From: a virus
Length of the DNA stretch: 64,000 nucleotides
IMG/VR virus record: IMGVR_UViG_3300021142_001794
Span: 1 to 64,000 of that record
Reading direction: 5' to 3' (one strand)
Shown piece by piece: positions 1 through 64,000 of the stretch (position 1 is its first letter; every line of letters begins with the position of its first letter). Both the position numbers and the translations under genes were made by a program. Below the pieces are notes generated by a model. It ran no database searches and was not told the origin of the DNA. It saw only the letters and a program-made list of their open reading frames with translations.

Positions 1-11
1 GGGGGGGGGGG
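1..11. other. G homopolymer at window edge
   Basis: Eleven consecutive G in an otherwise AT-rich sequence, exactly at the first base. This is most easily read as a sequencing or assembly artefact at a contig end rather than a biological tract. Confidence 0.6.
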
Positions 12-36
12 TAAAAGCCTTATTTATAGTAATCAA

Positions 37-157
37 ATGTCATTATTCGGCGCAAAAGAAATAATAGGATTTGGGTCTAAAGATTTCAATGTTTGCGAAA
101 TTGATAGGAATAAAGCAAATGAAATTATAGTAAAAAATAATTATAGTAAAAAGTTTT
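37..157 (+). pseudogene. 5' fragment of mom-like DNA-modification gene
   Basis: The frame from ATG 37 reads about 40 codons and contains KANEIIVKNNYSKKF, then runs into the transposon left end. After removing the element and one copy of the 8-bp duplication, the frame continues exactly into the fragment at 4310-4754. The K-x-HYS-like block followed by HLGVY and the later PYPK block resemble the phage Mu Mom family, GNAT-like enzymes that make N6-methylcarbamoyl-adenine in phage DNA to block restriction. The family assignment is from recalled motifs. The gene is broken by the insertion and is unlikely to be functional. Confidence 0.6.
150..157. repeat. Target-site duplication, left copy
   Basis: AAAGTTTT lies immediately outside the left inverted repeat and is identical to 4310-4317. 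An 8-bp duplication is the usual size for the IS1595 family. Confidence 0.9.
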
Positions 158-182
158 GGCAATGATATACATCTTTACACTA
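158..182. repeat. Left terminal inverted repeat of the IS1595 element
   Basis: Starts GGCAATGATATAC and ends TTTACACTA. It matches the reverse complement of 4285-4309 at 23 of 25 positions. The inner ATCTTTACAC motif recurs directly repeated near 222-232, possibly as a second transposase-binding or promoter motif. Confidence 0.9.
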
Positions 183-245
183 TAAAATAAAAATAATTTG
201 TTTAATTAAATTTTTGAGCATATCTTTACACCATAATTAGAAGAT

Positions 246-1163
246 ATGATACCTGAATTTAAAAGCATTTTCGATTTAATCAAAGCGTTTCCTGACGAAC
301 AATCTTGTATAACCCACTTAGAAAACCTACGTTGGAACGGTAACGTTACTTCACCATTTGACGAAACATCCAAGGTTTACAAATGTGCAGGAAACAAATA
401 CAAGTGTAAAAATACGGGTAAATATTTTAACGTAAGGACTAACACCATATTCGACAATAGCAAGATACCATTACAAAAATGGTTCTTAGCCATTTATGTT
501 TTTTCTTCTCACAAAAAAGGTATTTCTTCACATCAACTTGCTAAGGATATTTCAGTAACTCAAAAATCTGCTTGGTTCTTATTGCACCGCTTGCGTTATG
601 CTTTTGAACACCCAAACTTCAAAGATACCCTAAGCAATACTGTTGAAATAGACGAAACATTTGTTGGGGGCGAAGCAAAGAATAAGCACTCCAACAAAAA
701 AGAAAGAAACGAAAGGGGCGGCACTATCCACACAAAAAAGCCTGTTTTAGGAATGAGGGAAAGGGATGGTAATGTGATTGCGCAAGTAGTTGAAAATAGG
801 AATAAAGAAACCATTATACCTATCATATACAATACAGTAGAAGCGGATAGTATTATAATGACTGATGAATATTCAGCCTATAAAGATTTATCCTTCGACT
901 ACACACATTTAACCGTCAATCACGGTGCTAAGGAGTATGTAAACCAAATGGCTCACACTAACGGTATTGAAAACTTTTGGTCTCATTTAAAGAGGGGTAT
1001 TGATGGTATATACCATTGGGTAAGTAAAGAACATTTGCAAAGCTACATTGATGAATTTACACTTCGTTTCAATACTCGTACATTTGGAACACAAGAAAGG
1101 TTCGATATGGTTCTTTCTGGTGTATCTGGCAAACGTTTGACTTATCAAAATCTAATAAAGTAA
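246..1163 (+). CDS. IS1595/ISXO2-like transposase
   Basis: DDE-type transposase of 305 aa that would move the enclosing element. Residues about 1-65 form a short zinc-ribbon-like N-terminus with C47 and C54 visible. The ISXO2 core follows, with acidic residues in VEIDETFVGG (D136), MTDEY (D207) and the NGIENFWSHLKRG block (N239-E242), the typical end of the catalytic core. Length is normal for the family and the frame is intact. The next gene starts 6 nt downstream, so the transposase and passengers are probably co-transcribed. Confidence is high for the family; activity is inferred from the clean target duplication. Confidence 0.93.
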   Translation: MIPEFKSIFDLIKAFPDEQSCITHLENLRWNGNVTSPFDETSKVYKCAGNKYKCKNTGKYFNVRTNTIFDNSKIPLQKWFLAIYVFSSHKKGISSHQLAKDISVTQKSAWFLLHRLRYAFEHPNFKDTLSNTVEIDETFVGGEAKNKHSNKKERNERGGTIHTKKPVLGMRERDGNVIAQVVENRNKETIIPIIYNTVEADSIIMTDEYSAYKDLSFDYTHLTVNHGAKEYVNQMAHTNGIENFWSHLKRGIDGIYHWVSKEHLQSYIDEFTLRFNTRTFGTQERFDMVLSGVSGKRLTYQNLIK

Positions 1164-1168
1164 TAGTT

Positions 1169-2263
1169 ATGGAAAAAGTATTAAAAGCAACACATCAAGG
1201 TGAACTACCCATTGGTAATATAAAACTGCCTTGCGCCGTTTTAGAAGATGGAACAAGGGTTATAAGTAAAAGTGCTGTTTTTAAGGCTTTTGGTAGAAGT
1301 AAAAGAGGTAGAAATATTGGCGAAGTAAGAGTGCCCAATATGCCCGCTTTTTTAGATGCAAATAACCTACAATCCTTTGTGGGAGAGGATTTGATAGGGG
1401 TGCTCAAACAAATAGATTACATAGGTAAAAATGATAAAACTTTATCAAGCGGATATAATGCCCTTATACTGCCATTAATATGTAAAGTATATCTTGATGC
1501 AAGGTCAACCATAAACGAGGTTACAAAAAAACCGTTTTTAGTAAAAAGTCAAGAACCATTAGCAAGAGCAAGTGAAATAGTATTGATAAGCCTTTCTAAA
1601 GTAGGTATAATTGCCTTAATTGATGAAGCAACAGGGTATCAATATACTAGAGAAAAGGATGAACTACAAAAGATATTACAAGCCTATATTTCACCCGAAT
1701 TGCTACCTTGGCAAAAAAGGTTTCCTGATGAATTTTACAAAGAAATATTTAGGCTTAATGGCTGGGATTATACAGTTTCAGGAATAAAGAAAAGACCGGG
1801 GATAATAGGCACTTGGACTAAAAATCTTGTTTACAACTTACTACCAAGTGGAGTTTTGCAAAAACTTGAAGATGTTACGCCAAAAAATGCGACAGGGAAG
1901 AAAATAGCAAAAATGCACCAAAGTCTTACATTAGATATAGGGGAACCTCATTTAGAGAAACAACTTATTTCTGTGATTACATTAATGAATATATCAAATG
2001 ATTGGAAAGAATTTGAAAAGCATTTTGTAAAGAAATTTTATAAGGAACTAATATCACTTCCACCTCAAAAAAGAGTAAAGACACAGCATAAAACATTAGA
2101 GCAAACAAGTTTATTTGATGGAGTTGATATTGACCTATTGTTTCCTAGAATAGAAGATGTTGTAGAAGGTAATAATGATAGTGAACCTATCAAAGAAATA
2201 GGGTTATTCGATAGTCAATTAAAAGGACTATTAAACGTACCACCACCCAATAAGGACAAATAA
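1169..2263 (+). CDS. P63C-domain protein (transposon passenger)
   Basis: The 364-aa protein shows the two recognisable parts of P63C proteins. The N-terminal ATHQGELPIGNIKLPCAVLEDG block is at residues 7-28 (quoted in part: LPCAVLEDGTRV). The P63C region lies at about 190-290, with FPDEFYKEIFRLNGW and the NATGKKIAKMHQ motif. The family is found on plasmids, phages and islands and has no established function. It sits between transposase and methyltransferase, so it travels with the element. The C-terminal 60 residues are acidic and variable. Confidence 0.85.
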   Translation: MEKVLKATHQGELPIGNIKLPCAVLEDGTRVISKSAVFKAFGRSKRGRNIGEVRVPNMPAFLDANNLQSFVGEDLIGVLKQIDYIGKNDKTLSSGYNALILPLICKVYLDARSTINEVTKKPFLVKSQEPLARASEIVLISLSKVGIIALIDEATGYQYTREKDELQKILQAYISPELLPWQKRFPDEFYKEIFRLNGWDYTVSGIKKRPGIIGTWTKNLVYNLLPSGVLQKLEDVTPKNATGKKIAKMHQSLTLDIGEPHLEKQLISVITLMNISNDWKEFEKHFVKKFYKELISLPPQKRVKTQHKTLEQTSLFDGVDIDLLFPRIEDVVEGNNDSEPIKEIGLFDSQLKGLLNVPPPNKDK

Positions 2264-2317
2264 TCACATTTTACATACAATGTAATTGATAGTGCCTACA
2301 TTTATATCCTAAATATT

Positions 2318-2527
2318 ATGGGTATGGATACAAAAGAACTTCTTAAAGCATTAAGGGAAGCAATAGAAGCTGAACTTTCTTTCGTGGAATATGCAGAAAC
2401 ACCTATTGTTTGGAATATGCTGCAAGATGAAGAAAGTAAGAAATTACTTATCAAAGAAATTGAGCGGCGTGTAATTAAACAGAAGGTTTATATATCTAGG
2501 GCAATAGTGCAAATAGATGACGAATAA
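2318..2527 (+). CDS. Hypothetical 69-aa transposon passenger
   Basis: Small acidic, probably all-helical protein with no family recognised. The start could equally be the second methionine, two codons in (MDTKELL). It lies between the P63C gene and the methyltransferase and could be an accessory or antitoxin-like partner, but nothing in the sequence shows this. Confidence 0.6.
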   Translation: MGMDTKELLKALREAIEAELSFVEYAETPIVWNMLQDEESKKLLIKEIERRVIKQKVYISRAIVQIDDE

Positions 2528-2608
2528 GACCCAAATCATTTGGATTAAAATACACACTACAATAATTAAATACAAAATGGATTAACATTGCATTTGTAAC
2601 TATACTGT

Positions 2609-4279
2609 ATGAATAAAAAAGAAAACAAACTATATTACGGCGATAATCTTGATGTGCTTAGGAAATACATAAAAGACGAAACGATAGACTTATGCTATAT
2701 AGACCCACCTTTCAATTCTAAAAGGAACTATAACCAAATTTACAATAACATAGGCAAGGAAGATAAGGCACAGGCACAAGCATTTGTTGATACTTGGACT
2801 TGGGATGACGAAGCAATAAAAGGATATTCAGAAATTACAAATAATGCTGGTGGGGTAAAATTTACTAAACAATGTATTGATTTAATTATTGGGTTAAAAA
2901 AGGTATTAGGAGAGGGTTCTTTAATGGCTTACTTGATAAGTATGACATTAAGGGTTAATGAAATATATAGGGTTTTGAAGCCTACTGGTAGTTTTTATCT
3001 TCATTGCGATTCAACGGCAAACCATTATTTGAAAATAATTATGGATACTATATTTTGCGTAAATAACGGAGAGTACCAAAGCGAAATTGTTTGGAGAAGA
3101 ACAACCGCTCACGGAAATGCAAAGCAAGGTTCAAAAAGATTTGAGGTTAATTTTGATACAATTTTCTTTTATACAAAAGGGGATGAGTATATTTTTAACA
3201 CCTCTTATATGCCCTTTAAAGAAGAGCAAATAGAAAAGCAATATAATAAGGTTGATTCACAAGGTCGTAAATACCGATATGTAACCCCAACTGCCGCAAA
3301 AGGAGGAGGAGATACGTCTTATGAATTTCACGGAGTAAAGCCTCCAAATGGTAGATATTGGGCTTATTCAAAAGCGAATATGGAAAAGTTTTACGAAGAG
3401 GGTAAATTATACTTTAGCAATACAGGACAGCCATATATCAAATATTATTTAGACGAAAGACCGGGTGTTGCCGTTATGTCATTTTGGGATGATGTTAAAC
3501 CAATGTCTCCAACATCTAGTGAAAGGTTAGGTTATCCAACTCAAAAGCCAGAGGCGTTGTTAGAAAGAATAATAAAGGCAAGTTCAAACGAAGGTGATAT
3601 TATTTTGGATGCTTATTGTGGTTGCGGGACTACTGTAGCAGTTGCACAGCAATTAAAACGTAAATGGATAGGTATAGATATAACATATCAGAGTATATCC
3701 CTTATTCTGAAAAGAGTAAAAGAGCATTTTGGCAATGAGGCGATTAAAAATATAGAGCTAAATGGCGTTCCAAAGGATATGGAATCAGCCATAGCACTTG
3801 CTCATAAAGAAGATGATAGGGTAAGAAAGGAATTTGAAAAGTGGGCAATACTTACTTATTCTGACAACAAAGCATTGATAAATGAAAAGAAAGGGGCTGA
3901 TGGTGGCATAGATGGCATTGCTTATATGCTTACAGGGAATGACGAGCATAAACAGGTTTTATTTTCTGTCAAATCTGGTTACGTTGGAAATAGTATGATT
4001 AGGGATTTTTGCCACGTTGTAAATAAAGAAGATGCCGCAATAGGAATATTTATAACGTTAGAAAAACCGACCGCACCAATGCTAAAAGAAGCAAAAGGTA
4101 TGGGTAAATATATAAACCCTCTGACACATCAAGAATATTCAAAAGTAGAGATAGTAACTATTGAAGAAATAATAAATGGTAAATTATTGAATTTGCCTCA
4201 CGCAATAGAAGTTGTAAAAAAAGCAGAAAAGAAAAAAGCGATTATTGATAACCCAATGGGATTAGACCTAGATATTTAA
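2609..4279 (+). CDS. DNA methyltransferase fused to Mrr-like nuclease domain
   Basis: The 556-aa protein begins with a beta-class N4/N6 DNA methyltransferase. The catalytic DPPF is at residues 32-35 and precedes the AdoMet-binding motif [11 protein letters not shown] near residue 332, the order typical of the beta class. Residues about 405-520 look like an Mrr-type PD-(D/E)XK domain: ADGGIDG near 430 and a downstream FSVKSG, then an IRDF helix. One polypeptide may therefore modify and cut DNA, or use the second domain only for recognition. It is the last gene of the transposon, ending just inside the right inverted repeat. Whether the nuclease is active is unknown. Confidence 0.87.
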
Positions 4280-4284
4280 CAACC

Positions 4285-4309
4285 TAGTGTAAACAAGTAT
4301 ATCATTGCC
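4285..4309. repeat. Right terminal inverted repeat of the IS1595 element
   Basis: The reverse complement begins GGCAATGATATAC and matches 158-182 with two mismatches. The bordering 8 bases at 4310-4317 repeat 150-157 exactly. Confidence 0.9.
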
Positions 4310-4317
4310 AAAGTTTT
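4310..4317. repeat. Target-site duplication, right copy
   Basis: AAAGTTTT, identical to 150-157 and directly adjoining the right inverted repeat. Confidence 0.9.
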
Positions 4318-4754
4318 ATAATGCTACTTATATTCATTTAGGTGTTTATATGAATGGTGTATTAATAGGGATATTGCAGTATGGCTATGCTATGAATCCC
4401 GCAAGTTGTGGTTCCGTTGTAAAAGATACCGCTATGGATGAATATTTAGAATTAAGATGTGGCGGGTTTGGTATAGTGTATCAATCCGCAAATTTTGAAT
4501 ATTATGGGGAACACACATCGGACTTTTATGAGCTTGATGGGGAGGTATTTCATAAGATACAGTTTACGGTTACACCGAAGGATAAAAGATATAAAGCTGT
4601 AAAACATTTAATTGATAGAAAAAACGAAGCTATTATACATAAATTAAGGCAATTTAGATACATTTATTTTATCAATCAGAAAAGCAAAAAAAACGTATTA
4701 CTTAAAAAAATGCCATATCCTAAGCATTATAATAATATACTTGCGGAAAGTTGA
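4310..4754 (+). pseudogene. 3' fragment of mom-like DNA-modification gene
   Basis: Continues the frame of 37-157 across the insertion. It reads FYNATYIHLGVYMNGVL, then ILQYGYAMNP, GIVYQSANFEYYGEH, RYIYFINQKSKKN and MPYPKHY, all resembling the order of blocks in Mom-like proteins. The block between DEYLEL and RCGGFGIVYQ is abruptly short. As I recall the family, about 35-40 residues with a conserved N-R...S-E-S...F-A-D stretch belong there, so an in-frame deletion is suspected as well as the transposon. A TTG at 4305 could start a short product, but this is most likely a dead gene. Confidence 0.6.
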
Positions 4755-4831
4755 GTAATTGAAACCCATACTATTACATACGCACTATTTAGCAAATAGG
4801 CTTAGTCACCTGACTAATTAACTTTCCGTAG

Positions 4832-4918
4832 TGAAGGCAGAATGAATCGAACATTCGCAGCCGAAGCAATTGATTTACAGTCAATCGTAACTAACCAACA
4901 GTTAACCTTACCACCTTA
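4832..4918 (-). tRNA. tRNA-Tyr (GTA)
   Basis: On - the anticodon stem ATTGA/TCAAT encloses loop CTGTAAA, giving anticodon GTA. A long variable arm follows, as expected for bacterial tRNA-Tyr, then a T arm GAATG/CATTC with loop TTCGATT. The acceptor arm pairs except at the terminal position. It is 87 nt long and is the third tRNA of a three-gene cluster. Confidence 0.88.
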
Positions 4919-4920
4919 TG

Positions 4921-4991
4921 CACGAACAATAGGACTCGAACCTATACCTTTGGTTTTGGAGACCAAAATACTACCATTATACTATGTAGGT
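4921..4991 (-). tRNA. tRNA-Trp (CCA)
   Basis: Anticodon stem TTGGT/ACCAA with loop CTCCAAA gives CCA. T arm ATAGG/CCTAT has loop TTCGAGT, and the D loop is short with AATGGTA. The acceptor stem has two internal mismatches, so the tRNA may be weak or slightly decayed. It is only a few bases from its neighbours on both sides. Confidence 0.78.
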
Positions 4992-4996
4992 GTGTG

Positions 4997-5069
4997 CGTC
5001 AAAGATTGGGGTCGAACCAATATCTACCGATTTTCAGTCGGCTGCATAGACCAGCTTTGCTACTTTGAC
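4997..5069 (-). tRNA. tRNA-Phe (GAA)
   Basis: Acceptor GTCAAAG pairs fully with CTTTGAC. Anticodon stem GCCGA/TCGGT encloses CTGAAAA, giving GAA. T arm is ATTGG/CCAAT. It is 73 nt long and the first gene of the - strand tRNA cluster. Confidence 0.88.
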
Positions 5070-5073
5070 TAAA

Positions 5074-5107
5074 ACAAAAAACCCGATTAGAAATTAATCC
5101 AATCGGG
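5074..5107 (-). terminator. Rho-independent terminator on -
   Basis: On - a 7-bp stem CCCGATT/AATCGGG with a 12-nt loop is followed by TTTTTTGTTTT. It lies between the promoter at 5204-5211 and the tRNA-Phe gene, so it ends a short leader transcript or attenuates entry into the tRNA cluster. Confidence 0.65.
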
Positions 5108-5197
5108 CTACAATATCTTTACTAAAGTTATCACATGATAGTCCGATTGGTAATTTTATACCAACTAAACGAACTGCAATATGACTTATTTAATTTC
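5082..5197 (-). ncRNA. Possible short RNA between promoter and terminator
   Basis: A -7 box TATATTTG at 5204-5211 on - and the terminator at 5074-5107 would define an RNA of about 115 nt with no gene beyond a 22-codon frame. It could be a small RNA, a tRNA-cluster leader or part of the 3' end of the upstream operon. Evidence is only the pair of signals. Confidence 0.3.
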
Positions 5198-5203
5198 ATA
5201 ATG

Positions 5204-5211
5204 CAAATATA
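5204..5211 (-). promoter_or_regulatory. Bacteroidetes-type -7 box
   Basis: TATATTTG on - matches TAnnTTTG, upstream of the tRNA cluster. No clear -33 TTTG at the ideal 19-bp distance was seen. Confidence 0.45.
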
Positions 5212-5236
5212 TAGCAACAATATCAAACAGAAAAAT

Positions 5237-5641
5237 TTATTTCAACTGATTATCTATATCCCTATAATTAATAGGTGTGTATTCATAAACCTTCCAGCCT
5301 AATGAAGTTGCAAGGTTTACCTTCTCTCTATCTTTGGAATAGCCGCCGACTGTTGTATGCCTACTCTTTGTACTAAAGATACCATTATATTCAAATACCA
5401 GCATTAATTCTTTAATAGCCCAATCGAATCTAAACTTACGGGCTTCATGGAAACGATGTTCCCTAAGTAGCTTATAGCCGTTTTTATTGCAGTATTCAGT
5501 CAACACTTGCTCTATATAGGACTTGTATTTACATAGTTTTTTAGGCTGCTTAACCTTCTTTAAAGGCTTATCTAGTAAAGGCTGATTAATAGCCGCTACT
5601 GCGCTTGATTTTAGTAATATCTGGAGTTGGGTGGTGGTCAT
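5237..5641 (-). CDS. PD-(D/E)XK-like phage endonuclease
   Basis: The 134-aa protein has RFDWAI followed by LVFEYNGI, then RHTTVGGYSKDREK and LGWKVYEYTP. This is the layout of small phage nucleases of the VSR/DUF559/VRR-NUC type, in which D and E bind metal and the later K/R helix completes the site. Expected roles are resolution of branched DNA or repair during replication. It is the last gene of the - replication operon, directly after the DnaA-like gene. The exact subfamily was not determined. Confidence 0.68.
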   Translation of the reverse strand: MTTTQLQILLKSSAVAAINQPLLDKPLKKVKQPKKLCKYKSYIEQVLTEYCNKNGYKLLREHRFHEARKFRFDWAIKELMLVFEYNGIFSTKSRHTTVGGYSKDREKVNLATSLGWKVYEYTPINYRDIDNQLK

Positions 5642-5657
5642 GTTAGAAAAGGGATTG

Positions 5658-6116
5658 TTAATTGATACTCACTTTAGCTTTCAACCTTTCAATTTTACTC
5701 TTTAGGTTTTTATTTTCTTCACGCAACTTTTTATTGGCTTTCTTCTGTTTTGCATATTCTACCTTTAACCTATCAAGCTGCTGAATAACATCTTCCAAAT
5801 CGAAACTATTTAAAGAATCCAACTCAAAATGTGATTTCAACGCCTCTAAATCATTGATAATAACCGGGTCTTCAATATCAATTAATGAAGTAACTAAATC
5901 TTTACTATGTATAACGGTCGAGTGGTCTCTATTGCCTATTGTCTTACCTAAATCATTACATGAAAAACGGTAATAAATTCGCCCTACATAGCAATAATAC
6001 TGCCTAATTTTAACCAATTCCCTTTTTCTGCAATTCCCTTTTATTTCCGATAAATTAGCATCCATCAAGGTACAAATCTCTTTAAGTAGTTGTTCTGTCG
6101 TTGTGATAAATTTCAT
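5658..6116 (-). CDS. DnaA domain IV-like origin-binding protein with coiled coil
   Basis: The 152-aa protein carries, at residues about 30-75, RKRELVKIRQYYCYV followed by the DnaA signature IGNRDHSTVIH, the helix-turn-helix that reads DnaA boxes. The ATPase domains of DnaA are absent. Residues about 105-150 are a lysine/glutamate-rich coiled coil. It lies between the primase-helicase and a nuclease, so it may recognise the phage origin or redirect host replication proteins. The similarity is visible in sequence; the role is inferred. Confidence 0.8.
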   Translation of the reverse strand: MKFITTTEQLLKEICTLMDANLSEIKGNCRKRELVKIRQYYCYVGRIYYRFSCNDLGKTIGNRDHSTVIHSKDLVTSLIDIEDPVIINDLEALKSHFELDSLNSFDLEDVIQQLDRLKVEYAKQKKANKKLREENKNLKSKIERLKAKVSIN

Positions 6117-6138
6117 AATACTATTTTTAAAGTGTCAA

Positions 6139-8097
6139 TTAAAATGGCGGAATTTCGTCCGATAAATCCTGTATAAAAAATTTACCTTGTTCTAAATCCT
6201 TATCTGGTACGCTATAATATTCTTTTGCTGTCATAGGTTTATTAGCTTCTGTTGTAGCGTATTGGCTAAGGTATTGCCTTGTTTGGGTATCGTAGTAAAA
6301 TTGTCTGATACCTACTTTTCCCAACCAATAGAATTTTACTTTTTGAATATGTATTTCCGTGATACCCGTGTCAAAATGTCTGTAAATACTTAACCCATTA
6401 TGCGCTTTGTTCGCAAAATGCACTGAACCGCTAATATTCTGCAATGTAGGCACTTCATATAATCCGTTTGCATTTTTTGGCATCTTGGTCGGGTGGGCAA
6501 CTAAAAATACATGAAGATTATATTTTTTAGCGAAAGAAGTAATCTTGCTAAGGAACAAACTTACATAATTTGTTTCTGGCATACCATTAGGAACATTGTG
6601 TTCAAAACAGTTATAAGGGGAAAGAACAACTACGTTTATTCCATATCTAAAAACCATTTCTACACACTTTTGTAAAACAGATTCAATCTTGGTATCGATA
6701 GCATCTACATTTATAAACTTAAAATAATCTTTAACAAATACAAGACCTTCATCAAATTGAGTTAAGTCCATCCTATTTTTAGGATTCTTTCTAAAATCAA
6801 ATGCTTTACGGGTTCGCTTTTCTAAAATCTTACTTGCGGTAATTTCTGTGTTTTCTTCAAATTGGCATATAGCTGTTTTCCATCCATATTTTTCAGCTAA
6901 ACCTACGCAAATATTATTTACTACTTCATCCTTGCCATGCCCATTTATCCCAGTTACAACTGTTAATTGTTGCGGAATAAAGGTAAGATAACCTTCTTTG
7001 TCATCATTGGTATAATCTAGCATCCCAGATTCAGCACCTTTAGGATAACCATTTAGGTAATAATCGGTAAGCAATGGCTTAATATCATCCATCGTGCTTT
7101 CACCTTCCAAAGGATACAACTTAGCATTGTTCTTTAAGTCTAATACCGCCTGTTTGCCAAGATATACCAAAACCTCATTTGGGTCTTTACAAGGTTTATA
7201 ACCAGTTACTTCACCTTCTTCATTACAGATAGGAACTATTAAATCAGTAGGATATTGCGCTATGTAGCATCGTTCCTTACCTAATCTCCTACTTAGTTCT
7301 TCGCACAATCTACGCCCTGCATCATCATTATCGGTACAAATGTAGATTCGTTTCTTGCACTCAAAGTATTCGTAGCAGTTATCTAAATACTCCAGCTTTA
7401 CATTGCCTTTTACATTTGCACCATTTGGAACGGACACCGCCGTATATTCGCCACATTCGTAAAAAGTGTGCGCCTCCTCTTCGCCTTCGCAAATTAGGCA
7501 CTCTTCTGTACCTTCAATGGCGTCTATATTATAGAATATTAGCTTTGCATCTTTAGCTAATTTAAAGTCTTTGTTTGCACCCCTAAACTTAATATTGACA
7601 AGTTCCCCGTTCTGATAGTAGTTATAATTAATAGTTGTAATTTCACGCTTCGCCTTTGGCATCCATTCGATAGACTGTGTCACGTTAAACCTAAGAAGTG
7701 TGTTATTGCTTATATGCCTTTTTTTCTCATAGCGTTCAATTATCTGTGGGCTTAATTTTTCAAGTCGTGGTACAGGTTTTTCATATTGCTTTTTACTTTC
7801 ATTCATTATCTCGTCCACATTGATATTGTACTTTGCCGCCAACAACTTTACCGATTCTATAAATGTGATTTTTTTGTGTTCTTTAATAAAATCTATTGCA
7901 TCCCCAGACACGCCGCACCCAAAACATTTGTAAAAATTTCCCGATGGATTAACTTTAAAACTAGGGGTTTTTTCGTTATGGAACGGACACAAACCAACAT
8001 AATCAGCACCTTCTTTTTTAAGATTGATATATTCGCTTATTACATCGTAAACACTTGCCCTATCCTTAACCGCTTGAATCGTTCTTGCACTTATCAT
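6139..8097 (-). CDS. Primase-helicase, T7 gp4-like fusion
   Basis: The 652-aa protein starts with a CHC2 zinc finger (C37, H40, C58, C61). A Toprim domain follows, with the catalytic E in LICEGEEE (about 204) and TDNDD (256-258). A DnaB-like RecA-fold helicase lies at about 370-600. It would synthesise primers and unwind DNA at the phage fork. The P-loop reads GINGHGKD at 383-390, with D where S or T normally binds magnesium. Its start overlaps the preceding 82-aa gene by 4 nt, indicating translational coupling. Confidence 0.93.
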   Translation of the reverse strand: MISARTIQAVKDRASVYDVISEYINLKKEGADYVGLCPFHNEKTPSFKVNPSGNFYKCFGCGVSGDAIDFIKEHKKITFIESVKLLAAKYNINVDEIMNESKKQYEKPVPRLEKLSPQIIERYEKKRHISNNTLLRFNVTQSIEWMPKAKREITTINYNYYQNGELVNIKFRGANKDFKLAKDAKLIFYNIDAIEGTEECLICEGEEEAHTFYECGEYTAVSVPNGANVKGNVKLEYLDNCYEYFECKKRIYICTDNDDAGRRLCEELSRRLGKERCYIAQYPTDLIVPICNEEGEVTGYKPCKDPNEVLVYLGKQAVLDLKNNAKLYPLEGESTMDDIKPLLTDYYLNGYPKGAESGMLDYTNDDKEGYLTFIPQQLTVVTGINGHGKDEVVNNICVGLAEKYGWKTAICQFEENTEITASKILEKRTRKAFDFRKNPKNRMDLTQFDEGLVFVKDYFKFINVDAIDTKIESVLQKCVEMVFRYGINVVVLSPYNCFEHNVPNGMPETNYVSLFLSKITSFAKKYNLHVFLVAHPTKMPKNANGLYEVPTLQNISGSVHFANKAHNGLSIYRHFDTGITEIHIQKVKFYWLGKVGIRQFYYDTQTRQYLSQYATTEANKPMTAKEYYSVPDKDLEQGKFFIQDLSDEIPPF

Positions 8098-8342
8098 ATT
8101 ACGAGCTTTCTTTCATTTGCCATTGTCGTCTTATTGTTCCATCCTGATATATACCTACTTGCTAATGGAGTGAAGTTTACTATTGGAGAGCCTTTAAAAA
8201 ACCATCCAGTTACTTCATTGTTTTCGTAAAATTTAATGGCTTGTTGTTCCGTTCCGCCTAATGACCTAAACACTTCTTTTACCTTGTCTAATGTTGGGAT
8301 ATTTGGTTTCCTAAATAAATTGCTGTGAGATAAGTCGTACAT
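8094..8342 (-). CDS. Hypothetical 82-aa protein upstream of primase
   Basis: No family recognised. The protein has a helical N-terminal half (IPTLDKVKEVFRSL) and a C-terminus with IVNFTPLASRYISGW. Its stop overlaps the primase-helicase start (ATGA-type overlap), so the two are translated together and may act together in replication. Confidence 0.65.
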   Translation of the reverse strand: MYDLSHSNLFRKPNIPTLDKVKEVFRSLGGTEQQAIKFYENNEVTGWFFKGSPIVNFTPLASRYISGWNNKTTMANERKLVI

Positions 8343-8353
8343 AATAAAAGAGG

Positions 8354-8387
8354 TTAAAAAAGCCTACACTTATTATCGTATAGGCTT
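8354..8387 (-). terminator. Rho-independent terminator on -
   Basis: On - a stem AAGCCTA/TAGGCTT is followed by TTTTTT, directly downstream of the 115-aa gene and just before the 82-aa gene. No promoter is obvious between it and the primase gene, so it may only attenuate. Confidence 0.6.
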
Positions 8388-8417
8388 GTTATTATTAATG
8401 TAATTGGGCTTACAAAG

Positions 8418-8765
8418 TTAGGGTAAATCAATCTTACCTTTAAAAAGAAATACGAGCCTTTTGTAAAAAGATAGTTGACTTAAATTTGAAATAGTTTCTT
8501 GCAATTTAAAACTTCTTTCTTGTACTTGTTTTTTTTCTTTTTCTATAATTTTAATCACCTCTTTGTTTTTATCTATTAATTGTTTGACTTTTTTAAACAC
8601 CTCACTTTCCCAATCGCCAGATAATTCAATATAAAATGTTACAGGAGAATAAGGATTAGAATATGAATTTTGGGTAAGAACTTTTAAGCAAGGTGTTTTT
8701 AATTCTTTTTCTATATCTAATAATCTTTTATACTCAACATAATTGAGTGTTATTGTCGCTTCCAT
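8418..8765 (-). CDS. Hypothetical coiled-coil protein
   Basis: The 115-aa protein has a beta-rich centre (SPVTFYIELSGDW) and long charged helices (KQLIDKNKEVIKIIEKEKK) likely to form a coiled coil. No family recognised. It is located downstream of the 244-aa gene in the - operon. Confidence 0.6.
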   Translation of the reverse strand: MEATITLNYVEYKRLLDIEKELKTPCLKVLTQNSYSNPYSPVTFYIELSGDWESEVFKKVKQLIDKNKEVIKIIEKEKKQVQERSFKLQETISNLSQLSFYKRLVFLFKGKIDLP

Positions 8766-8803
8766 TATACTTTCGGTCGTGAAGTGACCTTACTTTTTAC
8801 TTT

Positions 8804-9538
8804 TTAATCTGGCATAAATTCACCTACTTTTTTATAGATGCCATTATCTATTGGTAGGTTGCGCTTAAGTGTAGGTGTTTCGCTACCTTGCTCTAACCGT
8901 TCAAGCCTATCTTCCAATGCCTTAACCCTATCTTCAAGTGGGTTCGGCTTTTCAACGTGTATGGATGATGTTTCGGGGGGGAGTTCTATCCAAATGCCTT
9001 TTTCAAAAAATCTGTTAACGTTAAAATCTTCAACCTTGCAACTGCCAGTTCTACTATAAGGATAATTAATAGTATAAATTCCGTTTTCAAGTTTTACAAT
9101 AATCCCACCATCAAACGGCATTCCATCCTTATGCTCAAACCTCACCCCCGTATAGTCACGTTGTTCCCATTGTTCTGTGGGTCTAGTAATTGATAGGTAC
9201 TCGGATTTGGTGACTTCTTGTAAATCTTCAAAGGGAAGAGCCCACCCATTAAACCCGTTATTAATATTTGATTTGTCATAAGCTAAATATTTGGGCATAA
9301 TATTACTCCAATGACAATATTTATCTAATTTTTTCCTTACGTCTTGCCAAACCTCCTCAAACGCCTCACAATACCATCCATTAGGATAACGCTCGTTTAC
9401 AAGTTCGATAGGGTGTTTAGTAGGTGGGGCTTCTTTATTTTCATGCTCCTCAAAATCATCTAATAATTCTTTCATTCTATCCTCACTAATTCCCCATAAG
9501 GACACACTTAAATACTTTGCTAACTTTTCGTTGTTCAT
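8804..9538 (-). CDS. Hypothetical phage protein with GIWIEL domain
   Basis: The 244-aa protein has a central block YTGVRFEHKDG...GIYTINYPYS...RFFEKGIWIELPPE. It resembles a block in the 249-aa protein at 12995-13744 (NWTGIRFRWEDE...GVYHYGDG...YFLKGTWIEV), so the two share a paralogous domain of unknown function. The C-terminus has a predicted coiled coil (DRVKALEDRLERLEQ). The domain resembles uncharacterised accessory proteins of Bacteroidota phages; no biochemical role is known to me. Confidence 0.7.
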   Translation of the reverse strand: MNNEKLAKYLSVSLWGISEDRMKELLDDFEEHENKEAPPTKHPIELVNERYPNGWYCEAFEEVWQDVRKKLDKYCHWSNIMPKYLAYDKSNINNGFNGWALPFEDLQEVTKSEYLSITRPTEQWEQRDYTGVRFEHKDGMPFDGGIIVKLENGIYTINYPYSRTGSCKVEDFNVNRFFEKGIWIELPPETSSIHVEKPNPLEDRVKALEDRLERLEQGSETPTLKRNLPIDNGIYKKVGEFMPD

Positions 9539-9566
9539 AATTTTACCCTTTACTTATTATTGTCGC

Positions 9567-9806
9567 TCAAATTTCCGCATCATATTCGGCGACTAAAGTA
9601 TGTGCTAGTTTATTCAATGGCTTTAGTAATTCTGCAGGAGTATCAATGTTGATTATTTCCCTTATCGTTTCTTTGAATAAGGGATGGTTAAAACCACATT
9701 GCAACTTTATAGCCCAATCGAAGTTAGTCCGCATTACACGGGCTTTATCGTGGTAAATCTGGTACAAATCGCTGCCTATTGTAGTATTCTGATTCACGTT
9801 TTTCAA
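9567..9806 (-). CDS. Hypothetical 79-aa protein
   Basis: Helical protein with no recognised family. The start chosen overlaps the upstream gene by 62 nt; an internal methionine (MRTNFDWAIK, start at 9737) just after the upstream stop is an alternative. Part of the recombination operon downstream of RecT. Confidence 0.6.
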   Translation of the reverse strand: MKNVNQNTTIGSDLYQIYHDKARVMRTNFDWAIKLQCGFNHPLFKETIREIINIDTPAELLKPLNKLAHTLVAEYDAEI

Positions 9807-9939
9807 TTTCTTCTGGTGAATAAAGTTTGCTTAGTTCAATCTTAGCAGCCCACGAACTTGTAGGCTGCTTTAATTTTCGTCCTGTTCCCGTTTCATCAAT
9901 GTAACTACTGATAACTTCTTCTTGGCGTAATTGTTCCAT
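9745..9939 (-). CDS. Hypothetical 64-aa protein after RecT
   Basis: Small charged protein with SSWAAKIELSKLYSPEEIEKRE. No family recognised. It begins 2 nt after the RecT stop, so it is probably co-translated and could be a recombination accessory. Confidence 0.6.
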   Translation of the reverse strand: MEQLRQEEVISSYIDETGTGRKLKQPTSSWAAKIELSKLYSPEEIEKRESEYYNRQRFVPDLPR

Positions 9940-9941
9940 GA

Positions 9942-10697
9942 TTATACGGGTTGTGATGCTGCCTCTACTTCTGCAAGTTGTGATTCAGTAAGTTCGCATT
10001 CAGTTGTAAGAAAAGTGTAAAAGCTAACTTCGCTATTTGGAAGATTTGCGCCTATTTTTACCCCTTCAAGTGCTTGTTGATACTTCGCTGCTGTGAGTTT
10101 CTTTTTGGTGGGTAATTGGGGTTGCTTTGCTGTTTCTAAGGGTGTATATGGTATATCTTCGGTGGTAGGAAGTTCTTCCGATGTGTAAGGCAAACCACCT
10201 AATTCATCATTGAAACACAACCTAAAACCTTGCGCCATTGCAACCTTTTTAATCATTGTTTCGGACTTTTGCCAAAACTTATTTAAGTTCCCATCTTTTA
10301 GTTGCATGTATTCCGTAAACTTAACCTCCCAAACAAATGGCTTTGAGCGGTCTTTTCTGTAAATGGTTATAATAGCCTTTAATGTGCTTTCACGCAAAAT
10401 TGGCTTAATCTCACCTTCGGTTTTAACTTCCCAACCGTCCAACAAACCACTTCTTTCAGCACGTTTAATGTAAACCTCGTATCCGGTGATGATACTAGCA
10501 GGCTGCCCACCGTACTTACTAACATAAATTTCACGCTTGAAAGGGTTAAGGTTAAAAGCCTTTGCAATCGAAATGAAAGTCTTTTGTTCACCTTCGGTTA
10601 AATCTTTCATTAACCCTAAATTGTTAAGATGGCTTATTAATTCAGCATCCGTAACTGTTGCCACTTCATTTGTGTGCTTTGTAATTTCTTTACTCAT
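9942..10697 (-). CDS. recT: RecT/Bet-family single-strand annealing protein
   Basis: The 251-aa protein matches phage Bet/RecT annealing proteins: FNLNPFKREIYVSKYGG, then ITGYEVYIKRAERSGLLDGWEV, and the later WQKSETMIKKVAMAQGFR core that binds ssDNA. Such proteins anneal complementary single strands for recombination-dependent replication and repair, normally with a 5'-3' exonuclease. No recognised exonuclease partner is adjacent; the phosphoesterase at 22551-23792 or the 134-aa nuclease are candidates. The C-terminal 60 residues are a variable linker and helix, likely for SSB interaction. Confidence 0.9.
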   Translation of the reverse strand: MSKEITKHTNEVATVTDAELISHLNNLGLMKDLTEGEQKTFISIAKAFNLNPFKREIYVSKYGGQPASIITGYEVYIKRAERSGLLDGWEVKTEGEIKPILRESTLKAIITIYRKDRSKPFVWEVKFTEYMQLKDGNLNKFWQKSETMIKKVAMAQGFRLCFNDELGGLPYTSEELPTTEDIPYTPLETAKQPQLPTKKKLTAAKYQQALEGVKIGANLPNSEVSFYTFLTTECELTESQLAEVEAASQPV

Positions 10698-10716
10698 TTT
10701 TCTATTTTTTATGTGA

Positions 10717-10842
10717 TTAAAAACTATTCCCTAATAGCAATATCGCTATACATAGTGCCACTATCAGTATCGTCTGTATTGCTGGTGGCGGTTTAAGCTG
10801 TGTGCGGGCTTCTGTGATGATTAAAGTAAGTTTCTGCTTCAT
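10717..10842 (-). CDS. Small tail-anchored membrane protein, 41 aa
   Basis: Short frame with a polar N-terminus and a hydrophobic C-terminal helix (ILIVALCIAILLLG). Its start overlaps the stop of the upstream gene by one base, a common pattern here. Function unknown; it might be a superinfection or lysis-timing peptide, but there is no direct evidence. Confidence 0.5.
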   Translation of the reverse strand: MKQKLTLIITEARTQLKPPPAIQTILIVALCIAILLLGNSF

Positions 10843-11105
10843 TATTTAAGCATTTGGATTAATTCAAGTGTAGTAGTGGTTGGCATAAATTGAAAACAAA
10901 AACTATCGCCACTGTTAATCCATAGCTTAAATTTACGCTTAATTTTAGCAAGCCTACCGCCTTTGCGAATATCTTTGAACTTAGCAAATTCGCCGCTACT
11001 GTGACTAATAATTGCAACGTCACTTGTAGAGTAAGTGCCAATGCTAACATCAAACCCTTTGCACCTAATTAATGTCTTAGGTTTAATTTCAATTGTATTT
11101 TTCAT
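10842..11105 (-). CDS. Hypothetical 87-aa protein
   Basis: Predicted mostly beta (IRCKGFDVSIGTYSTSDVAII) with a basic centre (KFKDIRKGGRLAKIKRKFK) that could bind nucleic acid. No family recognised. In operon with the small membrane protein downstream. Confidence 0.6.
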   Translation of the reverse strand: MKNTIEIKPKTLIRCKGFDVSIGTYSTSDVAIISHSSGEFAKFKDIRKGGRLAKIKRKFKLWINSGDSFCFQFMPTTTTLELIQMLK

Positions 11106-11151
11106 TTTTTCTAAATTTATGGGCGGTTGTTAGCCGCCCTGTGTGAATAAA

Positions 11152-11349
11152 TTAAGAATTTTTTAATTGTTTAATCAATCTGCCATTAATAGCCATTAAA
11201 TCACTTCTAAAATAATACCCGTGTAGAGATTTATCTCTTTTGCCATCGGTGTAACCATAGCAATAAATTTCTACCAAAGTTCTGTCATTGGTTAGTAGTA
11301 AGTACTGATTGCTTTTTAGGGCTACTGTTGTGAATTTTACTTTTTTCAT
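11152..11349 (-). CDS. Hypothetical 65-aa protein
   Basis: Small basic beta-rich protein (MKKVKFTTVALKSNQYLLL). No family recognised. A Bacteroidetes -7 box lies 27 nt upstream of the start. Confidence 0.55.
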   Translation of the reverse strand: MKKVKFTTVALKSNQYLLLTNDRTLVEIYCYGYTDGKRDKSLHGYYFRSDLMAINGRLIKQLKNS

Positions 11350-11375
11350 TTTTTCTATTTTTTAATTTGATACAG

Positions 11376-11402
11376 CAAAGATATGTATTAAATGAATACA
11401 AA
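11376..11402 (-). promoter_or_regulatory. Promoter upstream of the 11349 to 5237 operon
   Basis: On - TATCTTTG (11376-11383) matches TAnnTTTG, with TTTG at 11399-11402 (spacing 15 rather than 19). Placed to drive the recombination-replication genes. Confidence 0.5.
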
Positions 11403-11417
11403 TAATAGAAATAAATG

Positions 11418-11609
11418 TTAAAGTTTTGTTAAAACGTTTTCTACTGCATTATAACCCTGCTTCCATAGTGCTACCTTATCCTTTACCATAGCCACAATCT
11501 CGCTATGAATATTCTCCGGCACTCTTACGCCTACTGCTTTGGTCTTATACGGCAACTTCGGCTTATTTCCCCCGAACTTATGCCCCTTTGGGAATGTGTG
11601 TTTGCTCAT
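11418..11609 (-). CDS. Ribbon-helix-helix-like DNA-binding protein
   Basis: The 63-aa protein has a basic N-terminus and AVGVRVPENIHSEIVAMV, which fits a beta strand plus helix of MetJ/Arc-type regulators. Probably a small transcription regulator; DNA-binding is inferred. It starts one base after the stop of the upstream methylase. Confidence 0.5.
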   Translation of the reverse strand: MSKHTFPKGHKFGGNKPKLPYKTKAVGVRVPENIHSEIVAMVKDKVALWKQGYNAVENVLTKL

Positions 11610-12134
11610 TTAAAATAATTTAGTTTGTATCTTTCTTTCTACTGTTACTATCGTGTCGTTTTTGCTGCCACCATGAGGTACTAATAATATTTCTACCATT
11701 TCAAATCCTCTTTTTAATCCGATACCATTACTATTCCAGCCACAAATAATACAGATACCATTTGGCTTTAATATACGAGCGACTTCGCTTTTGCACCTCC
11801 TCCAATAAGTCATATTGGTAACGCTATGGGATAATTTGTCTTTTCCATAATCATTATAACATTGCGCAGCTTGAGTAATAGAATAAGGTGGGTCATAAAG
11901 AACCGTGTCAGCACTATTTGTTTCCATTAGTTTTAAAAAAGATAAGCCATCCAAATGATAATCAGTATTCATGTCTGGGTTTAAATCATTAGTTATTGTT
12001 CCATATTTGCTATTATTTGCAAATGGGTCAACTACAATATCCCCCTGTTTAATATACCTAAGTAACAAAGACTTAATAGGCAGTATGCCAAAGGTTAACG
12101 AATTAGGCATAGCCCATATTCTATTGATTATCAT
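11610..12134 (-). CDS. DNA adenine methylase-like protein
   Basis: The 174-aa class I methyltransferase has DIVVDPFANNSKYG (AdoMet loop), then NPDMNTDYHLDGLSF and the catalytic motif VLYDPPYS, followed by MTYWRRCKSEVARILKPNG. DPPY is the N6-adenine/N4-cytosine signature. Similar short orphan methylases occur in many Bacteroidota phages and protect DNA or mark origins. No restriction partner is nearby. Confidence 0.85.
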   Translation of the reverse strand: MIINRIWAMPNSLTFGILPIKSLLLRYIKQGDIVVDPFANNSKYGTITNDLNPDMNTDYHLDGLSFLKLMETNSADTVLYDPPYSITQAAQCYNDYGKDKLSHSVTNMTYWRRCKSEVARILKPNGICIICGWNSNGIGLKRGFEMVEILLVPHGGSKNDTIVTVERKIQTKLF

Positions 12135-12354
12135 AAAATAATTTTTTAATTTACTCCATCCATAGACATTACCGCCGTGAGGGATTGCTGATGAAAAATA
12201 TATGTGTAAAGTGGATACCGCAACATATAGAGTTAAGTCACTTCACACCTTACATAATAAGTTTAAGAACTATTCCACCCTTTCAGCCGTTAAATAGCAT
12301 TTAATGTCGTAAAATATTATTAGCAAGATAATCATTAGTATCATATTAGGGGGT
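12135..12354. other. Non-coding gap of about 220 nt
   Basis: No convincing gene. On - a 24-codon frame with a hydrophobic stretch (MILMIILLIIFYDI) is possible but too short to call. No terminator or consensus promoter was recognised. Confidence 0.5.
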
Positions 12355-12723
12355 TTAGTCGTGAATATTACCTATTACTTCACATTTAGCTGGGTCGGTA
12401 GATTCGCCAAACCAATGAGAAAAAGACCTTCCGTTCCTATCTAAACAGAATGATGCAAACTTTATATTCCAACTAACCACCATTGGCTTATCGGATTCTG
12501 TTTTAACAATATCCCCCTCAAATATTTTATTACCATTTTTATCAAGCAAGCCTGTGAATTGTCCAATCGTAGGGCTAAAAACAGGATATTCTTTTTGTAT
12601 ATCAGTAAACATATCAAAAACAGATATGTAGCAACCTTGTGGGTAATTATGAATTAAACTACCATAAATCCATTCTTTGTCTTTATTAAGCAAACTTTTA
12701 CCTCTAAATAATATCTCTCTCAT
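12355..12723 (-). CDS. YopX family protein
   Basis: The 122-aa protein begins REILFRGKSLLNKDKEWIYGSLI and later has TIGQFTGLLDKNGNKIFEGDIV and VIGNIHD, the hallmark blocks of YopX. The family is common in phages of Firmicutes and Bacteroidota; its function is unknown. Length is normal for the family. Confidence 0.92.
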   Translation of the reverse strand: MREILFRGKSLLNKDKEWIYGSLIHNYPQGCYISVFDMFTDIQKEYPVFSPTIGQFTGLLDKNGNKIFEGDIVKTESDKPMVVSWNIKFASFCLDRNGRSFSHWFGESTDPAKCEVIGNIHD

Positions 12724-12746
12724 TTTATTTATTGTTTAGTTGTGAA

Positions 12747-12986
12747 TTAATCATGTGGGGGATTAGGTAGTGGCATCCAGTGGGTTACATATCTCATTCC
12801 CGAAAATTCGTTTTCATCTTGCATACGTTCTATTTGTCTTAAGGTAAATTTCCCGTCTAAATTTTGTCTTTTAGCTATTTGCACATAAGCTCCCCCCATT
12901 TGTGGATTCATTCCAATACTTTCGCCAACAACTAAAACTGCAATATCATAGTCAGGCAACCTATCACTACATTTTATCCATTCCAT
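12747..12986 (-). CDS. DUF551 family protein
   Basis: The frame is open from 13028, but the family start is the methionine of MEWIKCSDRLPDYDIAVLV at 12986, so that start is chosen. It ends THWMPLPNPPHD, diagnostic of DUF551. These small proteins recur in phage accessory regions beside YopX; function unknown. Confidence 0.85.
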   Translation of the reverse strand: MEWIKCSDRLPDYDIAVLVVGESIGMNPQMGGAYVQIAKRQNLDGKFTLRQIERMQDENEFSGMRYVTHWMPLPNPPHD

Positions 12987-12994
12987 AACTTTCA

Positions 12995-13744
12995 CTATTT
13001 TGCCATATCTTCTGCAAGTTCCACGCAAGAACGCATTTTAGGAGGGTTAAGAATAAAGTTTAGTTCTGCTACTGTTTTAGCTAGGTGCTTTTGAGCGTCT
13101 TTGATAAGTTGCAGCCTATAATTGTCATCAACCCCAGCAAACAAAGAAAACCCATTGCGGATATTATACTCTAGTGAGTGTAGCTTGTCTATGTATTGTT
13201 TGATAGAGGGTGTGGGATGTGGGATAAATCTACCGCCGTTGCTATTGTCGTTTTCGGGGGTTAGCATGGGAGTAAATGGTTCTTCTTTTACTTCTATCCA
13301 AGTGCCTTTTAGGAAGTAACTATCTACTTCTTTTTGTGTATTATTGTACCCATCCCCATAATGATAAACCCCCCTTTTTTTCACTAGGGTATAAATAACC
13401 GATTCATCTTCCCACCTAAATCTAATCCCCGTCCAATTCCTTTCAGTTTCTTCCACCCACAACATACCTTGTTCTTCTGCTAGTCGCTCTATGGTGGATA
13501 GGGGGAAAACAAAGTGGTTTTCATCTTGAGTATCTTTAAAATTAGCTACAATATATTTCCTACCAAATCCCCCAAAAGAACACAAATTAATGATAGCCTC
13601 ACGCCTAAAATCAAATCCGTATGTAATATCATCAACGTAAATGCAATCGCTATCTATACCTTTATATACTGTTTTATAACCCGTCCCCGTAGGTATAGCA
13701 GGCAACTTAGTGCCTTTAACTGTAAAATCTACTTTTCGTTTCAT
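12995..13744 (-). CDS. Hypothetical phage protein, paralogue of 8804-9538
   Basis: The 249-aa protein has a central block TGIRFRWED...YFLKGTWIEV that parallels the 244-aa protein at 8804-9538. The C-terminus is helical (YIDKLHSLEYNIRNG). The function is not known to me. Confidence 0.7.
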   Translation of the reverse strand: MKRKVDFTVKGTKLPAIPTGTGYKTVYKGIDSDCIYVDDITYGFDFRREAIINLCSFGGFGRKYIVANFKDTQDENHFVFPLSTIERLAEEQGMLWVEETERNWTGIRFRWEDESVIYTLVKKRGVYHYGDGYNNTQKEVDSYFLKGTWIEVKEEPFTPMLTPENDNSNGGRFIPHPTPSIKQYIDKLHSLEYNIRNGFSLFAGVDDNYRLQLIKDAQKHLAKTVAELNFILNPPKMRSCVELAEDMAK

Positions 13745-13756
13745 TTTCTGTAATTT

Positions 13757-13954
13757 TTAAAATGTGATTGTAATATGGTGAGATAAGAATATGATAAGCT
13801 TTAATAATACCCAACTCATCCAACCGATACTGCCAATAAATAAAATAAAATCAAGCAACTCGGTATCTGCCTTAAATTGTATCAATACTAAATCAACAAC
13901 GCCAAATATTATTAATATCACTAAAATTGCCCAAAATAAACTAATCGTTATCAT
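13757..13954 (-). CDS. Two-helix membrane protein, 65 aa
   Basis: Very hydrophobic. One membrane segment is at about 3-25 (LFWAILVILIIFGVVDLVLI) and a second at about 35-58 (FILFIGSIGWMSWVLLKLII). Function unknown; it is located among accessory genes rather than in the structural block. Confidence 0.6.
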   Translation of the reverse strand: MITISLFWAILVILIIFGVVDLVLIQFKADTELLDFILFIGSIGWMSWVLLKLIIFLSHHITITF

Positions 13955-13966
13955 TTGATAGGGGGT

Positions 13967-14194
13967 TTAATCGTTAAGAACTATTTTTTTTAAAGCATTA
14001 TATATATGCCTACCTAATACAGTGTTTTTAACTTCCCCCTTATCCATATAAGTATAAAGTGTAGAAGGGCTACATATTTCGTGTTTACCAAACTTATTTC
14101 GCTTGCATAATTGCTCACGGTGCTGTTGTGTTACTTGTGGCAATAGTTCTTTTAATTGCAATGCCACGCTGTCATTTTCTTGTCCTGCTATCAT
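13967..14194 (-). CDS. Putative small DNA-binding protein
   Basis: The 75-aa protein contains KHEICSPSTLYTYMDKGEVKN, resembling a recognition helix with a following turn, and is preceded by basic residues (HREQLCKRNK). A role as a helix-turn-helix regulator near the divergent promoter region is plausible but unproven. Confidence 0.5.
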   Translation of the reverse strand: MIAGQENDSVALQLKELLPQVTQQHREQLCKRNKFGKHEICSPSTLYTYMDKGEVKNTVLGRHIYNALKKIVLND

Positions 14195-14218
14195 ATTTAT
14201 TAGTTTTTGTTTAAAGTG

Positions 14219-14680
14219 TTATTTATCAAATTTATTATCATAATCCCAATAAGGCTTGTCTGTTATTTTATAAAATTTTTCTGTTTCTTTTTTAGCTTCA
14301 CCCCAATAGGTATTACAAGAATATATATATACATCGTGAATAGTGCCATGTTGACTAGAATAGTACCATGTTGGTTCTGAAATATATACTTCAACTATAA
14401 TTTTTTGGGTTTTTAATAATTCAACATATTTTAATAATTTTTTAGAAATATCATATACCCATTGTGTCATAAAAACTATACAATCACAATTATTTATTTC
14501 ATTACAAATATCTACTATGGGTATTTCGGAAACTTCAAATAATACCTTATAATCTATTAAGTTATCTTTTAATATTTTTTCAAAAACATCAAGACCATTA
14601 TCTAATGTATTATCGTTTTCTAAAAACAATACTTTCTTACCTTTTAATGTAAGAATAACATTTTGTTCCGGAGTATTCAT
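14219..14680 (-). CDS. Hypothetical 153-aa protein
   Basis: Predicted alternating alpha/beta fold: KKVLFLENDNTLDNGL, then CDCIVFMTQWVYDISKK and KIIVEVYISEP. This resembles a Rossmann-like or TIR/deoxyribosyltransferase-type layout, but no catalytic signature could be assigned. It is the first gene of the - accessory operon, with a strong promoter (14704-14738) upstream. Confidence 0.6.
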   Translation of the reverse strand: MNTPEQNVILTLKGKKVLFLENDNTLDNGLDVFEKILKDNLIDYKVLFEVSEIPIVDICNEINNCDCIVFMTQWVYDISKKLLKYVELLKTQKIIVEVYISEPTWYYSSQHGTIHDVYIYSCNTYWGEAKKETEKFYKITDKPYWDYDNKFDK

Positions 14681-14703
14681 TTTCTTTCTTTTTTAATCTG
14701 ATG

Positions 14704-14738
14704 CAAATATATAGAAAGTATTTGAATAATCAACAAAA
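14704..14738 (-). promoter_or_regulatory. Consensus Bacteroidetes promoter on -
   Basis: On - TTTTGTTG is followed after exactly 19 nt by TATATTTG (14704-14711), matching TTG-N19-TAnnTTTG. It faces the 153-aa gene at 14680. Confidence 0.8.
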
Positions 14739-14781
14739 TATTTTTTTTTGAAGTTTTTATAAAATATCCAAACAATCCCCT

Positions 14782-14789
14782 TATCTTTG
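14782..14789 (+). promoter_or_regulatory. -7 box for the + accessory operon
   Basis: TATCTTTG matches TAnnTTTG, 27 nt before the ATG at 14816. No clear -33 box. It is divergent to the promoter at 14704-14738, so this 135-nt gap is a bidirectional control region. Confidence 0.6.
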
Positions 14790-14815
14790 CTGCATCACTA
14801 AAAAATAAATGAAAA

Positions 14816-15088
14816 ATGAAAAGTAATCACACACAAGGGGAATGGAAGAAACGCAAGGTAAATTCTTATGGCAAAGAATGGTATGAAATACATTGGAGTA
14901 AAGACGGCGAATGTGTTGCAGAAGTAGTACATAATGAAGCTGATGCTGATTTATTTGCTGCTGCACCAAGTATGCTAGAAGCGTTGAAAGGATTAATAAA
15001 GCGCATTGACGAAAGCGGAATCTATCAAGCAACGCAAGAATGTTTTGCAGCAAAAGAGGCAATCTCCAAAGCCGAAGGTAATATTTAA
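14816..15088 (+). CDS. Small phage protein with AAAPSMLEAL motif
   Basis: The 90-aa protein begins with a beta-rich part (WKKRKVNSYGKEWYEIHW) and continues ADADLFAAAPSMLEALKGLI. This tail is typical of a widespread family of short phage proteins of unknown function. First gene of the + operon. Confidence 0.75.
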   Translation: MKSNHTQGEWKKRKVNSYGKEWYEIHWSKDGECVAEVVHNEADADLFAAAPSMLEALKGLIKRIDESGIYQATQECFAAKEAISKAEGNI

Positions 15089-15112
15089 TCACCCACTAAA
15101 ACAATCTAATTT

Positions 15113-15298
15113 ATGACCCCACAATCAATCTACGCCTTTATAGCAGCCCGTGACAGGATGCCAACGGATAGGGAACTTAAGCAGCAACAACTAGAACGCT
15201 ACGAAAGAATGATGCAAAACCCCCGTGATGAAAAGCATAAGTCATATTTAAGACGGGAAATTTTTAATACTAAGAAAAGTTTGAAAGATGAAAATTGA
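15113..15298 (+). CDS. Hypothetical 61-aa protein
   Basis: Highly charged helical protein (DRELKQQQLERYERMM), no family recognised. Its end overlaps the start of the next gene by 11 nt. Confidence 0.55.
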   Translation: MTPQSIYAFIAARDRMPTDRELKQQQLERYERMMQNPRDEKHKSYLRREIFNTKKSLKDEN

Positions 15299-15578
15299 AG
15301 AAATAAAACAGGAATTACAAAAAGAATCGGTGAAATATGCCTCACAGTTTGATACTGACTATCAAGAACACGCCGAAAATGACTTTGATTTTGGTGCAAA
15401 CCACGTCCTAAATACCTACTACGCCCTACTAGAAGCTAAACATGAAGCATTGTAAGCTAGTCATAGGGAGTTGTTGAAAGCTATTAATATATACCTAGAA
15501 AATAGCAATTCAAATGGAAAAGCTATTTTGCAAACAGCATTATCTAACGCTAAAAAATTAATCAATGAATCAGAATAA
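15288..15578 (+). pseudogene. Small helical phage protein interrupted by an in-frame TAA
   Basis: The frame from ATG 15288 gives MKIEEIKQEL and ends at TAA 15453-15455 (55 aa). It then continues without shift as ASHRELLKAINIYLEN to KLINESE and a second TAA at 15576. The two halves together resemble a normal 96-residue helical phage protein, so a point mutation (for example CAA to TAA) probably truncated it. The 55-aa N-terminal product may still be made. Confidence 0.6.
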
Positions 15579-15780
15579 CGAAGTAGATGAAATATTTATG
15601 TATCACATTGTTTCTTTAGATGGATTGCATAATATGAATTTTTTAACATCCGCCAGAAATAGTAAAGAAGCATTAGGACATTTACTAACAAATTCACACG
15701 ACTTTTGGAATGCTAGAACAGATGGCGATTTGCAAATAACTATTAAGAAAATAATCAATGAAACAGATAACAACGAGTAA
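15565..15780 (+). CDS. Hypothetical 71-aa protein
   Basis: Small protein with MYHIVSLDGLHNMNFLTSA and a helical C-terminus. Overlaps both neighbours (14 and 23 nt), as is usual in this compact operon. No family recognised. Confidence 0.6.
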   Translation: MNQNNEVDEIFMYHIVSLDGLHNMNFLTSARNSKEALGHLLTNSHDFWNARTDGDLQITIKKIINETDNNE

Positions 15781-16135
15781 GGGTATTTACTTATTTGTAC
15801 CAATAGTAAAAGATAGCGAACATCTAATAGTAGATGATGGTCATTTATGCTACTTGCCGCCTGTACCTAAAGGGTATAGTGTAAGTACTATGAAATATGT
15901 AGAACTACCCTCTACCAAGTACACCTTCATCTGCACCACCGATACCATTACAGAGGATATAGCGAAGGGGATTTGTGAACATTCTATTAGTCATTTTGAT
16001 GGCAAACTACACGATATGTGGCAGTTTAATAATAGTGGTAGTTGCAATTCTTCCGCAGTAAGGGCAGTACAAATTGGTATTATAGATTTAATAGACACAA
16101 ATAAAACGTATGCAATATGCAAGAAAATAAACTAA
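15758..16135 (+). CDS. Hypothetical 125-aa accessory protein
   Basis: Mostly beta N-terminus (GIYLFVPIVKDSEHLIV), then TKYTFICTTDTITEDIAKGICE and AVRAVQIGIIDLI. Uncharacterised. Overlaps the preceding and following genes by about 20 nt each. Confidence 0.65.
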   Translation: MKQITTSKGIYLFVPIVKDSEHLIVDDGHLCYLPPVPKGYSVSTMKYVELPSTKYTFICTTDTITEDIAKGICEHSISHFDGKLHDMWQFNNSGSCNSSAVRAVQIGIIDLIDTNKTYAICKKIN

Positions 16136-16491
16136 CCCCCACCGAAATAGCAGCTAAGAGTGAGGTATTGGCTAAGTATATGGAAAAGACTATATATGGT
16201 ATTCTTGAGACAGGTAGTAATCCACTTAAAGGATATTTTAAACCTAATGAATTTGAATATGCAATAAAAGCTGGTTATAAATTACAATTTAACTATCACA
16301 CTTCTTGGGATAGGCTTCACGAAGTATGGGAAAATGTGCAAAAAGATAAATCTTACCAACGAATACCTACTTCCCAGAAAATAGACTTAACAAATAGTAT
16401 TGTGTATGACACTCCCGAACAATGCTTTATTGCTTTAGTGGAGTGTGTGGAGTTTTTAAACAATTTAAAACAAGAAAAAAATGCAAATTAA
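16117..16491 (+). CDS. Hypothetical 124-aa protein
   Basis: Contains FKPNEFEYAIKAGYKLQF and a C-terminal VECVEFLNNLKQEKN tail. No family recognised. Its last 25 codons include a 25-nt stretch that is repeated before the gene at 17076. Confidence 0.6.
   Translation: MQENKLTPTEIAAKSEVLAKYMEKTIYGILETGSNPLKGYFKPNEFEYAIKAGYKLQFNYHTSWDRLHEVWENVQKDKSYQRIPTSQKIDLTNSIVYDTPEQCFIALVECVEFLNNLKQEKNAN
16459..16483 (+). repeat. 25-nt translation-start repeat, copy 1
   Basis: Identical to 17054-17078 (both end TTTAAAACAAGAAAAAAATG). Each copy encodes the C-terminal NNLKQEKN of one gene and supplies the A-rich leader and ATG of the next. Confidence 0.85.
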
Positions 16492-16762
16492 ATTAACCTT
16501 AGAACAAAAATTAGCAGCATTGGCTAATAGATACTATCTAAAGGATAAAAACGATTGGATTCCAAAAAAAGGAGATTATTACACCACTTGCAGAAATGAT
16601 TTAGAATTATATCAAATAGTTGATGTGAATGAGACAAAAATTGTTACTAAATATTGTAATCCTGAAAGAGGAGATAATACATCTGAATGGGATAAGGATA
16701 GTTTTCTATTGGACTTTGGATTAAATAGAGTAAATGTCCCAAATTATTTATTAATCAATTAA
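16481..16762 (+). CDS. Hypothetical 93-aa protein
   Basis: Contains LTLEQKLAALANRYYLKD and WIPKKGDYYTTCRNDLELYQIVDV, compatible with a small beta-barrel of SH3-like type. No family assigned. Starts inside the repeated A-rich leader. Confidence 0.6.
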   Translation: MQIKLTLEQKLAALANRYYLKDKNDWIPKKGDYYTTCRNDLELYQIVDVNETKIVTKYCNPERGDNTSEWDKDSFLLDFGLNRVNVPNYLLIN

Positions 16763-16774
16763 AACAAGAAAACA

Positions 16775-17086
16775 ATGGAAATTACAACTAACGAAAAAGG
16801 GGAAACAATTCTTAAAGAAGTTTACAGTGGCGTAGGATTAGAAACAATATATGGTGAGTTTATGCGTATTTGTATGCGTGATAGTGGGTTTGAATTTAAC
16901 TATCAAGGTAAATGCTATGAAGCTAAAAAAGGGAAAATTAGGCGAATGAAAACTTTTAAACAAGTAAAAATGACTAATAAAAACAAAGGTGCTTTGACTA
17001 GAATTTATGGTGATGCGGCTAATGATACAACTGCAACATTTCAACTTTATGATAACAATTTAAAACAAGAAAAAAATGAACTGTAA
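16775..17086 (+). CDS. Hypothetical 103-aa protein
   Basis: Basic centre (YEAKKGKIRRMKTFKQVKM) and the same NNLKQEKN ending as the 124-aa protein at 16117-16491. The shared ending is due to a duplicated 25-nt DNA segment rather than overall homology. Confidence 0.6.
   Translation: MEITTNEKGETILKEVYSGVGLETIYGEFMRICMRDSGFEFNYQGKCYEAKKGKIRRMKTFKQVKMTNKNKGALTRIYGDAANDTTATFQLYDNNLKQEKNEL
17054..17078 (+). repeat. 25-nt translation-start repeat, copy 2
   Basis: Identical to 16459-16483. Related A-rich leaders (AAAACAAGAAAACAATG) also precede the genes at 16775 and 17227. Confidence 0.85.
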
Positions 17087-17246
17087 TGAAGATAAACATA
17101 AACCTCGTAATAATAGATTCGGAGTTACTTGGTGTGTAAATTGTGGTAGATTGTTTACAAAGCCTTGTGATAAAGATTTGTTACAATTAGAAATTAAAAA
17201 TATTAATTTATCTAAAAAACAAGAAAATGACAAAGAAAGTATTTAG
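17076..17246 (+). CDS. Small cysteine-rich protein, 56 aa
   Basis: Starts in the second 25-nt repeat. Contains WCVNCGRLFTKPC, half of a zinc-ribbon (C-x2-C plus a further C), and N-terminal C and H residues. Probably a small zinc-binding protein. Overlaps the next gene by 20 nt. Confidence 0.6.
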   Translation: MNCNEDKHKPRNNRFGVTWCVNCGRLFTKPCDKDLLQLEIKNINLSKKQENDKESI

Positions 17247-17682
17247 TGTAGCAAACAAAGGATTATTTGCAGAAGAGGGCGATATTTATTTATTCGACTT
17301 TGAAAAAGAGGGAGAAGAAAAAATAGTTGCATCAAACAAAGAATACGAAGGTAAACCTAATGACATTTACACACTCCCTTCCACCCTTATCCGCCAACCA
17401 AAGACTGATGAAGAATTGGCAGAGGAATATTTGAACAATAAGAAAGGCATTTTTGGCATCAGAAATGAACTTAAATTAGCTTTCCTAGCAGGTCGCAAAT
17501 CAGTGGGTGGTGAGTTTCATTTGACAAGGGAACAAGTGGAGTCTATTTACTTTGCAGCGATGGGCGGTAAAACATTTGAAGGAACTTTACAATCTTTAAA
17601 GCAGTCTATCTACCCGCATATAATCACAGTAGAAAACGATGGAGAAAAATATTATTGGGAAACTTTAAAAGCAGAATATTGA
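17227..17682 (+). CDS. Hypothetical 151-aa protein
   Basis: Two halves: a beta-rich start (KVFSVANKGLFAEEGDIYLF) and a helical end (FHLTREQVESIYFAAMGGKT). No family recognised. Confidence 0.65.
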   Translation: MTKKVFSVANKGLFAEEGDIYLFDFEKEGEEKIVASNKEYEGKPNDIYTLPSTLIRQPKTDEELAEEYLNNKKGIFGIRNELKLAFLAGRKSVGGEFHLTREQVESIYFAAMGGKTFEGTLQSLKQSIYPHIITVENDGEKYYWETLKAEY

Positions 17683-17683
17683 T

Positions 17684-18031
17684 ATGGAGAATATCGAATG
17701 GGAATATGTAAAGGAAAATGGTATGACATTCATTGTTATTGGTCAAGGATTATTAGAAAGATGCCATGATGATAAATTTAATGGAATGAGATTTACATTT
17801 AGAAGATGTCCATTTTGTCAAAGAATAACAAGTATTGCACCGTTACATTGGTATAACCATCTAAACAAATGCGCACCCAATAAGTATTCTAAATCAGATA
17901 TTTTTAAGATGAGATACTCTGAATTAAAAGATATTAATTTTAATTTATTTATTGGCAGACAAACAGAAAATGATGGGGTTTCCTTTAAGTCGCCATCTGA
18001 TGAAGATTATAAACAATGGAATAGTATTTAA
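17684..18031 (+). CDS. Hypothetical 115-aa zinc-finger-like protein
   Basis: FRRCPFCQRITSIAPLHWYNHLNKC has a C-x2-C followed by H-x4-C, consistent with one zinc-binding site. Role unknown; nucleic-acid binding is possible. Confidence 0.6.
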   Translation: MENIEWEYVKENGMTFIVIGQGLLERCHDDKFNGMRFTFRRCPFCQRITSIAPLHWYNHLNKCAPNKYSKSDIFKMRYSELKDINFNLFIGRQTENDGVSFKSPSDEDYKQWNSI

Positions 18032-18131
18032 AACAAAAGAAGAAGCTATTGATTATTTACTAGACAATTATTATATGGTATCTAATAAATTTGTAAATAT
18101 AATAGAGTACCCTTCAATTAAAAAATATTAG
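18000..18131 (+). CDS. Hypothetical 43-aa protein
   Basis: Starts inside the end of the previous gene. Reads MKIINNGIVFKTKEEAIDYL and ends IEYPSIKKY. It could be a regulator fragment or a true small gene; the tight packing favours a gene. Confidence 0.45.
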   Translation: MKIINNGIVFKTKEEAIDYLLDNYYMVSNKFVNIIEYPSIKKY

Positions 18132-18134
18132 ATA

Positions 18135-18572
18135 ATGGAAAACAACACTAAAACACTCCCCTTAGAAGATAGTAACACGCTAAGGCTTACACTAAAAGGC
18201 AAATGGTTTGATATGATATTATCTGGCGAAAAATTAGAGGAGTATAGAGAGATAAAAGACTATTGGTTCAAAAGATTAGTATTTCAATACAAAAAGGTTT
18301 TTAGATATTCTGTCGGTGTAGGCTATGACGATGGGTTGTATATAGAAGAAGGTATTTTGCATTGTTGCTCTCCTGCAAGACGGTCTATGATGGGTTTTAA
18401 TTATTTCGACACTATCACTTTCACTCACGGATATGCTAAAAACGCCCGTAAAATGATTGTAGAGTTCAAGGGTATTGATATAGGTGTTGCACGTCCTGAA
18501 TGGTCGGATAATTGGCAAGGGGATGTGTTTAGAATTAAATTAGGGAACATTATTAAAACTGAAAATATATGA
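18135..18572 (+). CDS. ASCH-domain protein
   Basis: The 145-aa protein has LRLTLKGKWFDMILSGEKLEEYREI followed by YWFKRL, the N-terminal signature of the ASCH/PUA-like fold (quoted in part: GKWFDMILSGEK). ASCH domains bind RNA or modified nucleotides; phage versions are uncharacterised. A modified-base or RNA-recognition role is the general expectation. Confidence 0.85.
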   Translation: MENNTKTLPLEDSNTLRLTLKGKWFDMILSGEKLEEYREIKDYWFKRLVFQYKKVFRYSVGVGYDDGLYIEEGILHCCSPARRSMMGFNYFDTITFTHGYAKNARKMIVEFKGIDIGVARPEWSDNWQGDVFRIKLGNIIKTENI

Positions 18573-18853
18573 GCAACAAACTAAACTTAATGGTGGGGGA
18601 TAGAGGAAAAGTAAGCAAACTTCGTTATCTTGAAAATGGATATGGAACTAATCCTAAATTAAAACAATCTCATTGGGATAGGATAAAATATACTGAAATG
18701 TGCGATTTTTTTACACAAGTAAAATGCAGCTATCTTTACAAACATAGACATAAAGCTGAAATGGTTGTTTTACGCTTAAAACGAGTAGTTAAGGGTAGGC
18801 ATTGGGTCGATTACCCGAATTTAGGATGGATAAGGGATAAATGGCTTTGTTGA
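18569..18853 (+). CDS. Hypothetical 94-aa basic protein
   Basis: Overlaps the ASCH gene by 4 nt (ATGA). Rich in K/R/H (YKHRHKAEMVVLRLKRVVKG); may bind nucleic acid. No family recognised; possibly coupled to the ASCH protein. Confidence 0.6.
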   Translation: MSNKLNLMVGDRGKVSKLRYLENGYGTNPKLKQSHWDRIKYTEMCDFFTQVKCSYLYKHRHKAEMVVLRLKRVVKGRHWVDYPNLGWIRDKWLC

Positions 18854-18872
18854 CTTTTAAAAATAAAACATT

Positions 18873-19385
18873 ATGACAAACAGTAAATTAGTACACTATC
18901 TTAATAGTGGGGTGAAGGTGCAAGATAATAGAGACAACCGTATAATTGATTTAAAATACGAAGGTAATTTCGATACTATTATATCAATAGGGACTTACTT
19001 AAATTTGTCAGATAGGGGTTTTTTCATCCCCTACCTATACCCTCTATCCTGCATAACAGAACCTATACCTATTGATGGTGAAATGAAAATACCATTAGTG
19101 GAATTGGCAAAGATTGAAGGAAGCTACAAGGGAGAAGATTATGTAATAAAAGAAGATTGGTTATTATGGATAGGACATGATGGTATATCTTATGCGTTTA
19201 GGTATAACGAAAAGTCTTTTGATTTTGATTCAGATGAAGAAATGAAAGAAGGTGATTATAATTCTGCTGGAAACCAATTCCTACTCTTTCAAAAAATGAT
19301 AGAATGGAAGATAAACATTTTTCCAGAAGAAATTAAATCAATTGACCCTAGAAAGTTAGGGGATAATAACCCGTATAAAATTTAA
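18873..19385 (+). CDS. Hypothetical 170-aa protein
   Basis: Begins SKLVHYLNSGVKVQDNR, later IPLVELAKIEGSYKGEDYVI and an acidic loop FDFDSDEEMKEGDY. Uncharacterised. Followed by about 200 nt without a clear gene. Confidence 0.65.
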   Translation: MTNSKLVHYLNSGVKVQDNRDNRIIDLKYEGNFDTIISIGTYLNLSDRGFFIPYLYPLSCITEPIPIDGEMKIPLVELAKIEGSYKGEDYVIKEDWLLWIGHDGISYAFRYNEKSFDFDSDEEMKEGDYNSAGNQFLLFQKMIEWKINIFPEEIKSIDPRKLGDNNPYKI

Positions 19386-19591
19386 GAAGATGTAATTTAA
19401 AGACATAAATAAACAACAACCTATTGCATTTGAAAGTTGATGCTGGCATGGGTTAAGAAGTGGTAAGTTATTGGTGGCTATAAGAAGTCGAACTTATCAT
19501 ATTGCGTTTAAGTGTGTGACACATTGAAAAGCGCAAAGAAAGCCAAAACAAAAAGAAAGGATTGATTGAATTGTTTTAAAAAGTTAAGGAA
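19386..19591. other. Intergenic 206 nt
   Basis: No frame with a plausible start and length, and no hairpin followed by a T tract, was seen on +. Could contain a decayed small gene. Confidence 0.4.
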
Positions 19592-19864
19592 ATGAAATTA
19601 GGATATAAACAGAAAGAGGTAATTAATACCTTATTGACAATACAAGGTAGCTTTATATTGATGACAATAGATTACAGTGATAATTCTATTCAAGCGTCTA
19701 TTAGTGACGATGATAATAATGATTATGAATTTATAAAGTTAAATATGCTTCACTCTTTAATAAATAAGCATATTTTCAAAGTAGAAAAAATACAAAAGTC
19801 ATTAGATATTTACCAAGAAAAGTATAGGCTTAAAGACCATATTAAAACCCCACCTTTAACTTAG
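19592..19864 (+). CDS. Hypothetical 90-aa protein
   Basis: Begins MKLGYKQKEVINTLLTI and has an acidic patch SDDDNNDYEF. Last gene of the + accessory operon, convergent with the PLD nuclease gene. No family recognised. Confidence 0.55.
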   Translation: MKLGYKQKEVINTLLTIQGSFILMTIDYSDNSIQASISDDDNNDYEFIKLNMLHSLINKHIFKVEKIQKSLDIYQEKYRLKDHIKTPPLT

Positions 19865-19943
19865 GGTAATACTGCAATATGATAGCCTTTAATTTGTCAA
19901 TAGAAATAGCTGCATCACTTGGCTTGGTGCTAATGTAAAGCAT
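19842..19943 (-). CDS. Possible 33-aa peptide after the PLD nuclease gene
   Basis: MLYISTKPSDAAISIDKLKA, starting 4 nt after the PLD gene stop and overlapping the opposite-strand gene end. Called only from spacing and codon pattern; may be spurious. Confidence 0.3.
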   Translation of the reverse strand: MLYISTKPSDAAISIDKLKAIILQYYPKLKVGF

Positions 19944-19946
19944 ATT

Positions 19947-20612
19947 TTAACTTTGCTTCACCCCTTCATTATGTTGTTTCTGCAATGTAGTAAGAAAGGC
20001 GTGAAGTATAACGGGGTTTGTAAACACTGTTAATGTATTATCTTGGGCTTTGTAGCCAACTCCACCTGCGCTACCATTGCCACTAGGAACAAATGTACCT
20101 TCTCCACCTGTACTCCAATTAGTACTTCCTTCAAATCCTACCTTACCATCTATTACACCACCTTTAGTGTGTCTTATTTGATGTGTGGCGGATTGACCGA
20201 TAGTAAAGTGGGTGTTGAATGCTGTTAAATCATCCGTCTTGTCTTTATCTAATATCTTTCGTTCCCCTACTCCAGCCGCTTGCGAAGAATCTAAACTTAT
20301 CTGTACAAATATATTTGGGTCTTTTATTTTTTGCCAAATAATGTCATTAAGTTCTTCATCTGCATATCCAAACATAGAAATACTTAATGAAATAGAAGCC
20401 CTTGAAATTAGGTGTTTTAATATGCCGTGTACATCATCTTGCCCCACTTGAAATAACTTAAAATCTTGGCTATCATTTTGGTCGAAAGACTTTGCAGGGG
20501 TATAGATAGCTAAATCATCTAACTTAAAGTTATTAAGGTTAAATGTAGGGTCTTCTGAAATTTGTCTAAAATTTGATTGTGCTACATTTGTAGCTTGTGT
20601 TGTTGTATCCAT
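19947..20612 (-). CDS. Phospholipase D-family nuclease-like protein
   Basis: The 221-aa protein has one HKD-type motif, HTKGGVIDGKVGFEGSTNW, matching H-x-K-x4-D and the GSxN tail of PLD/Nuc nucleases. Single-motif members work as dimers that cleave DNA or other phosphodiesters. The N-terminal 60 residues are polar and lack a signal peptide, so it is probably cytoplasmic. It could degrade host DNA or act in defence; the exact substrate is unknown. Confidence 0.85.
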   Translation of the reverse strand: MDTTTQATNVAQSNFRQISEDPTFNLNNFKLDDLAIYTPAKSFDQNDSQDFKLFQVGQDDVHGILKHLISRASISLSISMFGYADEELNDIIWQKIKDPNIFVQISLDSSQAAGVGERKILDKDKTDDLTAFNTHFTIGQSATHQIRHTKGGVIDGKVGFEGSTNWSTGGEGTFVPSGNGSAGGVGYKAQDNTLTVFTNPVILHAFLTTLQKQHNEGVKQS

Positions 20613-20726
20613 TTTGTTTATTTATGTTTTAAAGTGATTAAATTTGTTTATATGCTTCACAGTTAGTTACAATCACTAACCAACTGAAAAAAAATAGTAA
20701 GTGTTTCATAATTCACAAATATAGTT

Positions 20727-20734
20727 TATTTTTG
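20727..20734 (+). promoter_or_regulatory. -7 box upstream of sRNA candidate
   Basis: TATTTTTG matches TAnnTTTG on +, inside a gap between two - strand genes and about 58 nt before a terminator on +. Confidence 0.5.
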
Positions 20735-20740
20735 CAACAC

Positions 20741-20819
20741 ATCGGACTACCTCTGTGTATATCCTTTGTTACTTTTGGTAACATTTTATCTAAGCCGTAC
20801 CACTGGGTGCGGCTTTTTT
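20741..20819 (+). ncRNA. Candidate small RNA, about 79 nt
   Basis: Between a TAnnTTTG box (20727-20734) and a strong intrinsic terminator lies an RNA-sized segment without an ORF. It contains a first hairpin TGTTAC-ttttg-GTAACA (20767-20783) and ends in the terminator hairpin. Neighbouring genes are on -, so this would be an independent transcript. Confidence 0.55.
20792..20819 (+). terminator. Rho-independent terminator on +
   Basis: A 10-bp stem AAGCCGTACC/GGTGCGGCTT with loop ACTG is followed by TTTTTT. No + strand gene lies upstream, which supports the small-RNA call. Confidence 0.85.
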
Positions 20820-20863
20820 ATCCTCACTTAACCCGTTTACTGATAATAAGGGGATTTATATTA

Positions 20864-21031
20864 TCAGTTATCAAACCACTGTTTCAGTAAATCTTCTTTA
20901 CTAATCCCCTTACTATCGTAGCCTATTTCCATAGCTTTTTTCATTACTGCTAAAAACATTTCTTCGTAACCGCCATCGTTAAATGAATCGTAGTTTACGC
21001 TGTCTAGTATTTCCTTTGCTTTGTCTGTCAT
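20864..21031 (-). CDS. Hypothetical 55-aa protein
   Basis: Reads MTDKAKEILDSVNYDSFND and ends EDLLKQWFDN. Its start overlaps the stop of the nucleotidase fusion gene by 4 nt, indicating a real co-translated gene. Function unknown. Confidence 0.6.
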   Translation of the reverse strand: MTDKAKEILDSVNYDSFNDGGYEEMFLAVMKKAMEIGYDSKGISKEDLLKQWFDN

Positions 21032-21846
21032 AATAAATCTTTTAGTGAATAAATTCGTTTTGCACCAACATCGTACCTTTTGTTATGAGATGTATCATAC
21101 AAATATGTAAATATACCAGCTTTGTTTAATTCTAAAAAGTTATCGTATCTATCGTCAATAAAAATATCTAACCTTTCTTTTACTGCTATTTCAACCTTGC
21201 TACCATCGTGACCTATTGTATGGATAGGTACACACGGGAATCCATTTTCTTCTATCCATCTTTCTGTAATCCATTGTGGCACGTTTCTGCTTGTTATATA
21301 ACAAACAGGCTCAAAGGGTATATGTAAAGGGGATATTTTTGGCTTTAATCCCAAATAAAACTTCTCTAGTTCTTTTGGATTATCTTTCAAGAATTTAAAG
21401 TGTTCTTTTGTTTTGTAACTCCATGCCCAATTATTTGGATTGGGTAAATCAAATCTTTCTGCGAATCCCCCAACAAAATCGCAAATAACATCGTCTATAT
21501 CTAACCCTACCCGCTTACTTTTAAAATATCCAACAGGTCTATCATCCCCTTGAGGGTAAATCTTATAATATTCTGTAATAAAAGCGGCGTTACACATTAT
21601 ATGTGCAGAATGCAATAATCCTGTTTCACTATCATAATCTTCGCCCCTTTTAATTGCTGCTAAATGTCTCTCTAATGATGCCATTACCTTACTCCATGCC
21701 ATGCCTTTCTCCCAATTCCTTTCGGCATACTTTTCAGCTCCCTTTGTAAGAACTTTAGCATATTGCTCTTGGGCAAATGTAGGTACTAAATCATACCTTG
21801 TCTTTCCTGCGTTGTAGCGTAATCCTTGTTCTTTATTGTCGGTCAT
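21028..21846 (-). CDS. dATP/dGTP diphosphohydrolase-like domain fused to HAD nucleotidase
   Basis: The 272-aa protein's residues about 1-100 match the DUF5664/phage dATP/dGTP diphosphohydrolase type (GLRYNAGKTRYDLVP, LTKGAEKYAERNWEKG, SLERHLAAIKRGE). Residues about 110-272 are a HAD 5'-nucleotidase (VGLDIDDVICDF with the catalytic DxD, later IDDRYDNF). The fusion would strip phosphates from chosen purine dNTPs, as phages with modified DNA do. Whether this phage has modified purines is not known, though it also once carried a mom-like gene. Confidence 0.82.
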   Translation of the reverse strand: MTDNKEQGLRYNAGKTRYDLVPTFAQEQYAKVLTKGAEKYAERNWEKGMAWSKVMASLERHLAAIKRGEDYDSETGLLHSAHIMCNAAFITEYYKIYPQGDDRPVGYFKSKRVGLDIDDVICDFVGGFAERFDLPNPNNWAWSYKTKEHFKFLKDNPKELEKFYLGLKPKISPLHIPFEPVCYITSRNVPQWITERWIEENGFPCVPIHTIGHDGSKVEIAVKERLDIFIDDRYDNFLELNKAGIFTYLYDTSHNKRYDVGAKRIYSLKDLL

Positions 21847-21888
21847 AATTGTTGTGTTTAAATGTTAGAAAAGATGTGTGAACCGTAT

Positions 21889-22527
21889 TTAATTATTCTT
21901 TCTTTCAAAATAAAAACCACCAGTATGTGGTCTTTTTCCTAAGATAACTTTAGATATATTTGGATGATGTAATTTTAATTTATTAGCAGCATCATATATT
22001 CCTTCATACCTACCTATTAATATACCGTCTTTATAAGCAAAAACATACCCACTAAAAAATGGGTTATCTTTCCCTTTCATTTTACCAATGTGAGATGCTC
22101 TTAATTTTTGCAGTGTTTCATTTGTGGCTTTTTGACCTGTTCTATGATTAAACTCCCCCTTAATTCCATACATAGGGTTAAGTTCTCCCCTTTTTGAATT
22201 TGATATTTTATTTTTTGCTTCTTTCGATAGACTATAACCTTCGCCTCCCGTAGTTAAATTCATTCCATTATGAAAAGTATTATAAAAGATTATCCAATAT
22301 TTTTCTCTTTCGGCTAATATATTTTCATTGCATTCTTCTAATATTTCTTCTTTGTGATTTTCAAAACCATATTTTAATAATGAATGGTAAAAGTGTACTT
22401 GTGACTTACAAGCAGCCTTCTTATAATGACACCTCCTTTGATACATATTTACGCTTTTACCTATATATGAACTTCCCACTGGATTAGTATATTTATAAAT
22501 TACTCCTATTTTTTCTGGCATAAACAT
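21889..22527 (-). CDS. GIY-YIG homing endonuclease
   Basis: The 212-aa protein has GVIYKYTNPVGSSYIGKS at the N-terminus (GIY-YIG core), catalytic E-containing helix, and NUMOD3-type repeats (SKEAKNKISNSKRGELNPM, GQKATNETLQKLRASHIGK) in the middle. The C-terminal DNA-binding part has IYDAANKLKLHHPNISKVI. Selfish free-standing nucleases of this type invade phage genes; the neighbouring gene boundaries look undamaged, so the insertion is intergenic. Confidence 0.9.
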   Translation of the reverse strand: MFMPEKIGVIYKYTNPVGSSYIGKSVNMYQRRCHYKKAACKSQVHFYHSLLKYGFENHKEEILEECNENILAEREKYWIIFYNTFHNGMNLTTGGEGYSLSKEAKNKISNSKRGELNPMYGIKGEFNHRTGQKATNETLQKLRASHIGKMKGKDNPFFSGYVFAYKDGILIGRYEGIYDAANKLKLHHPNISKVILGKRPHTGGFYFERKNN

Positions 22528-22550
22528 ATTTTATATGTTGCTTAAAGATA

Positions 22551-23792
22551 CTACAATTTAGTCAAATCAAAAAAATAATCTTCGTGGCTTACTGTTGCTG
22601 AATGTTTGTCTATCACTTGTATTGAGTAGCCACTATATGAACCGTTGTAGTTGTGGCTACTATGGAAAGAAGGTGGCGCAAATGACATATAATTGCGATA
22701 GTCAAACTTATTGCAACGTTTATATCCTAACTGGTGCAAATCGCCCTTTTCAACGTGAATAAACTTAGAACCAATATTGTGATAGTCAATGTAACTTCTA
22801 AAGAACTCTATAATAACGGGGGTAAGGTCTAAAGATAAATTCTTTACCCTTTGTTTTTCGTCTTTACCGTGAGTATAAATAAAACAATGGTCGCCATAAT
22901 AAAAATGCTCTACAAAATTATTCAATACTTTAAACCCTATTTGACTTTCACCGTAAATCCTATCCAACATCATCTTGATAGTTTCATTGGCTATACGGGC
23001 AAAATCCCCGCTATGGTTATCATTTGAAACATTATTACATTCGATACTATCCGACACGTTGGCTGCTATAAGCCTTTCGATTAAATTCAGTTTACCTTTA
23101 ACAAATGTTTTAAACGCATCAACGTTACTCATATTTTGCGGCAAATCGTGAACGCCCCGTGTTGTTTTTCCATTCCATCCGTCTAACCCATCCCCTAAGT
23201 CATCAATAAATAAAGTGTCGAATTTACCGTACTGATTGTATTTTGCTATAACAGAATTGTAAACGCTATCTATGTTTTGCAGAAATATTTGAGCATTGTA
23301 TTTGTAGTTGTAAATTCCGTATCCGTTGGGGTTTGGGTCTAGTCCAACGTGGGCATCTGATATGGTTACTTTGAGGGCTTTTTGGCAAGTTTCTGTTGGG
23401 GTTATAGGGGCAACTATTCTAGTGGTAAGTCTTTCGGATATTATCTCTTGTATTGCGTTTAAAATGTCGCTTTCTTGTGTTTGTTCGCACTTTACGAATA
23501 TGGAGGCATCTTTTGTTTTCCACCAATAATGCGTAACCCTTTCTTTTGGAATCCCCACATCTTCGCACTCCTCTGATAATGCCGTATGTTTGTTTTGTAG
23601 TGATGGCTTTTGCCTATATCCTTTTTCTAATTTTGGCAATTTCCCCTCTTTCCTTAGTTCGTATACCTTATTGACAATAAAGTTTTTAGTCGTTGCGAAT
23701 TTAGCAGCTATGTTATCATAACTTTCCGATGGATTGGATAGATAATATTCCTTTATCTGTTGACCTTTACTTTTTTCTTCGGCGTTAGGCAT
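22551..23792 (-). CDS. Calcineurin-like phosphoesterase with N-terminal HTH
   Basis: The 413-aa protein's residues about 1-60 form a helix-turn-helix-like region (IAAKFATTKNFIVNKVYELRK). The metallophosphoesterase core follows with ISDAHVGL, FIDDLGDGLDGW, NDNHSGD and THGKDE, which supply the metal-binding D, H and N residues. Related phage proteins are annotated as DNA repair exonuclease or phosphatase; it could be the nuclease partner of RecT. Substrate is inferred. Confidence 0.82.
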   Translation of the reverse strand: MPNAEEKSKGQQIKEYYLSNPSESYDNIAAKFATTKNFIVNKVYELRKEGKLPKLEKGYRQKPSLQNKHTALSEECEDVGIPKERVTHYWWKTKDASIFVKCEQTQESDILNAIQEIISERLTTRIVAPITPTETCQKALKVTISDAHVGLDPNPNGYGIYNYKYNAQIFLQNIDSVYNSVIAKYNQYGKFDTLFIDDLGDGLDGWNGKTTRGVHDLPQNMSNVDAFKTFVKGKLNLIERLIAANVSDSIECNNVSNDNHSGDFARIANETIKMMLDRIYGESQIGFKVLNNFVEHFYYGDHCFIYTHGKDEKQRVKNLSLDLTPVIIEFFRSYIDYHNIGSKFIHVEKGDLHQLGYKRCNKFDYRNYMSFAPPSFHSSHNYNGSYSGYSIQVIDKHSATVSHEDYFFDLTKL

Positions 23793-23891
23793 AATTTCCT
23801 TTTAGGTAACGTATTAACAATCCTTATCGGTTCTAGTCCGTGAGGGTTGTATATTGTAGAAAAATGGTTGATGATTGAGAGGGTTGGCATA

Positions 23892-24428
23892 TTATATGAA
23901 TAGTAACTTTGATTGATTGTACATTGAAACGAAGTCGGAAACAAATTTAGGCGTGGGGGTTGCGTCCTTATCCCCTATTACCCAACTATCCCAATAAGCC
24001 CGTGCCAAATCTTCGACTGTGTTAACCAAGAATGAGTGATAAGTGTCGGGGGTTTTTTCGCCTATAAATAACCCTTTGTGTTCAATCCTATCAATTAAAA
24101 ATGCAATCCCCGTATCCAATTTATCGAACACTACAAAACGCCGTGCATTACCTGTCATATTCTCATTTTGAACACAAGTAGCAACTATTTTGTTATCCCA
24201 TATAGAAGCCCACCTGCCACTATCCGCTTGCGTTCCTGATGGATTTACACCGTTGATTACACTATGGTAGTTTCCTGTTTCATTCCTTATGATTACCAAT
24301 GCTGCAATCTTTACTTCTGTCGGGGCGGTTGATAGTTTCAAAGTGTCAACTATCTTTTGTTGTGGTATTGGTACTGCAACAAAGGCAACTTCTTTTTTTT
24401 CTGGGTAACTGTTTTTAACTGTTGTCAT
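23892..24428 (-). CDS. Candidate peptidoglycan hydrolase or lysis-associated protein
   Basis: The 178-aa protein has no signal peptide and contains ALVIIRNETGNYHSVINGVNPSG and TGIAFLIDRIEHKG. This suggests the catalytic E and helices of a lysozyme-like fold. It lies at the end of the lysis operon next to a spanin-like gene. No exact family match could be named, so the enzymatic call is an inference. Confidence 0.5.
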   Translation of the reverse strand: MTTVKNSYPEKKEVAFVAVPIPQQKIVDTLKLSTAPTEVKIAALVIIRNETGNYHSVINGVNPSGTQADSGRWASIWDNKIVATCVQNENMTGNARRFVVFDKLDTGIAFLIDRIEHKGLFIGEKTPDTYHSFLVNTVEDLARAYWDSWVIGDKDATPTPKFVSDFVSMYNQSKLLFI

Positions 24429-24604
24429 ATTCCAAACATATTTTTAATAAAATTATAAGAAGCATCATTGCTTTTGGGGTTAACCTTATCTTTCTTTTTC
24501 AAAACCTTATCAACGTAAACATCTTTGCTAGATAGTTCTTCTTCACTTTCAATAGTAAACATTTGTTTCTTTGAGCCTACTTGAACGATTATTTTGTAAG
24601 TCAT
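24425..24604 (-). CDS. Hypothetical 59-aa protein
   Basis: MTYKIIVQVGSKKQMFTIES, then a lysine-rich segment. Overlaps both neighbours by a few bases (ATGA), so it is part of the lysis operon. Function unknown. Confidence 0.65.
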   Translation of the reverse strand: MTYKIIVQVGSKKQMFTIESEEELSSKDVYVDKVLKKKDKVNPKSNDASYNFIKNMFGI

Positions 24605-24714
24605 TTTCTCCCAATTTTATCTTTACCATTATAACTCCAAACCGCCCCTAAGAATGTCAAGCCAAATAATATATAAAAGGCTGTAACAAAGTCGGATAGG
24701 TTAGTGGGTTGCAT
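24601..24714 (-). CDS. Single-pass membrane peptide, 37 aa
   Basis: MQPTNLSDFVTAFYILFGLT with one membrane helix (FYILFGLTFLGAVWSY) and a short basic tail. Overlaps the next gene by 3 nt. Its size and position between spanin-like and lysin-like genes suit a holin or antiholin peptide. Confidence 0.55.
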   Translation of the reverse strand: MQPTNLSDFVTAFYILFGLTFLGAVWSYNGKDKIGRK

Positions 24715-25260
24715 TTATAATTTAATATTTGTCGGCAACTTAGGTTTAAATAATTCGTACAATAAGAAGGCACATAATAGCAGCCATAAGGCATTAGTAA
24801 ATATCGCTATCGTTAGCCTTTTATCCGATTGCGCTTGAACCTTATTTATTTCTACTTGCCCGTCCGTAATGCCTTTATTTAATACTGCATTGCTTAACCG
24901 TTCGTTTGCAATTTGCGAATTGAGTATTGCGATTTGTTGACCGTCAACTATTGTAGTGGTATCGTGTATAGTGGCGATTGTTCGTATCTTCTTAATGATT
25001 GTATCGTGAACGTAAAGCCCAACTGTATCCAAATAGGAAACAGTTGTAGTATCGTGCTGATAGGTAGTATCCGCCTTACTCGATATTACTATTGGGTTGC
25101 AGGGGTGCAGCCCAAGATAAATATTCCCCACCTTAGTAAAGGCTGTTGAATCGGTAAGCACTTGTTGCGTTGCTTTACCAATGGATTTACACCCATGGCA
25201 GAAGCTAATCGCCACCGCCAATGCCAGTATCAATCCCCACTTAGTTACACTTATTTTCAT
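24715..25260 (-). CDS. Unimolecular-spanin-like lipoprotein
   Basis: The 181-aa protein has an N-terminal signal with lipobox-like SFCHGCKS, a periplasmic region with repeated H/D-T-T segments (YQHDTTTV, YVHDTII, TIHDTTTIV) and a C-terminal membrane segment (LWLLLCAFLLYELF) with a short basic tail. A lipoprotein anchored to the outer membrane at one end and the inner membrane at the other is the architecture of u-spanins, which fuse the two membranes at lysis. Confidence 0.65.
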   Translation of the reverse strand: MKISVTKWGLILALAVAISFCHGCKSIGKATQQVLTDSTAFTKVGNIYLGLHPCNPIVISSKADTTYQHDTTTVSYLDTVGLYVHDTIIKKIRTIATIHDTTTIVDGQQIAILNSQIANERLSNAVLNKGITDGQVEINKVQAQSDKRLTIAIFTNALWLLLCAFLLYELFKPKLPTNIKL

Positions 25261-25274
25261 TTCAATAATTTTAA

Positions 25275-25600
25275 AAGTACCCCCTTATCGTTCTTATGGT
25301 GGATAGGGGGCGTTAAATGTGTCTCGGACACTAGCCCCGTATGATTTAAGGGCGAACTTGGGGCAATGTAGCCGCAATGAATTAAAGGCTGTCCAGAGAA
25401 TCATCCTGCCTTTAAGAACTTTAAAAAGACGGGGAAAGTGTGCTTCTAAATAATCGGAATGCTATTCGTCATCAATTTGAGAGGCAATCCCCGTGTATTA
25501 CACTTAGGCTCAAACGGGTATTAAGATGTAGCGTCACCGTTTTCATAGCCTTAATACACTTAGTCAGGATTGAACAACTCCTTAAAGGTGATGCCCAACC
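25275..25600 (-). ncRNA. Structured non-coding region in the lysis operon
   Basis: The 354-nt gap between genes has no plausible ORF on - but several paired segments on that strand: GTATTAAG/CTTAATAC, ACGGGGA/TCCCCGT, TTAAAGGC/GCCTTTAA, GGACA/TGTCC enclosing GCCCC/GGGGC. A final CCCCCTATC/GATaAGGGGG hairpin is followed by TACTTTTAAAATT. Some pairs compete, as in a switching RNA. It could be a regulatory leader for the spanin gene or a separate RNA; no known RNA family was recognised. Confidence 0.5.
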
Positions 25601-25614
25601 CCATAACGCCAAAT

Positions 25615-25869
25615 TTATTTTTGTCCAGTAAGCAATTTAAGCCAACCAAATACCAACTGAAACACTCCATTAGCTTTGACCGATGGTATCAAACTTAATG
25701 CTTCACTTGTAGCAAACAAAGCCCCCAATACATAAGGAAGCCATGTTATTTTCGTTTCAACTGCTGGCAATAAATCCCCTACTACTTTAGCAGTTGTACT
25801 ATCTTGCGCTATCGCTAAACCACATCCTGCTACTAATAGCATAAATAAAAACACTAATACTTTTTTCAT
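25615..25869 (-). CDS. Signal-peptide membrane protein, 84 aa
   Basis: Signal peptide or lipoprotein-like N-terminus (VLVFLFMLLVAGCGLAIA), then a short polar segment and a second hydrophobic stretch (WLPYVLGALFATSEALSL). Probably a lysis or envelope protein; the family is common in Bacteroidota phages but uncharacterised. Confidence 0.65.
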   Translation of the reverse strand: MKKVLVFLFMLLVAGCGLAIAQDSTTAKVVGDLLPAVETKITWLPYVLGALFATSEALSLIPSVKANGVFQLVFGWLKLLTGQK

Positions 25870-25955
25870 TTCTTTTGTTTTAAACTGTTATCAAAATATT
25901 TAACCCACCCCCACATAACTATCGCCGATAGCAATATGGATAGGGATTGTTTCAT
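25866..25955 (-). CDS. 29-aa membrane peptide
   Basis: MKQSLSILLSAIVMWGWVKY with a basic tail. Its stop overlaps the ATG of the next gene (ATGA). The overlap and hydrophobicity make a real tiny lysis-operon gene likely. Confidence 0.5.
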   Translation of the reverse strand: MKQSLSILLSAIVMWGWVKYFDNSLKQKK

Positions 25956-25959
25956 TTAG

Positions 25960-26169
25960 TTATAACTTTTCAAGTTTCCCCTTACTTTTACTATCCTTTT
26001 TTATAGCCTTATAATAATAAATCCCAGCCAATACGGAAACGGTACTACCCAATATGAATGATATTATCTTCATAGTCCAATCCGCTGTGTTTGCGGAAAT
26101 TGTAAAGAACCCTATTGCCCCCAATAGTGTTATAAACCCGTCTGCTGTTTCTTTGATATGGTGTATCAT
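25960..26169 (-). CDS. Holin-like two-helix membrane protein, 69 aa
   Basis: Two hydrophobic helices (GFITLLGAIGFFTI and IISFILGSTVSVLAGIYYY) and a strongly basic C-terminus (KKDSKSKGKLEKL). This is the form of small phage holins. Holin function is inferred from form and position. Confidence 0.6.
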   Translation of the reverse strand: MIHHIKETADGFITLLGAIGFFTISANTADWTMKIISFILGSTVSVLAGIYYYKAIKKDSKSKGKLEKL

Positions 26170-26194
26170 TTCCTTTTAGATATTGTTTAATTGA

Positions 26195-26542
26195 TTATAA
26201 AAAAGTTAGCCGTAAGAAGTTTCCTATAAGGGCTATAAGTGCCGAATCCGTTCCATCCCAAGCCCTGTATTGTTCCGCTGTGATTACCAACGTATTACGA
26301 ATGACATTGCGCCCGTCTGTTGCCCTAAGAACGTAATTAACGGTGCAACTACTATCTATTGAGTGATAGGTATAACTTGTGAATCCTACCCATTGCAAAG
26401 TGTCTGTATTAACTGGGAAATCGTGCTGATAAACTACTTTGGCTATCTTAGCCGCACTATACTCGTGTATGCTGGTATCTATCGTTTGAGCCTTCAAACC
26501 CAAACTAACCAAAACAAACAACCCTAATAAAATCTTCTTCAT
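26195..26542 (-). CDS. Exported protein of 115 aa
   Basis: Signal peptide (ILLGLFVLVSLGLKAQ) followed by a mostly beta domain. Also common near tail or lysis genes of Bacteroidota phages. No family assigned. Confidence 0.65.
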   Translation of the reverse strand: MKKILLGLFVLVSLGLKAQTIDTSIHEYSAAKIAKVVYQHDFPVNTDTLQWVGFTSYTYHSIDSSCTVNYVLRATDGRNVIRNTLVITAEQYRAWDGTDSALIALIGNFLRLTFL

Positions 26543-26552
26543 AGTTGTATTT

Positions 26553-27317
26553 TTAATGTGAATATTGATAATGAAATGCGTTGTAATTCTGTGCTACCTC
26601 TGTTGCGGATAAAGCCCTATTATAAATTTGAACATTAGCACAACTCCAATCCCAAGTATCCCCATTTATAGGATAGTAACCTATGTAAATATTTGAATCT
26701 GTTGACGCAATTGTACCAGTAAATGTCTTAGTGCTAACTGCTACTCCGTCAAGATAAAATACCAGTGTATTCGTTGACTCGTTTACTGTCCATGCTATAT
26801 AATGCCATCCACTAGCGTAAGTTCCACCTTGATAATATACATTATTCGTAGTGCTGAAAAATATGGATTGCAGATAAGAAGCAGTAGCATCCAATACCGC
26901 AACACGTCCGTAATTGGGAGAAACTGCCCCAACGGTATTATATATCCCCATTATGTCATTATCTGAATAAAGTGTCCCCACCTTTACTTCTGCACAAAAG
27001 GTAAAACTACCCGATAGTGTAGAACTAAAAGAAGAATTGGTATTGGCATAACTTGTTGCACTATTTGTAAAACTAAAATATGCACCATTACTGGCACTAT
27101 GAGTAAATGTTGGGGAATTGACTAGACTTGTATTAGTACCTCCCGTTAGATTATTCCAATTTCCGCTACCATTATAACTAGCTGTTTTATTTGCATCTAA
27201 ATAAAGCACTAACCCTGCCGTAACAATCTGGTCTTGTGATAGGTTGTTATAAAAAGCGGACGGTTGAGCCTTAGCCGAAAAAGAAACAAGTAACAATATG
27301 TAAACAAATAACCTCAT
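26553..27317 (-). CDS. LamG/concanavalin-like adhesin, exported
   Basis: The 254-aa protein has a signal peptide (LFVYILLLVSFSAKAQ) and a LamG-type jelly roll: LVLYLDANKTASYNGSG, FTFCAEVKVG, GWHYIAWTVNE, LVFYLDGVAVSTKTF and a final VQIYNRALSATEVAQNYN. Such domains bind glycans and are common in virion fibres and spikes. The signal peptide is unusual for a virion protein and common in Bacteroidota phages' host-surface proteins. Confidence 0.85.
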   Translation of the reverse strand: MRLFVYILLLVSFSAKAQPSAFYNNLSQDQIVTAGLVLYLDANKTASYNGSGNWNNLTGGTNTSLVNSPTFTHSASNGAYFSFTNSATSYANTNSSFSSTLSGSFTFCAEVKVGTLYSDNDIMGIYNTVGAVSPNYGRVAVLDATASYLQSIFFSTTNNVYYQGGTYASGWHYIAWTVNESTNTLVFYLDGVAVSTKTFTGTIASTDSNIYIGYYPINGDTWDWSCANVQIYNRALSATEVAQNYNAFHYQYSH

Positions 27318-27319
27318 GC

Positions 27320-28936
27320 TTATTTAAAGTTTATATGGAACGTGCCATAATAAGTTGAACTCCCCGTGTACCAAAAACAGATAATATCCACTTGGTTAGC
27401 CGCTTCGCCTGTCAATGTAACGGGTGGTGCGCTTCCATAACTCCAATATGTAGTAGAAGGAAATGTTGTTATAGTTCTGTTTCCTGTACCGTCTTGCTTT
27501 ACTTTTAGTGTATAAAAACCATTGGTAACAGGGTTTGTAATAGTCAATGTCCTGCCCGTTCCTGCAAGTGTTACCGTTGCTGACCTAAATTGATTGCTAG
27601 CAACATTCCAAGTAATAGTAGAGCTATCCGTTAGGATATCGTATCCGATATTTAATGATTTAGCCGCAATTGCAGCAGCCAATGTCAAACTATCATTATA
27701 AGTCTTACCCAATGTCGCCAATCCTGTAAATCTTGTAGTGGTATCTGCCTTAATAACATTGCTTACTATACTTAGTGGAGCGTTAGCTGTCAATGTAGGT
27801 GCAAGTTTAGTTGTATCAAAGTTATAAGCCCCTGTTGATGAATTATAGGTAAATATACTACCACTACTAACGTTTCTAGTAGCGGATAATGATGTTAATC
27901 CTATAAAATTCTTAGGATTACTCGAATAAGGGTAGAAGTAAGTAGTAGTATCCCCCCTTAATGCCACCGTACCACTTGCCCCCGTTGGAAATGACAAAAT
28001 CCCACCCGAAACATTTACCGCCGCTATATTAGGTAAGGTTAAAGTAGGACTACCGCTTAATACTATTGTGCTTCCACTTCCTGTTGTCGTATTTCCCAAT
28101 AGTGTTGCATTCCTTCCATTAAGGCTGTCTATAAAGTTGGATTTGTTTAGTTTTAGGGATAGTTGGGTGGGGGTAACAACACCATTAGCCGCCGTTGTAT
28201 CTAGTAACCCTTTTGCGCTTGTTATTGCAGTAGCAGTTAAATTATAAGCCCCTAAGTTCACATTTGAAGTAGCCCCCGTATAGGGAACAAACCCCGTCAC
28301 AGAAGGTATATCACTATATAAAGCCATTCTTAGCCAAATTGGTTCAGAATTCGTATAATAAGGCAACCCGCCGATTGAAGATATTGCTGAACATCCTATA
28401 CAAGAATAATTGCCATGCGCAGTATCATTGGGTATATATAATCTATGTTGTGCGGAAATTGCGTCTGACGAAATATTATATCCCCCTGCCGTCCACCCTT
28501 GCCCCGTAACTAAATCCGTTGTAGGATTTAGATAAAAGAAATTGAAATTATGGTCTTTAAATGTAAGAGGGAAACTATCATTTAATCCTATTGTTGCTGC
28601 CGAACCGAAACTATTGCCACCATTGACATAAGCATTTAAAGCAGAACCCAATATTTTCCATTTAGAACTTGTACTATCATAGTAGTATATATATTGGTCT
28701 TGAGGTCGCCTAGTTATTGCGGCATATTTATTTTTAGGAGTAAAAATAGTATCACGGGATGGAATAAATAACCCACTATCGACACCAACATAACCTAAGT
28801 AATTATAATATTTGGATGTCATATTGGTTTGCGTTGCAGTAGGTTGTACAGAGCCGGCTTGACCGTAAGAAACGCCAAGCATTGATATTACTAATAATAT
28901 TGCAAAAAGTATTCTTATGTTTAAATTATTTCGCAT
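27320..28936 (-). CDS. Fibre-like exported protein with repeats
   Basis: The 538-aa protein has a signal peptide (FAILLVISMLGVSYGQ), a long beta-rich region with repeated short GNTTTGSGSTIVLSGSP-like segments, and a LSLKLNKSNFID heptad typical of fibre stalks. The C-terminal domain has TGRTLTITNPVTNGFYTLKV. Resembles tail-fibre or surface proteins of Bacteroidota phages; probably a receptor-binding fibre. Confidence 0.72.
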   Translation of the reverse strand: MRNNLNIRILFAILLVISMLGVSYGQAGSVQPTATQTNMTSKYYNYLGYVGVDSGLFIPSRDTIFTPKNKYAAITRRPQDQYIYYYDSTSSKWKILGSALNAYVNGGNSFGSAATIGLNDSFPLTFKDHNFNFFYLNPTTDLVTGQGWTAGGYNISSDAISAQHRLYIPNDTAHGNYSCIGCSAISSIGGLPYYTNSEPIWLRMALYSDIPSVTGFVPYTGATSNVNLGAYNLTATAITSAKGLLDTTAANGVVTPTQLSLKLNKSNFIDSLNGRNATLLGNTTTGSGSTIVLSGSPTLTLPNIAAVNVSGGILSFPTGASGTVALRGDTTTYFYPYSSNPKNFIGLTSLSATRNVSSGSIFTYNSSTGAYNFDTTKLAPTLTANAPLSIVSNVIKADTTTRFTGLATLGKTYNDSLTLAAAIAAKSLNIGYDILTDSSTITWNVASNQFRSATVTLAGTGRTLTITNPVTNGFYTLKVKQDGTGNRTITTFPSTTYWSYGSAPPVTLTGEAANQVDIICFWYTGSSTYYGTFHINFK

Positions 28937-29243
28937 AGTCTATAATGATATATTCTTGATTGTTAACACCGCCATATATTGTAAGGTTATTTTGCCCTGC
29001 CGTATAAATAACATATCTACCACCCGTACTTAATGCAAAGTTTGGCAATACTATACCACTTACATATACCCTTACATTTGTTGCGCTTGTTAAAGAACTG
29101 TTTGTATAAACACTTTGCCCGTCAACCATTGGGCTACCAGCTTGACCTACCTCAAATTCTTGCAGCTGCTGCCAACAACTTGAACTACCGGCACTTCCAC
29201 CCCCCGAACCGCTAAAGCCAATACCGTATTTTCCTGCTGCCAT
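28926..29243 (-). CDS. Glycine-rich structural or fibre-associated protein, 105 aa
   Basis: Begins MAAGKYGIGFSGSGGGSAGSS, followed by a beta-rich part (VRVYVSGIVLPNFALS). Overlaps the fibre gene start by 11 nt. Likely part of the spike or fibre complex. Confidence 0.6.
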   Translation of the reverse strand: MAAGKYGIGFSGSGGGSAGSSSCWQQLQEFEVGQAGSPMVDGQSVYTNSSLTSATNVRVYVSGIVLPNFALSTGGRYVIYTAGQNNLTIYGGVNNQEYIIIDYAK

Positions 29244-29253
29244 TTCATAGAAT

Positions 29254-29523
29254 TTATCTTGTTATGACAATAGAAGCCGAAGCACCACTAGCGGCAGGAG
29301 TTATTTTCAATCCCTCTAGTGGTGAAGCAGCCGAGTTAACGAATGTTTGACTAGCACCTGTTGGAATAGAAGCAGTTGTAGAATTATTGCCTTGAAATGC
29401 ACCACCACCCAATAGATTAACACTACCACTAAGAACAAAAATACTTAACTCAAGCACATTATCAGTTGCCTGTATTGTGATGAAATCAGGATATGTTAGT
29501 GTAGTGGTATATGCTGCCGCCAT
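29254..29523 (-). CDS. Small beta protein, 89 aa
   Basis: Predicted beta sandwich (TTLTYPDFITIQATDNVLEL). Located between fibre-type genes; may be a spike cap or baseplate-like protein. No family assigned. Confidence 0.55.
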   Translation of the reverse strand: MAAAYTTTLTYPDFITIQATDNVLELSIFVLSGSVNLLGGGAFQGNNSTTASIPTGASQTFVNSAASPLEGLKITPAASGASASIVITR

Positions 29524-29524
29524 T

Positions 29525-29983
29525 TTATTTGTTTTGTTGTAGTGCCATTACTTTTTGTATATTCTCTTCCGAAAACATATCTTTTAGTGGCACTTCTTTT
29601 AAATACTCTTTTTGTTTATATAATGCTATCCTTACACCCTCTTTATCGCCTTCTTTTTTGTTATGACAAACCATTGCATTTAATTCTATCGGCGGTATGC
29701 TTAACTCGTTACCTTGCACAATTAGCGAACAAGCTATATGTGTTGGAACTACTTGCCTTAAATTAAAAACATCCATGTAGTTACCCAGTATTTTTTTAAT
29801 ACCCAATATTTCTTCTACACTTTGTTCTTCTATTTCGCAATAATCTTTATGAACATTAAATTCAACTTGAACGTCTTTTTTGAGATGTAGAAGAACTTGT
29901 ATATTTTCTTTATTGGTATTGTACTTGGTAGCGTATCTTTTTAATATACCAACCATTGTACTAGATATTTGACTTGTATCCAT
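29525..29983 (-). CDS. Hypothetical protein, first gene of the fibre-lysis operon
   Basis: The frame is open to 30007, but a -7 box lies at 30005-30012, so the start at 29983 (MDTSQISSTMVG) is chosen to lie downstream of the promoter. The protein (about 152 aa) has helices and a basic C-terminus (IALYKQKEYLKEVPLKDMF). No family recognised. Confidence 0.65.
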   Translation of the reverse strand: MDTSQISSTMVGILKRYATKYNTNKENIQVLLHLKKDVQVEFNVHKDYCEIEEQSVEEILGIKKILGNYMDVFNLRQVVPTHIACSLIVQGNELSIPPIELNAMVCHNKKEGDKEGVRIALYKQKEYLKEVPLKDMFSEENIQKVMALQQNK

Positions 29984-30004
29984 TCGATTGTTTTTAATTC
30001 GCCA

Positions 30005-30012
30005 CAAATATA
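30005..30012 (-). promoter_or_regulatory. -7 box for the fibre-lysis operon
   Basis: TATATTTG on - matches TAnnTTTG and lies 22 nt before the chosen ATG at 29983; the -33 region is unclear. Confidence 0.5.
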
Positions 30013-30030
30013 ACTAAATATTTGTTAAAA

Positions 30031-30513
30031 CTATATATTTAGCGTTTTTTCTATTGAAACGGGCACGGTTATATTGATAAATCCACTATTAACCGATACT
30101 GTTCCAACTGCTTTAATGTCAATGCGAGCATTGCCTCCTAATATACTTCCTAATTGACTTGTCAAAATATTTAAAGAACTAGATAAATTTACCGTTGCCG
30201 TTAATGGTATTGTAACCGTTCCCAATGGTGCAATATTGGTCTGCATCGTTTGCATCACATAACCAACGTCTGTACCATTGACATAAATATCAAGGTATAG
30301 ACTTTGTATATTAACGTTTATAGCCGAACTGTTTTGAAGTTGCAGATTTACGTTTAATGATAATGCAGTTGTTGTTATTGACTGAATTGAAATATCCGTA
30401 ATTGTATAATTAGAATTTTCCAATAAATCAGTCTCTATCTTGGTGTAATTATATATTGCATACGCAACAGCACCAACAGCCCCTACAATCAATATCGGTT
30501 TTAGTAAAGACAT
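30031..30513 (-). CDS. LEA-like/periplasmic-domain membrane protein, 160 aa
   Basis: N-terminal membrane helix (ILIVGAVGAVAYAIYNY), then a beta sandwich with ITDISIQSITTTALSLNVNLQL and IDIKAVGTVSVNSGF. This resembles WHy/LEA-14-type domains known from envelope proteins. Probably a membrane-anchored virion protein. Confidence 0.65.
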   Translation of the reverse strand: MSLLKPILIVGAVGAVAYAIYNYTKIETDLLENSNYTITDISIQSITTTALSLNVNLQLQNSSAINVNIQSLYLDIYVNGTDVGYVMQTMQTNIAPLGTVTIPLTATVNLSSSLNILTSQLGSILGGNARIDIKAVGTVSVNSGFINITVPVSIEKTLNI

Positions 30514-30515
30514 TT

Positions 30516-31058
30516 TTATAATTGATAAGTTATACCTTTAGATTGCCAATCGCTATTAACATCATTTTTATCTTGATTCCACAAACCAAACCACCTAGCA
30601 TCGAATGCACTATTCACAAATGAGAATAAGTCCATCGGGCTTTCCCATATTGTTTGTACTTTGGTATGTGCTGGTCTTGTGCCAAATGATTTTTTTAATA
30701 ATTCTACGTCAAGATTAGTTTGCATTTGCTTTAAAATTGTTGTAGCGTTACTATATTGGTCGCCCGTTATTACATTCAATGAATTATAAATAGTATTTGC
30801 AAAATCATCATAATTACTTGTAGGAAATGTTTGAGTAACATTGTTAGCTTTATCAGTAGCTATTTCACTATCCAAGTTAGCTTGTGCAGCAGCCGCAGCT
30901 TGTGCAGCAGCAGAAGGAAATATTTTATTGTAAGCAAATTTACCCAATGAATAAACAACTATGCCAGTACCTACAAACATAAATCCTCTAACCCATCCAT
31001 TGATTGATTTATCGGTGTACAAAGATGTAAACTTTTGAAAAAAATTATTTTGTTCCAT
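30516..31058 (-). CDS. Single-pass membrane structural protein, 180 aa
   Basis: Membrane helix at about 25-45 (RGFMFVGTGIVVYSLGKF) followed by an Ala/Gln-rich helix (AAAQAAAAAQANLDSEI) and a polar domain. No family named. Part of the membrane-protein operon. Confidence 0.65.
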   Translation of the reverse strand: MEQNNFFQKFTSLYTDKSINGWVRGFMFVGTGIVVYSLGKFAYNKIFPSAAAQAAAAAQANLDSEIATDKANNVTQTFPTSNYDDFANTIYNSLNVITGDQYSNATTILKQMQTNLDVELLKKSFGTRPAHTKVQTIWESPMDLFSFVNSAFDARWFGLWNQDKNDVNSDWQSKGITYQL

Positions 31059-31068
31059 ATGTTTAATT

Positions 31069-31227
31069 TTATGAGAAAATATCCGTGAACCAATTATATG
31101 TTTTTACCGCAGGATTATTGTTTACATTATCATCATACCACTTCTTAATAAGGATATAGCCACCAATGCCAACAACGCTAATGCCTATAAACCAATAAAC
31201 GCCGTTATTACTATTTTTATCAGCCAT
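31069..31227 (-). CDS. Single-pass membrane protein, 52 aa
   Basis: MADKNSNNGVYWFIGISVVG with helix WFIGISVVGIGGYILI and a basic then polar tail. Its start overlaps the stop of the next gene by one base. Likely a virion membrane protein. Confidence 0.6.
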   Translation of the reverse strand: MADKNSNNGVYWFIGISVVGIGGYILIKKWYDDNVNNNPAVKTYNWFTDIFS

Positions 31228-31706
31228 TAGAAAATATTTTTTAGTGAACCCTTAAAACTATCCCACCAATTTTTGCTATTAGTAGAAGGTGTGTTTACGC
31301 TACCATCAATATTGTAAACAGTTCCATCTGGTTCTGTGTATGTATTATTGCTTATGTTAAATACAACAGGCGTTCCATCACTTGCCGCAATGATATTCCC
31401 TTGACTATCAACAAACATTCCATAAGCAGGATTGATATTCCCCCTTACATTCCCATTCGCATCATATAAAGTACTATTATCGCTTATTTCTATATAATCC
31501 CCAGCAGCATCAACAATATTAGACGGAACACCGTCATTGTTTATTATCTGCTTTTTTGGTGAACCATCTTTATTTACAGTTGATTTAGGATTAGCAAAAG
31601 AAGTTCCTAAAGTGCTAGTAGGCTTTTTCTTGCTATTTATATAAATACCAAGAACAATCAATGCCAATGAAGCCCCAATTAATATTTTATGTTCTTTACT
31701 TGTCAT
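31227..31706 (-). CDS. Membrane-anchored beta-repeat protein, 159 aa
   Basis: N-terminal helix (HKILIGASLALIVLGIYI), then beta repeats with STLYDANGNVRGNINPAYGMF, FVDSQGNIIAASDGTPVV and YTEPDGTVYNIDGSV. The same repeat type occurs in 36610-37305 (STLYDANGNVIGNLDPNDGMF). A paralogous family of membrane-anchored spikes is suggested; the role is unknown. Confidence 0.7.
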   Translation of the reverse strand: MTSKEHKILIGASLALIVLGIYINSKKKPTSTLGTSFANPKSTVNKDGSPKKQIINNDGVPSNIVDAAGDYIEISDNSTLYDANGNVRGNINPAYGMFVDSQGNIIAASDGTPVVFNISNNTYTEPDGTVYNIDGSVNTPSTNSKNWWDSFKGSLKNIF

Positions 31707-31736
31707 TTAGTCTTTATATTAATGCAAATTAAAGTA

Positions 31737-32549
31737 TTAATCCTTATAGTTGCTGTATTCTTCAAAATAGTTGTCTATATATTTGTTGCATTGCTCCCAT
31801 CTTTCCGCATTTTCGTCTGTTTGGTTTCTTTGAAAAGTAATAGCCAACGCCCAAATAGCATCTATGTAAGGATAACCCATACTCAAATAAACATTCAAAG
31901 CGTTCAAGTCAGCCTCTAACTCGTTATCAACATCATTGTTTAAGTGGTAGTGGCTATATTCGTGCATCAGTAAAAAGAATATGATAGGAACGGTATAGTT
32001 CTTTATCATATTCTTAGATGCTTGTATCTTGCCGCCTTTAACAAAGTTGCCCCCTTCATCAACACCATCTATCAGAATCCTAAAAGAAGTGGGTATTATT
32101 TGGTTTTTTTCATCAACAATATTATCCAATAATTCAATTGTAAATTTACCATCATCGCTTTTGTAAACACCAGTATTTGAAACACTAGCATTATAAGCGA
32201 ATCTTTGAGCGAACCTAACAAAAGACCGTTCATCTATTGTCATATCCGAAAGTGTGACAATATTACTTTCGAATGGTACTTTTTGTTGCTTGGTTATCTT
32301 GAAAGTATTATCAACGGTAACAACGCCAACGTTTTCATTATAAACAATTATTTGCGTTTTTGAGCCACATTGCGGCATCCTTACATAAAATGAATAGTCA
32401 CCGTTTACATTCTTTTGCCTATCGGTAAATACAGTAGTCGTTTGCTTCGCATCGTAAGCAATTACCCTTATTGGTTGCATCGAGGTAGTTGTTACACTAA
32501 CTTGATATATTAATGGGTCGTAATTTGTATTTAGTTCGATTAATGCCAT
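31737..32549 (-). CDS. Zincin metallopeptidase-like protein, 270 aa
   Basis: Contains HEYSH (H196-H200), the HExxH zinc motif, and a downstream NELEAD that supplies a third acidic ligand. The N-terminal half is beta-rich and an FFLL hydrophobic helix lies directly before the active site. It may process virion proteins or cut host envelope proteins. A KGG motif (residues 171-173) echoes the GG motifs of the giant proteins at 46401-53902. Confidence 0.78.
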   Translation of the reverse strand: MALIELNTNYDPLIYQVSVTTTSMQPIRVIAYDAKQTTTVFTDRQKNVNGDYSFYVRMPQCGSKTQIIVYNENVGVVTVDNTFKITKQQKVPFESNIVTLSDMTIDERSFVRFAQRFAYNASVSNTGVYKSDDGKFTIELLDNIVDEKNQIIPTSFRILIDGVDEGGNFVKGGKIQASKNMIKNYTVPIIFFLLMHEYSHYHLNNDVDNELEADLNALNVYLSMGYPYIDAIWALAITFQRNQTDENAERWEQCNKYIDNYFEEYSNYKD

Positions 32550-32968
32550 TATGCCCTTGTTGGTTGATTTCCTGTGATATTGTTTATAGCTTGTTGGTTC
32601 ATTTGAGTTACTTCAATATCGTAATGCTGAATAACATCAATGCCTAATTGCTGTGGCAAATCGTTCCAAGTGTCTTCTTGCACGAATATGTCAATCTCTT
32701 GTGGTTCACCCGTACACATTGGGCAGTTACAATTTTCTTCGTGAGAATCGCTACTGTTAGCCGCTTGTGCAGTAGTGGCATCGGTTGTTGTAGTATTGGT
32801 ACTATCTGTATTAGGTTGTTTCTTTTTGAACAATCCCTTTACTTTATTCTTTATGTTTTCAGCATTAGCCGTTATCTCATTAGGGTATGTTTGATAAATG
32901 ACATACCCTAATCCTACTATTGCAGCACCTAAAAGTATATTCGTTATTTTGTTGTTACCCTCTGCCAT
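32549..32968 (-). CDS. Membrane protein with cysteine cluster, 139 aa
   Basis: N-terminal membrane helix (ILLGAAIVGLGYVIYQTY), basic segment, then a Thr-rich linker and EENCNCPMCTGEPQ, a possible metal-binding cluster. It overlaps the metallopeptidase gene by one base. Confidence 0.65.
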   Translation of the reverse strand: MAEGNNKITNILLGAAIVGLGYVIYQTYPNEITANAENIKNKVKGLFKKKQPNTDSTNTTTTDATTAQAANSSDSHEENCNCPMCTGEPQEIDIFVQEDTWNDLPQQLGIDVIQHYDIEVTQMNQQAINNITGNQPTRA

Positions 32969-32996
32969 TGTTTTGTTTTTTATTAGTTACTTAACT

Positions 32997-33176
32997 TTAT
33001 TTTATTTGAGATAATGCTATTCCACCCAATATTAATAATGTTCCCCCAACAAATAAAGCGTTTCTTAATTTATTTTCTTTCGAAACAAAATAAGTTATAA
33101 ATGGTATTGATGCAATTCCAATATAAAACCCGTAAAACTCAATACTGCTAATGTTTTCTTGTTGAATACTAGGCAT
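32997..33176 (-). CDS. Two-helix membrane protein, 59 aa
   Basis: Two hydrophobic stretches (FYGFYIGIASIPFITYF and ALFVGGTLLILGGIAL). Not in other recognised families; likely a virion membrane protein. Confidence 0.6.
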   Translation of the reverse strand: MPSIQQENISSIEFYGFYIGIASIPFITYFVSKENKLRNALFVGGTLLILGGIALSQIK

Positions 33177-33181
33177 ATATC

Positions 33182-33559
33182 TTATTTTTTATTTTTTAAA
33201 TAATAATTCAATGCTATTGCGCCAGCGATTACAACAACAGTTCCTATAATGACATAGTTATTTATTCCCAATGTCATATTGGAATCATCCACGCCTGTTG
33301 ATGTGCCGCCCATATCATTTTTAAACTTACCTACTTTTTTCTTTTCCATTGGCTTAACCTCTGGTATCTTTACTATTGGTGCTTGACCGAACATATCCAT
33401 AGCATTTTCTCCAATAGCGTTTTTAAACATATCTTCCATTTCGCTGTTTCCAATAGCATTTTTCTTTCTATTGTACTTATCAACGAACTCCTTGAAACTC
33501 ATAGTGCCACCACTATTTTTATACTCCTTAAATTGCTTGTTTACGCTAACATTTTCCAT
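33182..33559 (-). CDS. Tail-anchored membrane protein, 125 aa
   Basis: A soluble N-terminal part with DKYNRKKNAIG, then a C-terminal membrane helix (YVIIGTVVVIAGAIALNYYL) followed by KNKK. Such anchors recur in this operon. Confidence 0.65.
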   Translation of the reverse strand: MENVSVNKQFKEYKNSGGTMSFKEFVDKYNRKKNAIGNSEMEDMFKNAIGENAMDMFGQAPIVKIPEVKPMEKKKVGKFKNDMGGTSTGVDDSNMTLGINNYVIIGTVVVIAGAIALNYYLKNKK

Positions 33560-33560
33560 A

Positions 33561-33950
33561 TTAATCCTTTTTCTTTATAATTATGAATGCAATTATTGCT
33601 AATGCTATTCCACCGCCTATATAATACATCGTATAATCAGTAGTAGTTGGCACAGGTGTATTACTTGAGGGAGTAGTACTAACGGCTTGCGTAGTAGCAA
33701 TGTTACTTGTAGAAGTAGTGCTTACAGGCGTATTAACAACAACAATTGGTTGTGTTGACACTAATTTGTTAATATCAACCATGCCATTTGCAACACTCTG
33801 TACATTAACTGGGCTTTGTATTACAGAAGCAGGATTTTCTATAGTAGGAATAGTAGGAATAGTAGGAATAGTATTTATAATTTTCGGGAATATAGTTTCT
33901 ATACCATTATTATAACCTATCTCATCATTATTTACCGCACGGTACTTCAT
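33561..33950 (-). CDS. Thr/Ser/Pro-rich tail-anchored protein, 129 aa
   Basis: Pro/Thr-rich linker, then DYTMYYIGGGIALAIIAFIIIKKKD at the C-terminus, almost the same anchor as in 35014-35709 (quoted in part: DYTMYYIGGG). Likely a virion-membrane spike or linker protein. Confidence 0.65.
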   Translation of the reverse strand: MKYRAVNNDEIGYNNGIETIFPKIINTIPTIPTIPTIENPASVIQSPVNVQSVANGMVDINKLVSTQPIVVVNTPVSTTSTSNIATTQAVSTTPSSNTPVPTTTDYTMYYIGGGIALAIIAFIIIKKKD

Positions 33951-33955
33951 GTCTT

Positions 33956-34135
33956 TTATTTAATATTGAATAAATTATTTATAACTAAACCACCCAACCC
34001 AAATCCTGCACCATATAAAGCTGTCATTAATAATCCTTGCCTTCTCCAAACGCCAAACATAACCCCCGCAAATACGCTAGTTGATAGTATTATACTTGCC
34101 TTATCCTTACTTTCTATGCCTTGTATGATATTCAT
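33956..34135 (-). CDS. Two-helix membrane protein, 59 aa
   Basis: Helices STSVFAGVMFGVW and LYGAGFGLGGLVINNLF separated by a basic loop (RRQG). Part of the membrane-protein series. Confidence 0.6.
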   Translation of the reverse strand: MNIIQGIESKDKASIILSTSVFAGVMFGVWRRQGLLMTALYGAGFGLGGLVINNLFNIK

Positions 34136-34137
34136 AA

Positions 34138-34350
34138 CTAACTATTTGAAGTGTAAGAAATAGCTACCCTAGTAATGAAAGAACCGACTACAAAACCAGC
34201 CAATGTGGTAAACCATAAAGTACCACCGTATTTTCTGCCTAATACCAATCCTGTTACAGCACCTATACCACCACCTATCAACGTACCCTCGTTTAAGGTA
34301 GAGTTCATATCAAATATTCCCGTAGATGTTGTAGCCGTTATTGTTGTCAT
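34138..34350 (-). CDS. Glycine-zipper-like membrane protein, 70 aa
   Basis: Gly-rich GTLIGGGIGAVTGLVLGRKYGG and a second hydrophobic stretch, resembling glycine-zipper proteins that oligomerise in membranes. No clear family. Confidence 0.6.
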   Translation of the reverse strand: MTTITATTSTGIFDMNSTLNEGTLIGGGIGAVTGLVLGRKYGGTLWFTTLAGFVVGSFITRVAISYTSNS

Positions 34351-34352
34351 AA

Positions 34353-35012
34353 CTAATCTTTTTTAAGTGTTTTTATTACAACAAGCACTACTATTACCAA
34401 CGCAACCGCTCCCATAATACCATAAATTAAAGTATTATTAGAAGTCGATGCTGGTGTAGTATCTTGTATAACCATAGCAGCATTTTGTTGTGTACTTTTA
34501 TTTGATAGGTTCTGTGTAAATTCGCTTGCTTGTTGACTTATAACAAGGTCGCAATTATTAGTCGAATACCAACCATCGTAATATTGCTTGATAGTATTTA
34601 CCGCTTGCGTATAAGCCCTATTATAATTATCATCAGTACCACCAATAGCCCTATTTTTATCTATACTTGTCAATTCTGCATCTAATGCTAAAGATGCGGT
34701 TTTAGCTTGCGTACAGTTAGTTGAATTTGTAGGCAATGGATATGTCTTTAGGTATTTAACCAATCCGTAAAAATTAAGCATCCCATTAGCCCAATCCCTA
34801 CCCCCATTTGTACTGTAAGGAGGCAAGCCCATTATTGAAACGGCATCATCTATTGCTTGCTTAGAATTGGGCAAAGAAAACAATGCAAGTTGCATAGGTT
34901 GTTGACCCATCCCGCCAGCGTAAGATTGTACTATTGATATAATCTGTTGCTGATTGGTAGATTGGCTAGATGCAACGCCAATTAAATTATCTAGTTGGTT
35001 ATTGGCACTCAT
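34353..35012 (-). CDS. Tail-anchored structural protein, 219 aa
   Basis: Soluble helical domain rich in Q/N and S/T, then a C-terminal membrane helix (GIMGAVALVIVVLVVI) with KTLKKD. Function unknown; probable membrane-bound virion protein. Confidence 0.65.
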   Translation of the reverse strand: MSANNQLDNLIGVASSQSTNQQQIISIVQSYAGGMGQQPMQLALFSLPNSKQAIDDAVSIMGLPPYSTNGGRDWANGMLNFYGLVKYLKTYPLPTNSTNCTQAKTASLALDAELTSIDKNRAIGGTDDNYNRAYTQAVNTIKQYYDGWYSTNNCDLVISQQASEFTQNLSNKSTQQNAAMVIQDTTPASTSNNTLIYGIMGAVALVIVVLVVIKTLKKD

Positions 35013-35013
35013 A

Positions 35014-35709
35014 CTAATTTTTTTTATGGGTTAAAAATAATGTTCCAATTACTATTAACACTAATACTCCACCGCCTATATAATACATCGTATAATCTTT
35101 AGTAGTAGATGTAGTAGGAACATTTGGCGTAGTAGCACTTTGCGTTGGTGGCGTAAATGTAAAACTGCCAAAAGGATTGCTGCTAGTACTCGATGCTGGT
35201 GTAGGGTTACTTGTAGCAGTATTTCCCGTGCTTGTATTAATAGGATTATTGACAACCGGTTGCGACTGTGTAGTAATAGGCGTAGTGCTAACAACTTGCT
35301 GTATAGTAGGATTATTGACAACAACGGGTTGTGTTTTTATAACACCCTCGCCTATCAATATCTTATTTAAAGCATCCGTTACATTAGTATTTAACGAAGG
35401 AAATAAATATTGCTTAACGTTATTTAATGTAGCAAAATAACTACCAATATCGATAGTAAAATAATCCTTTGCTGGTATTACACCATTGCGTGTACTTTGT
35501 GCTGCCTTAGAAATAATACTTACATTGAAATATTTTTGAAGCATACTTTTAAGGTCAATGCCTACTATATTAAATTTAGCCAATAATATTTTTTCATCCG
35601 TAGTCCACAATGTCGCAGTCATAGGGTCTTGCGACCATGTTATTTGTTCTCCATCGGGTTTAGAGTTATAGCTTCCGTATTGCAATATATTAAATAAACT
35701 AATATCCAT
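35014..35709 (-). CDS. Tail-anchored structural protein, 231 aa
   Basis: N-terminal folded domain (about 1-120), a Thr/Ser/Pro-rich linker, then KDYTMYYIGGGVLVLIVIG as membrane anchor with a basic tail. The anchor is shared with 33561-33950, indicating duplication. Perhaps a spike pointing out of the virion membrane. Confidence 0.68.
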   Translation of the reverse strand: MDISLFNILQYGSYNSKPDGEQITWSQDPMTATLWTTDEKILLAKFNIVGIDLKSMLQKYFNVSIISKAAQSTRNGVIPAKDYFTIDIGSYFATLNNVKQYLFPSLNTNVTDALNKILIGEGVIKTQPVVVNNPTIQQVVSTTPITTQSQPVVNNPINTSTGNTATSNPTPASSTSSNPFGSFTFTPPTQSATTPNVPTTSTTKDYTMYYIGGGVLVLIVIGTLFLTHKKN

Positions 35710-35710
35710 A

Positions 35711-36112
35711 CTAATCTTTTTGTTTTAATAAAAATACGACACCAATAATAGCAATTATAGTAAAACCACCAATTATGAATAATGTAGTCTGTGAACCACT
35801 TTGCGCTTTCGCAGCCTCTATCGTTGCAATTGCATTTATAGAAGCCACTTGCGATGCCGAAATAGCATCCTCGATTAACTTTTCCCTATCAGCATCAGTT
35901 TGGGCTTGCGCCATTTGCTCGGCTAATTGTTGCTTTTGGTCGTTGCTTAATAAATCAAGCCTAGTATCCTGATTTATCTTGTCCTTTTGAGCATTGATTA
36001 GGTTCTTCTGTGCATTAGTGACACCAGACTGAAATAAACCGCTTATGGTTGTATCTAATACACTAGCACCCGCCTGTATTCCCGAACTTACCGCCGTAGC
36101 TGTTACTGGCAT
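35711..36112 (-). CDS. Tail-anchored coiled-coil protein, 133 aa
   Basis: Helical, with a Lys/Glu/Gln-rich coiled coil (QLAEQMAQAQTDADREKLIE) and a C-terminal membrane helix (LFIIGGFTIIAIIGVVFLL) plus KQKD. Likely a virion-membrane linker. Confidence 0.65.
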   Translation of the reverse strand: MPVTATAVSSGIQAGASVLDTTISGLFQSGVTNAQKNLINAQKDKINQDTRLDLLSNDQKQQLAEQMAQAQTDADREKLIEDAISASQVASINAIATIEAAKAQSGSQTTLFIIGGFTIIAIIGVVFLLKQKD

Positions 36113-36117
36113 AATCT

Positions 36118-36588
36118 TTAAATTAAAAATTTACTCTTATATCTTAATATCGTGTATGGGTGTCCATCAAACTCAAAATTATCTTTTTCAATAACCATCC
36201 CACTTTTTACTAACCATTTAACCGCCCTTTGATTTACTTGGTGCAGCATACAAGAAAACTCGCCACCTAACAACTTTCTTATATGGCTAAAGAAAGAATC
36301 CTTTGTTTTGCTATCCCTTACTCTTAGTCCAAAACTTACCAACAACTTTCTTTCTTCATTGATAGCCACATAACCACAAAACTTATCATCCAATATAAAA
36401 TCAAAATACTTTAATTTCATACTTGGTATTTTGTCATATCCTTGCAACTTTCGCACAATATCAGCAGGAATTTCTTCCTTCTTTATATCTACTGCACTTG
36501 GGTCGTAAAAATTGACTATTTCGTTATCTAACTCAAAAGACCTAATAATACTTTCTTCAATCCGTTGCTGGGTAGTTTCTTTTAACAT
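36118..36588 (-). CDS. GNAT-fold-like protein, 156 aa
   Basis: KYFDFILDDKFCGYVAINEERKLLVSFG and the following HIRKLLGG helix resemble GNAT acetyltransferase strands and the acetyl-CoA loop region. Similar proteins occur among phage internal virion proteins. No membrane segment. The call is by fold-like pattern only. Confidence 0.55.
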   Translation of the reverse strand: MLKETTQQRIEESIIRSFELDNEIVNFYDPSAVDIKKEEIPADIVRKLQGYDKIPSMKLKYFDFILDDKFCGYVAINEERKLLVSFGLRVRDSKTKDSFFSHIRKLLGGEFSCMLHQVNQRAVKWLVKSGMVIEKDNFEFDGHPYTILRYKSKFLI

Positions 36589-36609
36589 TATTTATTTTTT
36601 TTGATTCAC

Positions 36610-37305
36610 TTATTTATACCTTATGCCAATCGCAGAAGCGTAATCGCCCGAATTATCTATATTGCTATAATCGGTATTGTCAGAAGTTGCAGTTGTATCA
36701 ACAGCATTCCCATTAACATCGTAAACCGTGCTATCTCCTACTTCTGTATAACTACCATCTGAATTTAAGTTGATAGCCGTTCCATCCATAGTGTATGCTT
36801 GCCCAGTATTATCGGTATAGGTTCCGTTCGCATCGTTATAGTTGGTAACAGGGCTACCATCTTGAGCCGCTATTACTACACCATTAGGACTAACAAACAT
36901 ACCATCATTGGGGTCAAGGTTTCCTATAACGTTACCATTGGCATCGTACAAAGTTGAAGGGTCGCTATTTTCTATATAACTACCATTCGAATCAACTGTT
37001 GTAATAGGCGTTCCATCAGGTTTTATTGCAGGTGCTGCTACTTTATTGGTAGTAATTAATGCGCTTACCAAAGACTTGCCTAAATCCAAGTATGCTTTTT
37101 GTGAAACTGCATCATTTGGGTTTTGCTGTGCCGCAATCTTAGCTTGTGCAACTTGTTTAGCCGTTGCCGCAACTTGTGTTTTATGTGGCGAATTTGCACT
37201 TGCAGATGTTCCGCCTTTCAATACCGTGTAAGCAATATAAGAAGCTACTATAATAGCTGCCAAAACGCCGACTGTAATAATTAATTGTTTATTCTTCATC
37301 TTCAT
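36610..37305 (-). CDS. Membrane-anchored beta-repeat protein, 231 aa
   Basis: N-terminal membrane helix (LIITVGVLAAIIVASYIAYTV), then a helical Ala/Gln region and tandem beta repeats (PSTLYDANGNVIGNLDPNDG, VSPNGVVIAAQDGSPV, STVYDVNGNAVDT). The paralogue is at 31227-31706; related repeats are in 37326-37706 and 37708-38334. Likely a spike or fibre anchored in the virion membrane. Confidence 0.7.
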   Translation of the reverse strand: MKMKNKQLIITVGVLAAIIVASYIAYTVLKGGTSASANSPHKTQVAATAKQVAQAKIAAQQNPNDAVSQKAYLDLGKSLVSALITTNKVAAPAIKPDGTPITTVDSNGSYIENSDPSTLYDANGNVIGNLDPNDGMFVSPNGVVIAAQDGSPVTNYNDANGTYTDNTGQAYTMDGTAINLNSDGSYTEVGDSTVYDVNGNAVDTTATSDNTDYSNIDNSGDYASAIGIRYK

Positions 37306-37325
37306 CTTTATTTATGTTTTAAATT

Positions 37326-37706
37326 TTAAGCATTTGGATTGTCATTCTCGCCAGAATCATTTGGGTCGTAAACCGTTCCTTTCGGGTCAATGTAGTGCAA
37401 TTTACCATCAATAGTTTGATAGTTCCTGCCATCTGTTTCTAACCTATTCCCGTTTGCATCGGCGAAAAATATTCCATCTTTAGTAACAAACATATCTACT
37501 TTCTTTCCCGTAGAATCCAATCCTACACCATTTTTTAAAGTTGCAGTGGCAATACCATTGATGCTATATAAAGTAGTTCCATTAATGCCTATCTTATAAT
37601 CCTTTTGGGCATTCAAAGTATGCTTCATTTGATAAATAACATAGTAAGCAGCAACGCCACCAATAAGAACAACGCTACCAATAATAATCAAGTTTTTGTT
37701 TTTCAT
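37326..37706 (-). CDS. Membrane-anchored beta-repeat protein, 126 aa
   Basis: The frame opens at 37745 but the start of MKNKNLIIIGSVVLIGG at 37706 is chosen because it falls just after the upstream stop. The N-terminal membrane helix is followed by repeats of LYSINGIATAT, GIFFADANGNRLETDG and GKLHYIDPKGTVYDPND. Paralogue of the two genes at 31227 and 36610. Confidence 0.65.
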   Translation of the reverse strand: MKNKNLIIIGSVVLIGGVAAYYVIYQMKHTLNAQKDYKIGINGTTLYSINGIATATLKNGVGLDSTGKKVDMFVTKDGIFFADANGNRLETDGRNYQTIDGKLHYIDPKGTVYDPNDSGENDNPNA

Positions 37707-37707
37707 T

Positions 37708-38334
37708 TTATTTATGTTTTGATACGAAATAATGATATGCAACACCAGCAGCTATCAAACTACCTATAATAGTAACAGGCATTACCCAATTGTTAGCTAT
37801 CGCCTTTTGATTGTTCGATTGCGTTATTTTAGCTTGTGTAGTAGTATTTGTTGATGTTGTTTGTTGGTTGATTAAGCTAGGTGCTATCTTTTCGGCAAAA
37901 CCAAATATATTAGAAAGTACGCTACTTGAACTGCCACTAGCTAAAGTTCCATCGGCATTAAAGTTTGTTCCAGAACCATCATCATAAGTATTATCCCCGT
38001 TTGAAGTGTAAACGTGACCACTTTTATCTTCATAAGCCCCTGTGCCGCTATCACCTCCCGTAGGATTCCATGCTATTGCACCTACGCCGCTTGCATTAGT
38101 CCATCCACTTGATTTTGTTGGCATAGAGCCGCTTGCATTAGTGAACTTTCCTTTTACTGTTTTCTTGGTTTCACCACTAGCGTTTTTATTTACTCCGCCA
38201 CCATGAGACCATCCACTTTTTTCTAATGTAGGTGCGGTTAGTGCAGTTCCCGTTGCATTAAGATGAGAAGCCATTTTTCTTTGTATAGCAAGGCTTCCAT
38301 TCACGTTGCCCGTTCTTTTGTGTGCTGTATCCAT
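37708..38334 (-). CDS. Tail-anchored protein with SGW-type repeats, 208 aa
   Basis: Contains SGWSHGGG and SGWTNASG, close to SGWSNAGG in the capsid candidate (38820-39566), and GHVYTSNGDNTYDDGSGTN repeats like the beta-repeat proteins. The C-terminal membrane helix is VMPVTIIGSLIAAGVAYHYF. The shared SGW motif could be an interaction element with the capsid shell. Confidence 0.65.
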   Translation of the reverse strand: MDTAHKRTGNVNGSLAIQRKMASHLNATGTALTAPTLEKSGWSHGGGVNKNASGETKKTVKGKFTNASGSMPTKSSGWTNASGVGAIAWNPTGGDSGTGAYEDKSGHVYTSNGDNTYDDGSGTNFNADGTLASGSSSSVLSNIFGFAEKIAPSLINQQTTSTNTTTQAKITQSNNQKAIANNWVMPVTIIGSLIAAGVAYHYFVSKHK

Positions 38335-38345
38335 TTTTTTGGTTT

Positions 38346-38732
38346 TTATTTTTTACTTAATGATATGATTGCAAAGCCTATCAATACCGCTGATGCAAAG
38401 ATAATTATATTTGTCTGCAATGCAACGTTTCCCCCCGTATTATCTTGGGTAGAAGTAGTTGTATCGCCATTAACACCTTTGTACACCAACATATTTGCAA
38501 CCCTTTGGCTATCTTCACTTGGGGGAATCGAATAGTAATTTACCAATATATCCCTATCAGGGTGTATCTTCATAACTTCCTTTAACCCATCTTCGCCGCA
38601 ATTTTGAACTATACTTGAAAGCCCGTCTGCTAATTCACTTTCGTCTTGCGGTTCTAAACCGTAATCTTGACAAAGATTTATAGCTTGTTGTTGGCTTTTT
38701 GGATGTTCGGCTACATATTGAAAAACGTCCAT
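38346..38732 (-). CDS. Tail-anchored protein, 128 aa
   Basis: Helical acidic N-terminal domain (FQYVAEHPKSQQQAINLC), and a C-terminal membrane helix (IIIFASAVLIGFAIISL) with SKK. Located directly downstream of the capsid candidate and its terminator. Confidence 0.65.
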   Translation of the reverse strand: MDVFQYVAEHPKSQQQAINLCQDYGLEPQDESELADGLSSIVQNCGEDGLKEVMKIHPDRDILVNYYSIPPSEDSQRVANMLVYKGVNGDTTTSTQDNTGGNVALQTNIIIFASAVLIGFAIISLSKK

Positions 38733-38758
38733 TTTTTTTTGATTTTTATCCTTAAAAG

Positions 38759-38795
38759 AAAAGGGAGCAAGGTCATACTTGCCTTACTCCCTTTT
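38759..38795 (-). terminator. Strong intrinsic terminator after capsid candidate
   Basis: A near-perfect 13-bp stem AAAAGGGAG(T)AAGG/CCTT(G)CTCCCTTTT directly follows the capsid gene; both strands carry T/A-rich flanks, so it may act in both directions. Confidence 0.75.
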
Positions 38796-38819
38796 AGGTT
38801 TTTATAGAACAACTATTGC

Positions 38820-39566
38820 TTAGTGATAAGCAGGTGCGCTCTGATTTTGTACAACAGCACTACCGTTCAATGCGCCAGTAATACTCACTTGCGTCTTAGG
38901 GAACAAGTAGATGTTGGTTACAGCAGCAGTAGCTTGTGGGTTTGTTTGTTGTGTAAATAATATACCACCGTTACCATCAATTGTGTACTCTAAAGTACTT
39001 GTGGTGATAGTAGTTTGGTATTGGTATTGGTCGTAGATGAATATCAACGGCTTTTGCGCTTGACTACCGTCAGCATAAAGTTCACTAAATGTCATTGGAG
39101 ACGTTACTTGCAACGTGTTGTTTGCGCCAGATGGAGCAATCAATTGTGTACAACCAATAGTGAAAGGTTTCAATTGTGATTGAATCAACAATTGTTGGTA
39201 AGTTACGTTACTTAAACCACTTGTTACAGTGATTGCACCAAGAGCAGTAGCAGCAGTAGCCAAAGGATACCATGCACCAGCAACGAACAAACCACTTGCA
39301 CCGTTCAATACACCATTAGCGAAGAACAACTGAATAGTTGTAGCAGCAGCCAAAGAAGATGTAGCGGTTACTGTGATTATAAAAGGTGAACTTGTTGGAG
39401 CAGAGCCTACTTGTGCAGTACCGCCAGCATTTGACCAACCACTTCTTTGAACAGGCAAAGAAGCACCAGCAGCGTTTCTTCCCATAGAGTTCCTGTAATT
39501 TCCAGCAGAATTGCTGAAAGATTGCCCCCTGTTAGCGGCGGCTTGTAAATAATTAGATGGTTTCAT
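38820..39566 (-). CDS. Candidate major capsid protein, 248 aa
   Basis: Beta-rich, no membrane segment or signal. The N-terminal 50 residues are Gly/Ala/Ser/Asn-rich (MGRNAAGASLPVQRSGWSN), then strands such as SPFIITVTATSSLA, YQQLLIQSQLKPFTIG, KPLIFIYDQYQYQTTI and VTNIYLFPKTQVSI. It has its own strong promoter and is framed by terminators at 38759-38795 and 39929-39963, as expected for the most abundant virion protein. Length matches small double-jelly-roll capsids such as PM2 P2. The fold itself is inferred. Confidence 0.55.
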   Translation of the reverse strand: MKPSNYLQAAANRGQSFSNSAGNYRNSMGRNAAGASLPVQRSGWSNAGGTAQVGSAPTSSPFIITVTATSSLAAATTIQLFFANGVLNGASGLFVAGAWYPLATAATALGAITVTSGLSNVTYQQLLIQSQLKPFTIGCTQLIAPSGANNTLQVTSPMTFSELYADGSQAQKPLIFIYDQYQYQTTITTSTLEYTIDGNGGILFTQQTNPQATAAVTNIYLFPKTQVSITGALNGSAVVQNQSAPAYH

Positions 39567-39622
39567 CTTGTTTTAGTTTTTTTGTTTTTAATTAATTGCG
39601 TTTGTTTTCGTTGCGGATTAGA

Positions 39623-39742
39623 TTAATAGCCACTGATGAATTTCTGCAAAATCATTGGCTTAACAACTTTGTCGTAAGCAATAGAAACTACTAATGCTAC
39701 CAATGCGATTTTACCGATTTCCTTTAAATGTTCGTGTTTCAT
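39623..39742 (-). CDS. Small membrane protein upstream of capsid gene, 39 aa
   Basis: MKHEHLKEIGKIALVALVVS with one hydrophobic helix. First gene after the promoter at 39848-39855; probably a virion membrane component or an assembly factor. Confidence 0.6.
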   Translation of the reverse strand: MKHEHLKEIGKIALVALVVSIAYDKVVKPMILQKFISGY

Positions 39743-39847
39743 TTTAATTTTGTTTTTTTTTAGTTTTTAAAAAATTCACTCAACTACACAAGTACGTTAA
39801 GGCTTACCTTATTACCGCATCCAAACGCAAATAACATTTCAGCGATA

Positions 39848-39855
39848 CAAAGATA
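39848..39855 (-). promoter_or_regulatory. -7 box for the capsid transcript
   Basis: TATCTTTG on - matches TAnnTTTG, about 100 nt before the 39-aa gene and after a strong terminator; the -33 element is unclear. Confidence 0.55.
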
Positions 39856-39928
39856 AATAGGGTTTATTTAACAAGTATTATTTGATTGGTTTACTTATAT
39901 AGGCAATATTTTACTAATAAAAGTAAAA

Positions 39929-39963
39929 TAAAAAACCCAACTAACATACAAATGCTAATTGGG
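39929..39963 (-). terminator. Strong intrinsic terminator on -
   Basis: On - the 10-bp stem CCCAATTAGC/GTTAGTTGGG (with two G-U pairs, extendable to 12 bp) is followed by TTTTTTATTTT. It separates the ATPase operon from the capsid operon. Confidence 0.85.
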
Positions 39964-40021
39964 TAAAATGAAAAAATGAAAAAAATCTTTCCTACAACTT
40001 TCGATTGCAAATATAATGCAA

Positions 40022-40909
40022 TTATTCAAAATAGAAATAATCCTTTAAGAATTTTTTGTTAGCAGTTATATAGGCTTGTTCCATGGACATTGTTTTCTTG
40101 CCAGATAAGTCTCTTTTTTCGGCAAAATACCTTACAATAGGCTTTCCATCGTCAGATGATAAATAGTCCATTACCGCCATTTCAGCCTCTTGCTTAGTGA
40201 AGTCGCCTGTAATCTTGCTATCATCGTTATTAACTATAAGGCTGAAATATCTATTGTCGTTATGATTCGTAACGCCGTCCTCGTATCTTGCATTTACTAT
40301 TTTTTCAGCAATGCTTAATATATGTACCTTATCTTCCGCCCGTTCCTTATATCTTGAAACTTCGTCATTGGTTTTATGTAGCCTAATAAGATTAGTGTTT
40401 GACAATATCTTGGGCGTAAGAACCCTACCAACGCCTTGAAAGTGTAGTACAATATCCAAGCCAATGTGCCTATTAGATATGATACGACCTATCAAATCGG
40501 CTTTCATGTTTTCGGACGTGTATTTGTTTATATCTTCTAGTAGCAGTAATCCATTCCTGTAATAAGATAGTATCTTTTCTAGTGCAACTGAATATTCCGT
40601 ATTAGTCATTGCAACGTTGTTATCCCAATACGGGGCAACACGCCTAACCTCACTAATATTGCTATTGCTGAATTTGGGAATATCCTTTATTGCGATGCGT
40701 TTGATAGAATGTGTTATCATTCCAGCTTTAGGGTCGGGAAACTTAAAACTACTAAATTCATTGTTAACATCGAATATCAATGCTTTTCTAGGCTTCATTG
40801 TGCTAGTGCCTTGTATGTATTGATAGATGAATTTAATGGTCTCTATTGTCTTACCTACGCCTTTCCTGCCCACTGCGGCAAGCATCATTGGTTGTCTGGT
40901 TTCTGCCAT
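40022..40909 (-). CDS. HerA/FtsK-like packaging ATPase
   Basis: The 295-aa P-loop ATPase has Walker A GRKGVGKT (14-21), IFDVNNEFSSF after the first strand, Walker B LLLLED (121-126) and a downstream HFQGVGR, the glutamine switch and arginine region. This layout is typical of the A32/PRD1 P9-type packaging ATPases of membrane-containing viruses, related to HerA/FtsK. No terminase-type nuclease domain is fused. It likely pumps DNA into the preformed virion. Confidence 0.82.
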   Translation of the reverse strand: MAETRQPMMLAAVGRKGVGKTIETIKFIYQYIQGTSTMKPRKALIFDVNNEFSSFKFPDPKAGMITHSIKRIAIKDIPKFSNSNISEVRRVAPYWDNNVAMTNTEYSVALEKILSYYRNGLLLLEDINKYTSENMKADLIGRIISNRHIGLDIVLHFQGVGRVLTPKILSNTNLIRLHKTNDEVSRYKERAEDKVHILSIAEKIVNARYEDGVTNHNDNRYFSLIVNNDDSKITGDFTKQEAEMAVMDYLSSDDGKPIVRYFAEKRDLSGKKTMSMEQAYITANKKFLKDYFYFE

Positions 40910-40910
40910 A

Positions 40911-41117
40911 TTATTCTACTTTTACTTTTCTACGCACAGAATATTGTGGAAATATCGCAAACCTTCTTGGTAATCCCTTAGATGTTGTATATTCATCGGA
41001 TATTTTCTGTGCTTTTGCTATTGCTTCCTTCCAATTATCTTCATTGGTTTTAACGACTATCTTTTTTCCTTCTAATATTTCAATATCCCATTCGTAAATA
41101 TACTTTTCATCTACCAT
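40911..41117 (-). CDS. Hypothetical 68-aa protein next to the ATPase
   Basis: Basic, with EWDIEILEGKKIVVKTNED and a helix. Ends one base before the ATPase start; maybe a small assembly factor. No family recognised. Confidence 0.55.
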   Translation of the reverse strand: MVDEKYIYEWDIEILEGKKIVVKTNEDNWKEAIAKAQKISDEYTTSKGLPRRFAIFPQYSVRRKVKVE

Positions 41118-41120
41118 AAT

Positions 41121-41981
41121 CTATTCTTTTGATTTAGGTCTTCTACCCCTTCTTTTTGGCTCATCCTCTTCCTCTATCTGTATCGTTTCGACAGTTCCGT
41201 CATTTTTAACATTGACCGTTTCGTTTTCAGCTAAAGGAGAAGGTGCAGGATTAACTGATTGTTGTTGCTGTGGCTGTTCCGTTGTTGCTTGTTGTGTTGG
41301 TGGTGGTGGCATCGTAGCCCCTACCGGTCTTTTACTTATCTCTACCAACTTTTCATACATATTTTTTTTCTGCTTGGCAAGTTGAATAACGATAGGCACT
41401 TTTTGTACCAAATCCATAACAACGTAATAAGCCAACATTTCTTCGTCAGTAAGCCCTATTCCTTTCTTTAGTAGTATCCTTGTCAATAAAGGTCTTACAT
41501 TGTCTTTAAACTCTTGGCTTACAGTAAGGACATCGCTAGTTCCACTATTATACTCTACTATTACTTGCTCGACCGTCCTAATAGTACCATCATCATAGGT
41601 TATCTTGGCATTAAGGTTAATGTCACCTTTCAAGTGTGATTCCCTTGCTTTGTCTTCATTAATCTTACAAAGCCCCTCTGCTGCTTTATGTAGATAAGAA
41701 TAAACTCCGATAGCCATATCTGCCATTGCGTCTGCTTGTCTTTTCTTTTCGCCAGCAGACATATCTTCCAACTCTTCATTAAAAGGCTGTTGTTGTTTCT
41801 TTTCCTTAGTTTGTTGCGGTTCGGCTACATCTTCGTCCTCATCCATTTGAAAAGGTGGGGGTGTAAATGCTGGCTCTGGAATAGGACTATTCTTTTCTTG
41901 CTCACTCATTTCGATATTGATTCCGCCGTAATTCTTTACATCAACATCTTTACTTAACATTGGGTGTTTACTTGATTCCAT
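41121..41981 (-). CDS. Acidic low-complexity structural or assembly protein, 286 aa
   Basis: Pro/Gln/Glu-rich N- and C-termini (for example PPPPTQQATTEQPQQQQS) around a central folded domain (DMAIGVYSYLHKAAEGL, LLTRILLKKGIGLTDEEML). The C-terminus is basic (KRRGRRPKSKE). Its composition suits a scaffolding or DNA-associated protein. No known family. Confidence 0.6.
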   Translation of the reverse strand: MESSKHPMLSKDVDVKNYGGINIEMSEQEKNSPIPEPAFTPPPFQMDEDEDVAEPQQTKEKKQQQPFNEELEDMSAGEKKRQADAMADMAIGVYSYLHKAAEGLCKINEDKARESHLKGDINLNAKITYDDGTIRTVEQVIVEYNSGTSDVLTVSQEFKDNVRPLLTRILLKKGIGLTDEEMLAYYVVMDLVQKVPIVIQLAKQKKNMYEKLVEISKRPVGATMPPPPTQQATTEQPQQQQSVNPAPSPLAENETVNVKNDGTVETIQIEEEDEPKRRGRRPKSKE

Positions 41982-42402
41982 AATTTTTATCGTTTAATTT
42001 TTGTTTTGCTTTTTCGTAGCCCTCTTTTAATATTATATCACTAGGCACTTTAGGATTGAAAAGGTTCGCATTTTTAAAATATTTAACCATATTGTAAACA
42101 CTTTGCTTAGTCGTTACATTTAGCGACATAGCTATTGTATTGTATGGCACATTTTCAAACCTTAGCATATAAGCCATTATAGCCCTTGCAGCCATATTTA
42201 CATCATTACTTTTTGATACCAAACATTCTTTATCATTGAAAGCATATATTATAGCATCCTTAATGGTTTTTATCTTTTCATCAGTAGCCGTTGATACCCT
42301 TTGCTTCTTTAAATCCTTTATAGTTTCCCTTATGCCTTTAAGCGTAACGGTCTTACTCATTTCAATCAACAAATCACTAAAGTGTTTATCTTCTTTTGCC
42401 AT
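41968..42402 (-). CDS. HTH-like protein, 144 aa
   Basis: Contains NTIAMSLNVTTKQSVYNMVKYF, which fits a helix-turn-helix. It overlaps the upstream PAP2 gene end by one base and the downstream gene start by 14 nt. It may regulate the late operon. Family not named. Confidence 0.58.
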   Translation of the reverse strand: MAKEDKHFSDLLIEMSKTVTLKGIRETIKDLKKQRVSTATDEKIKTIKDAIIYAFNDKECLVSKSNDVNMAARAIMAYMLRFENVPYNTIAMSLNVTTKQSVYNMVKYFKNANLFNPKVPSDIILKEGYEKAKQKLNDKNYGIK

Positions 42403-43088
42403 TATAGCTTATGTTTTTTCTTGAAAGGTGGATAATTCAAAACCATTTCCGCTACTTCTACGCCCTTATCTACGTCCGACAAATAATGTACACCCATGAA
42501 TAACCTCGAATAGTTAAAATCCCTACTCGCCTTGCCCATCCAATCAAATAACTCTGGATGATAGATACCAACTACGCCACTTAGTATTGCACCCATATAA
42601 GCATGACCGCTAGGATAACTAGGGCTATCAATCGTTATGCTTTGGTGGTGATGGAAGTCGCTCATTTCGTAGTAAACTGCCATTTGATATGGTCTAGGTC
42701 TTTGATAGTGGTATTTAAGTTTAGTTATCAATCCTAGCGTATCAAAAAGCACATCATCCAAAACCTGATTCAGCCTATTGGCATCTATACCAAATTTGCC
42801 ATCCTGTGTTGCGATTCCCTGTTTTAAGAACTCCACCAATCCTACATCGTGGCTTCTATACCTATCCAATGCCGTATGGTTCTGCAAGATTGTTTTAGTA
42901 TTGTTAACCAATGTTTGCAGTTCAGCCCTTGTTATACGACTACTATTGGTAGGTGGTTTATTTGCAGGGTCGCTTATTATTTGGGTAAATAGTTTGTCAA
43001 GGTAACTAGGTAGCTTTAGCCATTCATCTTGCTCCAATGTTGCGTTGCCGTACTTAATCAAATCTAGTTCCTTTGGGAATAAACCCAT
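42402..43088 (-). CDS. PAP2-family phosphatase
   Basis: The 228-aa protein has all three PAP2/haloperoxidase signatures: K125-x6-R132-P133 (KYHYQRPRP), PSGH at 159-162 and S194-R195-x5-H201-x3-D205 (SRLFMGVHYLSD). No transmembrane helices, so it is a soluble acid phosphatase type rather than an integral membrane lipid phosphatase. In the structural operon of a membrane-containing phage, a role in lipid or phosphate metabolism at the host membrane is plausible; the substrate is unknown. Confidence 0.88.
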   Translation of the reverse strand: MGLFPKELDLIKYGNATLEQDEWLKLPSYLDKLFTQIISDPANKPPTNSSRITRAELQTLVNNTKTILQNHTALDRYRSHDVGLVEFLKQGIATQDGKFGIDANRLNQVLDDVLFDTLGLITKLKYHYQRPRPYQMAVYYEMSDFHHHQSITIDSPSYPSGHAYMGAILSGVVGIYHPELFDWMGKASRDFNYSRLFMGVHYLSDVDKGVEVAEMVLNYPPFKKKHKL

Positions 43089-43113
43089 AATGCTTCGTTT
43101 TTAATTCACATCG

Positions 43114-43121
43114 CAAATTTA
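43114..43121 (-). promoter_or_regulatory. -7 box for the PAP2-ATPase operon
   Basis: TAAATTTG on - matches TAnnTTTG, 26 nt before the PAP2 ATG. No clear -33 motif at 19 nt. Confidence 0.5.
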
Positions 43122-43199
43122 GTGCATTTTATTAAGGAAATGTTAAAATAAGTAAATTATGGCTCTATTTTGTATATATAATATATATTTGCAAGGAAT

Positions 43200-43230
43200 T
43201 AAAAAAGGGCAGCCATAGATATAGCCGCCC
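43200..43230 (-). terminator. Intrinsic terminator after tRNA(CAT)
   Basis: On - a 10-bp stem GGGCGGCTAT/TGGCTGCCC-type pairing (two G-U) with loop ATCT is followed by TTTTTT, 42 nt downstream of the tRNA. Confidence 0.8.
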
Positions 43231-43271
43231 GTAGAATCAAAAACCCTCCCCATGAAAGAAAAAAATATTAG

Positions 43272-43344
43272 TAGCGGCGGCAAGGTTCGAACTTGCGGTA
43301 TCTAGCTTATGAGGCTAACGAGATGACCACTTCTCCACGCCGCA
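43272..43344 (-). tRNA. tRNA with CAT anticodon (Met or Ile2)
   Basis: D stem GAGA/TCTC, anticodon stem TTAGC/GCTAG with loop CTCATAA, T arm GCAAG/CTTGC with loop TTCGAAC. The acceptor is paired except the first pair. It lacks the three G-C pairs of initiator tRNA, so it is an elongator Met or a lysidine-modified Ile tRNA. 73 nt. Confidence 0.9.
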
Positions 43345-43349
43345 ATTTA

Positions 43350-43736
43350 TTAGAACAATCCCTTTATGTTTCCGCTTGAATTTACACTAGTGGTACTTTC
43401 ACTAGTCTGTTTCTTTTGTAAGTCCTGCACCGTTGTTTGTAGGTTTGCTATATCATTGGTTAAAGTAGCAATTACGCCGTTCTGTGTCTTTATCTGTGTA
43501 GAATAGTAATGTACAGCGTAAACGATACCCGTAATGGCTGCAACTACTACAATAGCTTCTACCCAATCAATGTTTTTTAAGAACTCGAAATGGTTTTTTT
43601 GTGGTGTTTCTGCTACAACTGTCGTAGGGTTATATTGTGGTGTCACACCTTCAACCGTTACCCCAGCAGGTTGAATAGCAGGTGTCGTAGGTATTTGTGG
43701 TGCGCCCATATCAGGCTGCATTATTGGCTCTGGCAT
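43350..43736 (-). CDS. Pro-rich membrane protein with coiled coil, 128 aa
   Basis: N-terminal Pro/Thr-rich segment (PQIPTTPAIQPAGVTVEG), a membrane helix (DWVEAIVVVAAITGIVYAVHY) and a C-terminal coiled coil (IATLTNDIANLQTTVQDLQ). The tRNA gene follows it immediately. Likely virion membrane protein. Confidence 0.65.
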   Translation of the reverse strand: MPEPIMQPDMGAPQIPTTPAIQPAGVTVEGVTPQYNPTTVVAETPQKNHFEFLKNIDWVEAIVVVAAITGIVYAVHYYSTQIKTQNGVIATLTNDIANLQTTVQDLQKKQTSESTTSVNSSGNIKGLF

Positions 43737-43760
43737 TTTATTTTAGTTTTTATAGTGTTA

Positions 43761-43868
43761 TCATTTTCCTGCGTTCCATCCTTTACTAGCTACCCAAAAG
43801 ATGCCATATATAAATGCACCCGTGATAGCTAATCCAACAGCCGTTCCTATTAGTGTTTTCTTTTGCAT
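43761..43868 (-). CDS. Single-pass membrane protein, 35 aa
   Basis: MQKKTLIGTAVGLAITGAFI with a basic start, one helix and KGWNAGK at the end. Similar to other short membrane proteins of the operon. Confidence 0.6.
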   Translation of the reverse strand: MQKKTLIGTAVGLAITGAFIYGIFWVASKGWNAGK

Positions 43869-43901
43869 TTTGATTTTATTTTTAATTTACAAAGATAGTG
43901 A

Positions 43902-44300
43902 TTAGTTTGTTTTGGCAGATGTCGAAGCTAAATCTTGTTGCAATTTCTCGTCTTTTTCTATATTCTTAGCAATTACACCTACAATTAAACCAGCACTTAA
44001 TAATCCTATACCTATTCTAGCTTTATTCTTATAATCACCCCCTACTGAACAAAGAATACCTAAAACCAATAAATACCAGCCAGCAGTATAACCGTAATAC
44101 CCCAAGCTGTTACGTATCCAATATTGCTTAGGGGTAATTTTACCCTCTTCCAATTCTTGCTTATCTATTTGTTCTCTCCAAAAAAAAATTGCATCTGCGG
44201 GTGTTGGGATACAGTTACTTAAAATCGAAGCAATAACTGCGGTAAATATTATTGCATCCCCATTACCATTACTCCATGCTTTTTTTATTCCTAAATCCAT
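43902..44300 (-). CDS. Membrane protein, 132 aa
   Basis: Two hydrophobic helices (GYTAGWYLLVLGILCSV and ARIGIGLLSAGLIVGVI) and a Lys/Glu-rich amphipathic part. Uncharacterised. Confidence 0.6.
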   Translation of the reverse strand: MDLGIKKAWSNGNGDAIIFTAVIASILSNCIPTPADAIFFWREQIDKQELEEGKITPKQYWIRNSLGYYGYTAGWYLLVLGILCSVGGDYKNKARIGIGLLSAGLIVGVIAKNIEKDEKLQQDLASTSAKTN

Positions 44301-44321
44301 AATTTTTTTATTTTAAAATTA

Positions 44322-44351
44322 CCCCGTTGCAAGTGTTTCGTTACAACGGGG
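44322..44351 (-). terminator. GC-rich hairpin, weak terminator
   Basis: Stem CCCCGTTG/CAACGGGG with a 14-nt loop; on - followed by TAATTTTAAAAT, without an uninterrupted T run. Lies between two membrane-protein genes. Confidence 0.5.
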
Positions 44352-44417
44352 ATGTTTGTCCTTTTACAGAATCCAATAGGTTTTCGTGGCAAGGACTAAT
44401 CGTGATTGAACCAAATA

Positions 44418-44771
44418 TCAACTCCTTTTTTGTACGGTCGTATAAACCATGTTGTTTTTAACCAAATCAATACTATCATAACTTGTACCGCCTTCGGGCT
44501 TTATTGTAGTTCCAAATTTTATACCCCAAGAACCATCAAGTATAAACGTATCGCTACCATAAATACCCAATGTTACTTTCTGCCAAATAGCATTTTTGTA
44601 GGTCATCGTAGCCGTTCCTTTATCGTAATCTACGTTTTGAATGTTTATAGAAGGAATCCAAATATTGTTAAGAAAGAATGAGTACCCTGCACCTATGGCA
44701 CATATACCAGCCACAACTGCGCCTACTTTGATGATTATATCAGTAGCTTTGCTGAATTTTGCTAATTCCAT
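44418..44771 (-). CDS. Membrane protein with beta domain, 117 aa
   Basis: N-terminal membrane helix (IIIKVGAVVAGICAIGAGYSFF) then an eight-strand-like beta domain (PSINIQNVDYDKGTATMTY). First gene of the late - operon. Confidence 0.62.
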   Translation of the reverse strand: MELAKFSKATDIIIKVGAVVAGICAIGAGYSFFLNNIWIPSINIQNVDYDKGTATMTYKNAIWQKVTLGIYGSDTFILDGSWGIKFGTTIKPEGGTSYDSIDLVKNNMVYTTVQKRS

Positions 44772-44788
44772 TTTTATAGTTTACCTTG

Positions 44789-44796
44789 CAAAGGTA
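44789..44796 (-). promoter_or_regulatory. -7 box on -
   Basis: TACCTTTG on - fits TAnnTTTG, 18 nt upstream of the ATG at 44771; this would make the leader very short. Confidence 0.5.
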
Positions 44797-44843
44797 GTTA
44801 AAATGTTAAGAAAACTAAAAAATTCTGTAAATTGTGTTCGAAA

Positions 44844-44875
44844 TTGCATTTTATCCCTTATAGTGTATATATTTG
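44844..44875 (+). promoter_or_regulatory. Bacteroidetes-type promoter on +
   Basis: TTG at 44844-44846 and TATATTTG at 44868-44875 are 21 nt apart, near the ideal 19. Drives the small + cluster at 44897. Confidence 0.7.
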
Positions 44876-44896
44876 TTCTAACAAAATGATAACGAT

Positions 44897-45064
44897 ATGT
44901 GCAACATTCAGAAAAAAGAAGCACAAATTAAGGTGCTAAGAAACAGTATTGCCAATGGCAAATGCAAGAATATCTTTTCCGTTACTAATAAGATTAAGAA
45001 GCTTCAAAAAGAGGTAATAGTAGCATACAAAGGAAAGTCTTACGAACAATTCTTAGCAAGATGA
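44897..45064 (+). CDS. Small basic protein, 55 aa
   Basis: MCNIQKKEAQIKVLRNSIAN; two cysteines and many lysines. First gene after the promoter; overlaps the next gene by 4 nt. Function unknown. Confidence 0.6.
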   Translation: MCNIQKKEAQIKVLRNSIANGKCKNIFSVTNKIKKLQKEVIVAYKGKSYEQFLAR

Positions 45065-45243
45065 AAAATATAGAAATGATTAAGAGAAAAATAATAGAGT
45101 GGTTTTACGGTAAACCAATTATCGGCGAAAAAGTAGAATACAATAGTACCCTATTGATTAAAGAAACGGTTGTCAGCAAGTCATTTATGGATAACTTTAA
45201 ATGGGATTCACACCTATTTAGCAACATCAAAATAATTGACTAA
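45061..45243 (+). CDS. Hypothetical 60-aa protein
   Basis: Basic, with MIKRKIIEWFYGKPIIGEKV. No family. Its stop overlaps the start of the next gene by one base. Confidence 0.55.
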   Translation: MKNIEMIKRKIIEWFYGKPIIGEKVEYNSTLLIKETVVSKSFMDNFKWDSHLFSNIKIID

Positions 45244-45437
45244 TGGGAGTAATATTTATTTGCCTTTACTTATTTATAGGCAGCTTATCCGTGTTGGTTA
45301 AGTCTAAAGAAATAGATGCTTTAGTTGATATTGTGTGTGCTTGTAAAGGTATTAGTGGCATTGATTATTGTATATACCTATTCTTTGTGAGAATCTTATT
45401 TGTTCTATTATTCCCTTTCTTGGTATTCTTAAAATAA
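45243..45437 (+). CDS. Membrane protein, 64 aa
   Basis: Two hydrophobic stretches (FICLYLFIGSLSVLV and LFFVRILFVLLFPFLVFL). No family. Confidence 0.58.
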   Translation: MGVIFICLYLFIGSLSVLVKSKEIDALVDIVCACKGISGIDYCIYLFFVRILFVLLFPFLVFLK

Positions 45438-45441
45438 ATCT

Positions 45442-45642
45442 ATGGCTGGTGTAATTGACTGGTATTATAACAATGAATTTAGGGCAAGAAGATATTATCA
45501 CGATAGGATAGATAGAAAAGAAACAATGAGGCGAATAGTAGATAGTGTTGGAGTGAATAACAGGCACAAGATGTACTTCGTATTACGACCTAGTGTCACA
45601 CTAAAAAAGTTAATGGAAGAAGAAAGCCAACTAAGAAAGTAG
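45442..45642 (+). CDS. Hypothetical 66-aa basic protein
   Basis: Arg-rich centre (NEFRARRYYHDRIDRKETMRR) that may bind nucleic acid. Last gene of the small + cluster, convergent with the 102-aa gene. Confidence 0.58.
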   Translation: MAGVIDWYYNNEFRARRYYHDRIDRKETMRRIVDSVGVNNRHKMYFVLRPSVTLKKLMEEESQLRK

Positions 45643-45656
45643 TTGTCTTTTTAATT

Positions 45657-45965
45657 CTACCACAATAATCTATCTGCATAATACCCAGCACTACCTTTTA
45701 CGTTCCTATCGTTCTTATGCCTTATCTTGTATAACTTACGCCTATCGTCTGCATAGTCTTTGCCGTGCTGCCTAATGTAGTATGGGTAATCTAAATATCC
45801 CATAGCACCTACCGAGCATATCTTTTTACCTTCCTTATCGAATACATCAATCTTCTTTAATGGATTAGCGGATGGCTTAACAGTAACGCCTAATTTAGAT
45901 GCAGCACGGAAAGTGTATGGAAGGATAACGTAAGCCATATTAGAACCACTTTTGCCACTTGCCAA
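45657..45965 (-). CDS. DUF5754-like viral protein, 102 aa
   Basis: PSANPLKKIDVFDKEGKKICSVGAMG, then LDYPYYIRQHGKDYADDRR and AGYYADRLLW resemble a family of small viral proteins seen in giant DNA viruses and phages (quoted in part: SVGAMGYLDYPYY). Basic and beta/helical; function unknown. The family name is from memory and should be checked. Confidence 0.65.
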   Translation of the reverse strand: MASGKSGSNMAYVILPYTFRAASKLGVTVKPSANPLKKIDVFDKEGKKICSVGAMGYLDYPYYIRQHGKDYADDRRKLYKIRHKNDRNVKGSAGYYADRLLW

Positions 45966-46380
45966 TAAATAATAACCCCATTGCAGAAATACCTAACCCG
46001 GCAATCCATCCTATTGCACTAGATTCTTTTTCTTCAACCTTGCCACCATCTTCTTTTTTTTTGGGTTCTTCAACTATTTGAGGAGTTGGCTTTACTTCTT
46101 CTACAACAGGCTCTGGAGTAATAACTACTACCTCTTTTTTTTTCCTAGCGGCTTGCATCTTAGCAGCATTGGCTTTATAGGATTCATTACGGGCTATTTT
46201 CTTGCATAGGTCGCTATCCAATGCTTCTAGTGCAGCCCAAGCATCTTCGTTATTCTCGCTTTCGGCTACTGCTTGTAGTTGTAGCAAGTCTTTAATCGCT
46301 TGCTTAGATTTTGGCAGCAAGTCATCTTCTGTGATACCTGCTACTTTTAATGCTTCTTTGTACTTTAATTTGTAACTCAT
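45940..46380 (-). CDS. Tail-anchored protein with coiled coil, 146 aa
   Basis: Helical N-terminus (LKYKEALKVAGITEDDLLP), a basic coiled-coil part, then a Pro/Lys/Glu linker and a C-terminal membrane helix (IGWIAGLGISAMGLLFIG). Overlaps the next gene start by 26 nt. Follows the polyprotein genes. Confidence 0.65.
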   Translation of the reverse strand: MSYKLKYKEALKVAGITEDDLLPKSKQAIKDLLQLQAVAESENNEDAWAALEALDSDLCKKIARNESYKANAAKMQAARKKKEVVVITPEPVVEEVKPTPQIVEEPKKKEDGGKVEEKESSAIGWIAGLGISAMGLLFIGKWQKWF

Positions 46381-46400
46381 ATTCGTGGGTTCTTAATTGA

Positions 46401-48521
46401 TTATTTTAGTTTGCTTAATTTATCGTAATTAAATATTTCATCTAATTTAGTTTTATAAAAAGCATCTGATATTTTTTTAAACAAATTTTTTCTATTTGAA
46501 GGCTCTGGCGAATTTTCAGACATTTCCCATAATATATTATCTGAATTTTTACGCATATTCTTTTTTTCTAGCAAGTATTTTATTGCTTTTTTTGTTTTTA
46601 AAGAAGATGCTTGCTTTATGTTACTTATTTCAATATAATAAAATCCATCTTTATGTCTTATATTATCAAGCATTTCTCCCCCCTTACCCATCTTACTTTT
46701 AGCTACTTGCGCCCCGATAATCCTTTGTGCTGCTTCTCTAGCTTCTTTAGGGCTGTATTTCTTACCGTAAGCACCTTGATACTCACTAGGCACATATTCA
46801 CCCTCTAACCTTTGCTCAACTGCTTTGGTTTTGGAAGCAAAAGTTTGATCGCCTTTAGCCTTTTTATCTGATTGCTCTTTTATAAGTTCGATTGCAAGTT
46901 CTCTATGGTGTTTTGCAGAATCTAAGTACGATTGTTTTTGTGCAGGGTCTGCTCCATCATAAGCATAACGCTCTCTAGCATCAGCAGCCCTTTCTAGTTC
47001 ATCAACCGTCATGCCATAATACTTTTCATCTTTATAAACCGTCTTACCCCCCTTTCCAAACTCCTTTTCTTCCCCTTCCAAGTAGTGCGCTACATCGGCT
47101 ATATCAGTTGCGCTACGTTCAATCTTAGCAACTACCCAAGCAGGAACATCTTCGCTACCTTCCAATGTTTCTTGCAGTTCCTTAGCGTGGTGTGCAATTT
47201 CAGTAGCCTTATTCGCAACAAGTTCTTTATTGTCAAGTTCGCCACCATGTTCGTACATACCTTCATTAACCAACTTTGCACCGAAATTATTTAAGAATCC
47301 TTTAAGTTGTTTTACACTATTCTCGTTCGATTTTCCATTTCTTTTATATTCGACCCAATCTTCGTCTATATTATCAATAAATAATCTTTCAATTTCTATT
47401 TTCTCCCCATTCGGTAAATAAAATATTTGACCAACCTCTATCTCTTTAACCCTTCCGCTTTTATAAAGCGAACCACCCTCTTTATATTCCTTAAACTCCT
47501 TTAAATGACTATCCGCAATATCTAAAGAAATATGCAAGTCGCTACGATAGTTGTTGATAGCGAACATTTCAATATCGTAAACCAAATCCTTTTTACTATC
47601 CCCAGCGAATATTTTATCTAAGTAAAAAGCACATTTGCGTAGTGCCTCTTTCTTATTTTCAAAATGAGCGTGTAGATGTTGTTCTTCTATCTTAGCAATA
47701 GCCTCTTTAAACTCATTGTGAGCCTTTTCGGTGAAGTGCTTAGTTTCATATCCAAAGACGTTTAAGTTGTGGTGTAATTCGCCACCATGTTCGTGTTCGT
47801 CAACTACCTTAATATCTTCTAATCTATAATTAACCATTTCTTCAAAACCTAATTCGGGATAGTATATTTTAACAAAATCCCCATCAGTTCCTTTATATAT
47901 ACCTATTTGTTTTCTAAATGGCACTTTTAATCTAGTTTCATTAATTACAAGTTCACCACCCTTTGCATACATTTCGCCTCCTTTCTCTAAGTACTCTCTA
48001 CCAACAACGTGTTTGTGTTCTTTAGCTTCTTTAGAAGTAACCACCTTAGCAACTTCGCCGTCTATAACAAAGGATTCAGATTTGATTATTTCAGCCTTTT
48101 CTTTTGTTGTAGGTTTAGAAATTATAGTCCAATATGAAACACCGTTATCATAAGTCTTTTCTGCAACTACTACATAGTCTTTTATCTCACCGCCTTTTTC
48201 ATATTCACCTTCATGCACGTGTTCATCAAGCCTATTCTTAATCCAATCGTAAAGGTCGCTATACTTGTAGTCTTTAAACTTTAGTTGTTCTGGATGCTTG
48301 TTAGTATGGTCTTTTAAGAAGTGTTCCCTTTGCTCAACCGTCCACATATCCCAAATCTCTTCGGCTATTTTGCCTTTGTATTGGTTTTCGATTTCTTTTT
48401 TTTGTTCAAACAAGTGTTCTGCACCTTTTGACTTTTCTATTTTCTTTTTTGCGTTCTCTAGTATTTTACTTACGCTATCCTTTAGTTGAGCGGCTTTAGT
48501 TACTCTTTTTGATGTTGCCAT
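46401..48521 (-). CDS. GG-punctuated multidomain protein, 706 aa
   Basis: Eight or nine short segments end in [KH]xGG motifs, at residues about 110, 181, 188, 246, 349, 426, 491 and 614 (for example EYEKGGEI, EHEHGGEL, MGKGGEML). Between them lie separate small domains, including a helical block DVPAWVVAKIERSATDIADVAHYL seen in many phage structural proteins and a YEHGGELD-like hinge. No membrane segment. The pattern fits a polyvalent protein cut at GG sites, perhaps a virion internal protein. Cleavage is inferred. Confidence 0.7.
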   Translation of the reverse strand: MATSKRVTKAAQLKDSVSKILENAKKKIEKSKGAEHLFEQKKEIENQYKGKIAEEIWDMWTVEQREHFLKDHTNKHPEQLKFKDYKYSDLYDWIKNRLDEHVHEGEYEKGGEIKDYVVVAEKTYDNGVSYWTIISKPTTKEKAEIIKSESFVIDGEVAKVVTSKEAKEHKHVVGREYLEKGGEMYAKGGELVINETRLKVPFRKQIGIYKGTDGDFVKIYYPELGFEEMVNYRLEDIKVVDEHEHGGELHHNLNVFGYETKHFTEKAHNEFKEAIAKIEEQHLHAHFENKKEALRKCAFYLDKIFAGDSKKDLVYDIEMFAINNYRSDLHISLDIADSHLKEFKEYKEGGSLYKSGRVKEIEVGQIFYLPNGEKIEIERLFIDNIDEDWVEYKRNGKSNENSVKQLKGFLNNFGAKLVNEGMYEHGGELDNKELVANKATEIAHHAKELQETLEGSEDVPAWVVAKIERSATDIADVAHYLEGEEKEFGKGGKTVYKDEKYYGMTVDELERAADARERYAYDGADPAQKQSYLDSAKHHRELAIELIKEQSDKKAKGDQTFASKTKAVEQRLEGEYVPSEYQGAYGKKYSPKEAREAAQRIIGAQVAKSKMGKGGEMLDNIRHKDGFYYIEISNIKQASSLKTKKAIKYLLEKKNMRKNSDNILWEMSENSPEPSNRKNLFKKISDAFYKTKLDEIFNYDKLSKLK

Positions 48522-48577
48522 TTTGTTTTTTGTATTTTGGTTGTAAAATTAGTTAATTATTATGATACTTTATTTAT

Positions 48578-51500
48578 TTAGATTTGTCCACCTTTCTTTA
48601 ATCTTGTTTTAGGATTTGCATCGGCTCTATTTGGTCTATTTTCATAGTAAGTATTACCACTAGAAGAAACTCTTTTTCCAGCAGGTAAAGCAGTTCTTTT
48701 ACTATCAGACTTTAAAGACTTTTCACTACGACCCTTATTGAAATTATCCACTTCTTTTACTTTAGCAACCCTTTTAGTTGTAGCCTTTTTAATTACAGGC
48801 TTCTTAACTTCATAGTGTTTTAATAAAGCATTGCTAATAGCCTTTGCTTTAAAGTACTTATCAAGCCTTTCATCTTTTGGAACTTTATTTAGTTCGGAAA
48901 GTTCGCTGTTTATTTTTTTAAGTAAGTTATCTTTAGTTATTTTGCCGCTTTTTAATTCCTTATCGTAATGATTAATCCAATAATTAATAGATACTGTGTA
49001 ATCCTCTTTAGGCGTTTCAAATTTAGGCTTCTCTTTTTCAATTTCTTTCAAGAACTCTTTGCCTGTTTCATAGCTAGTTTTCAATCTTACATAACTACCC
49101 TCTTCCGCCCAATTTTTATTTTCTATTGCTTCATAACGCTTTATTTGCTCTGGATACATTGCCATGCTTTCCTTTAGCTGTTTTAATAGTTTAGCCTTTT
49201 CTGCTTCACTAGCACTATTATATGTTTTAAAGGTGTTTTCAAGCATCTCTTTATTTATGTAGCTATGCGGTTCTTCTTTATTATCATTGGGTAACTGAAA
49301 CTTGGGGGCCGATCCGTACTCTATTATCTTACCATTGCTATTATCCCTACGCCACAACATATTACCCTTTAGTTTCAAGAAGGTAAAATTAGTGTCAGTT
49401 GGTTTGTCTTTAAACTTTTCTTTTACATAGTCGGGGATGTCGCTATTAATATCTTCGACAACCTCTATCTTATTTTCAGCCAAGTCTAATTTAGCATCCG
49501 ATTGTTCGTTGATGTTTTCTTCTTTTACTTGCTCTGGTTCAACTACTTCAATCTTCTTTTCTTCTACATAAGCACCAAAACCCGTTTGAGATAAGAACTC
49601 TTCCACTAAAGGTTTAATCGTTTCTTCAAAGTTCTTTTTGCTTACATAATTATCATCCAAGAAATAAGGCTTATTAACATTTTTGGCATCATCACTAAAT
49701 GTAGTAACAGAAAAGTATTGTTCCATACACCTAGCAAAGCACTCTTTAGTAGAATTATAGTAATCACTACTAGATTTTACATTCATCAACTTTCTAAATG
49801 TAAATGCCAATACGCCAGCTTTACCCTCATAATCATCAGTAGCCCAACGCTTACCACTTAATCTACCTAAGTGATTATCTATATAGTGGGCTGTCTCGTG
49901 TGAAAATATACTTTCAAACATTTCATTGCCGTGTTTAGCAGAAACGGCTATCGTTTTCATCTTAGGCACAAATACGCCTACTGCCTTACTTGCAAACACA
50001 TTGGTATTAGAGGTGTGGGATATTTTCATTCCATCGGCTCTAGCTATATTGCTAAGGTTTCCATATACTTTCTGTAACGCTATCCATCCGTTTTCTATTT
50101 GATTGACTTGTATAGCATCAATCATTTTGCCGTCTTGCCTTTTAACCAATATACCATATTTAGCAAATAGAATATCATTTGTATTTATATCCCCAAAAGA
50201 TGTTTCAAGGGCTTTTTTATATTGCTCGTTATCTACTTCACGCTGAATTTTAATGTCCTTTATTTTAAAGTCCATCATTTCACGGAACTTTACCCAGTAC
50301 TCCCAAACTACACTATTTGCAAATTGACCCCTTTCATTAACTGTTCTAACCTTCGTTGGGTCTAAAAATCTTTCGTACATAAAGTGAAAAGAAGTCCACA
50401 TACTATGACTATCTAGTTGTGATTTTAACCTTTCGGGATTATATCTTTTATATGGCTTGTACAATGCTTCCTTGCCCGCCAAGTCTAGTGCCTCAAATTG
50501 TTCTCTAGTTACCTTCTTTTGAACTTCTTTAGGCAAATAGTTGTAATAGCCCTTTTGGTTTAATATTCTTTCTCTAGCAGATTCGGGAGTTTGGTTATAA
50601 TAAGCCAAAGAACGCTCGTTTCTTTCATCAGCTTCTTTTACCTTGATAGCCTTAGCTTTAGTAAAATAGTAATCTTGCAGCAATACAAGTTGGTCTAATG
50701 TTACTAACACATAACCGTGTTCATAAGTGTAGGCATCACGACCCCCAATTAAATTAACCGACCTACCTATAAATTCTTTTTTTGCCCCAATCTTTTCTTG
50801 ATAACCATTTACCGCTACTATGTAGGTATCTTTAGCTATCCTTATCGCATCAAATAAATAACCCTTTTGCCTAAATACATCTTCGTTAATATAGGGGATA
50901 TAAGCTGGCATTTCATCTGTTAATATGGTTTCTTCGTCAAATGATATTACGCTTGTATCAACATTTAATAAAGAAGGGATATTATCATTAATAGTTCCTT
51001 TTTGGTCGGTAAATTCTGAAATAGTACCACCTTTTAAAACAGCTTTCTCAACATTCTTAGCGTGTATTATTTTTACCTCTAAGTTTTTAATATCCGCATA
51101 CAGCTCTTGCTTTTCTTCGCCTAATTGCTTATATTTTGGTATAGCCAACTTACCCTCTTCGGTTTTAAAATCCCATGCTAACCCTTTTTCTTCCTTATTG
51201 ATTTCGTTAATCCTATCTTTGATATTAGACTTTTCAGTTTCTAACTTTTCTACTTCTTGCTTGTAAGTATTTTTCAAGTTTTCTAATGCCGCCCCAAAGT
51301 CCTTTAGTAGATTTTCCCTTTCTTCTTCACTCAAAGATTCCATAAACTTTTTAGCTGCCTCTTTTGCATCAACTTCGCCACCCTCTTTAAACTTCGAAAT
51401 TTTGTGATGATGTGATTCACCTTTAATGTGAGCCTTTAATAATGACAATGCAAGTGCTAATTCCCTATCGTTTGTTATATTGTGTATTTGAATAAGCCTT

Positions 51501-53902
51501 TCGTCAAACAGTTGTTTTATTTGCTCAAAAGTTAATTCCTTGCTTTCTTTCTGTGTATCTAGGGGGCTTTTAATTAAATGTTTCAACCCAGCAGAATCAT
51601 CGGTTATATATTCCACCTCCCACTTTTCTAGTCCGCTATCAGAATAAAATATAGTGCCTATTGTAATTGCTGGAGTACTTTCGCTTACTCCTAATTCTGC
51701 TGCTGTAAAGTAATGCTTATTTTCTTTTTTGGTAGATGAAACAGGTTTTATTTCTACTTCTAATTCATTGTAGTAGTTAGGGTTTTCTTTCAAGTGTTCC
51801 TCTATCATTTCTACGATAGCCTCTCCCTCGATATTTTCATCTATAATTTCGTGTAAAGTAGTTTCGTTTTCTTTGGTTTCTATTACTTTTTCTAATTCCC
51901 CTAACTTACTATCGGCTATTTCGTTTGGTTGTATTTCCATAGTTTCAATTTCATTTATTGATAATTCACCCCCCTCTTTATACCTCTCATCAGGCTTATT
52001 ACTATCATACACAACCTCATTTTGATTCATTATTATAAGGTGGTTGGCTTTCCTATATTCATCCATCTTATTAATATCAAAATTTGATTTATGTCGTGGC
52101 ATAGGATTATCCAAAACCGTTATTATTTGGTTCGCTAAATCTGCATAAGCTGCTGGTCTATACTTTTTGCCATCGACTTCGTAATCACCCGAATGACAGA
52201 TATAATCCATGATTAGATTAATGTTGTATAAGCCCTTATACAACCCCTTACCTATTTCCTGCCCACCACTATTATATACAATAACTATAAGGCTTTTTTC
52301 ATCATAGCTTTTAAGCACCAAACCATTTTTCTGTAAGTTATCAAAAGATAGGTCTATTGCATGAAGTAAACCTCCGTCTTTATACTTTATCGGATACGCT
52401 TCCACACTTGCATCGGTCAAGCCCTTACCAAATATCTTGCAAGTAGCATTATACAAATCTTGTTTATCATTTGAGTGTAAGCCTTGACCTTGTTCGGCAA
52501 TGTATTTAATTAATTCATCGGGAGTGTTTTCCTTAGCAGATTGAAACAAGAAAGGAACGTTTGTTTCTTTTAGTAGCGATAGGGATTTCTTAATTTGCGA
52601 ATCGTGTATAGTGCCGCCCTCTTTAAACTCAACCCCACCACCCTCTTTATTAATCTTGCTCAAAACCTCTGTATTAGTCATTTTTTTGCCGTCAAAATTA
52701 TGCTTAGTGATATTGTCAAGTGAAGCATCACGAGTAATAATTACGCTGCCTGATTTAACGGGGATAGGTTCATTTAAGAGTGTACCGCCGTGTTCAAATT
52801 CTGTCATTTTACCTTTTAATTTTTCAATTTTCTTCTTAATATCGGAAATATATTTAATCTTAATGGAAATATCCCTACTTAGTTTATCAGTTCCTTTTTG
52901 CTCTTCTATCAACTCTTTTTTAAAATTATCAACGTATTCTCTATATTCGCTTTCAGATAGTCTTTTAGCAACGGGCATACCCTCTTTTTTGTTATCCTCA
53001 TAGCTACTATCAAAAACGTGGGTGAATTGCGAATTTTCTTTTCTTGCCAACTTAAAAGCATCCGCATCGGATATTAACTTTCTCCTTTCAACTTCTTTTT
53101 TGTTTGCAGCTATTTCTTTATCATACCTTTCGATTACTTTCTCATTATACAAGATTTCCTCTAAAACCTTTTCGTTTTTCTTTTTTGTCTTTATTTTTTC
53201 TTCAATATTCTTTACTGCTAAATTAGTTTTGTTGTATGGCAAATTGGTATCAACCAAATATCTGTAATGTCTTACTTGTATATTGTGTCCTCCAGCAATA
53301 ATCATTTGAGTAGTAAGATAATATTTTTTATCCCCCCTTTTTATATTGGCGTATAAAACAACTACACCCTTTTCTGTTTTAAAATAAGGCTCAATTATTT
53401 CATCTTCTCTTTCGAGATAATTACCCAATGCTTTAGTCAAATCATAGGTTAAATCAAGCCTTATAAATTGTTCTTCATTTTCGGATATTCTTTCTCCTTT
53501 CTTTTTTTTGGCTTCAATCCTTTCTTTTACTATTTTTTCAATTAAGGGTTCTGCTAATTCTAATATTTCGTCAATCGAATTATAACCGCTTTTTGTTAGT
53601 TTGCCGCCTTTATCTAATACACCCCCTTCCTTCTTGATGCTTACACCCCCATATTTGCGATTAATCTTGTCTAGTATTTGTTTTGCCGTAAGTTGCTCAC
53701 CATTGAATAAATGTTTCTTAGGATTATTAACGGCTTCGGGTACGACAATAGGTTCAGCATCTTCTACAAGGATATTAGTTTTGCCATCAACAGTTACGGG
53801 AATACCACCGCTAGGTGCGCTATGCCTATCTCCAATAAATATTCCGCCTTTACTGCCATCAGTAGTAATACCCTCTTTAGTTTTTATATAGTTTTTTGGC
53901 AT
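48578..53902 (-). CDS. Giant polyvalent protein with metallopeptidase domain, 1774 aa
   Basis: Repeated modules start with a KH-F-G-x4-T-x2-EILSKIN-type block and end in GG (61-102, 398-436). Further GG motifs are near 99, 371, 429, 511, 644, 841 and 958 (KGGKL, HGGTL, EGGTI). A zincin domain at about 1250-1400 has H1335-E-x2-H1339 (FSHETAHYIDN). This matches phage polyvalent proteins with MPTase-PolyVal domains: packaged effectors delivered with the DNA. The C-terminus ends in KGGQI. Domain roles beyond the peptidase are unknown. Confidence 0.8.
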   Translation of the reverse strand: MPKNYIKTKEGITTDGSKGGIFIGDRHSAPSGGIPVTVDGKTNILVEDAEPIVVPEAVNNPKKHLFNGEQLTAKQILDKINRKYGGVSIKKEGGVLDKGGKLTKSGYNSIDEILELAEPLIEKIVKERIEAKKKKGERISENEEQFIRLDLTYDLTKALGNYLEREDEIIEPYFKTEKGVVVLYANIKRGDKKYYLTTQMIIAGGHNIQVRHYRYLVDTNLPYNKTNLAVKNIEEKIKTKKKNEKVLEEILYNEKVIERYDKEIAANKKEVERRKLISDADAFKLARKENSQFTHVFDSSYEDNKKEGMPVAKRLSESEYREYVDNFKKELIEEQKGTDKLSRDISIKIKYISDIKKKIEKLKGKMTEFEHGGTLLNEPIPVKSGSVIITRDASLDNITKHNFDGKKMTNTEVLSKINKEGGGVEFKEGGTIHDSQIKKSLSLLKETNVPFLFQSAKENTPDELIKYIAEQGQGLHSNDKQDLYNATCKIFGKGLTDASVEAYPIKYKDGGLLHAIDLSFDNLQKNGLVLKSYDEKSLIVIVYNSGGQEIGKGLYKGLYNINLIMDYICHSGDYEVDGKKYRPAAYADLANQIITVLDNPMPRHKSNFDINKMDEYRKANHLIIMNQNEVVYDSNKPDERYKEGGELSINEIETMEIQPNEIADSKLGELEKVIETKENETTLHEIIDENIEGEAIVEMIEEHLKENPNYYNELEVEIKPVSSTKKENKHYFTAAELGVSESTPAITIGTIFYSDSGLEKWEVEYITDDSAGLKHLIKSPLDTQKESKELTFEQIKQLFDERLIQIHNITNDRELALALSLLKAHIKGESHHHKISKFKEGGEVDAKEAAKKFMESLSEEERENLLKDFGAALENLKNTYKQEVEKLETEKSNIKDRINEINKEEKGLAWDFKTEEGKLAIPKYKQLGEEKQELYADIKNLEVKIIHAKNVEKAVLKGGTISEFTDQKGTINDNIPSLLNVDTSVISFDEETILTDEMPAYIPYINEDVFRQKGYLFDAIRIAKDTYIVAVNGYQEKIGAKKEFIGRSVNLIGGRDAYTYEHGYVLVTLDQLVLLQDYYFTKAKAIKVKEADERNERSLAYYNQTPESARERILNQKGYYNYLPKEVQKKVTREQFEALDLAGKEALYKPYKRYNPERLKSQLDSHSMWTSFHFMYERFLDPTKVRTVNERGQFANSVVWEYWVKFREMMDFKIKDIKIQREVDNEQYKKALETSFGDINTNDILFAKYGILVKRQDGKMIDAIQVNQIENGWIALQKVYGNLSNIARADGMKISHTSNTNVFASKAVGVFVPKMKTIAVSAKHGNEMFESIFSHETAHYIDNHLGRLSGKRWATDDYEGKAGVLAFTFRKLMNVKSSSDYYNSTKECFARCMEQYFSVTTFSDDAKNVNKPYFLDDNYVSKKNFEETIKPLVEEFLSQTGFGAYVEEKKIEVVEPEQVKEENINEQSDAKLDLAENKIEVVEDINSDIPDYVKEKFKDKPTDTNFTFLKLKGNMLWRRDNSNGKIIEYGSAPKFQLPNDNKEEPHSYINKEMLENTFKTYNSASEAEKAKLLKQLKESMAMYPEQIKRYEAIENKNWAEEGSYVRLKTSYETGKEFLKEIEKEKPKFETPKEDYTVSINYWINHYDKELKSGKITKDNLLKKINSELSELNKVPKDERLDKYFKAKAISNALLKHYEVKKPVIKKATTKRVAKVKEVDNFNKGRSEKSLKSDSKRTALPAGKRVSSSGNTYYENRPNRADANPKTRLKKGGQI

Positions 53903-53909
53903 CTGTTTT

Positions 53910-54134
53910 TTATTTTGTTATTTGCTCTTCAATGAAGCAATATGTTACATGAATTATAATCAATGTGTTTAATATAGGAATGTAAGGAAATATTTGCAAC
54001 ACGGTTATCATTGGGTCATAAATACCGTAGCCATATTTTTCTACCAATAACTCTAGTAATATTTCACGATTCTTTTCAATCCAAAAGAACGTAAATAATA
54101 TACTTGCTAGATAAATCAATACAACGTAAATCAT
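53910..54134 (-). CDS. Membrane protein, 74 aa
   Basis: Hydrophobic stretches at the N-terminus (YVVLIYLASILFTFFW) and near the C-terminus (ITVLQIFPYIPILNTLIIIHV). It overlaps the upstream gene by 4 nt. Likely envelope-associated. Confidence 0.58.
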   Translation of the reverse strand: MIYVVLIYLASILFTFFWIEKNREILLELLVEKYGYGIYDPMITVLQIFPYIPILNTLIIIHVTYCFIEEQITK

Positions 54135-54346
54135 TGCTTATTTTTTAATGTATCTTCAATAATGCAGACTAAATAAAATAGGTTCAATATTGGGATAAAA
54201 GAAACTATCTTTAATGTTTGAAACATTGATATTAAATGTGGTTGCTTTTTTATTATTGATTTCTTTAATCCATCGATAGTATAATAATTACAGCCTGTTG
54301 CAATTAAGCAATAACTTATTACAAATAGTATAATTATCTTTTCCAT
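54131..54346 (-). CDS. Membrane protein, 71 aa
   Basis: N-terminal hydrophobic helix (IIILFVISYCLIATGCNY), possibly a lipobox-like CNY, and a second stretch (FIPILNLFYLVCIIED). Coupled to the 74-aa gene by overlap. Confidence 0.58.
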   Translation of the reverse strand: MEKIIILFVISYCLIATGCNYYTIDGLKKSIIKKQPHLISMFQTLKIVSFIPILNLFYLVCIIEDTLKNKQ

Positions 54347-54361
54347 ACAAAAAATATTTCA

Positions 54362-54369
54362 CAAAAGTA
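54362..54369 (-). promoter_or_regulatory. -7 box on - facing the giant polyvalent operon
   Basis: TACTTTTG on - fits TAnnTTTG, 16 nt before the ATG at 54346; only 3 nt from a -7 box on + (54373-54380). Confidence 0.55.
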
Positions 54370-54372
54370 CAT

Positions 54373-54380
54373 TAAATTTG
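54373..54380 (+). promoter_or_regulatory. -7 box on + for the 54402 gene
   Basis: TAAATTTG on + fits TAnnTTTG; back to back with a - strand box, so the 55-nt gap controls both directions. Confidence 0.55.
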
Positions 54381-54401
54381 CTAATTATCAGAAATTCATT
54401 T

Positions 54402-54629
54402 ATGAAGTGTAACAAACAAAAAATGACTAAGAAAGAAGCGGCTAGTTTCTTGAATTATTTACAATCGCACAAAGGCAAAATACAGGACAAAAGAAAAGAA
54501 AAAAGATACTATCATTGTCCTATTTGTAATGCTTGGCACACTACGCAACTAGAAGAACTGGAAACTAGAACTATTAGAGATGTAGAATTGACTTATAAAC
54601 AGCAATGGGATAAGTTAATTAAAAAATAA
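54402..54629 (+). CDS. Zinc-ribbon-like small protein
   Basis: The frame opens earlier, but the promoter box at 54373-54380 overlaps the first possible ATG, so MKCNKQKMTKKEAASF at 54402 is chosen. RYYHCPICNAWHTTQ gives C-x2-C-x3-H for zinc binding. 75 aa; perhaps a small regulator. Confidence 0.65.
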   Translation: MKCNKQKMTKKEAASFLNYLQSHKGKIQDKRKEKRYYHCPICNAWHTTQLEELETRTIRDVELTYKQQWDKLIKK

Positions 54630-54630
54630 T

Positions 54631-54661
54631 TTTGATAATTGATGTATATAATATATATTTG
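54631..54661 (+). promoter_or_regulatory. Perfect Bacteroidetes promoter before tRNA-Gln
   Basis: TTTG at 54631-54634, exactly 19 nt, then TATATTTG at 54654-54661. It overlaps the preceding gene's last codon and drives the tRNA-Gln and downstream + operon. Confidence 0.85.
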
Positions 54662-54674
54662 CATAATTATTAAT

Positions 54675-54746
54675 TGGGTTATGGTGTAATTGGTAACACG
54701 GGATGTTTTGGGCTTCTTATTAGTCGTTCAAGCCGACTTAACCCAA
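54675..54746 (+). tRNA. tRNA-Gln (TTG)
   Basis: Acceptor TGGGTTA/TAACCCA, D arm GTGT/ACAC with AATTGGTA, anticodon loop TTTTGGG giving TTG, T arm AGTCG/CGACT with loop TTCAAGC. The anticodon stem has one mismatch and one G-U pair. 72 nt. Confidence 0.82.
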
Positions 54747-54758
54747 CAAAGAAATAAT

Positions 54759-54935
54759 ATGAGTTTAACCCCCGAAGAAAAAAAGACTACACGGAAATTA
54801 ATTGACATACCTAAGTGGGTAAAGCAAGAATTACAAATAGAAGCTATCAAAAGAAATTATGATGGCTTAAAGCCTTATCTCGAATATATATTAAAAGAAA
54901 AAGCTAGGGAATTAAAAAACAGCAACAATGGCTAA
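54759..54935 (+). CDS. Small regulator-like protein, 58 aa
   Basis: MSLTPEEKKTTRKLIDIPKW is the chosen start; the longer frame upstream overlaps the tRNA. A lysine-rich helix pair follows (VKQELQIEAIKRNYDG). Could be a ribbon-helix-helix regulator. Overlaps the next gene by 8 nt. Confidence 0.58.
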   Translation: MSLTPEEKKTTRKLIDIPKWVKQELQIEAIKRNYDGLKPYLEYILKEKARELKNSNNG

Positions 54936-55932
54936 AATAATCTGCGAATATTGCAAGTATGGTATAATGGACAAGCAGGAGTGCGCTATTGGCGGATGGT
55001 CTGTTTGTGAAGGTGATTTATTCGTTGATAAAAGAATAGCCGAAGATGCTGCCAATTTTGCAAGGTTTGTAGATGAAAAGACGGGCAACGAAAATACCGC
55101 CTTACTTATCAACGAATCAACCACTATTACTTACGAACAACTATACGATATTTACGATACTAAGCGTAATATATTGGAATCAACAATAGCTTTTCAAAAG
55201 AAGCCATTAAAGATAAATAGGAACAAATATTCGATAGTAATAAATGTAGGTCATGTTGACTATGCTCCTAAATCATTGGGGGACTTTTTGGCTTACAGTA
55301 AATTGCCTAGACTATTGAAAGAAAGTGGCTACAAGGCTGTTTATTTATCTTCATATACGCCCTTTAGGAATAAAGGAATAGGCGAATTGATTATGCTTAA
55401 TCCATATATTGATGGCATAGTGGATATTAAGCCAATGGATAATATCAATATTGATTTGCTGTTCAGAAACAACATAGAGAATCAGCGCAATATAATGGGA
55501 TTAATACATGAGGCTTATGGTGTTGCAAATGATGAAATACTTGCACCAGATATTTATTATAAGCCTCTTATGATAGACGAGTTTAGGAATTGTATTATTT
55601 ACAACCCTAATTCAAATACTACTAATTGCGGCGTAAATTCAGTAAATGCTGCGCAATGGTTTAAGGATAATAATATAAAAGTGGACTATCAAATAAAGCC
55701 CCGTGAAAGGCTTGCTGCAACGTTGCCAAATGTTCCTTTTATTGAAGTAAAAGATATATTCCATTGGATTGATGTAATGACAAGCGCAAAAGAAACTTAT
55801 TCTTTGTTTACAGGTGATTTAGTATTGATGGCAGGATACGCTAGAAAACATAATTGTTTGTATTTAGAATCGGCAAAAGACCCTTGTTTTGATTTTTTTA
55901 TATTTGATGATGTAAATTACATTGCAATATGA
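54928..55932 (+). CDS. Glycosyltransferase-like protein, 334 aa
   Basis: N-terminal Cys motif (CEYCKYGIMDKQEC) then a GT-B-like layout: VINVGHVDYAPKSLGDFLAYSKLP, IVDIKPMDNINIDLLF and later NTTNCGVNSVNAAQWF. The pattern resembles heptosyltransferase (GT9)-type enzymes that act on lipopolysaccharide. It may modify host surface glycans or the virion. The substrate cannot be read from sequence. Confidence 0.55.
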   Translation: MAKIICEYCKYGIMDKQECAIGGWSVCEGDLFVDKRIAEDAANFARFVDEKTGNENTALLINESTTITYEQLYDIYDTKRNILESTIAFQKKPLKINRNKYSIVINVGHVDYAPKSLGDFLAYSKLPRLLKESGYKAVYLSSYTPFRNKGIGELIMLNPYIDGIVDIKPMDNINIDLLFRNNIENQRNIMGLIHEAYGVANDEILAPDIYYKPLMIDEFRNCIIYNPNSNTTNCGVNSVNAAQWFKDNNIKVDYQIKPRERLAATLPNVPFIEVKDIFHWIDVMTSAKETYSLFTGDLVLMAGYARKHNCLYLESAKDPCFDFFIFDDVNYIAI

Positions 55933-56048
55933 GTAAACTAAGTTGGTTTGATTGTATTAAGTTGGCTGCAATAATTTTATTGTACGGTTATATTGAAACT
56001 AATAGTGTTGATACTATAATTAGCGATGTAAAAAAGTCTTTAAGATAA
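55929..56048 (+). CDS. Membrane peptide, 39 aa
   Basis: MSKLSWFDCIKLAAIILLYG with one hydrophobic helix. Overlaps both neighbours (4 and 1 nt), supporting a real gene. Confidence 0.5.
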   Translation: MSKLSWFDCIKLAAIILLYGYIETNSVDTIISDVKKSLR

Positions 56049-56230
56049 TGAAGGATAATTTAATCATATTCTCGATAGTTTTACTTACGGTAATTATATC
56101 TACTGCAAATGAATTATACCAGCATTTTAAATATAATGATTTTGAGTGGCGTAATATTGTAGGTCATGCTTTATTTGCACTATCGGTATCGACTTTAATT
56201 ATTTACGGAATTATAGCACATATAAAATAG
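56048..56230 (+). CDS. Two-helix membrane protein, 60 aa
   Basis: Helices IFSIVLLTVIISTANEL and VGHALFALSVSTLIIYGII. Its start overlaps the stop of the previous gene by one base. Confidence 0.55.
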   Translation: MKDNLIIFSIVLLTVIISTANELYQHFKYNDFEWRNIVGHALFALSVSTLIIYGIIAHIK

Positions 56231-56236
56231 GCATTT

Positions 56237-56416
56237 ATGAGTAATAAAATAAGTAAAGAGTTTTACGATTATCTATTAAATGATTATTCGCAAGGTACGG
56301 TGGAACTAATTAAAGATGCAATTAGCGGATTTAATGGTGACATATTAGAAGTAGAGGAATGCTTTACAACTAAGAAGAACTTAGATATTGAAAACACAAA
56401 AAACAAACAATTATGA
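56237..56416 (+). CDS. Hypothetical 59-aa protein
   Basis: MSNKISKEFYDYLLNDYSQG; Asp/Lys-rich helical. Overlaps the next gene start by 4 nt. Confidence 0.58.
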   Translation: MSNKISKEFYDYLLNDYSQGTVELIKDAISGFNGDILEVEECFTTKKNLDIENTKNKQL

Positions 56417-56595
56417 CACACACGCTACTTATTATCATTACAGTACTATTAGTATTGATAGTCGTTTTCTTGTTCTTTGCAATAATGCAGAATAGTATAT
56501 TTGAGCATAGGATTAAGGCACTAGAGGATGATAAAAACCCTCACAACTTTAGCCACCCAGCAACTAAAATTAATCCTAAATTCAATAAAGAATAA
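56413..56595 (+). CDS. Single-pass membrane protein, 60 aa
   Basis: Strongly hydrophobic N-terminal helix (LLIIITVLLVLIVVFLFF) then a short polar tail (KINPKFNKE). Unknown role. Confidence 0.58.
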   Translation: MTHTLLIIITVLLVLIVVFLFFAIMQNSIFEHRIKALEDDKNPHNFSHPATKINPKFNKE

Positions 56596-56606
56596 AAGGC
56601 TTAATA

Positions 56607-57020
56607 ATGCGTTGCGATAGCTGCAAGTATTGGAATCGTAATGGTAAAAAGAATATTGGCAGTTGTGGGTTATTACAATCAAATAACGTTGGTATAAAGG
56701 CTTATCTATACAAAAACAGAAAAGATGTTTGCAAGGTATTTGATACTAAGGATGATTTCGGATGTGTAAACTATATATTTAAAAGCGGATATTTGATACC
56801 TTTCGAGGTGCATTATTTTAATGACATAATATCCAATAATAAATCTGACTATTGTAAAAGTAAAATAGTGATGGCTGTGGATGAATTGGAAGCGATAAAG
56901 AAAGTAGCATCGGAGTTATTAGGCGAAATAAGAATAATTGATTTAATGGGTGATAAGAAGTTTATAATAGCCACATTGAAGCAAATAGGATTTAATTACA
57001 GAAATATAAAACAAATATAA
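56607..57020 (+). CDS. Cysteine-rich zinc-binding protein, 137 aa
   Basis: N-terminal CDSCKYW and later SCGLLQ and DFGCVNYI. Contains EVHYFNDIISNNK and a helical C-terminus. No family; possible zinc-binding regulator. Confidence 0.58.
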   Translation: MRCDSCKYWNRNGKKNIGSCGLLQSNNVGIKAYLYKNRKDVCKVFDTKDDFGCVNYIFKSGYLIPFEVHYFNDIISNNKSDYCKSKIVMAVDELEAIKKVASELLGEIRIIDLMGDKKFIIATLKQIGFNYRNIKQI

Positions 57021-57021
57021 A

Positions 57022-57438
57022 ATGGCAACAGTAAAGCTACAAGGTAGAATCAAAAAGATTAAAGAAACGGTAACTAGAACCGCAAATGACAAAGATTATA
57101 AGACAAGGGTATTCTGGTTGGAAGAAGTAAAAGACCAGTATCCGTCTGTATGGTCGCTAGAAACACAAGGAGAAAAGACATTGTTGTTGGATAGCCACAA
57201 AATAGGCGACTTGGTTGATTGCAACATTGACATAGTAGGACGTTCTTACACCAAAGATGGCAAAGAGAATGTATTTAATTCGCTTAAATGCTTTAGTATA
57301 TTCAAGGTTAACAGTCAACAACAATCAGCACCAGCACAACAGAAACAACAACCTATGCCACCTGCTGAAAAGGATTTGTCGCACTTGCCTGTAAGTAATA
57401 TCTCATACGAAGATGCTAATTCGGACTTGCCATTTTGA
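57022..57438 (+). CDS. SSB-like DUF3127-type protein
   Basis: Begins MATVKLQGRIKKIKETVTRT, continues VWSLETQGEKTLLLDSHKIGDL and FNSLKCFSIF, an OB-fold layout like DUF3127/single-strand binding proteins. The C-terminus ends SDLPF, the acidic tail that SSBs use to recruit partners. It would coat ssDNA during phage replication. 138 aa. Confidence 0.8.
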   Translation: MATVKLQGRIKKIKETVTRTANDKDYKTRVFWLEEVKDQYPSVWSLETQGEKTLLLDSHKIGDLVDCNIDIVGRSYTKDGKENVFNSLKCFSIFKVNSQQQSAPAQQKQQPMPPAEKDLSHLPVSNISYEDANSDLPF

Positions 57439-57551
57439 TGTACGATTTCATTAAAAGCTTTATTATGAATACAGACTTTTTAAAAGGCATAGTAGTAGGA
57501 ATGCTAATTATGGTAGTACTATCTATTCTATTACGCACCTATCCCTTTTAG
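57438..57551 (+). CDS. Membrane peptide, 37 aa
   Basis: MYDFIKSFIMNTDFLKGIVV, then a hydrophobic helix ending LRTYPF. Overlaps the SSB stop by one base. Its end overlaps the 23-bp inverted repeat. Confidence 0.5.
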   Translation: MYDFIKSFIMNTDFLKGIVVGMLIMVVLSILLRTYPF

Positions 57552-57590
57552 TACAGTGGTGAATAATTGTACTAAAATGGATAGGTGCGT
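57533..57590. repeat. 23-bp inverted repeat, terminator-like
   Basis: Arms 57533-57555 and 57568-57590 are 22 of 23 complementary (ACGCACCTATCC..TTTTAGTACA), separated by 12 nt. On + the second arm is followed by TTAATATT. It is longer than normal terminators, so protein binding or a MITE-like remnant is possible. Confidence 0.75.
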
Positions 57591-57628
57591 TTAATATTAC
57601 AAAACCCATTCTTTACATAACATTTAAT

Positions 57629-59011
57629 ATGAATAAAGTAAAACACATCCTTTGTATGTTCGACTACGGTCATAAAGTCAATACGGGCTTTTCCAAACAG
57701 TCAACAGAAATAGTGAAAGCCATAAAGAGTGCTTACGGCAATAGTATAGAATTAGATATTGTGGCGGCTGGTTACGTTCCTGATGAGATATTCAAACTAA
57801 TTGATGAAGGAATGACCGAGCAAGATTTGAACAATATAAAAGAACCTATCAAATCAACTTCTATCTATACAGAACCCGATGGAACGAAGGTAATGAGTGC
57901 TGTATGGCATGAGGGCGCACCGAGAAGCATAAAGGACGAAAATGGAGAAGATAAGCCTTTTTTCTTGAAGTACAACGAAAGGGGTTTATATGGGCAACAG
58001 TTGTTTTGTGACTTATTGGAATACAACGCTGATTATAATTACGATGGCATATTCATTATGCAAGATATGGGCGTTGTTCAGCCAATGATACCAGAGTTTA
58101 AGCGAATAAGGGAAAAGCTAAAGAAAGAAAACAAAAAGCAGTTCAAATCGGTTTTTTATTTTCCCATTGATTGTGAACCACCAGTGAATGTTTGTACAGC
58201 CGATTTTCTTTTTTTTGACAAGCTAATCACTTTCACGGAATTTGGAAGAAACTCATTGTATAAAATACAGCCAGCCTTTAAAGGTAACGTCTCGATAATA
58301 TCACACGGTATAAACACAAATATGTTTTATCGTGAAGAAGAATCGGTTGTGGCTGAATTTAGGGAACACTATTTCAAAGAAAATGCCAATAAGTTTATTG
58401 TAGGCATTATCAACCGTAATCAATTTAGGAAGGATTTTCCTACTGCAATATTTTCTTTCCTTCGTGCTAGGGAATACGCCAAAGAGAAAGGATTGGATAT
58501 ACCAATGTTCCTTTATTTACATTGCTACCCCGTTGAAGCATTTGGATGGAACTTGCCTATGGTATTAGCGCAAGAGGGGTTAATAGAAGGCGTTGATTAT
58601 GGCTTTCCGGATAAACCTATTAGGGAGATTGATAATAGCGTATTGAATATGATTTACAATAGTATTGATTTGTATATCAGTACTTCATTGGGAGAGGGCT
58701 TTGGGTTGACTGCGATAGAATGTTTTGCGACTAAAACGCTAACTATTGTTCCTGATAATACTGCTTATAGCGAACTTGTAGGCACTAGGAAAAACCCACG
58801 TTCTTTCTATTACGATATGGTTTACAAGGTTTGCGCTACACAAGATAATATCATTAGGTGGCAAGGTGATTATGAAGAGATAGGCGAATTGATAGTTGAT
58901 ATTAATGAGGCGGAAGCTAATAGGCGTATTAACAATGCTTATCAGTTTGTGAAAACATTGTCTTGGGATAAGATAGGTAAATTATGGGCAGAAGTATTTA
59001 AGATATATTAA
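57629..59011 (+). CDS. GT4-like glycosyltransferase, 460 aa
   Basis: Starts with an HILCMFDYGHKVNTGFSKQS block and contains the nucleotide-binding SLGEGFGLTAIECFA motif near residue 355 of the GT4/GT1-type fold. It probably adds sugar to surface glycans or to virion proteins. The next gene begins 3 nt downstream, indicating coupling. Confidence 0.82.
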   Translation: MNKVKHILCMFDYGHKVNTGFSKQSTEIVKAIKSAYGNSIELDIVAAGYVPDEIFKLIDEGMTEQDLNNIKEPIKSTSIYTEPDGTKVMSAVWHEGAPRSIKDENGEDKPFFLKYNERGLYGQQLFCDLLEYNADYNYDGIFIMQDMGVVQPMIPEFKRIREKLKKENKKQFKSVFYFPIDCEPPVNVCTADFLFFDKLITFTEFGRNSLYKIQPAFKGNVSIISHGINTNMFYREEESVVAEFREHYFKENANKFIVGIINRNQFRKDFPTAIFSFLRAREYAKEKGLDIPMFLYLHCYPVEAFGWNLPMVLAQEGLIEGVDYGFPDKPIREIDNSVLNMIYNSIDLYISTSLGEGFGLTAIECFATKTLTIVPDNTAYSELVGTRKNPRSFYYDMVYKVCATQDNIIRWQGDYEEIGELIVDINEAEANRRINNAYQFVKTLSWDKIGKLWAEVFKIY

Positions 59012-59013
59012 CT

Positions 59014-59646
59014 ATGATAGATAACTACGAAATATTACATAACGGCGTAATAAAGCAGATTGACACGACTAATAAAATAAAGTACGATGTTGATTATATC
59101 AGTACATATAACTCCGAAGGATACGCCGAAAAAGGGTTATATATGTCCGGGCTTAGGCTTGGTTATTTATTAGGGAATATTAAAAAGCCAATCAAAAGTA
59201 TATTGGACGTTGGATATGGGAACGGCGACTTTTTGAAGTTGTGCAGTATGGGTATTAAAGATTGCAACGGTCACGATATTTCAAATTACCCATTGCCAGA
59301 GGGTGTTAAGTTCGTTGATAATATTACAGATAGGCATTACGATGTTATTTGCTTTTTTGATGTGCTGGAGCATTTTGATGATATTACTATCGTTAAAGAC
59401 TTGGATTGCGACTACGTTTATATCAGCGTTCCTTTTTGCCATAACATTTCCGATGAATGGTTTAAAAATTGGAAGCATCGCAAAGAAAACGAGCATTTAT
59501 GGCATTTTAATAATGATTCATTAGAAAGGTTCTTTTGGGAAATGGGATATATGACTATCTTTATGGGTAATATAGAGGATATAATTAGAAATCCAGCAGA
59601 TGAATTGCCCAATATTTTAACAGCAATTTTTAAAAAGAGAAGATAA
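59014..59646 (+). CDS. SAM-dependent methyltransferase
   Basis: Class I fold: ILDVGYGNGDFLKLC (motif I), DVICFFDVLEHFDDI (motif IV-like) and YVYISVPF after it. Resembles methyltransferases of sugar-modification clusters. Partner of the upstream glycosyltransferase; the acceptor may be a glycan. Confidence 0.85.
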   Translation: MIDNYEILHNGVIKQIDTTNKIKYDVDYISTYNSEGYAEKGLYMSGLRLGYLLGNIKKPIKSILDVGYGNGDFLKLCSMGIKDCNGHDISNYPLPEGVKFVDNITDRHYDVICFFDVLEHFDDITIVKDLDCDYVYISVPFCHNISDEWFKNWKHRKENEHLWHFNNDSLERFFWEMGYMTIFMGNIEDIIRNPADELPNILTAIFKKRR

Positions 59647-59672
59647 AGTATATATAATATACATAAATACAC

Positions 59673-59680
59673 TAACTTTG
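59673..59680 (+). promoter_or_regulatory. -7 box upstream of the IS1595 remnant
   Basis: TAACTTTG fits TAnnTTTG; no clear -33. It lies just before the start of the IS1595 remnant. Confidence 0.4.
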
Positions 59681-59685
59681 CTGTA

Positions 59686-59950
59686 ATGAATTTAGTAGAA
59701 ATAACAGAAAGGTTTCCAACCGAGTTATCCTGCATTGAATATGCAGAAAAGATAAGATTTGGAGATACTATTAAATGTGCCTACTGTGGTTCTACTAATT
59801 TATCCAAAAGAAATAAGGATTTAAGGCATCTATGCCTTAACTGTAAAGTATCTGCCAAATTATGTTTCAGAAGCTGTTTTTAAATACAACAATAGAAAAG
59901 ATGATAATATGTTTGATATACTAATGACGAATGCTTTTAAGACGCTATAA
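59686..59950 (+). pseudogene. Internally deleted IS1595-type transposase remnant
   Basis: Starts MNLVEITERFPTELSCIEYA and shows the C-x2-C/C-x2-C zinc-ribbon (CAYCGSTN, LCLNCK) of an IS1595 transposase N-terminus. Then, shifted one frame, the typical C-terminal end AVFKYNNRKDDNMFD closes at TAA 59948-59950. The whole catalytic core is missing. No left inverted repeat was found. Different in sequence from the intact copy at 246-1163. Confidence 0.72.
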
Positions 59951-60036
59951 AAATAGGGTAAATCCAATTAATGGATGATTCCGATTATTTGGCACATAAT
60001 TAGCTACCATTACTGCATAACTAAAAAATTAATAAA

Positions 60037-60579
60037 ATGAAAAAGATTCTTTTCTCGATTGCAACTATCGCAATCATCGGTTTAACAAGTTGTAGTAAAC
60101 AAGTGGAAGTGTCATCACCTTATCATGTAGGCGAGTACTTGAACGGCGGTTTAGTAGCATACAATGACCCAACGGGGCAGCATGGTTTACTTAGTAGTGG
60201 TGTTGATTTAGCTTCTTATGCACCATTTTCGGTAAGTAAACTAAATGTACAAACAAGCACAATGTACGGTACGGGAGCGGATAACACGCTTGCGATACTT
60301 AACCAATCACGTTTTGATGGTGATTTCTATGCCGCCTATTGGACTACGCTTTACATATCTGGCACTAATGAGTGGTATTTACCATCTAAAGATGAATTGA
60401 ATATTATCTACCTTAATAAATCAAAATTGAATTGGCATCAAAATAAATGGACAAGTATTTATCAAAGTTCAAGCGTAGATGAAAATGGTAATGTTTGGGT
60501 TCAAGATTTTAATACAGGAAAGCAGTTTACACAAGGTCAATTAGATAGTGCTGCCGTAAGGGCAGTAAAGCAGTTTTAG
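60037..60579 (+). CDS. DUF1566-like lipoprotein, 180 aa
   Basis: Lipoprotein signal (ILFSIATIAIIGLTSCSK) with the lipobox LTSC. The rest resembles the DUF1566/Lcl C-terminal domain (EWYLPSKDELNIIYLNK, ending AVRAVKQF). Bacteroidota phages often carry such surface lipoproteins, perhaps for host exclusion or as a moron. DUF1566-type domains can be variable targets of diversity-generating retroelements, but none is seen here. Confidence 0.78.
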   Translation: MKKILFSIATIAIIGLTSCSKQVEVSSPYHVGEYLNGGLVAYNDPTGQHGLLSSGVDLASYAPFSVSKLNVQTSTMYGTGADNTLAILNQSRFDGDFYAAYWTTLYISGTNEWYLPSKDELNIIYLNKSKLNWHQNKWTSIYQSSSVDENGNVWVQDFNTGKQFTQGQLDSAAVRAVKQF

Positions 60580-60610
60580 ATATGGTGTAATTATATCTTT
60601 ATTTGTGATT

Positions 60611-60641
60611 AATCCTTGCCAATCTTGGTAAGGATTTTTTT
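60611..60641 (+). terminator. Rho-independent terminator on +
   Basis: AATCCTTGCCA/TTGGTAAGGATT-type stem followed by TTTTTTT, ends the + operon after the lipoprotein and overlaps the end of the convergent gene at 60640. Confidence 0.78.
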
Positions 60642-61647
60642 ATACCATATTGTTTGTATAATCCTTACTGCTGAATAAAAGATTCAATCCTGCATAAGAT
60701 GTGGCAGCCGCTATTTGCGATGCTGTGTTATCATAAACCTCAAAAGAAAGTGCTGTTGTTGGTGCAGCTACGCCGACTGTATTTATCAGTATGTAGTTAT
60801 TTCCGGCATTTAGGTTTATTGGATATATGTTCCAAAATTGATATAGCGGATTAGTTGCGGACGTTCCCAACTGTGCATTTATAGAAGCTACCCTTACTCC
60901 CTCATTATTAAATGTAATAATAGGCGAGTTATTCAAATATAATATAGTTGATGTGTTTGTGGATAATCCTATATAAACTTGTCTTGCGGTTGCTACATTT
61001 ACATTTCTAAATATACCCAACCCATTAGCAACTAGAGTTGGCACATTGGCGGAAGAAACACCAGCCCTATTAAAAGGTGATGATGTTGTATTTGGTACGT
61101 TGTTTATCCAAAAAGCATTTGATGTATTTATTCTTGTGACTGTACCTATACCACTACTTGAATATCCTGTTTTATAAATTATACTTCCATCAATACCAAA
61201 CGTGGTACTTCCCGTAAAACTATTTGTCACATAATTTGCATTCGTGCTTATAGATGAATAATAATAGCTATTACCATTTGGCGCAACAGAGTAACATGAT
61301 ATAGATTCGTTGGGGCTAATGTTTGAACTTTGATAAAATACGGCTTGGTTTAGACTATTCAATGCGGCAACTAAAGCACTAACACTATTTATGACACTAC
61401 CATAGTTTACGGTAGCCATTTGATATGCACCACCGTTTACAGAATAAATAACGGTCACATATTGAAAGTTATTTAATATCGCATCAGCTATCTCACTATG
61501 TACATTGTAAGTATAACTATTCTGTACGGAATTTCCGCTACCGCTACCACCTACCGCTTGCTGTGGCAATGGATTAAAAACAGATACAGGCTGTGGTATA
61601 GCCGTATTATTCTGCAATGTCAGCATTATAGTTGAAGGACTACCCAT
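60640..61647 (-). CDS. Structural protein, 335 aa
   Basis: Beta-rich with Ser/Asn-rich loops, no signal peptide or membrane segment (ADAILNNFQYVTVIYSVNGGAYQ). No named family. Located with lytic enzymes and small membrane proteins; may be a spike or minor capsid protein. Confidence 0.6.
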   Translation of the reverse strand: MGSPSTIMLTLQNNTAIPQPVSVFNPLPQQAVGGSGSGNSVQNSYTYNVHSEIADAILNNFQYVTVIYSVNGGAYQMATVNYGSVINSVSALVAALNSLNQAVFYQSSNISPNESISCYSVAPNGNSYYYSSISTNANYVTNSFTGSTTFGIDGSIIYKTGYSSSGIGTVTRINTSNAFWINNVPNTTSSPFNRAGVSSANVPTLVANGLGIFRNVNVATARQVYIGLSTNTSTILYLNNSPIITFNNEGVRVASINAQLGTSATNPLYQFWNIYPINLNAGNNYILINTVGVAAPTTALSFEVYDNTASQIAAATSYAGLNLLFSSKDYTNNMV

Positions 61648-61650
61648 AAA

Positions 61651-62046
61651 TTACATTAAATCGGTGTTTGAAAATTGCGTAGTATGTATGTAGATATTAA
61701 TAGCTGCACTAGGAGGGATATAAGCATTTAGGAATGTCCTACTATTTAATACTATATCTTTGTCGCCGTAATCCATATTTACTTGGTTTACTATCTGATA
61801 TTGGCTCGGTAAAGTAAAACTGCTATCTTGGTCGAATGTGCCATCGGCATCGGTTATTTGAAAAGCAAACGTGGTAAGCATACTGATTAGATTCGCAACG
61901 TTATTGGCAATAATATCAATCGAGTGTACTTTAAAATTATAAGTACCCAACTGATTAACCACTTGGTTGTAAGTCACTCCCGTACTGGAGAAGCCCGATA
62001 TTGTCACGGGTGACGTTCCTGTTACTATCGTAGGTACACTTGCCAA
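61651..62046 (-). CDS. Small beta structural protein, 131 aa
   Basis: Predicted single jelly-roll-like strands (IVTGTSPVTISGFSST, YNFKVHSIDIIAN, PSAAINIYIHTTQF). Could be a penton- or vertex-type minor capsid protein in a membrane phage. No known family. Confidence 0.5.
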   Translation of the reverse strand: MASVPTIVTGTSPVTISGFSSTGVTYNQVVNQLGTYNFKVHSIDIIANNVANLISMLTTFAFQITDADGTFDQDSSFTLPSQYQIVNQVNMDYGDKDIVLNSRTFLNAYIPPSAAINIYIHTTQFSNTDLM

Positions 62047-62691
62047 TTATTTGTTTTTAAAGTATTTAACGTAAATGAATATAAAAGCACCAACGCCTAT
62101 TAAAGCCAACCCTGTATTGTTGATAGTGTCGGCGTTACGAAGATACATAGAGTATAAACTATCTTCGCTCCCATTCCATAATAACCCTTCATCTATTCTC
62201 CTATTGACAAGCCCACTAGAAACGCTTGAACCGTTATTGATAGTAATAGCGCAACTTTTTAAAGCAGTAGGAACATCGCCACCACTATTAATGGTATTGA
62301 TTAATCCATTGTATTGTAAAGCACCTTCACCAGCATTATAAACATAGTCCAATATTGCTGCATACTGATAATCATTTAAGTTGGCTGTAATCTGACTTCT
62401 TATGTCCGATTCTTTAACTGTCATTTCTGCAAGCATTATAGCATCTGCTTGTGACTTGGTAATCGTAGTGCCAACTAAATCATTAGAACCATCGCTATTG
62501 TTAGCCGTGAAGCTACCCCAACCGATACTATAACCATTGGAAGTGTCCTTATAGGGATATATTACAGTTGAAGGGTCTAAAGAAGATGTGTTGCTAAAAT
62601 ATTTTAAAGAATCTGTACTTTTGGAAGCCAGCCCCTCCCATTTTTTAGCAAATGCACACGCTATATTTATACTGTTTTGGTAGTCTGCCAT
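62047..62691 (-). CDS. T4-like lysozyme (GH24) with C-terminal membrane helix
   Basis: The 214-aa protein has AFAKKWEGLASKS with the catalytic E near residue 18, GYSIGWGSFT, AILDYVYNAGEGAL and GLVNRRIDEGLLW, the blocks of GH24 lysozymes. The C-terminus has a membrane helix (LALIGVGAFIFIYVKYF) ending KNK. Membrane-anchored lytic enzymes in the virion serve DNA entry in PRD1-type phages. Confidence 0.85.
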   Translation of the reverse strand: MADYQNSINIACAFAKKWEGLASKSTDSLKYFSNTSSLDPSTVIYPYKDTSNGYSIGWGSFTANNSDGSNDLVGTTITKSQADAIMLAEMTVKESDIRSQITANLNDYQYAAILDYVYNAGEGALQYNGLINTINSGGDVPTALKSCAITINNGSSVSSGLVNRRIDEGLLWNGSEDSLYSMYLRNADTINNTGLALIGVGAFIFIYVKYFKNK

Positions 62692-62693
62692 TA

Positions 62694-62966
62694 TTATTGT
62701 CCTCCACTTGTGTCTATGGTTAAATTAGGGTCGTCTGCACCCATTGTGCTGCCTGTTGATACATCAGCCGTGTTATCCGTTGATTGCACCGTTATTGGGG
62801 CTGCATCTTGAGTAGCAGTTGATAATGTATTGTCGGCTTGTTCTGCCGTCAATACTTGCTTGTAATTATGCCAAATAATTATAGAGCAAATGCCATAAGT
62901 CAACCCGGCTACTGCAACTATTCCCCCTATCGTATAAATCAATATCTTTTTTTGTTTGTCGGTCAT
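62694..62966 (-). CDS. Single-pass membrane protein, 90 aa
   Basis: N-terminal helix (ILIYTIGGIVAVAGLTYGIC) with lysines before it, and a polar Ser/Asp/Gln-rich tail. Belongs to the virion membrane protein set; no family. Confidence 0.6.
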   Translation of the reverse strand: MTDKQKKILIYTIGGIVAVAGLTYGICSIIIWHNYKQVLTAEQADNTLSTATQDAAPITVQSTDNTADVSTGSTMGADDPNLTIDTSGGQ

Positions 62967-62969
62967 AAA

Positions 62970-63497
62970 TTATCCATTTGTAGATGAAGCGATAAGGTTA
63001 GATGCCGTGGCTGCATTTTGTGAATTGATTAAACCAATAGGAAGCCTTAATAAAATACCATCCAAAAAGCCTTTATTGATAGAATAATACCTAGCGGCTG
63101 ATTGTGTAGGTGTCCATGTTTTATTTGGCGGCAATTGCGAAGGTGGTAAGTTTTCATCTGTGTTGGCATCATAATAACCACTATTGGCAATAGCCTTTAT
63201 TTGGTTGTACGGGTTTATTGCATTCGATACCCCGGCGTTAACATAATTAGGATACGTCTCCAATAGTTTCACATAATAGGCAAAGCAATCATAAGGTGTC
63301 TTGAATATTGCTTTACCCCCTGCAATACCAAAAAAGTTGTTCCTATGCGTTGCGGCATAAGATGTACCGTAACCACTTTCATTGCAAGCTTGTACAAGCA
63401 TAACGGCAAAATAGATATTGCTGCCATCCAATGCCTTAATCATATCATTGCCGTACACCTTAGCAAAACTTAGCATCCTATTTACTGCTGCACTCAT
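62970..63497 (-). CDS. FlgJ/glucosaminidase-type peptidoglycan hydrolase
   Basis: The 175-aa protein shows AVMLVQACNESGYGTS (catalytic E), NNFFGIAGGKAIFKTPYDCFAYY and NYVNAGVSN, the blocks of the glucosaminidase family. It lacks a signal peptide. Overlaps the next gene by 4 nt. Probably a virion entry enzyme, second to the lysozyme. Confidence 0.85.
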   Translation of the reverse strand: MSAAVNRMLSFAKVYGNDMIKALDGSNIYFAVMLVQACNESGYGTSYAATHRNNFFGIAGGKAIFKTPYDCFAYYVKLLETYPNYVNAGVSNAINPYNQIKAIANSGYYDANTDENLPPSQLPPNKTWTPTQSAARYYSINKGFLDGILLRLPIGLINSQNAATASNLIASSTNG

Positions 63498-63874
63498 ATC
63501 TTGGCTATTAATATTTCTTTATCATTAAAATCGTAAACGGTAATATCTTTTTTTGTTTTTATCAGATATAATCCGTATGTGTTCTTTATTTCATTGTTCA
63601 AGTCGGTAAGTACCGCTTCGCTTTCATCAGCATTGTAAGCATCAATAAAAGCCCTTATACAAGTCATTGCATTATCATATTGCGATTCATCGTAAATGGT
63701 AACGCCAGAACCAGTTGGTATAACCAAATGAACCCTGCCACTTGCATTTTTGGCAGCACTTAATGGTATAGATGTAATTTGCTGCTCGCTTTGCTTTTTG
63801 GGCTTTAAAAGGATAAAAAAGGCGATACCCACTAAAACGTATATCAATGCTTTTTTTGCGCTATCGTTGTCCAT
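63494..63874 (-). CDS. Membrane-anchored protein, 126 aa
   Basis: N-terminal helix (ALIYVLVGIAFFILLKP) followed by KKQSEQ and a soluble domain. Overlaps the next gene by one base and the glucosaminidase by 4 nt. Confidence 0.62.
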   Translation of the reverse strand: MDNDSAKKALIYVLVGIAFFILLKPKKQSEQQITSIPLSAAKNASGRVHLVIPTGSGVTIYDESQYDNAMTCIRAFIDAYNADESEAVLTDLNNEIKNTYGLYLIKTKKDITVYDFNDKEILIAKI

Positions 63875-64000
63875 TAGTCGTTATTTTTGAAGTAATAAAA
63901 TAATCCAACTATTGAAAATACACCAACTACGCCCAATATCAACCCATTATTGGCTTTACTACTAGAAGGCTTTGCATCAAATAGTTTTGTTGATGATATT
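63874..64000 (-). CDS. C-terminal end of tail-anchored protein, truncated by the window
   Basis: Only the end is visible: a polar part (LFDAKPSSSKANNG), a membrane helix (LILGVVGVFSIVGLFYYF) and KNND. Continues past the window edge. Consistent with the other tail-anchored virion proteins. Confidence 0.6.
   Translation of the reverse strand, partial: ISSTKLFDAKPSSSKANNGLILGVVGVFSIVGLFYYFKNND

Follow-up and report, generated by a model that had tools for sequence, protein, structure and literature searches.

The PAP2-superfamily phosphatase gene examined here belongs to the core gene set of an undescribed virus family. It comes from a 64,000-nucleotide stretch of viral DNA (the window), which is part of a 67,957-bp IMG/VR record. 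The fold and the active site of the encoded protein are known; what is new is a signal-less, virus-specific PAP2 clade that is represented as a core operon gene. The explanation that we consider probable, if only just, is that the product is a soluble, cytoplasmic, virus-specific phosphohydrolase of the class A type, which is made late, belongs to the core of an apparently terminase-free family and acts on a small soluble phosphate or pyrophosphate.

A single ORF of 228 amino acids on the minus strand fills the interval 42402-43088 exactly, and the plus strand contains many stops across the same interval. The ORF, the motif spacing and the Pfam match all agree with the original prediction of a PAP2 phosphatase with three intact catalytic motifs. 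The protein matches PF01569 with 38.8 bits (E = 9.2e-10), which passes the curated cut-off of 27.2 bits, and it fits the consensus KX6RP-(X12-54)-PSGH-(X31-54)-SRX5HX3D (quoted in PMC12356135), with inter-motif spacings of 25 and 31 residues that are correct for the superfamily. Within motif 2, H162 and G161 are present in all 32 aligned sequences and S160 in 29 of the 32. In one sub-branch (the PAP2 genes of L095, L096, L098, L099 and L114), PAGH replaces PSGH (Ser160 to Ala), with the remaining catalytic residues all kept. The N-terminal YGN signature is shared by nearly the whole window family, compared to 8 of 43 other phage PAP2 proteins, and further conserved motifs are found at the N- and C-termini of the family proteins. 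The PAP2 gene is under strong purifying selection in the family (dN/dS of 0.05-0.13). Given that full-length relatives, 30-40% identical, are encoded on dozens of other viral contigs and that the catalytic residues are essentially invariant, the PAP2 match is not a chance product.

Features of the PAP2 gene and its neighborhood (window coordinates)
Feature	Position	Strand	Basis
PAP2-superfamily phosphatase, 228 aa, predicted cytoplasmic class-A-type	42402..43088	-	ORF, Pfam, profile search, model, fold match
Motif 1, K125-X6-R132-P133, phosphate-binding Lys/Arg	42690..42716	-	K125, R132, P133 in 32/32 aligned relatives
Motif 2, PSGH, P159-S-G-H162; H162 presumed acid	42603..42614	-	sequence and alignment
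Motif 3, SRX5HX3D, S194-R-X5-H201-X3-D205; H201 presumed nucleophile	42474..42509	-	S194, R195, H201, D205 in 32/32
N-terminal YGN signature (YGNP in most relatives)	43044..43052	-	104/109 family proteins
Conserved 144-aa gene, family 'g147'	41968..42402	-	start codon overlaps PAP2 stop by one base (TAATG)
Conserved acidic protein, 286 aa	41121..41981	-	76/77 loci
P-loop ATPase, putative genome-packaging ATPase, HerA-like look	40022..40909	-	Walker motifs
Conserved beta-rich protein, 248 aa, adjoining ATPase; capsid candidate	38820..39566	-	low-confidence model
Conserved small protein with C-terminal TM segment	38346..38732	-	TM prediction, synteny
Putative zinc protease (HEYSH motif), 270 aa, conserved	31737..32549	-	58/58 family loci; motif read from sequence
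Conserved 102-aa protein upstream of PAP2	45657..45965	-	59/63 loci
Intrinsic-terminator-like hairpin and T run just upstream of PAP2	43201..43230	-	z -3.0
tRNA-Met upstream of PAP2, followed by the terminator-like hairpin and then PAP2	43271..43344	-	tRNA prediction

A profile-based scan of IMG/VR identified relatives of PAP2 at 80 loci. About 37 of these loci share the neighborhood, to the extent that their length permits, in the order 102-aa gene, transmembrane (TM) proteins, PAP2, (147-aa gene), 286-aa gene, ATPase, 230-aa beta-rich protein and 136-aa TM protein. To avoid selection by PAP2 itself, a second IMG/VR scan was keyed on the P-loop ATPase alone. Of the loci found in this way, 73 had enough flanking DNA, and at 71 of them PAP2 is located upstream of the ATPase and in the same orientation. 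Near-duplicate contigs are included in all these locus counts. In the two long records that lack PAP2 at this position (G001 and G003), the gene is found at another place; the remaining misses are fragments or, in the case of G006, a record that ends just upstream of the ATPase. The relatives were detected only by alignment-based scans, with zero found by single-sequence scans using PAP2 or the ATPase and by two DNA patterns. The gap before PAP2 in the relatives is mostly below 35 nt, and the commonest spacing after it is -1 or -4 nt. No tRNA was seen at the PAP2 loci of 23 relatives. A Bacteroidota-type TAnnTTTG promoter, seen by eye upstream of PAP2 in the window, was rejected because its frequency in the relatives is at the chance level.

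The placement of the gene in a 'structural operon', as originally proposed, draws support from the synteny, the many single-TM late proteins and the adjacent P-loop ATPase, but no capsid gene is proven. None of the window's late proteins was assigned to a terminase, portal or tail family, and two terminase models matched none of 19 family records (50-102 kb); this lack of terminase and tail genes is the pattern of membrane-containing, non-tailed (Tectiliviricetes-like) phages. A TM-like segment is predicted in 20 of the 42 late proteins, many of them single-TM. Given these single-TM proteins and the lack of a terminase, an internal membrane is plausible, as is, judging from gene content, a non-tailed, membrane-containing virion for the family. 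The Walker A motif and the following Asp motif of the ATPase align to PM2 P9 with an hhalign probability of only 19%, and the value for PRD1 P9 is 7%; the similarity is weak, and membership of the ATPase in the FtsK-HerA superfamily is only putative. The beta-rich capsid candidate was modeled with a pLDDT of 57, and a fold search with it gave zero significant matches.

Several other features of these genomes were recorded. The loci L171-L248, together with window positions 31737-48521, represent an undescribed, apparently terminase-free family whose conserved morphogenesis operon encodes many single-TM proteins. Two very large late proteins of the window, of 1774 aa (48578-53902) and 706 aa (46401-48521), contain repeated EGG-type segments and are possibly injected polyvalent proteins. 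Elsewhere in the window, there is a gene for a dATP/dGTP diphosphohydrolase domain (MazZ-like; 21028-21846), with no purZ-like gene seen, and, at the left end (246-4279), an IS1595-like transposase adjoins a P63C-domain protein and a DNA methylase. At L002:6660-7469, hexapeptide repeats (GNGCELGDYCELG...) make up a 269-aa protein with a predicted left-handed beta helix.

Distant relatives of the ATPase were detected in 7 of 395 Bacteroidia genomes, in proviral loci (L275-L281) where the 147-aa and 286-aa genes adjoin the ATPase and where, in several cases, a protein in the capsid position and then two TM proteins follow it. A SNF2-type helicase polyprotein is located near the proviral module in at least one of these loci. 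The presence of relatives of the ATPase module in Bacteroidia suggests that the hosts of the window family are Bacteroidota. The viral PAP2 is absent from all seven proviral loci; thus, the module can exist without it.

Both the sequence and the fold place the protein closest to class A acid phosphatases. These enzymes were matched at 6e-7 in a PDB search with the single window sequence and at 3e-13 to 9e-18 in a search with the family profile, in which LpxE scored 2e-8 and PgpB 1e-2. The AlphaFold2 model of the protein is all helical, with a pLDDT of 93.5, and the top Foldseek matches to it are all class A acid phosphatases, with TM-scores of only about 0.6. Judging from this model, the viral PAP2 has a soluble all-alpha fold closest to the PhoN and PhoC structures. 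Most class A non-specific acid phosphatases are secreted or periplasmic and carry a signal peptide (PMC6438641), whereas no signal peptide was found in the window protein, where N-terminal hydrophobicity is 0.41 (the family median is 0.61, versus 2.41 in bacterial relatives). A TM segment is predicted in none of the 109 family PAP2 proteins, so that the multiple TM helices that surround the active site of integral-membrane lipid phosphate phosphatases are lacking as well.

In a 90-sequence maximum-likelihood tree, the viral proteins are split from the bacterial class A enzymes with support of 97/97, the one exception on the viral side being a long-branch outlier, the BcrC-type protein of L006. 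The window family forms one clade (93/71), which other phage PAP2 proteins adjoin. The best PAP2 match among the 395 Bacteroidota genomes, at E = 5e-22, is far more distant than the matches within the family (1e-64 to 1e-95). The comparison with host copies that had been proposed as a check therefore argues against recent capture of the gene from a host, which is unlikely given the separate viral clade and the distant Bacteroidota match. The viral clade extends to terminase-bearing (tailed-type) phages (G029, G033, G035, G037 and G038), and on other phage contigs of the clade PAP2 is located near genes for ribonucleotide reductase (NrdA), a DnaB-type helicase, primase or DNA polymerase. In a 1713-aa phage protein (L165:6429-11570), PAP2 is part of one chain with a polyA-polymerase head and the core of a eukaryotic-type (type IB) topoisomerase I.

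The gene was correctly described as unusual in a phage: none of the annotated INPHARED phages carries a PAP2 gene of the window type, there is no PHROGs family for it, and no report of such a gene in phages was found in the literature searched. The tblastn matches in INPHARED resemble bacterial DNA filed as phage, or unannotated fragments. The three that were examined (H1, H3 and H4) were rejected as phage copies: one is a contig of a Salmonella assembly, one comes from faeces and carries bacterial-type genes, and one is an Acinetobacter contig that carries chromosomal genes. A second Salmonella assembly and a 3-kb record without annotation are among the further matches.

By analogy with the superfamily, H201 would accept the phosphate from the substrate to form a phospho-histidine, H162 would act as the acid, K125, R132, S160 and R195 would grip the phosphate, and water would then free it from the phospho-histidine. 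The ATPase and small membrane proteins are encoded in the same operon. PAP2 would be made with the late genes, and the reaction is expected to occur in the infected cytoplasm, late in infection. The substrate would probably be a small, soluble compound, either a phosphate monoester or a pyrophosphate (a nucleotide, PPi or similar), rather than a membrane lipid. Such a cytoplasmic enzyme is favored by the lack of TM segments and signal, the class A affinity, and the occurrence of the clade next to replication and nucleotide genes and in terminase-bearing phages. Soluble phosphate esters are the substrates of class A acid phosphatases, the nearest relatives; the specificity of the viral enzyme would have to be narrower, because a broad phosphatase free in the cytoplasm would do harm. 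Three observations count against this explanation: in the window family, the neighbors of PAP2 are of the morphogenesis type and not nucleotide genes, the proviral relatives in Bacteroidia carry the module without PAP2, and the modeled resemblance to class A structures is limited by the TM-score already given.

The lack of membrane segments and signal, the affinity to class A over PgpB, LpxE and YodM, and the presence of the clade in terminase-bearing phages and next to replication genes speak against the original suggestion of a phosphatidate phosphatase that remodels lipid, and make a lipid activity less likely, as does the equal module that proviral relatives maintain without PAP2. In a more general form, the idea is that the enzyme removes phosphate from phosphatidic acid, PGP or a different lipid phosphate on the cytoplasmic side and so determines how the virion membrane is composed or curved. 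We consider it unlikely, with several points in its favor: an internal membrane is plausible for a family with so many single-TM late proteins and no terminase, PAP2 is a core gene embedded beside the ATPase, soluble enzymes are able to work at membrane surfaces, and lipid selection by membrane phages is stated to be unestablished (PMC6356626). The bolder version, that widespread, terminase-free, probably non-tailed membrane phages with genomes of up to about 100 kb build the virion membrane with an obligatory soluble PAP2 that acts on membrane lipid phosphates and is encoded in the morphogenesis operon, appears less probable again.

The cytoplasmic location, the virus-specific clade, the strong purifying selection and the sharing of the gene by unrelated phages would also fit a role in counter-defense or host take-over, with PAP2 dephosphorylating a nucleotide that serves as an alarm or signal; however, the late-operon position and near-universal retention are atypical of accessory counter-defense genes, PAP2 enzymes are not known to act on nucleotide signals in this way, and our estimate for this scenario is low. 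Lower still is that for a packaged virion component which acts at entry on envelope or carrier lipids such as undecaprenyl pyrophosphate. The location of PAP2 among morphogenesis genes is compatible with packaging, and the conserved terminal motifs might dock the protein, but these motifs may merely pack on the core, and the protein has no signal or membrane anchor, whereas superfamily members that act on C55-PP are integral membrane proteins. The least probable of the alternatives is an auxiliary metabolic gene for phosphate scavenging, similar to periplasmic PhoN or PhoC: class A relatives gather phosphate in the periplasm and an auxiliary metabolic gene for acid phosphatase is reported from Caudoviricetes (PMC10721903), but the family lacks an export signal and PAP2 is a core gene, the distribution of which is not patchy.

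A phosphatase that is intact, embedded in an operon and near-universal in one virus family, and that unrelated terminase-bearing phages also have, points to an undescribed chemical step in infection. It may bear on the sourcing of lipids by membrane phages, which is reported to be unestablished (PMC6356626), or on nucleotide and pyrophosphate metabolism.

Among known viruses, the window family resembles the small double-jelly-roll phages PRD1 and PM2 in that no terminase is found, endolysin-type genes are present and a P-loop ATPase is encoded near small TM proteins. This likeness rests on gene content, homology of the ATPase and capsid being only putative. The family differs in size, with records of up to about 102 kb compared to the 7-18 kb of prokaryotic double-jelly-roll virus genomes (PMC5894146), and in the phosphatase itself, no annotated gene of PRD1 or PM2 being named as such. 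Among known enzymes, the integral-membrane PAP2 lipid phosphatases PgpB, YodM, LpxE and BcrC share the superfamily and the catalytic motifs with the viral protein, but the viral family has no transmembrane helices, and the profile scores are weaker. Class A enzymes (PhoN, PhoC, E. blattae acid phosphatase and P. aeruginosa 7f17) have in common with it the three motifs of the active site, the all-alpha soluble fold and the length class, with only 18-23% identity in structure alignments; unlike them, the viral PAP2 lacks an export signal, forms its own clade, bears the N-terminal YGN signature and is encoded in a viral operon.
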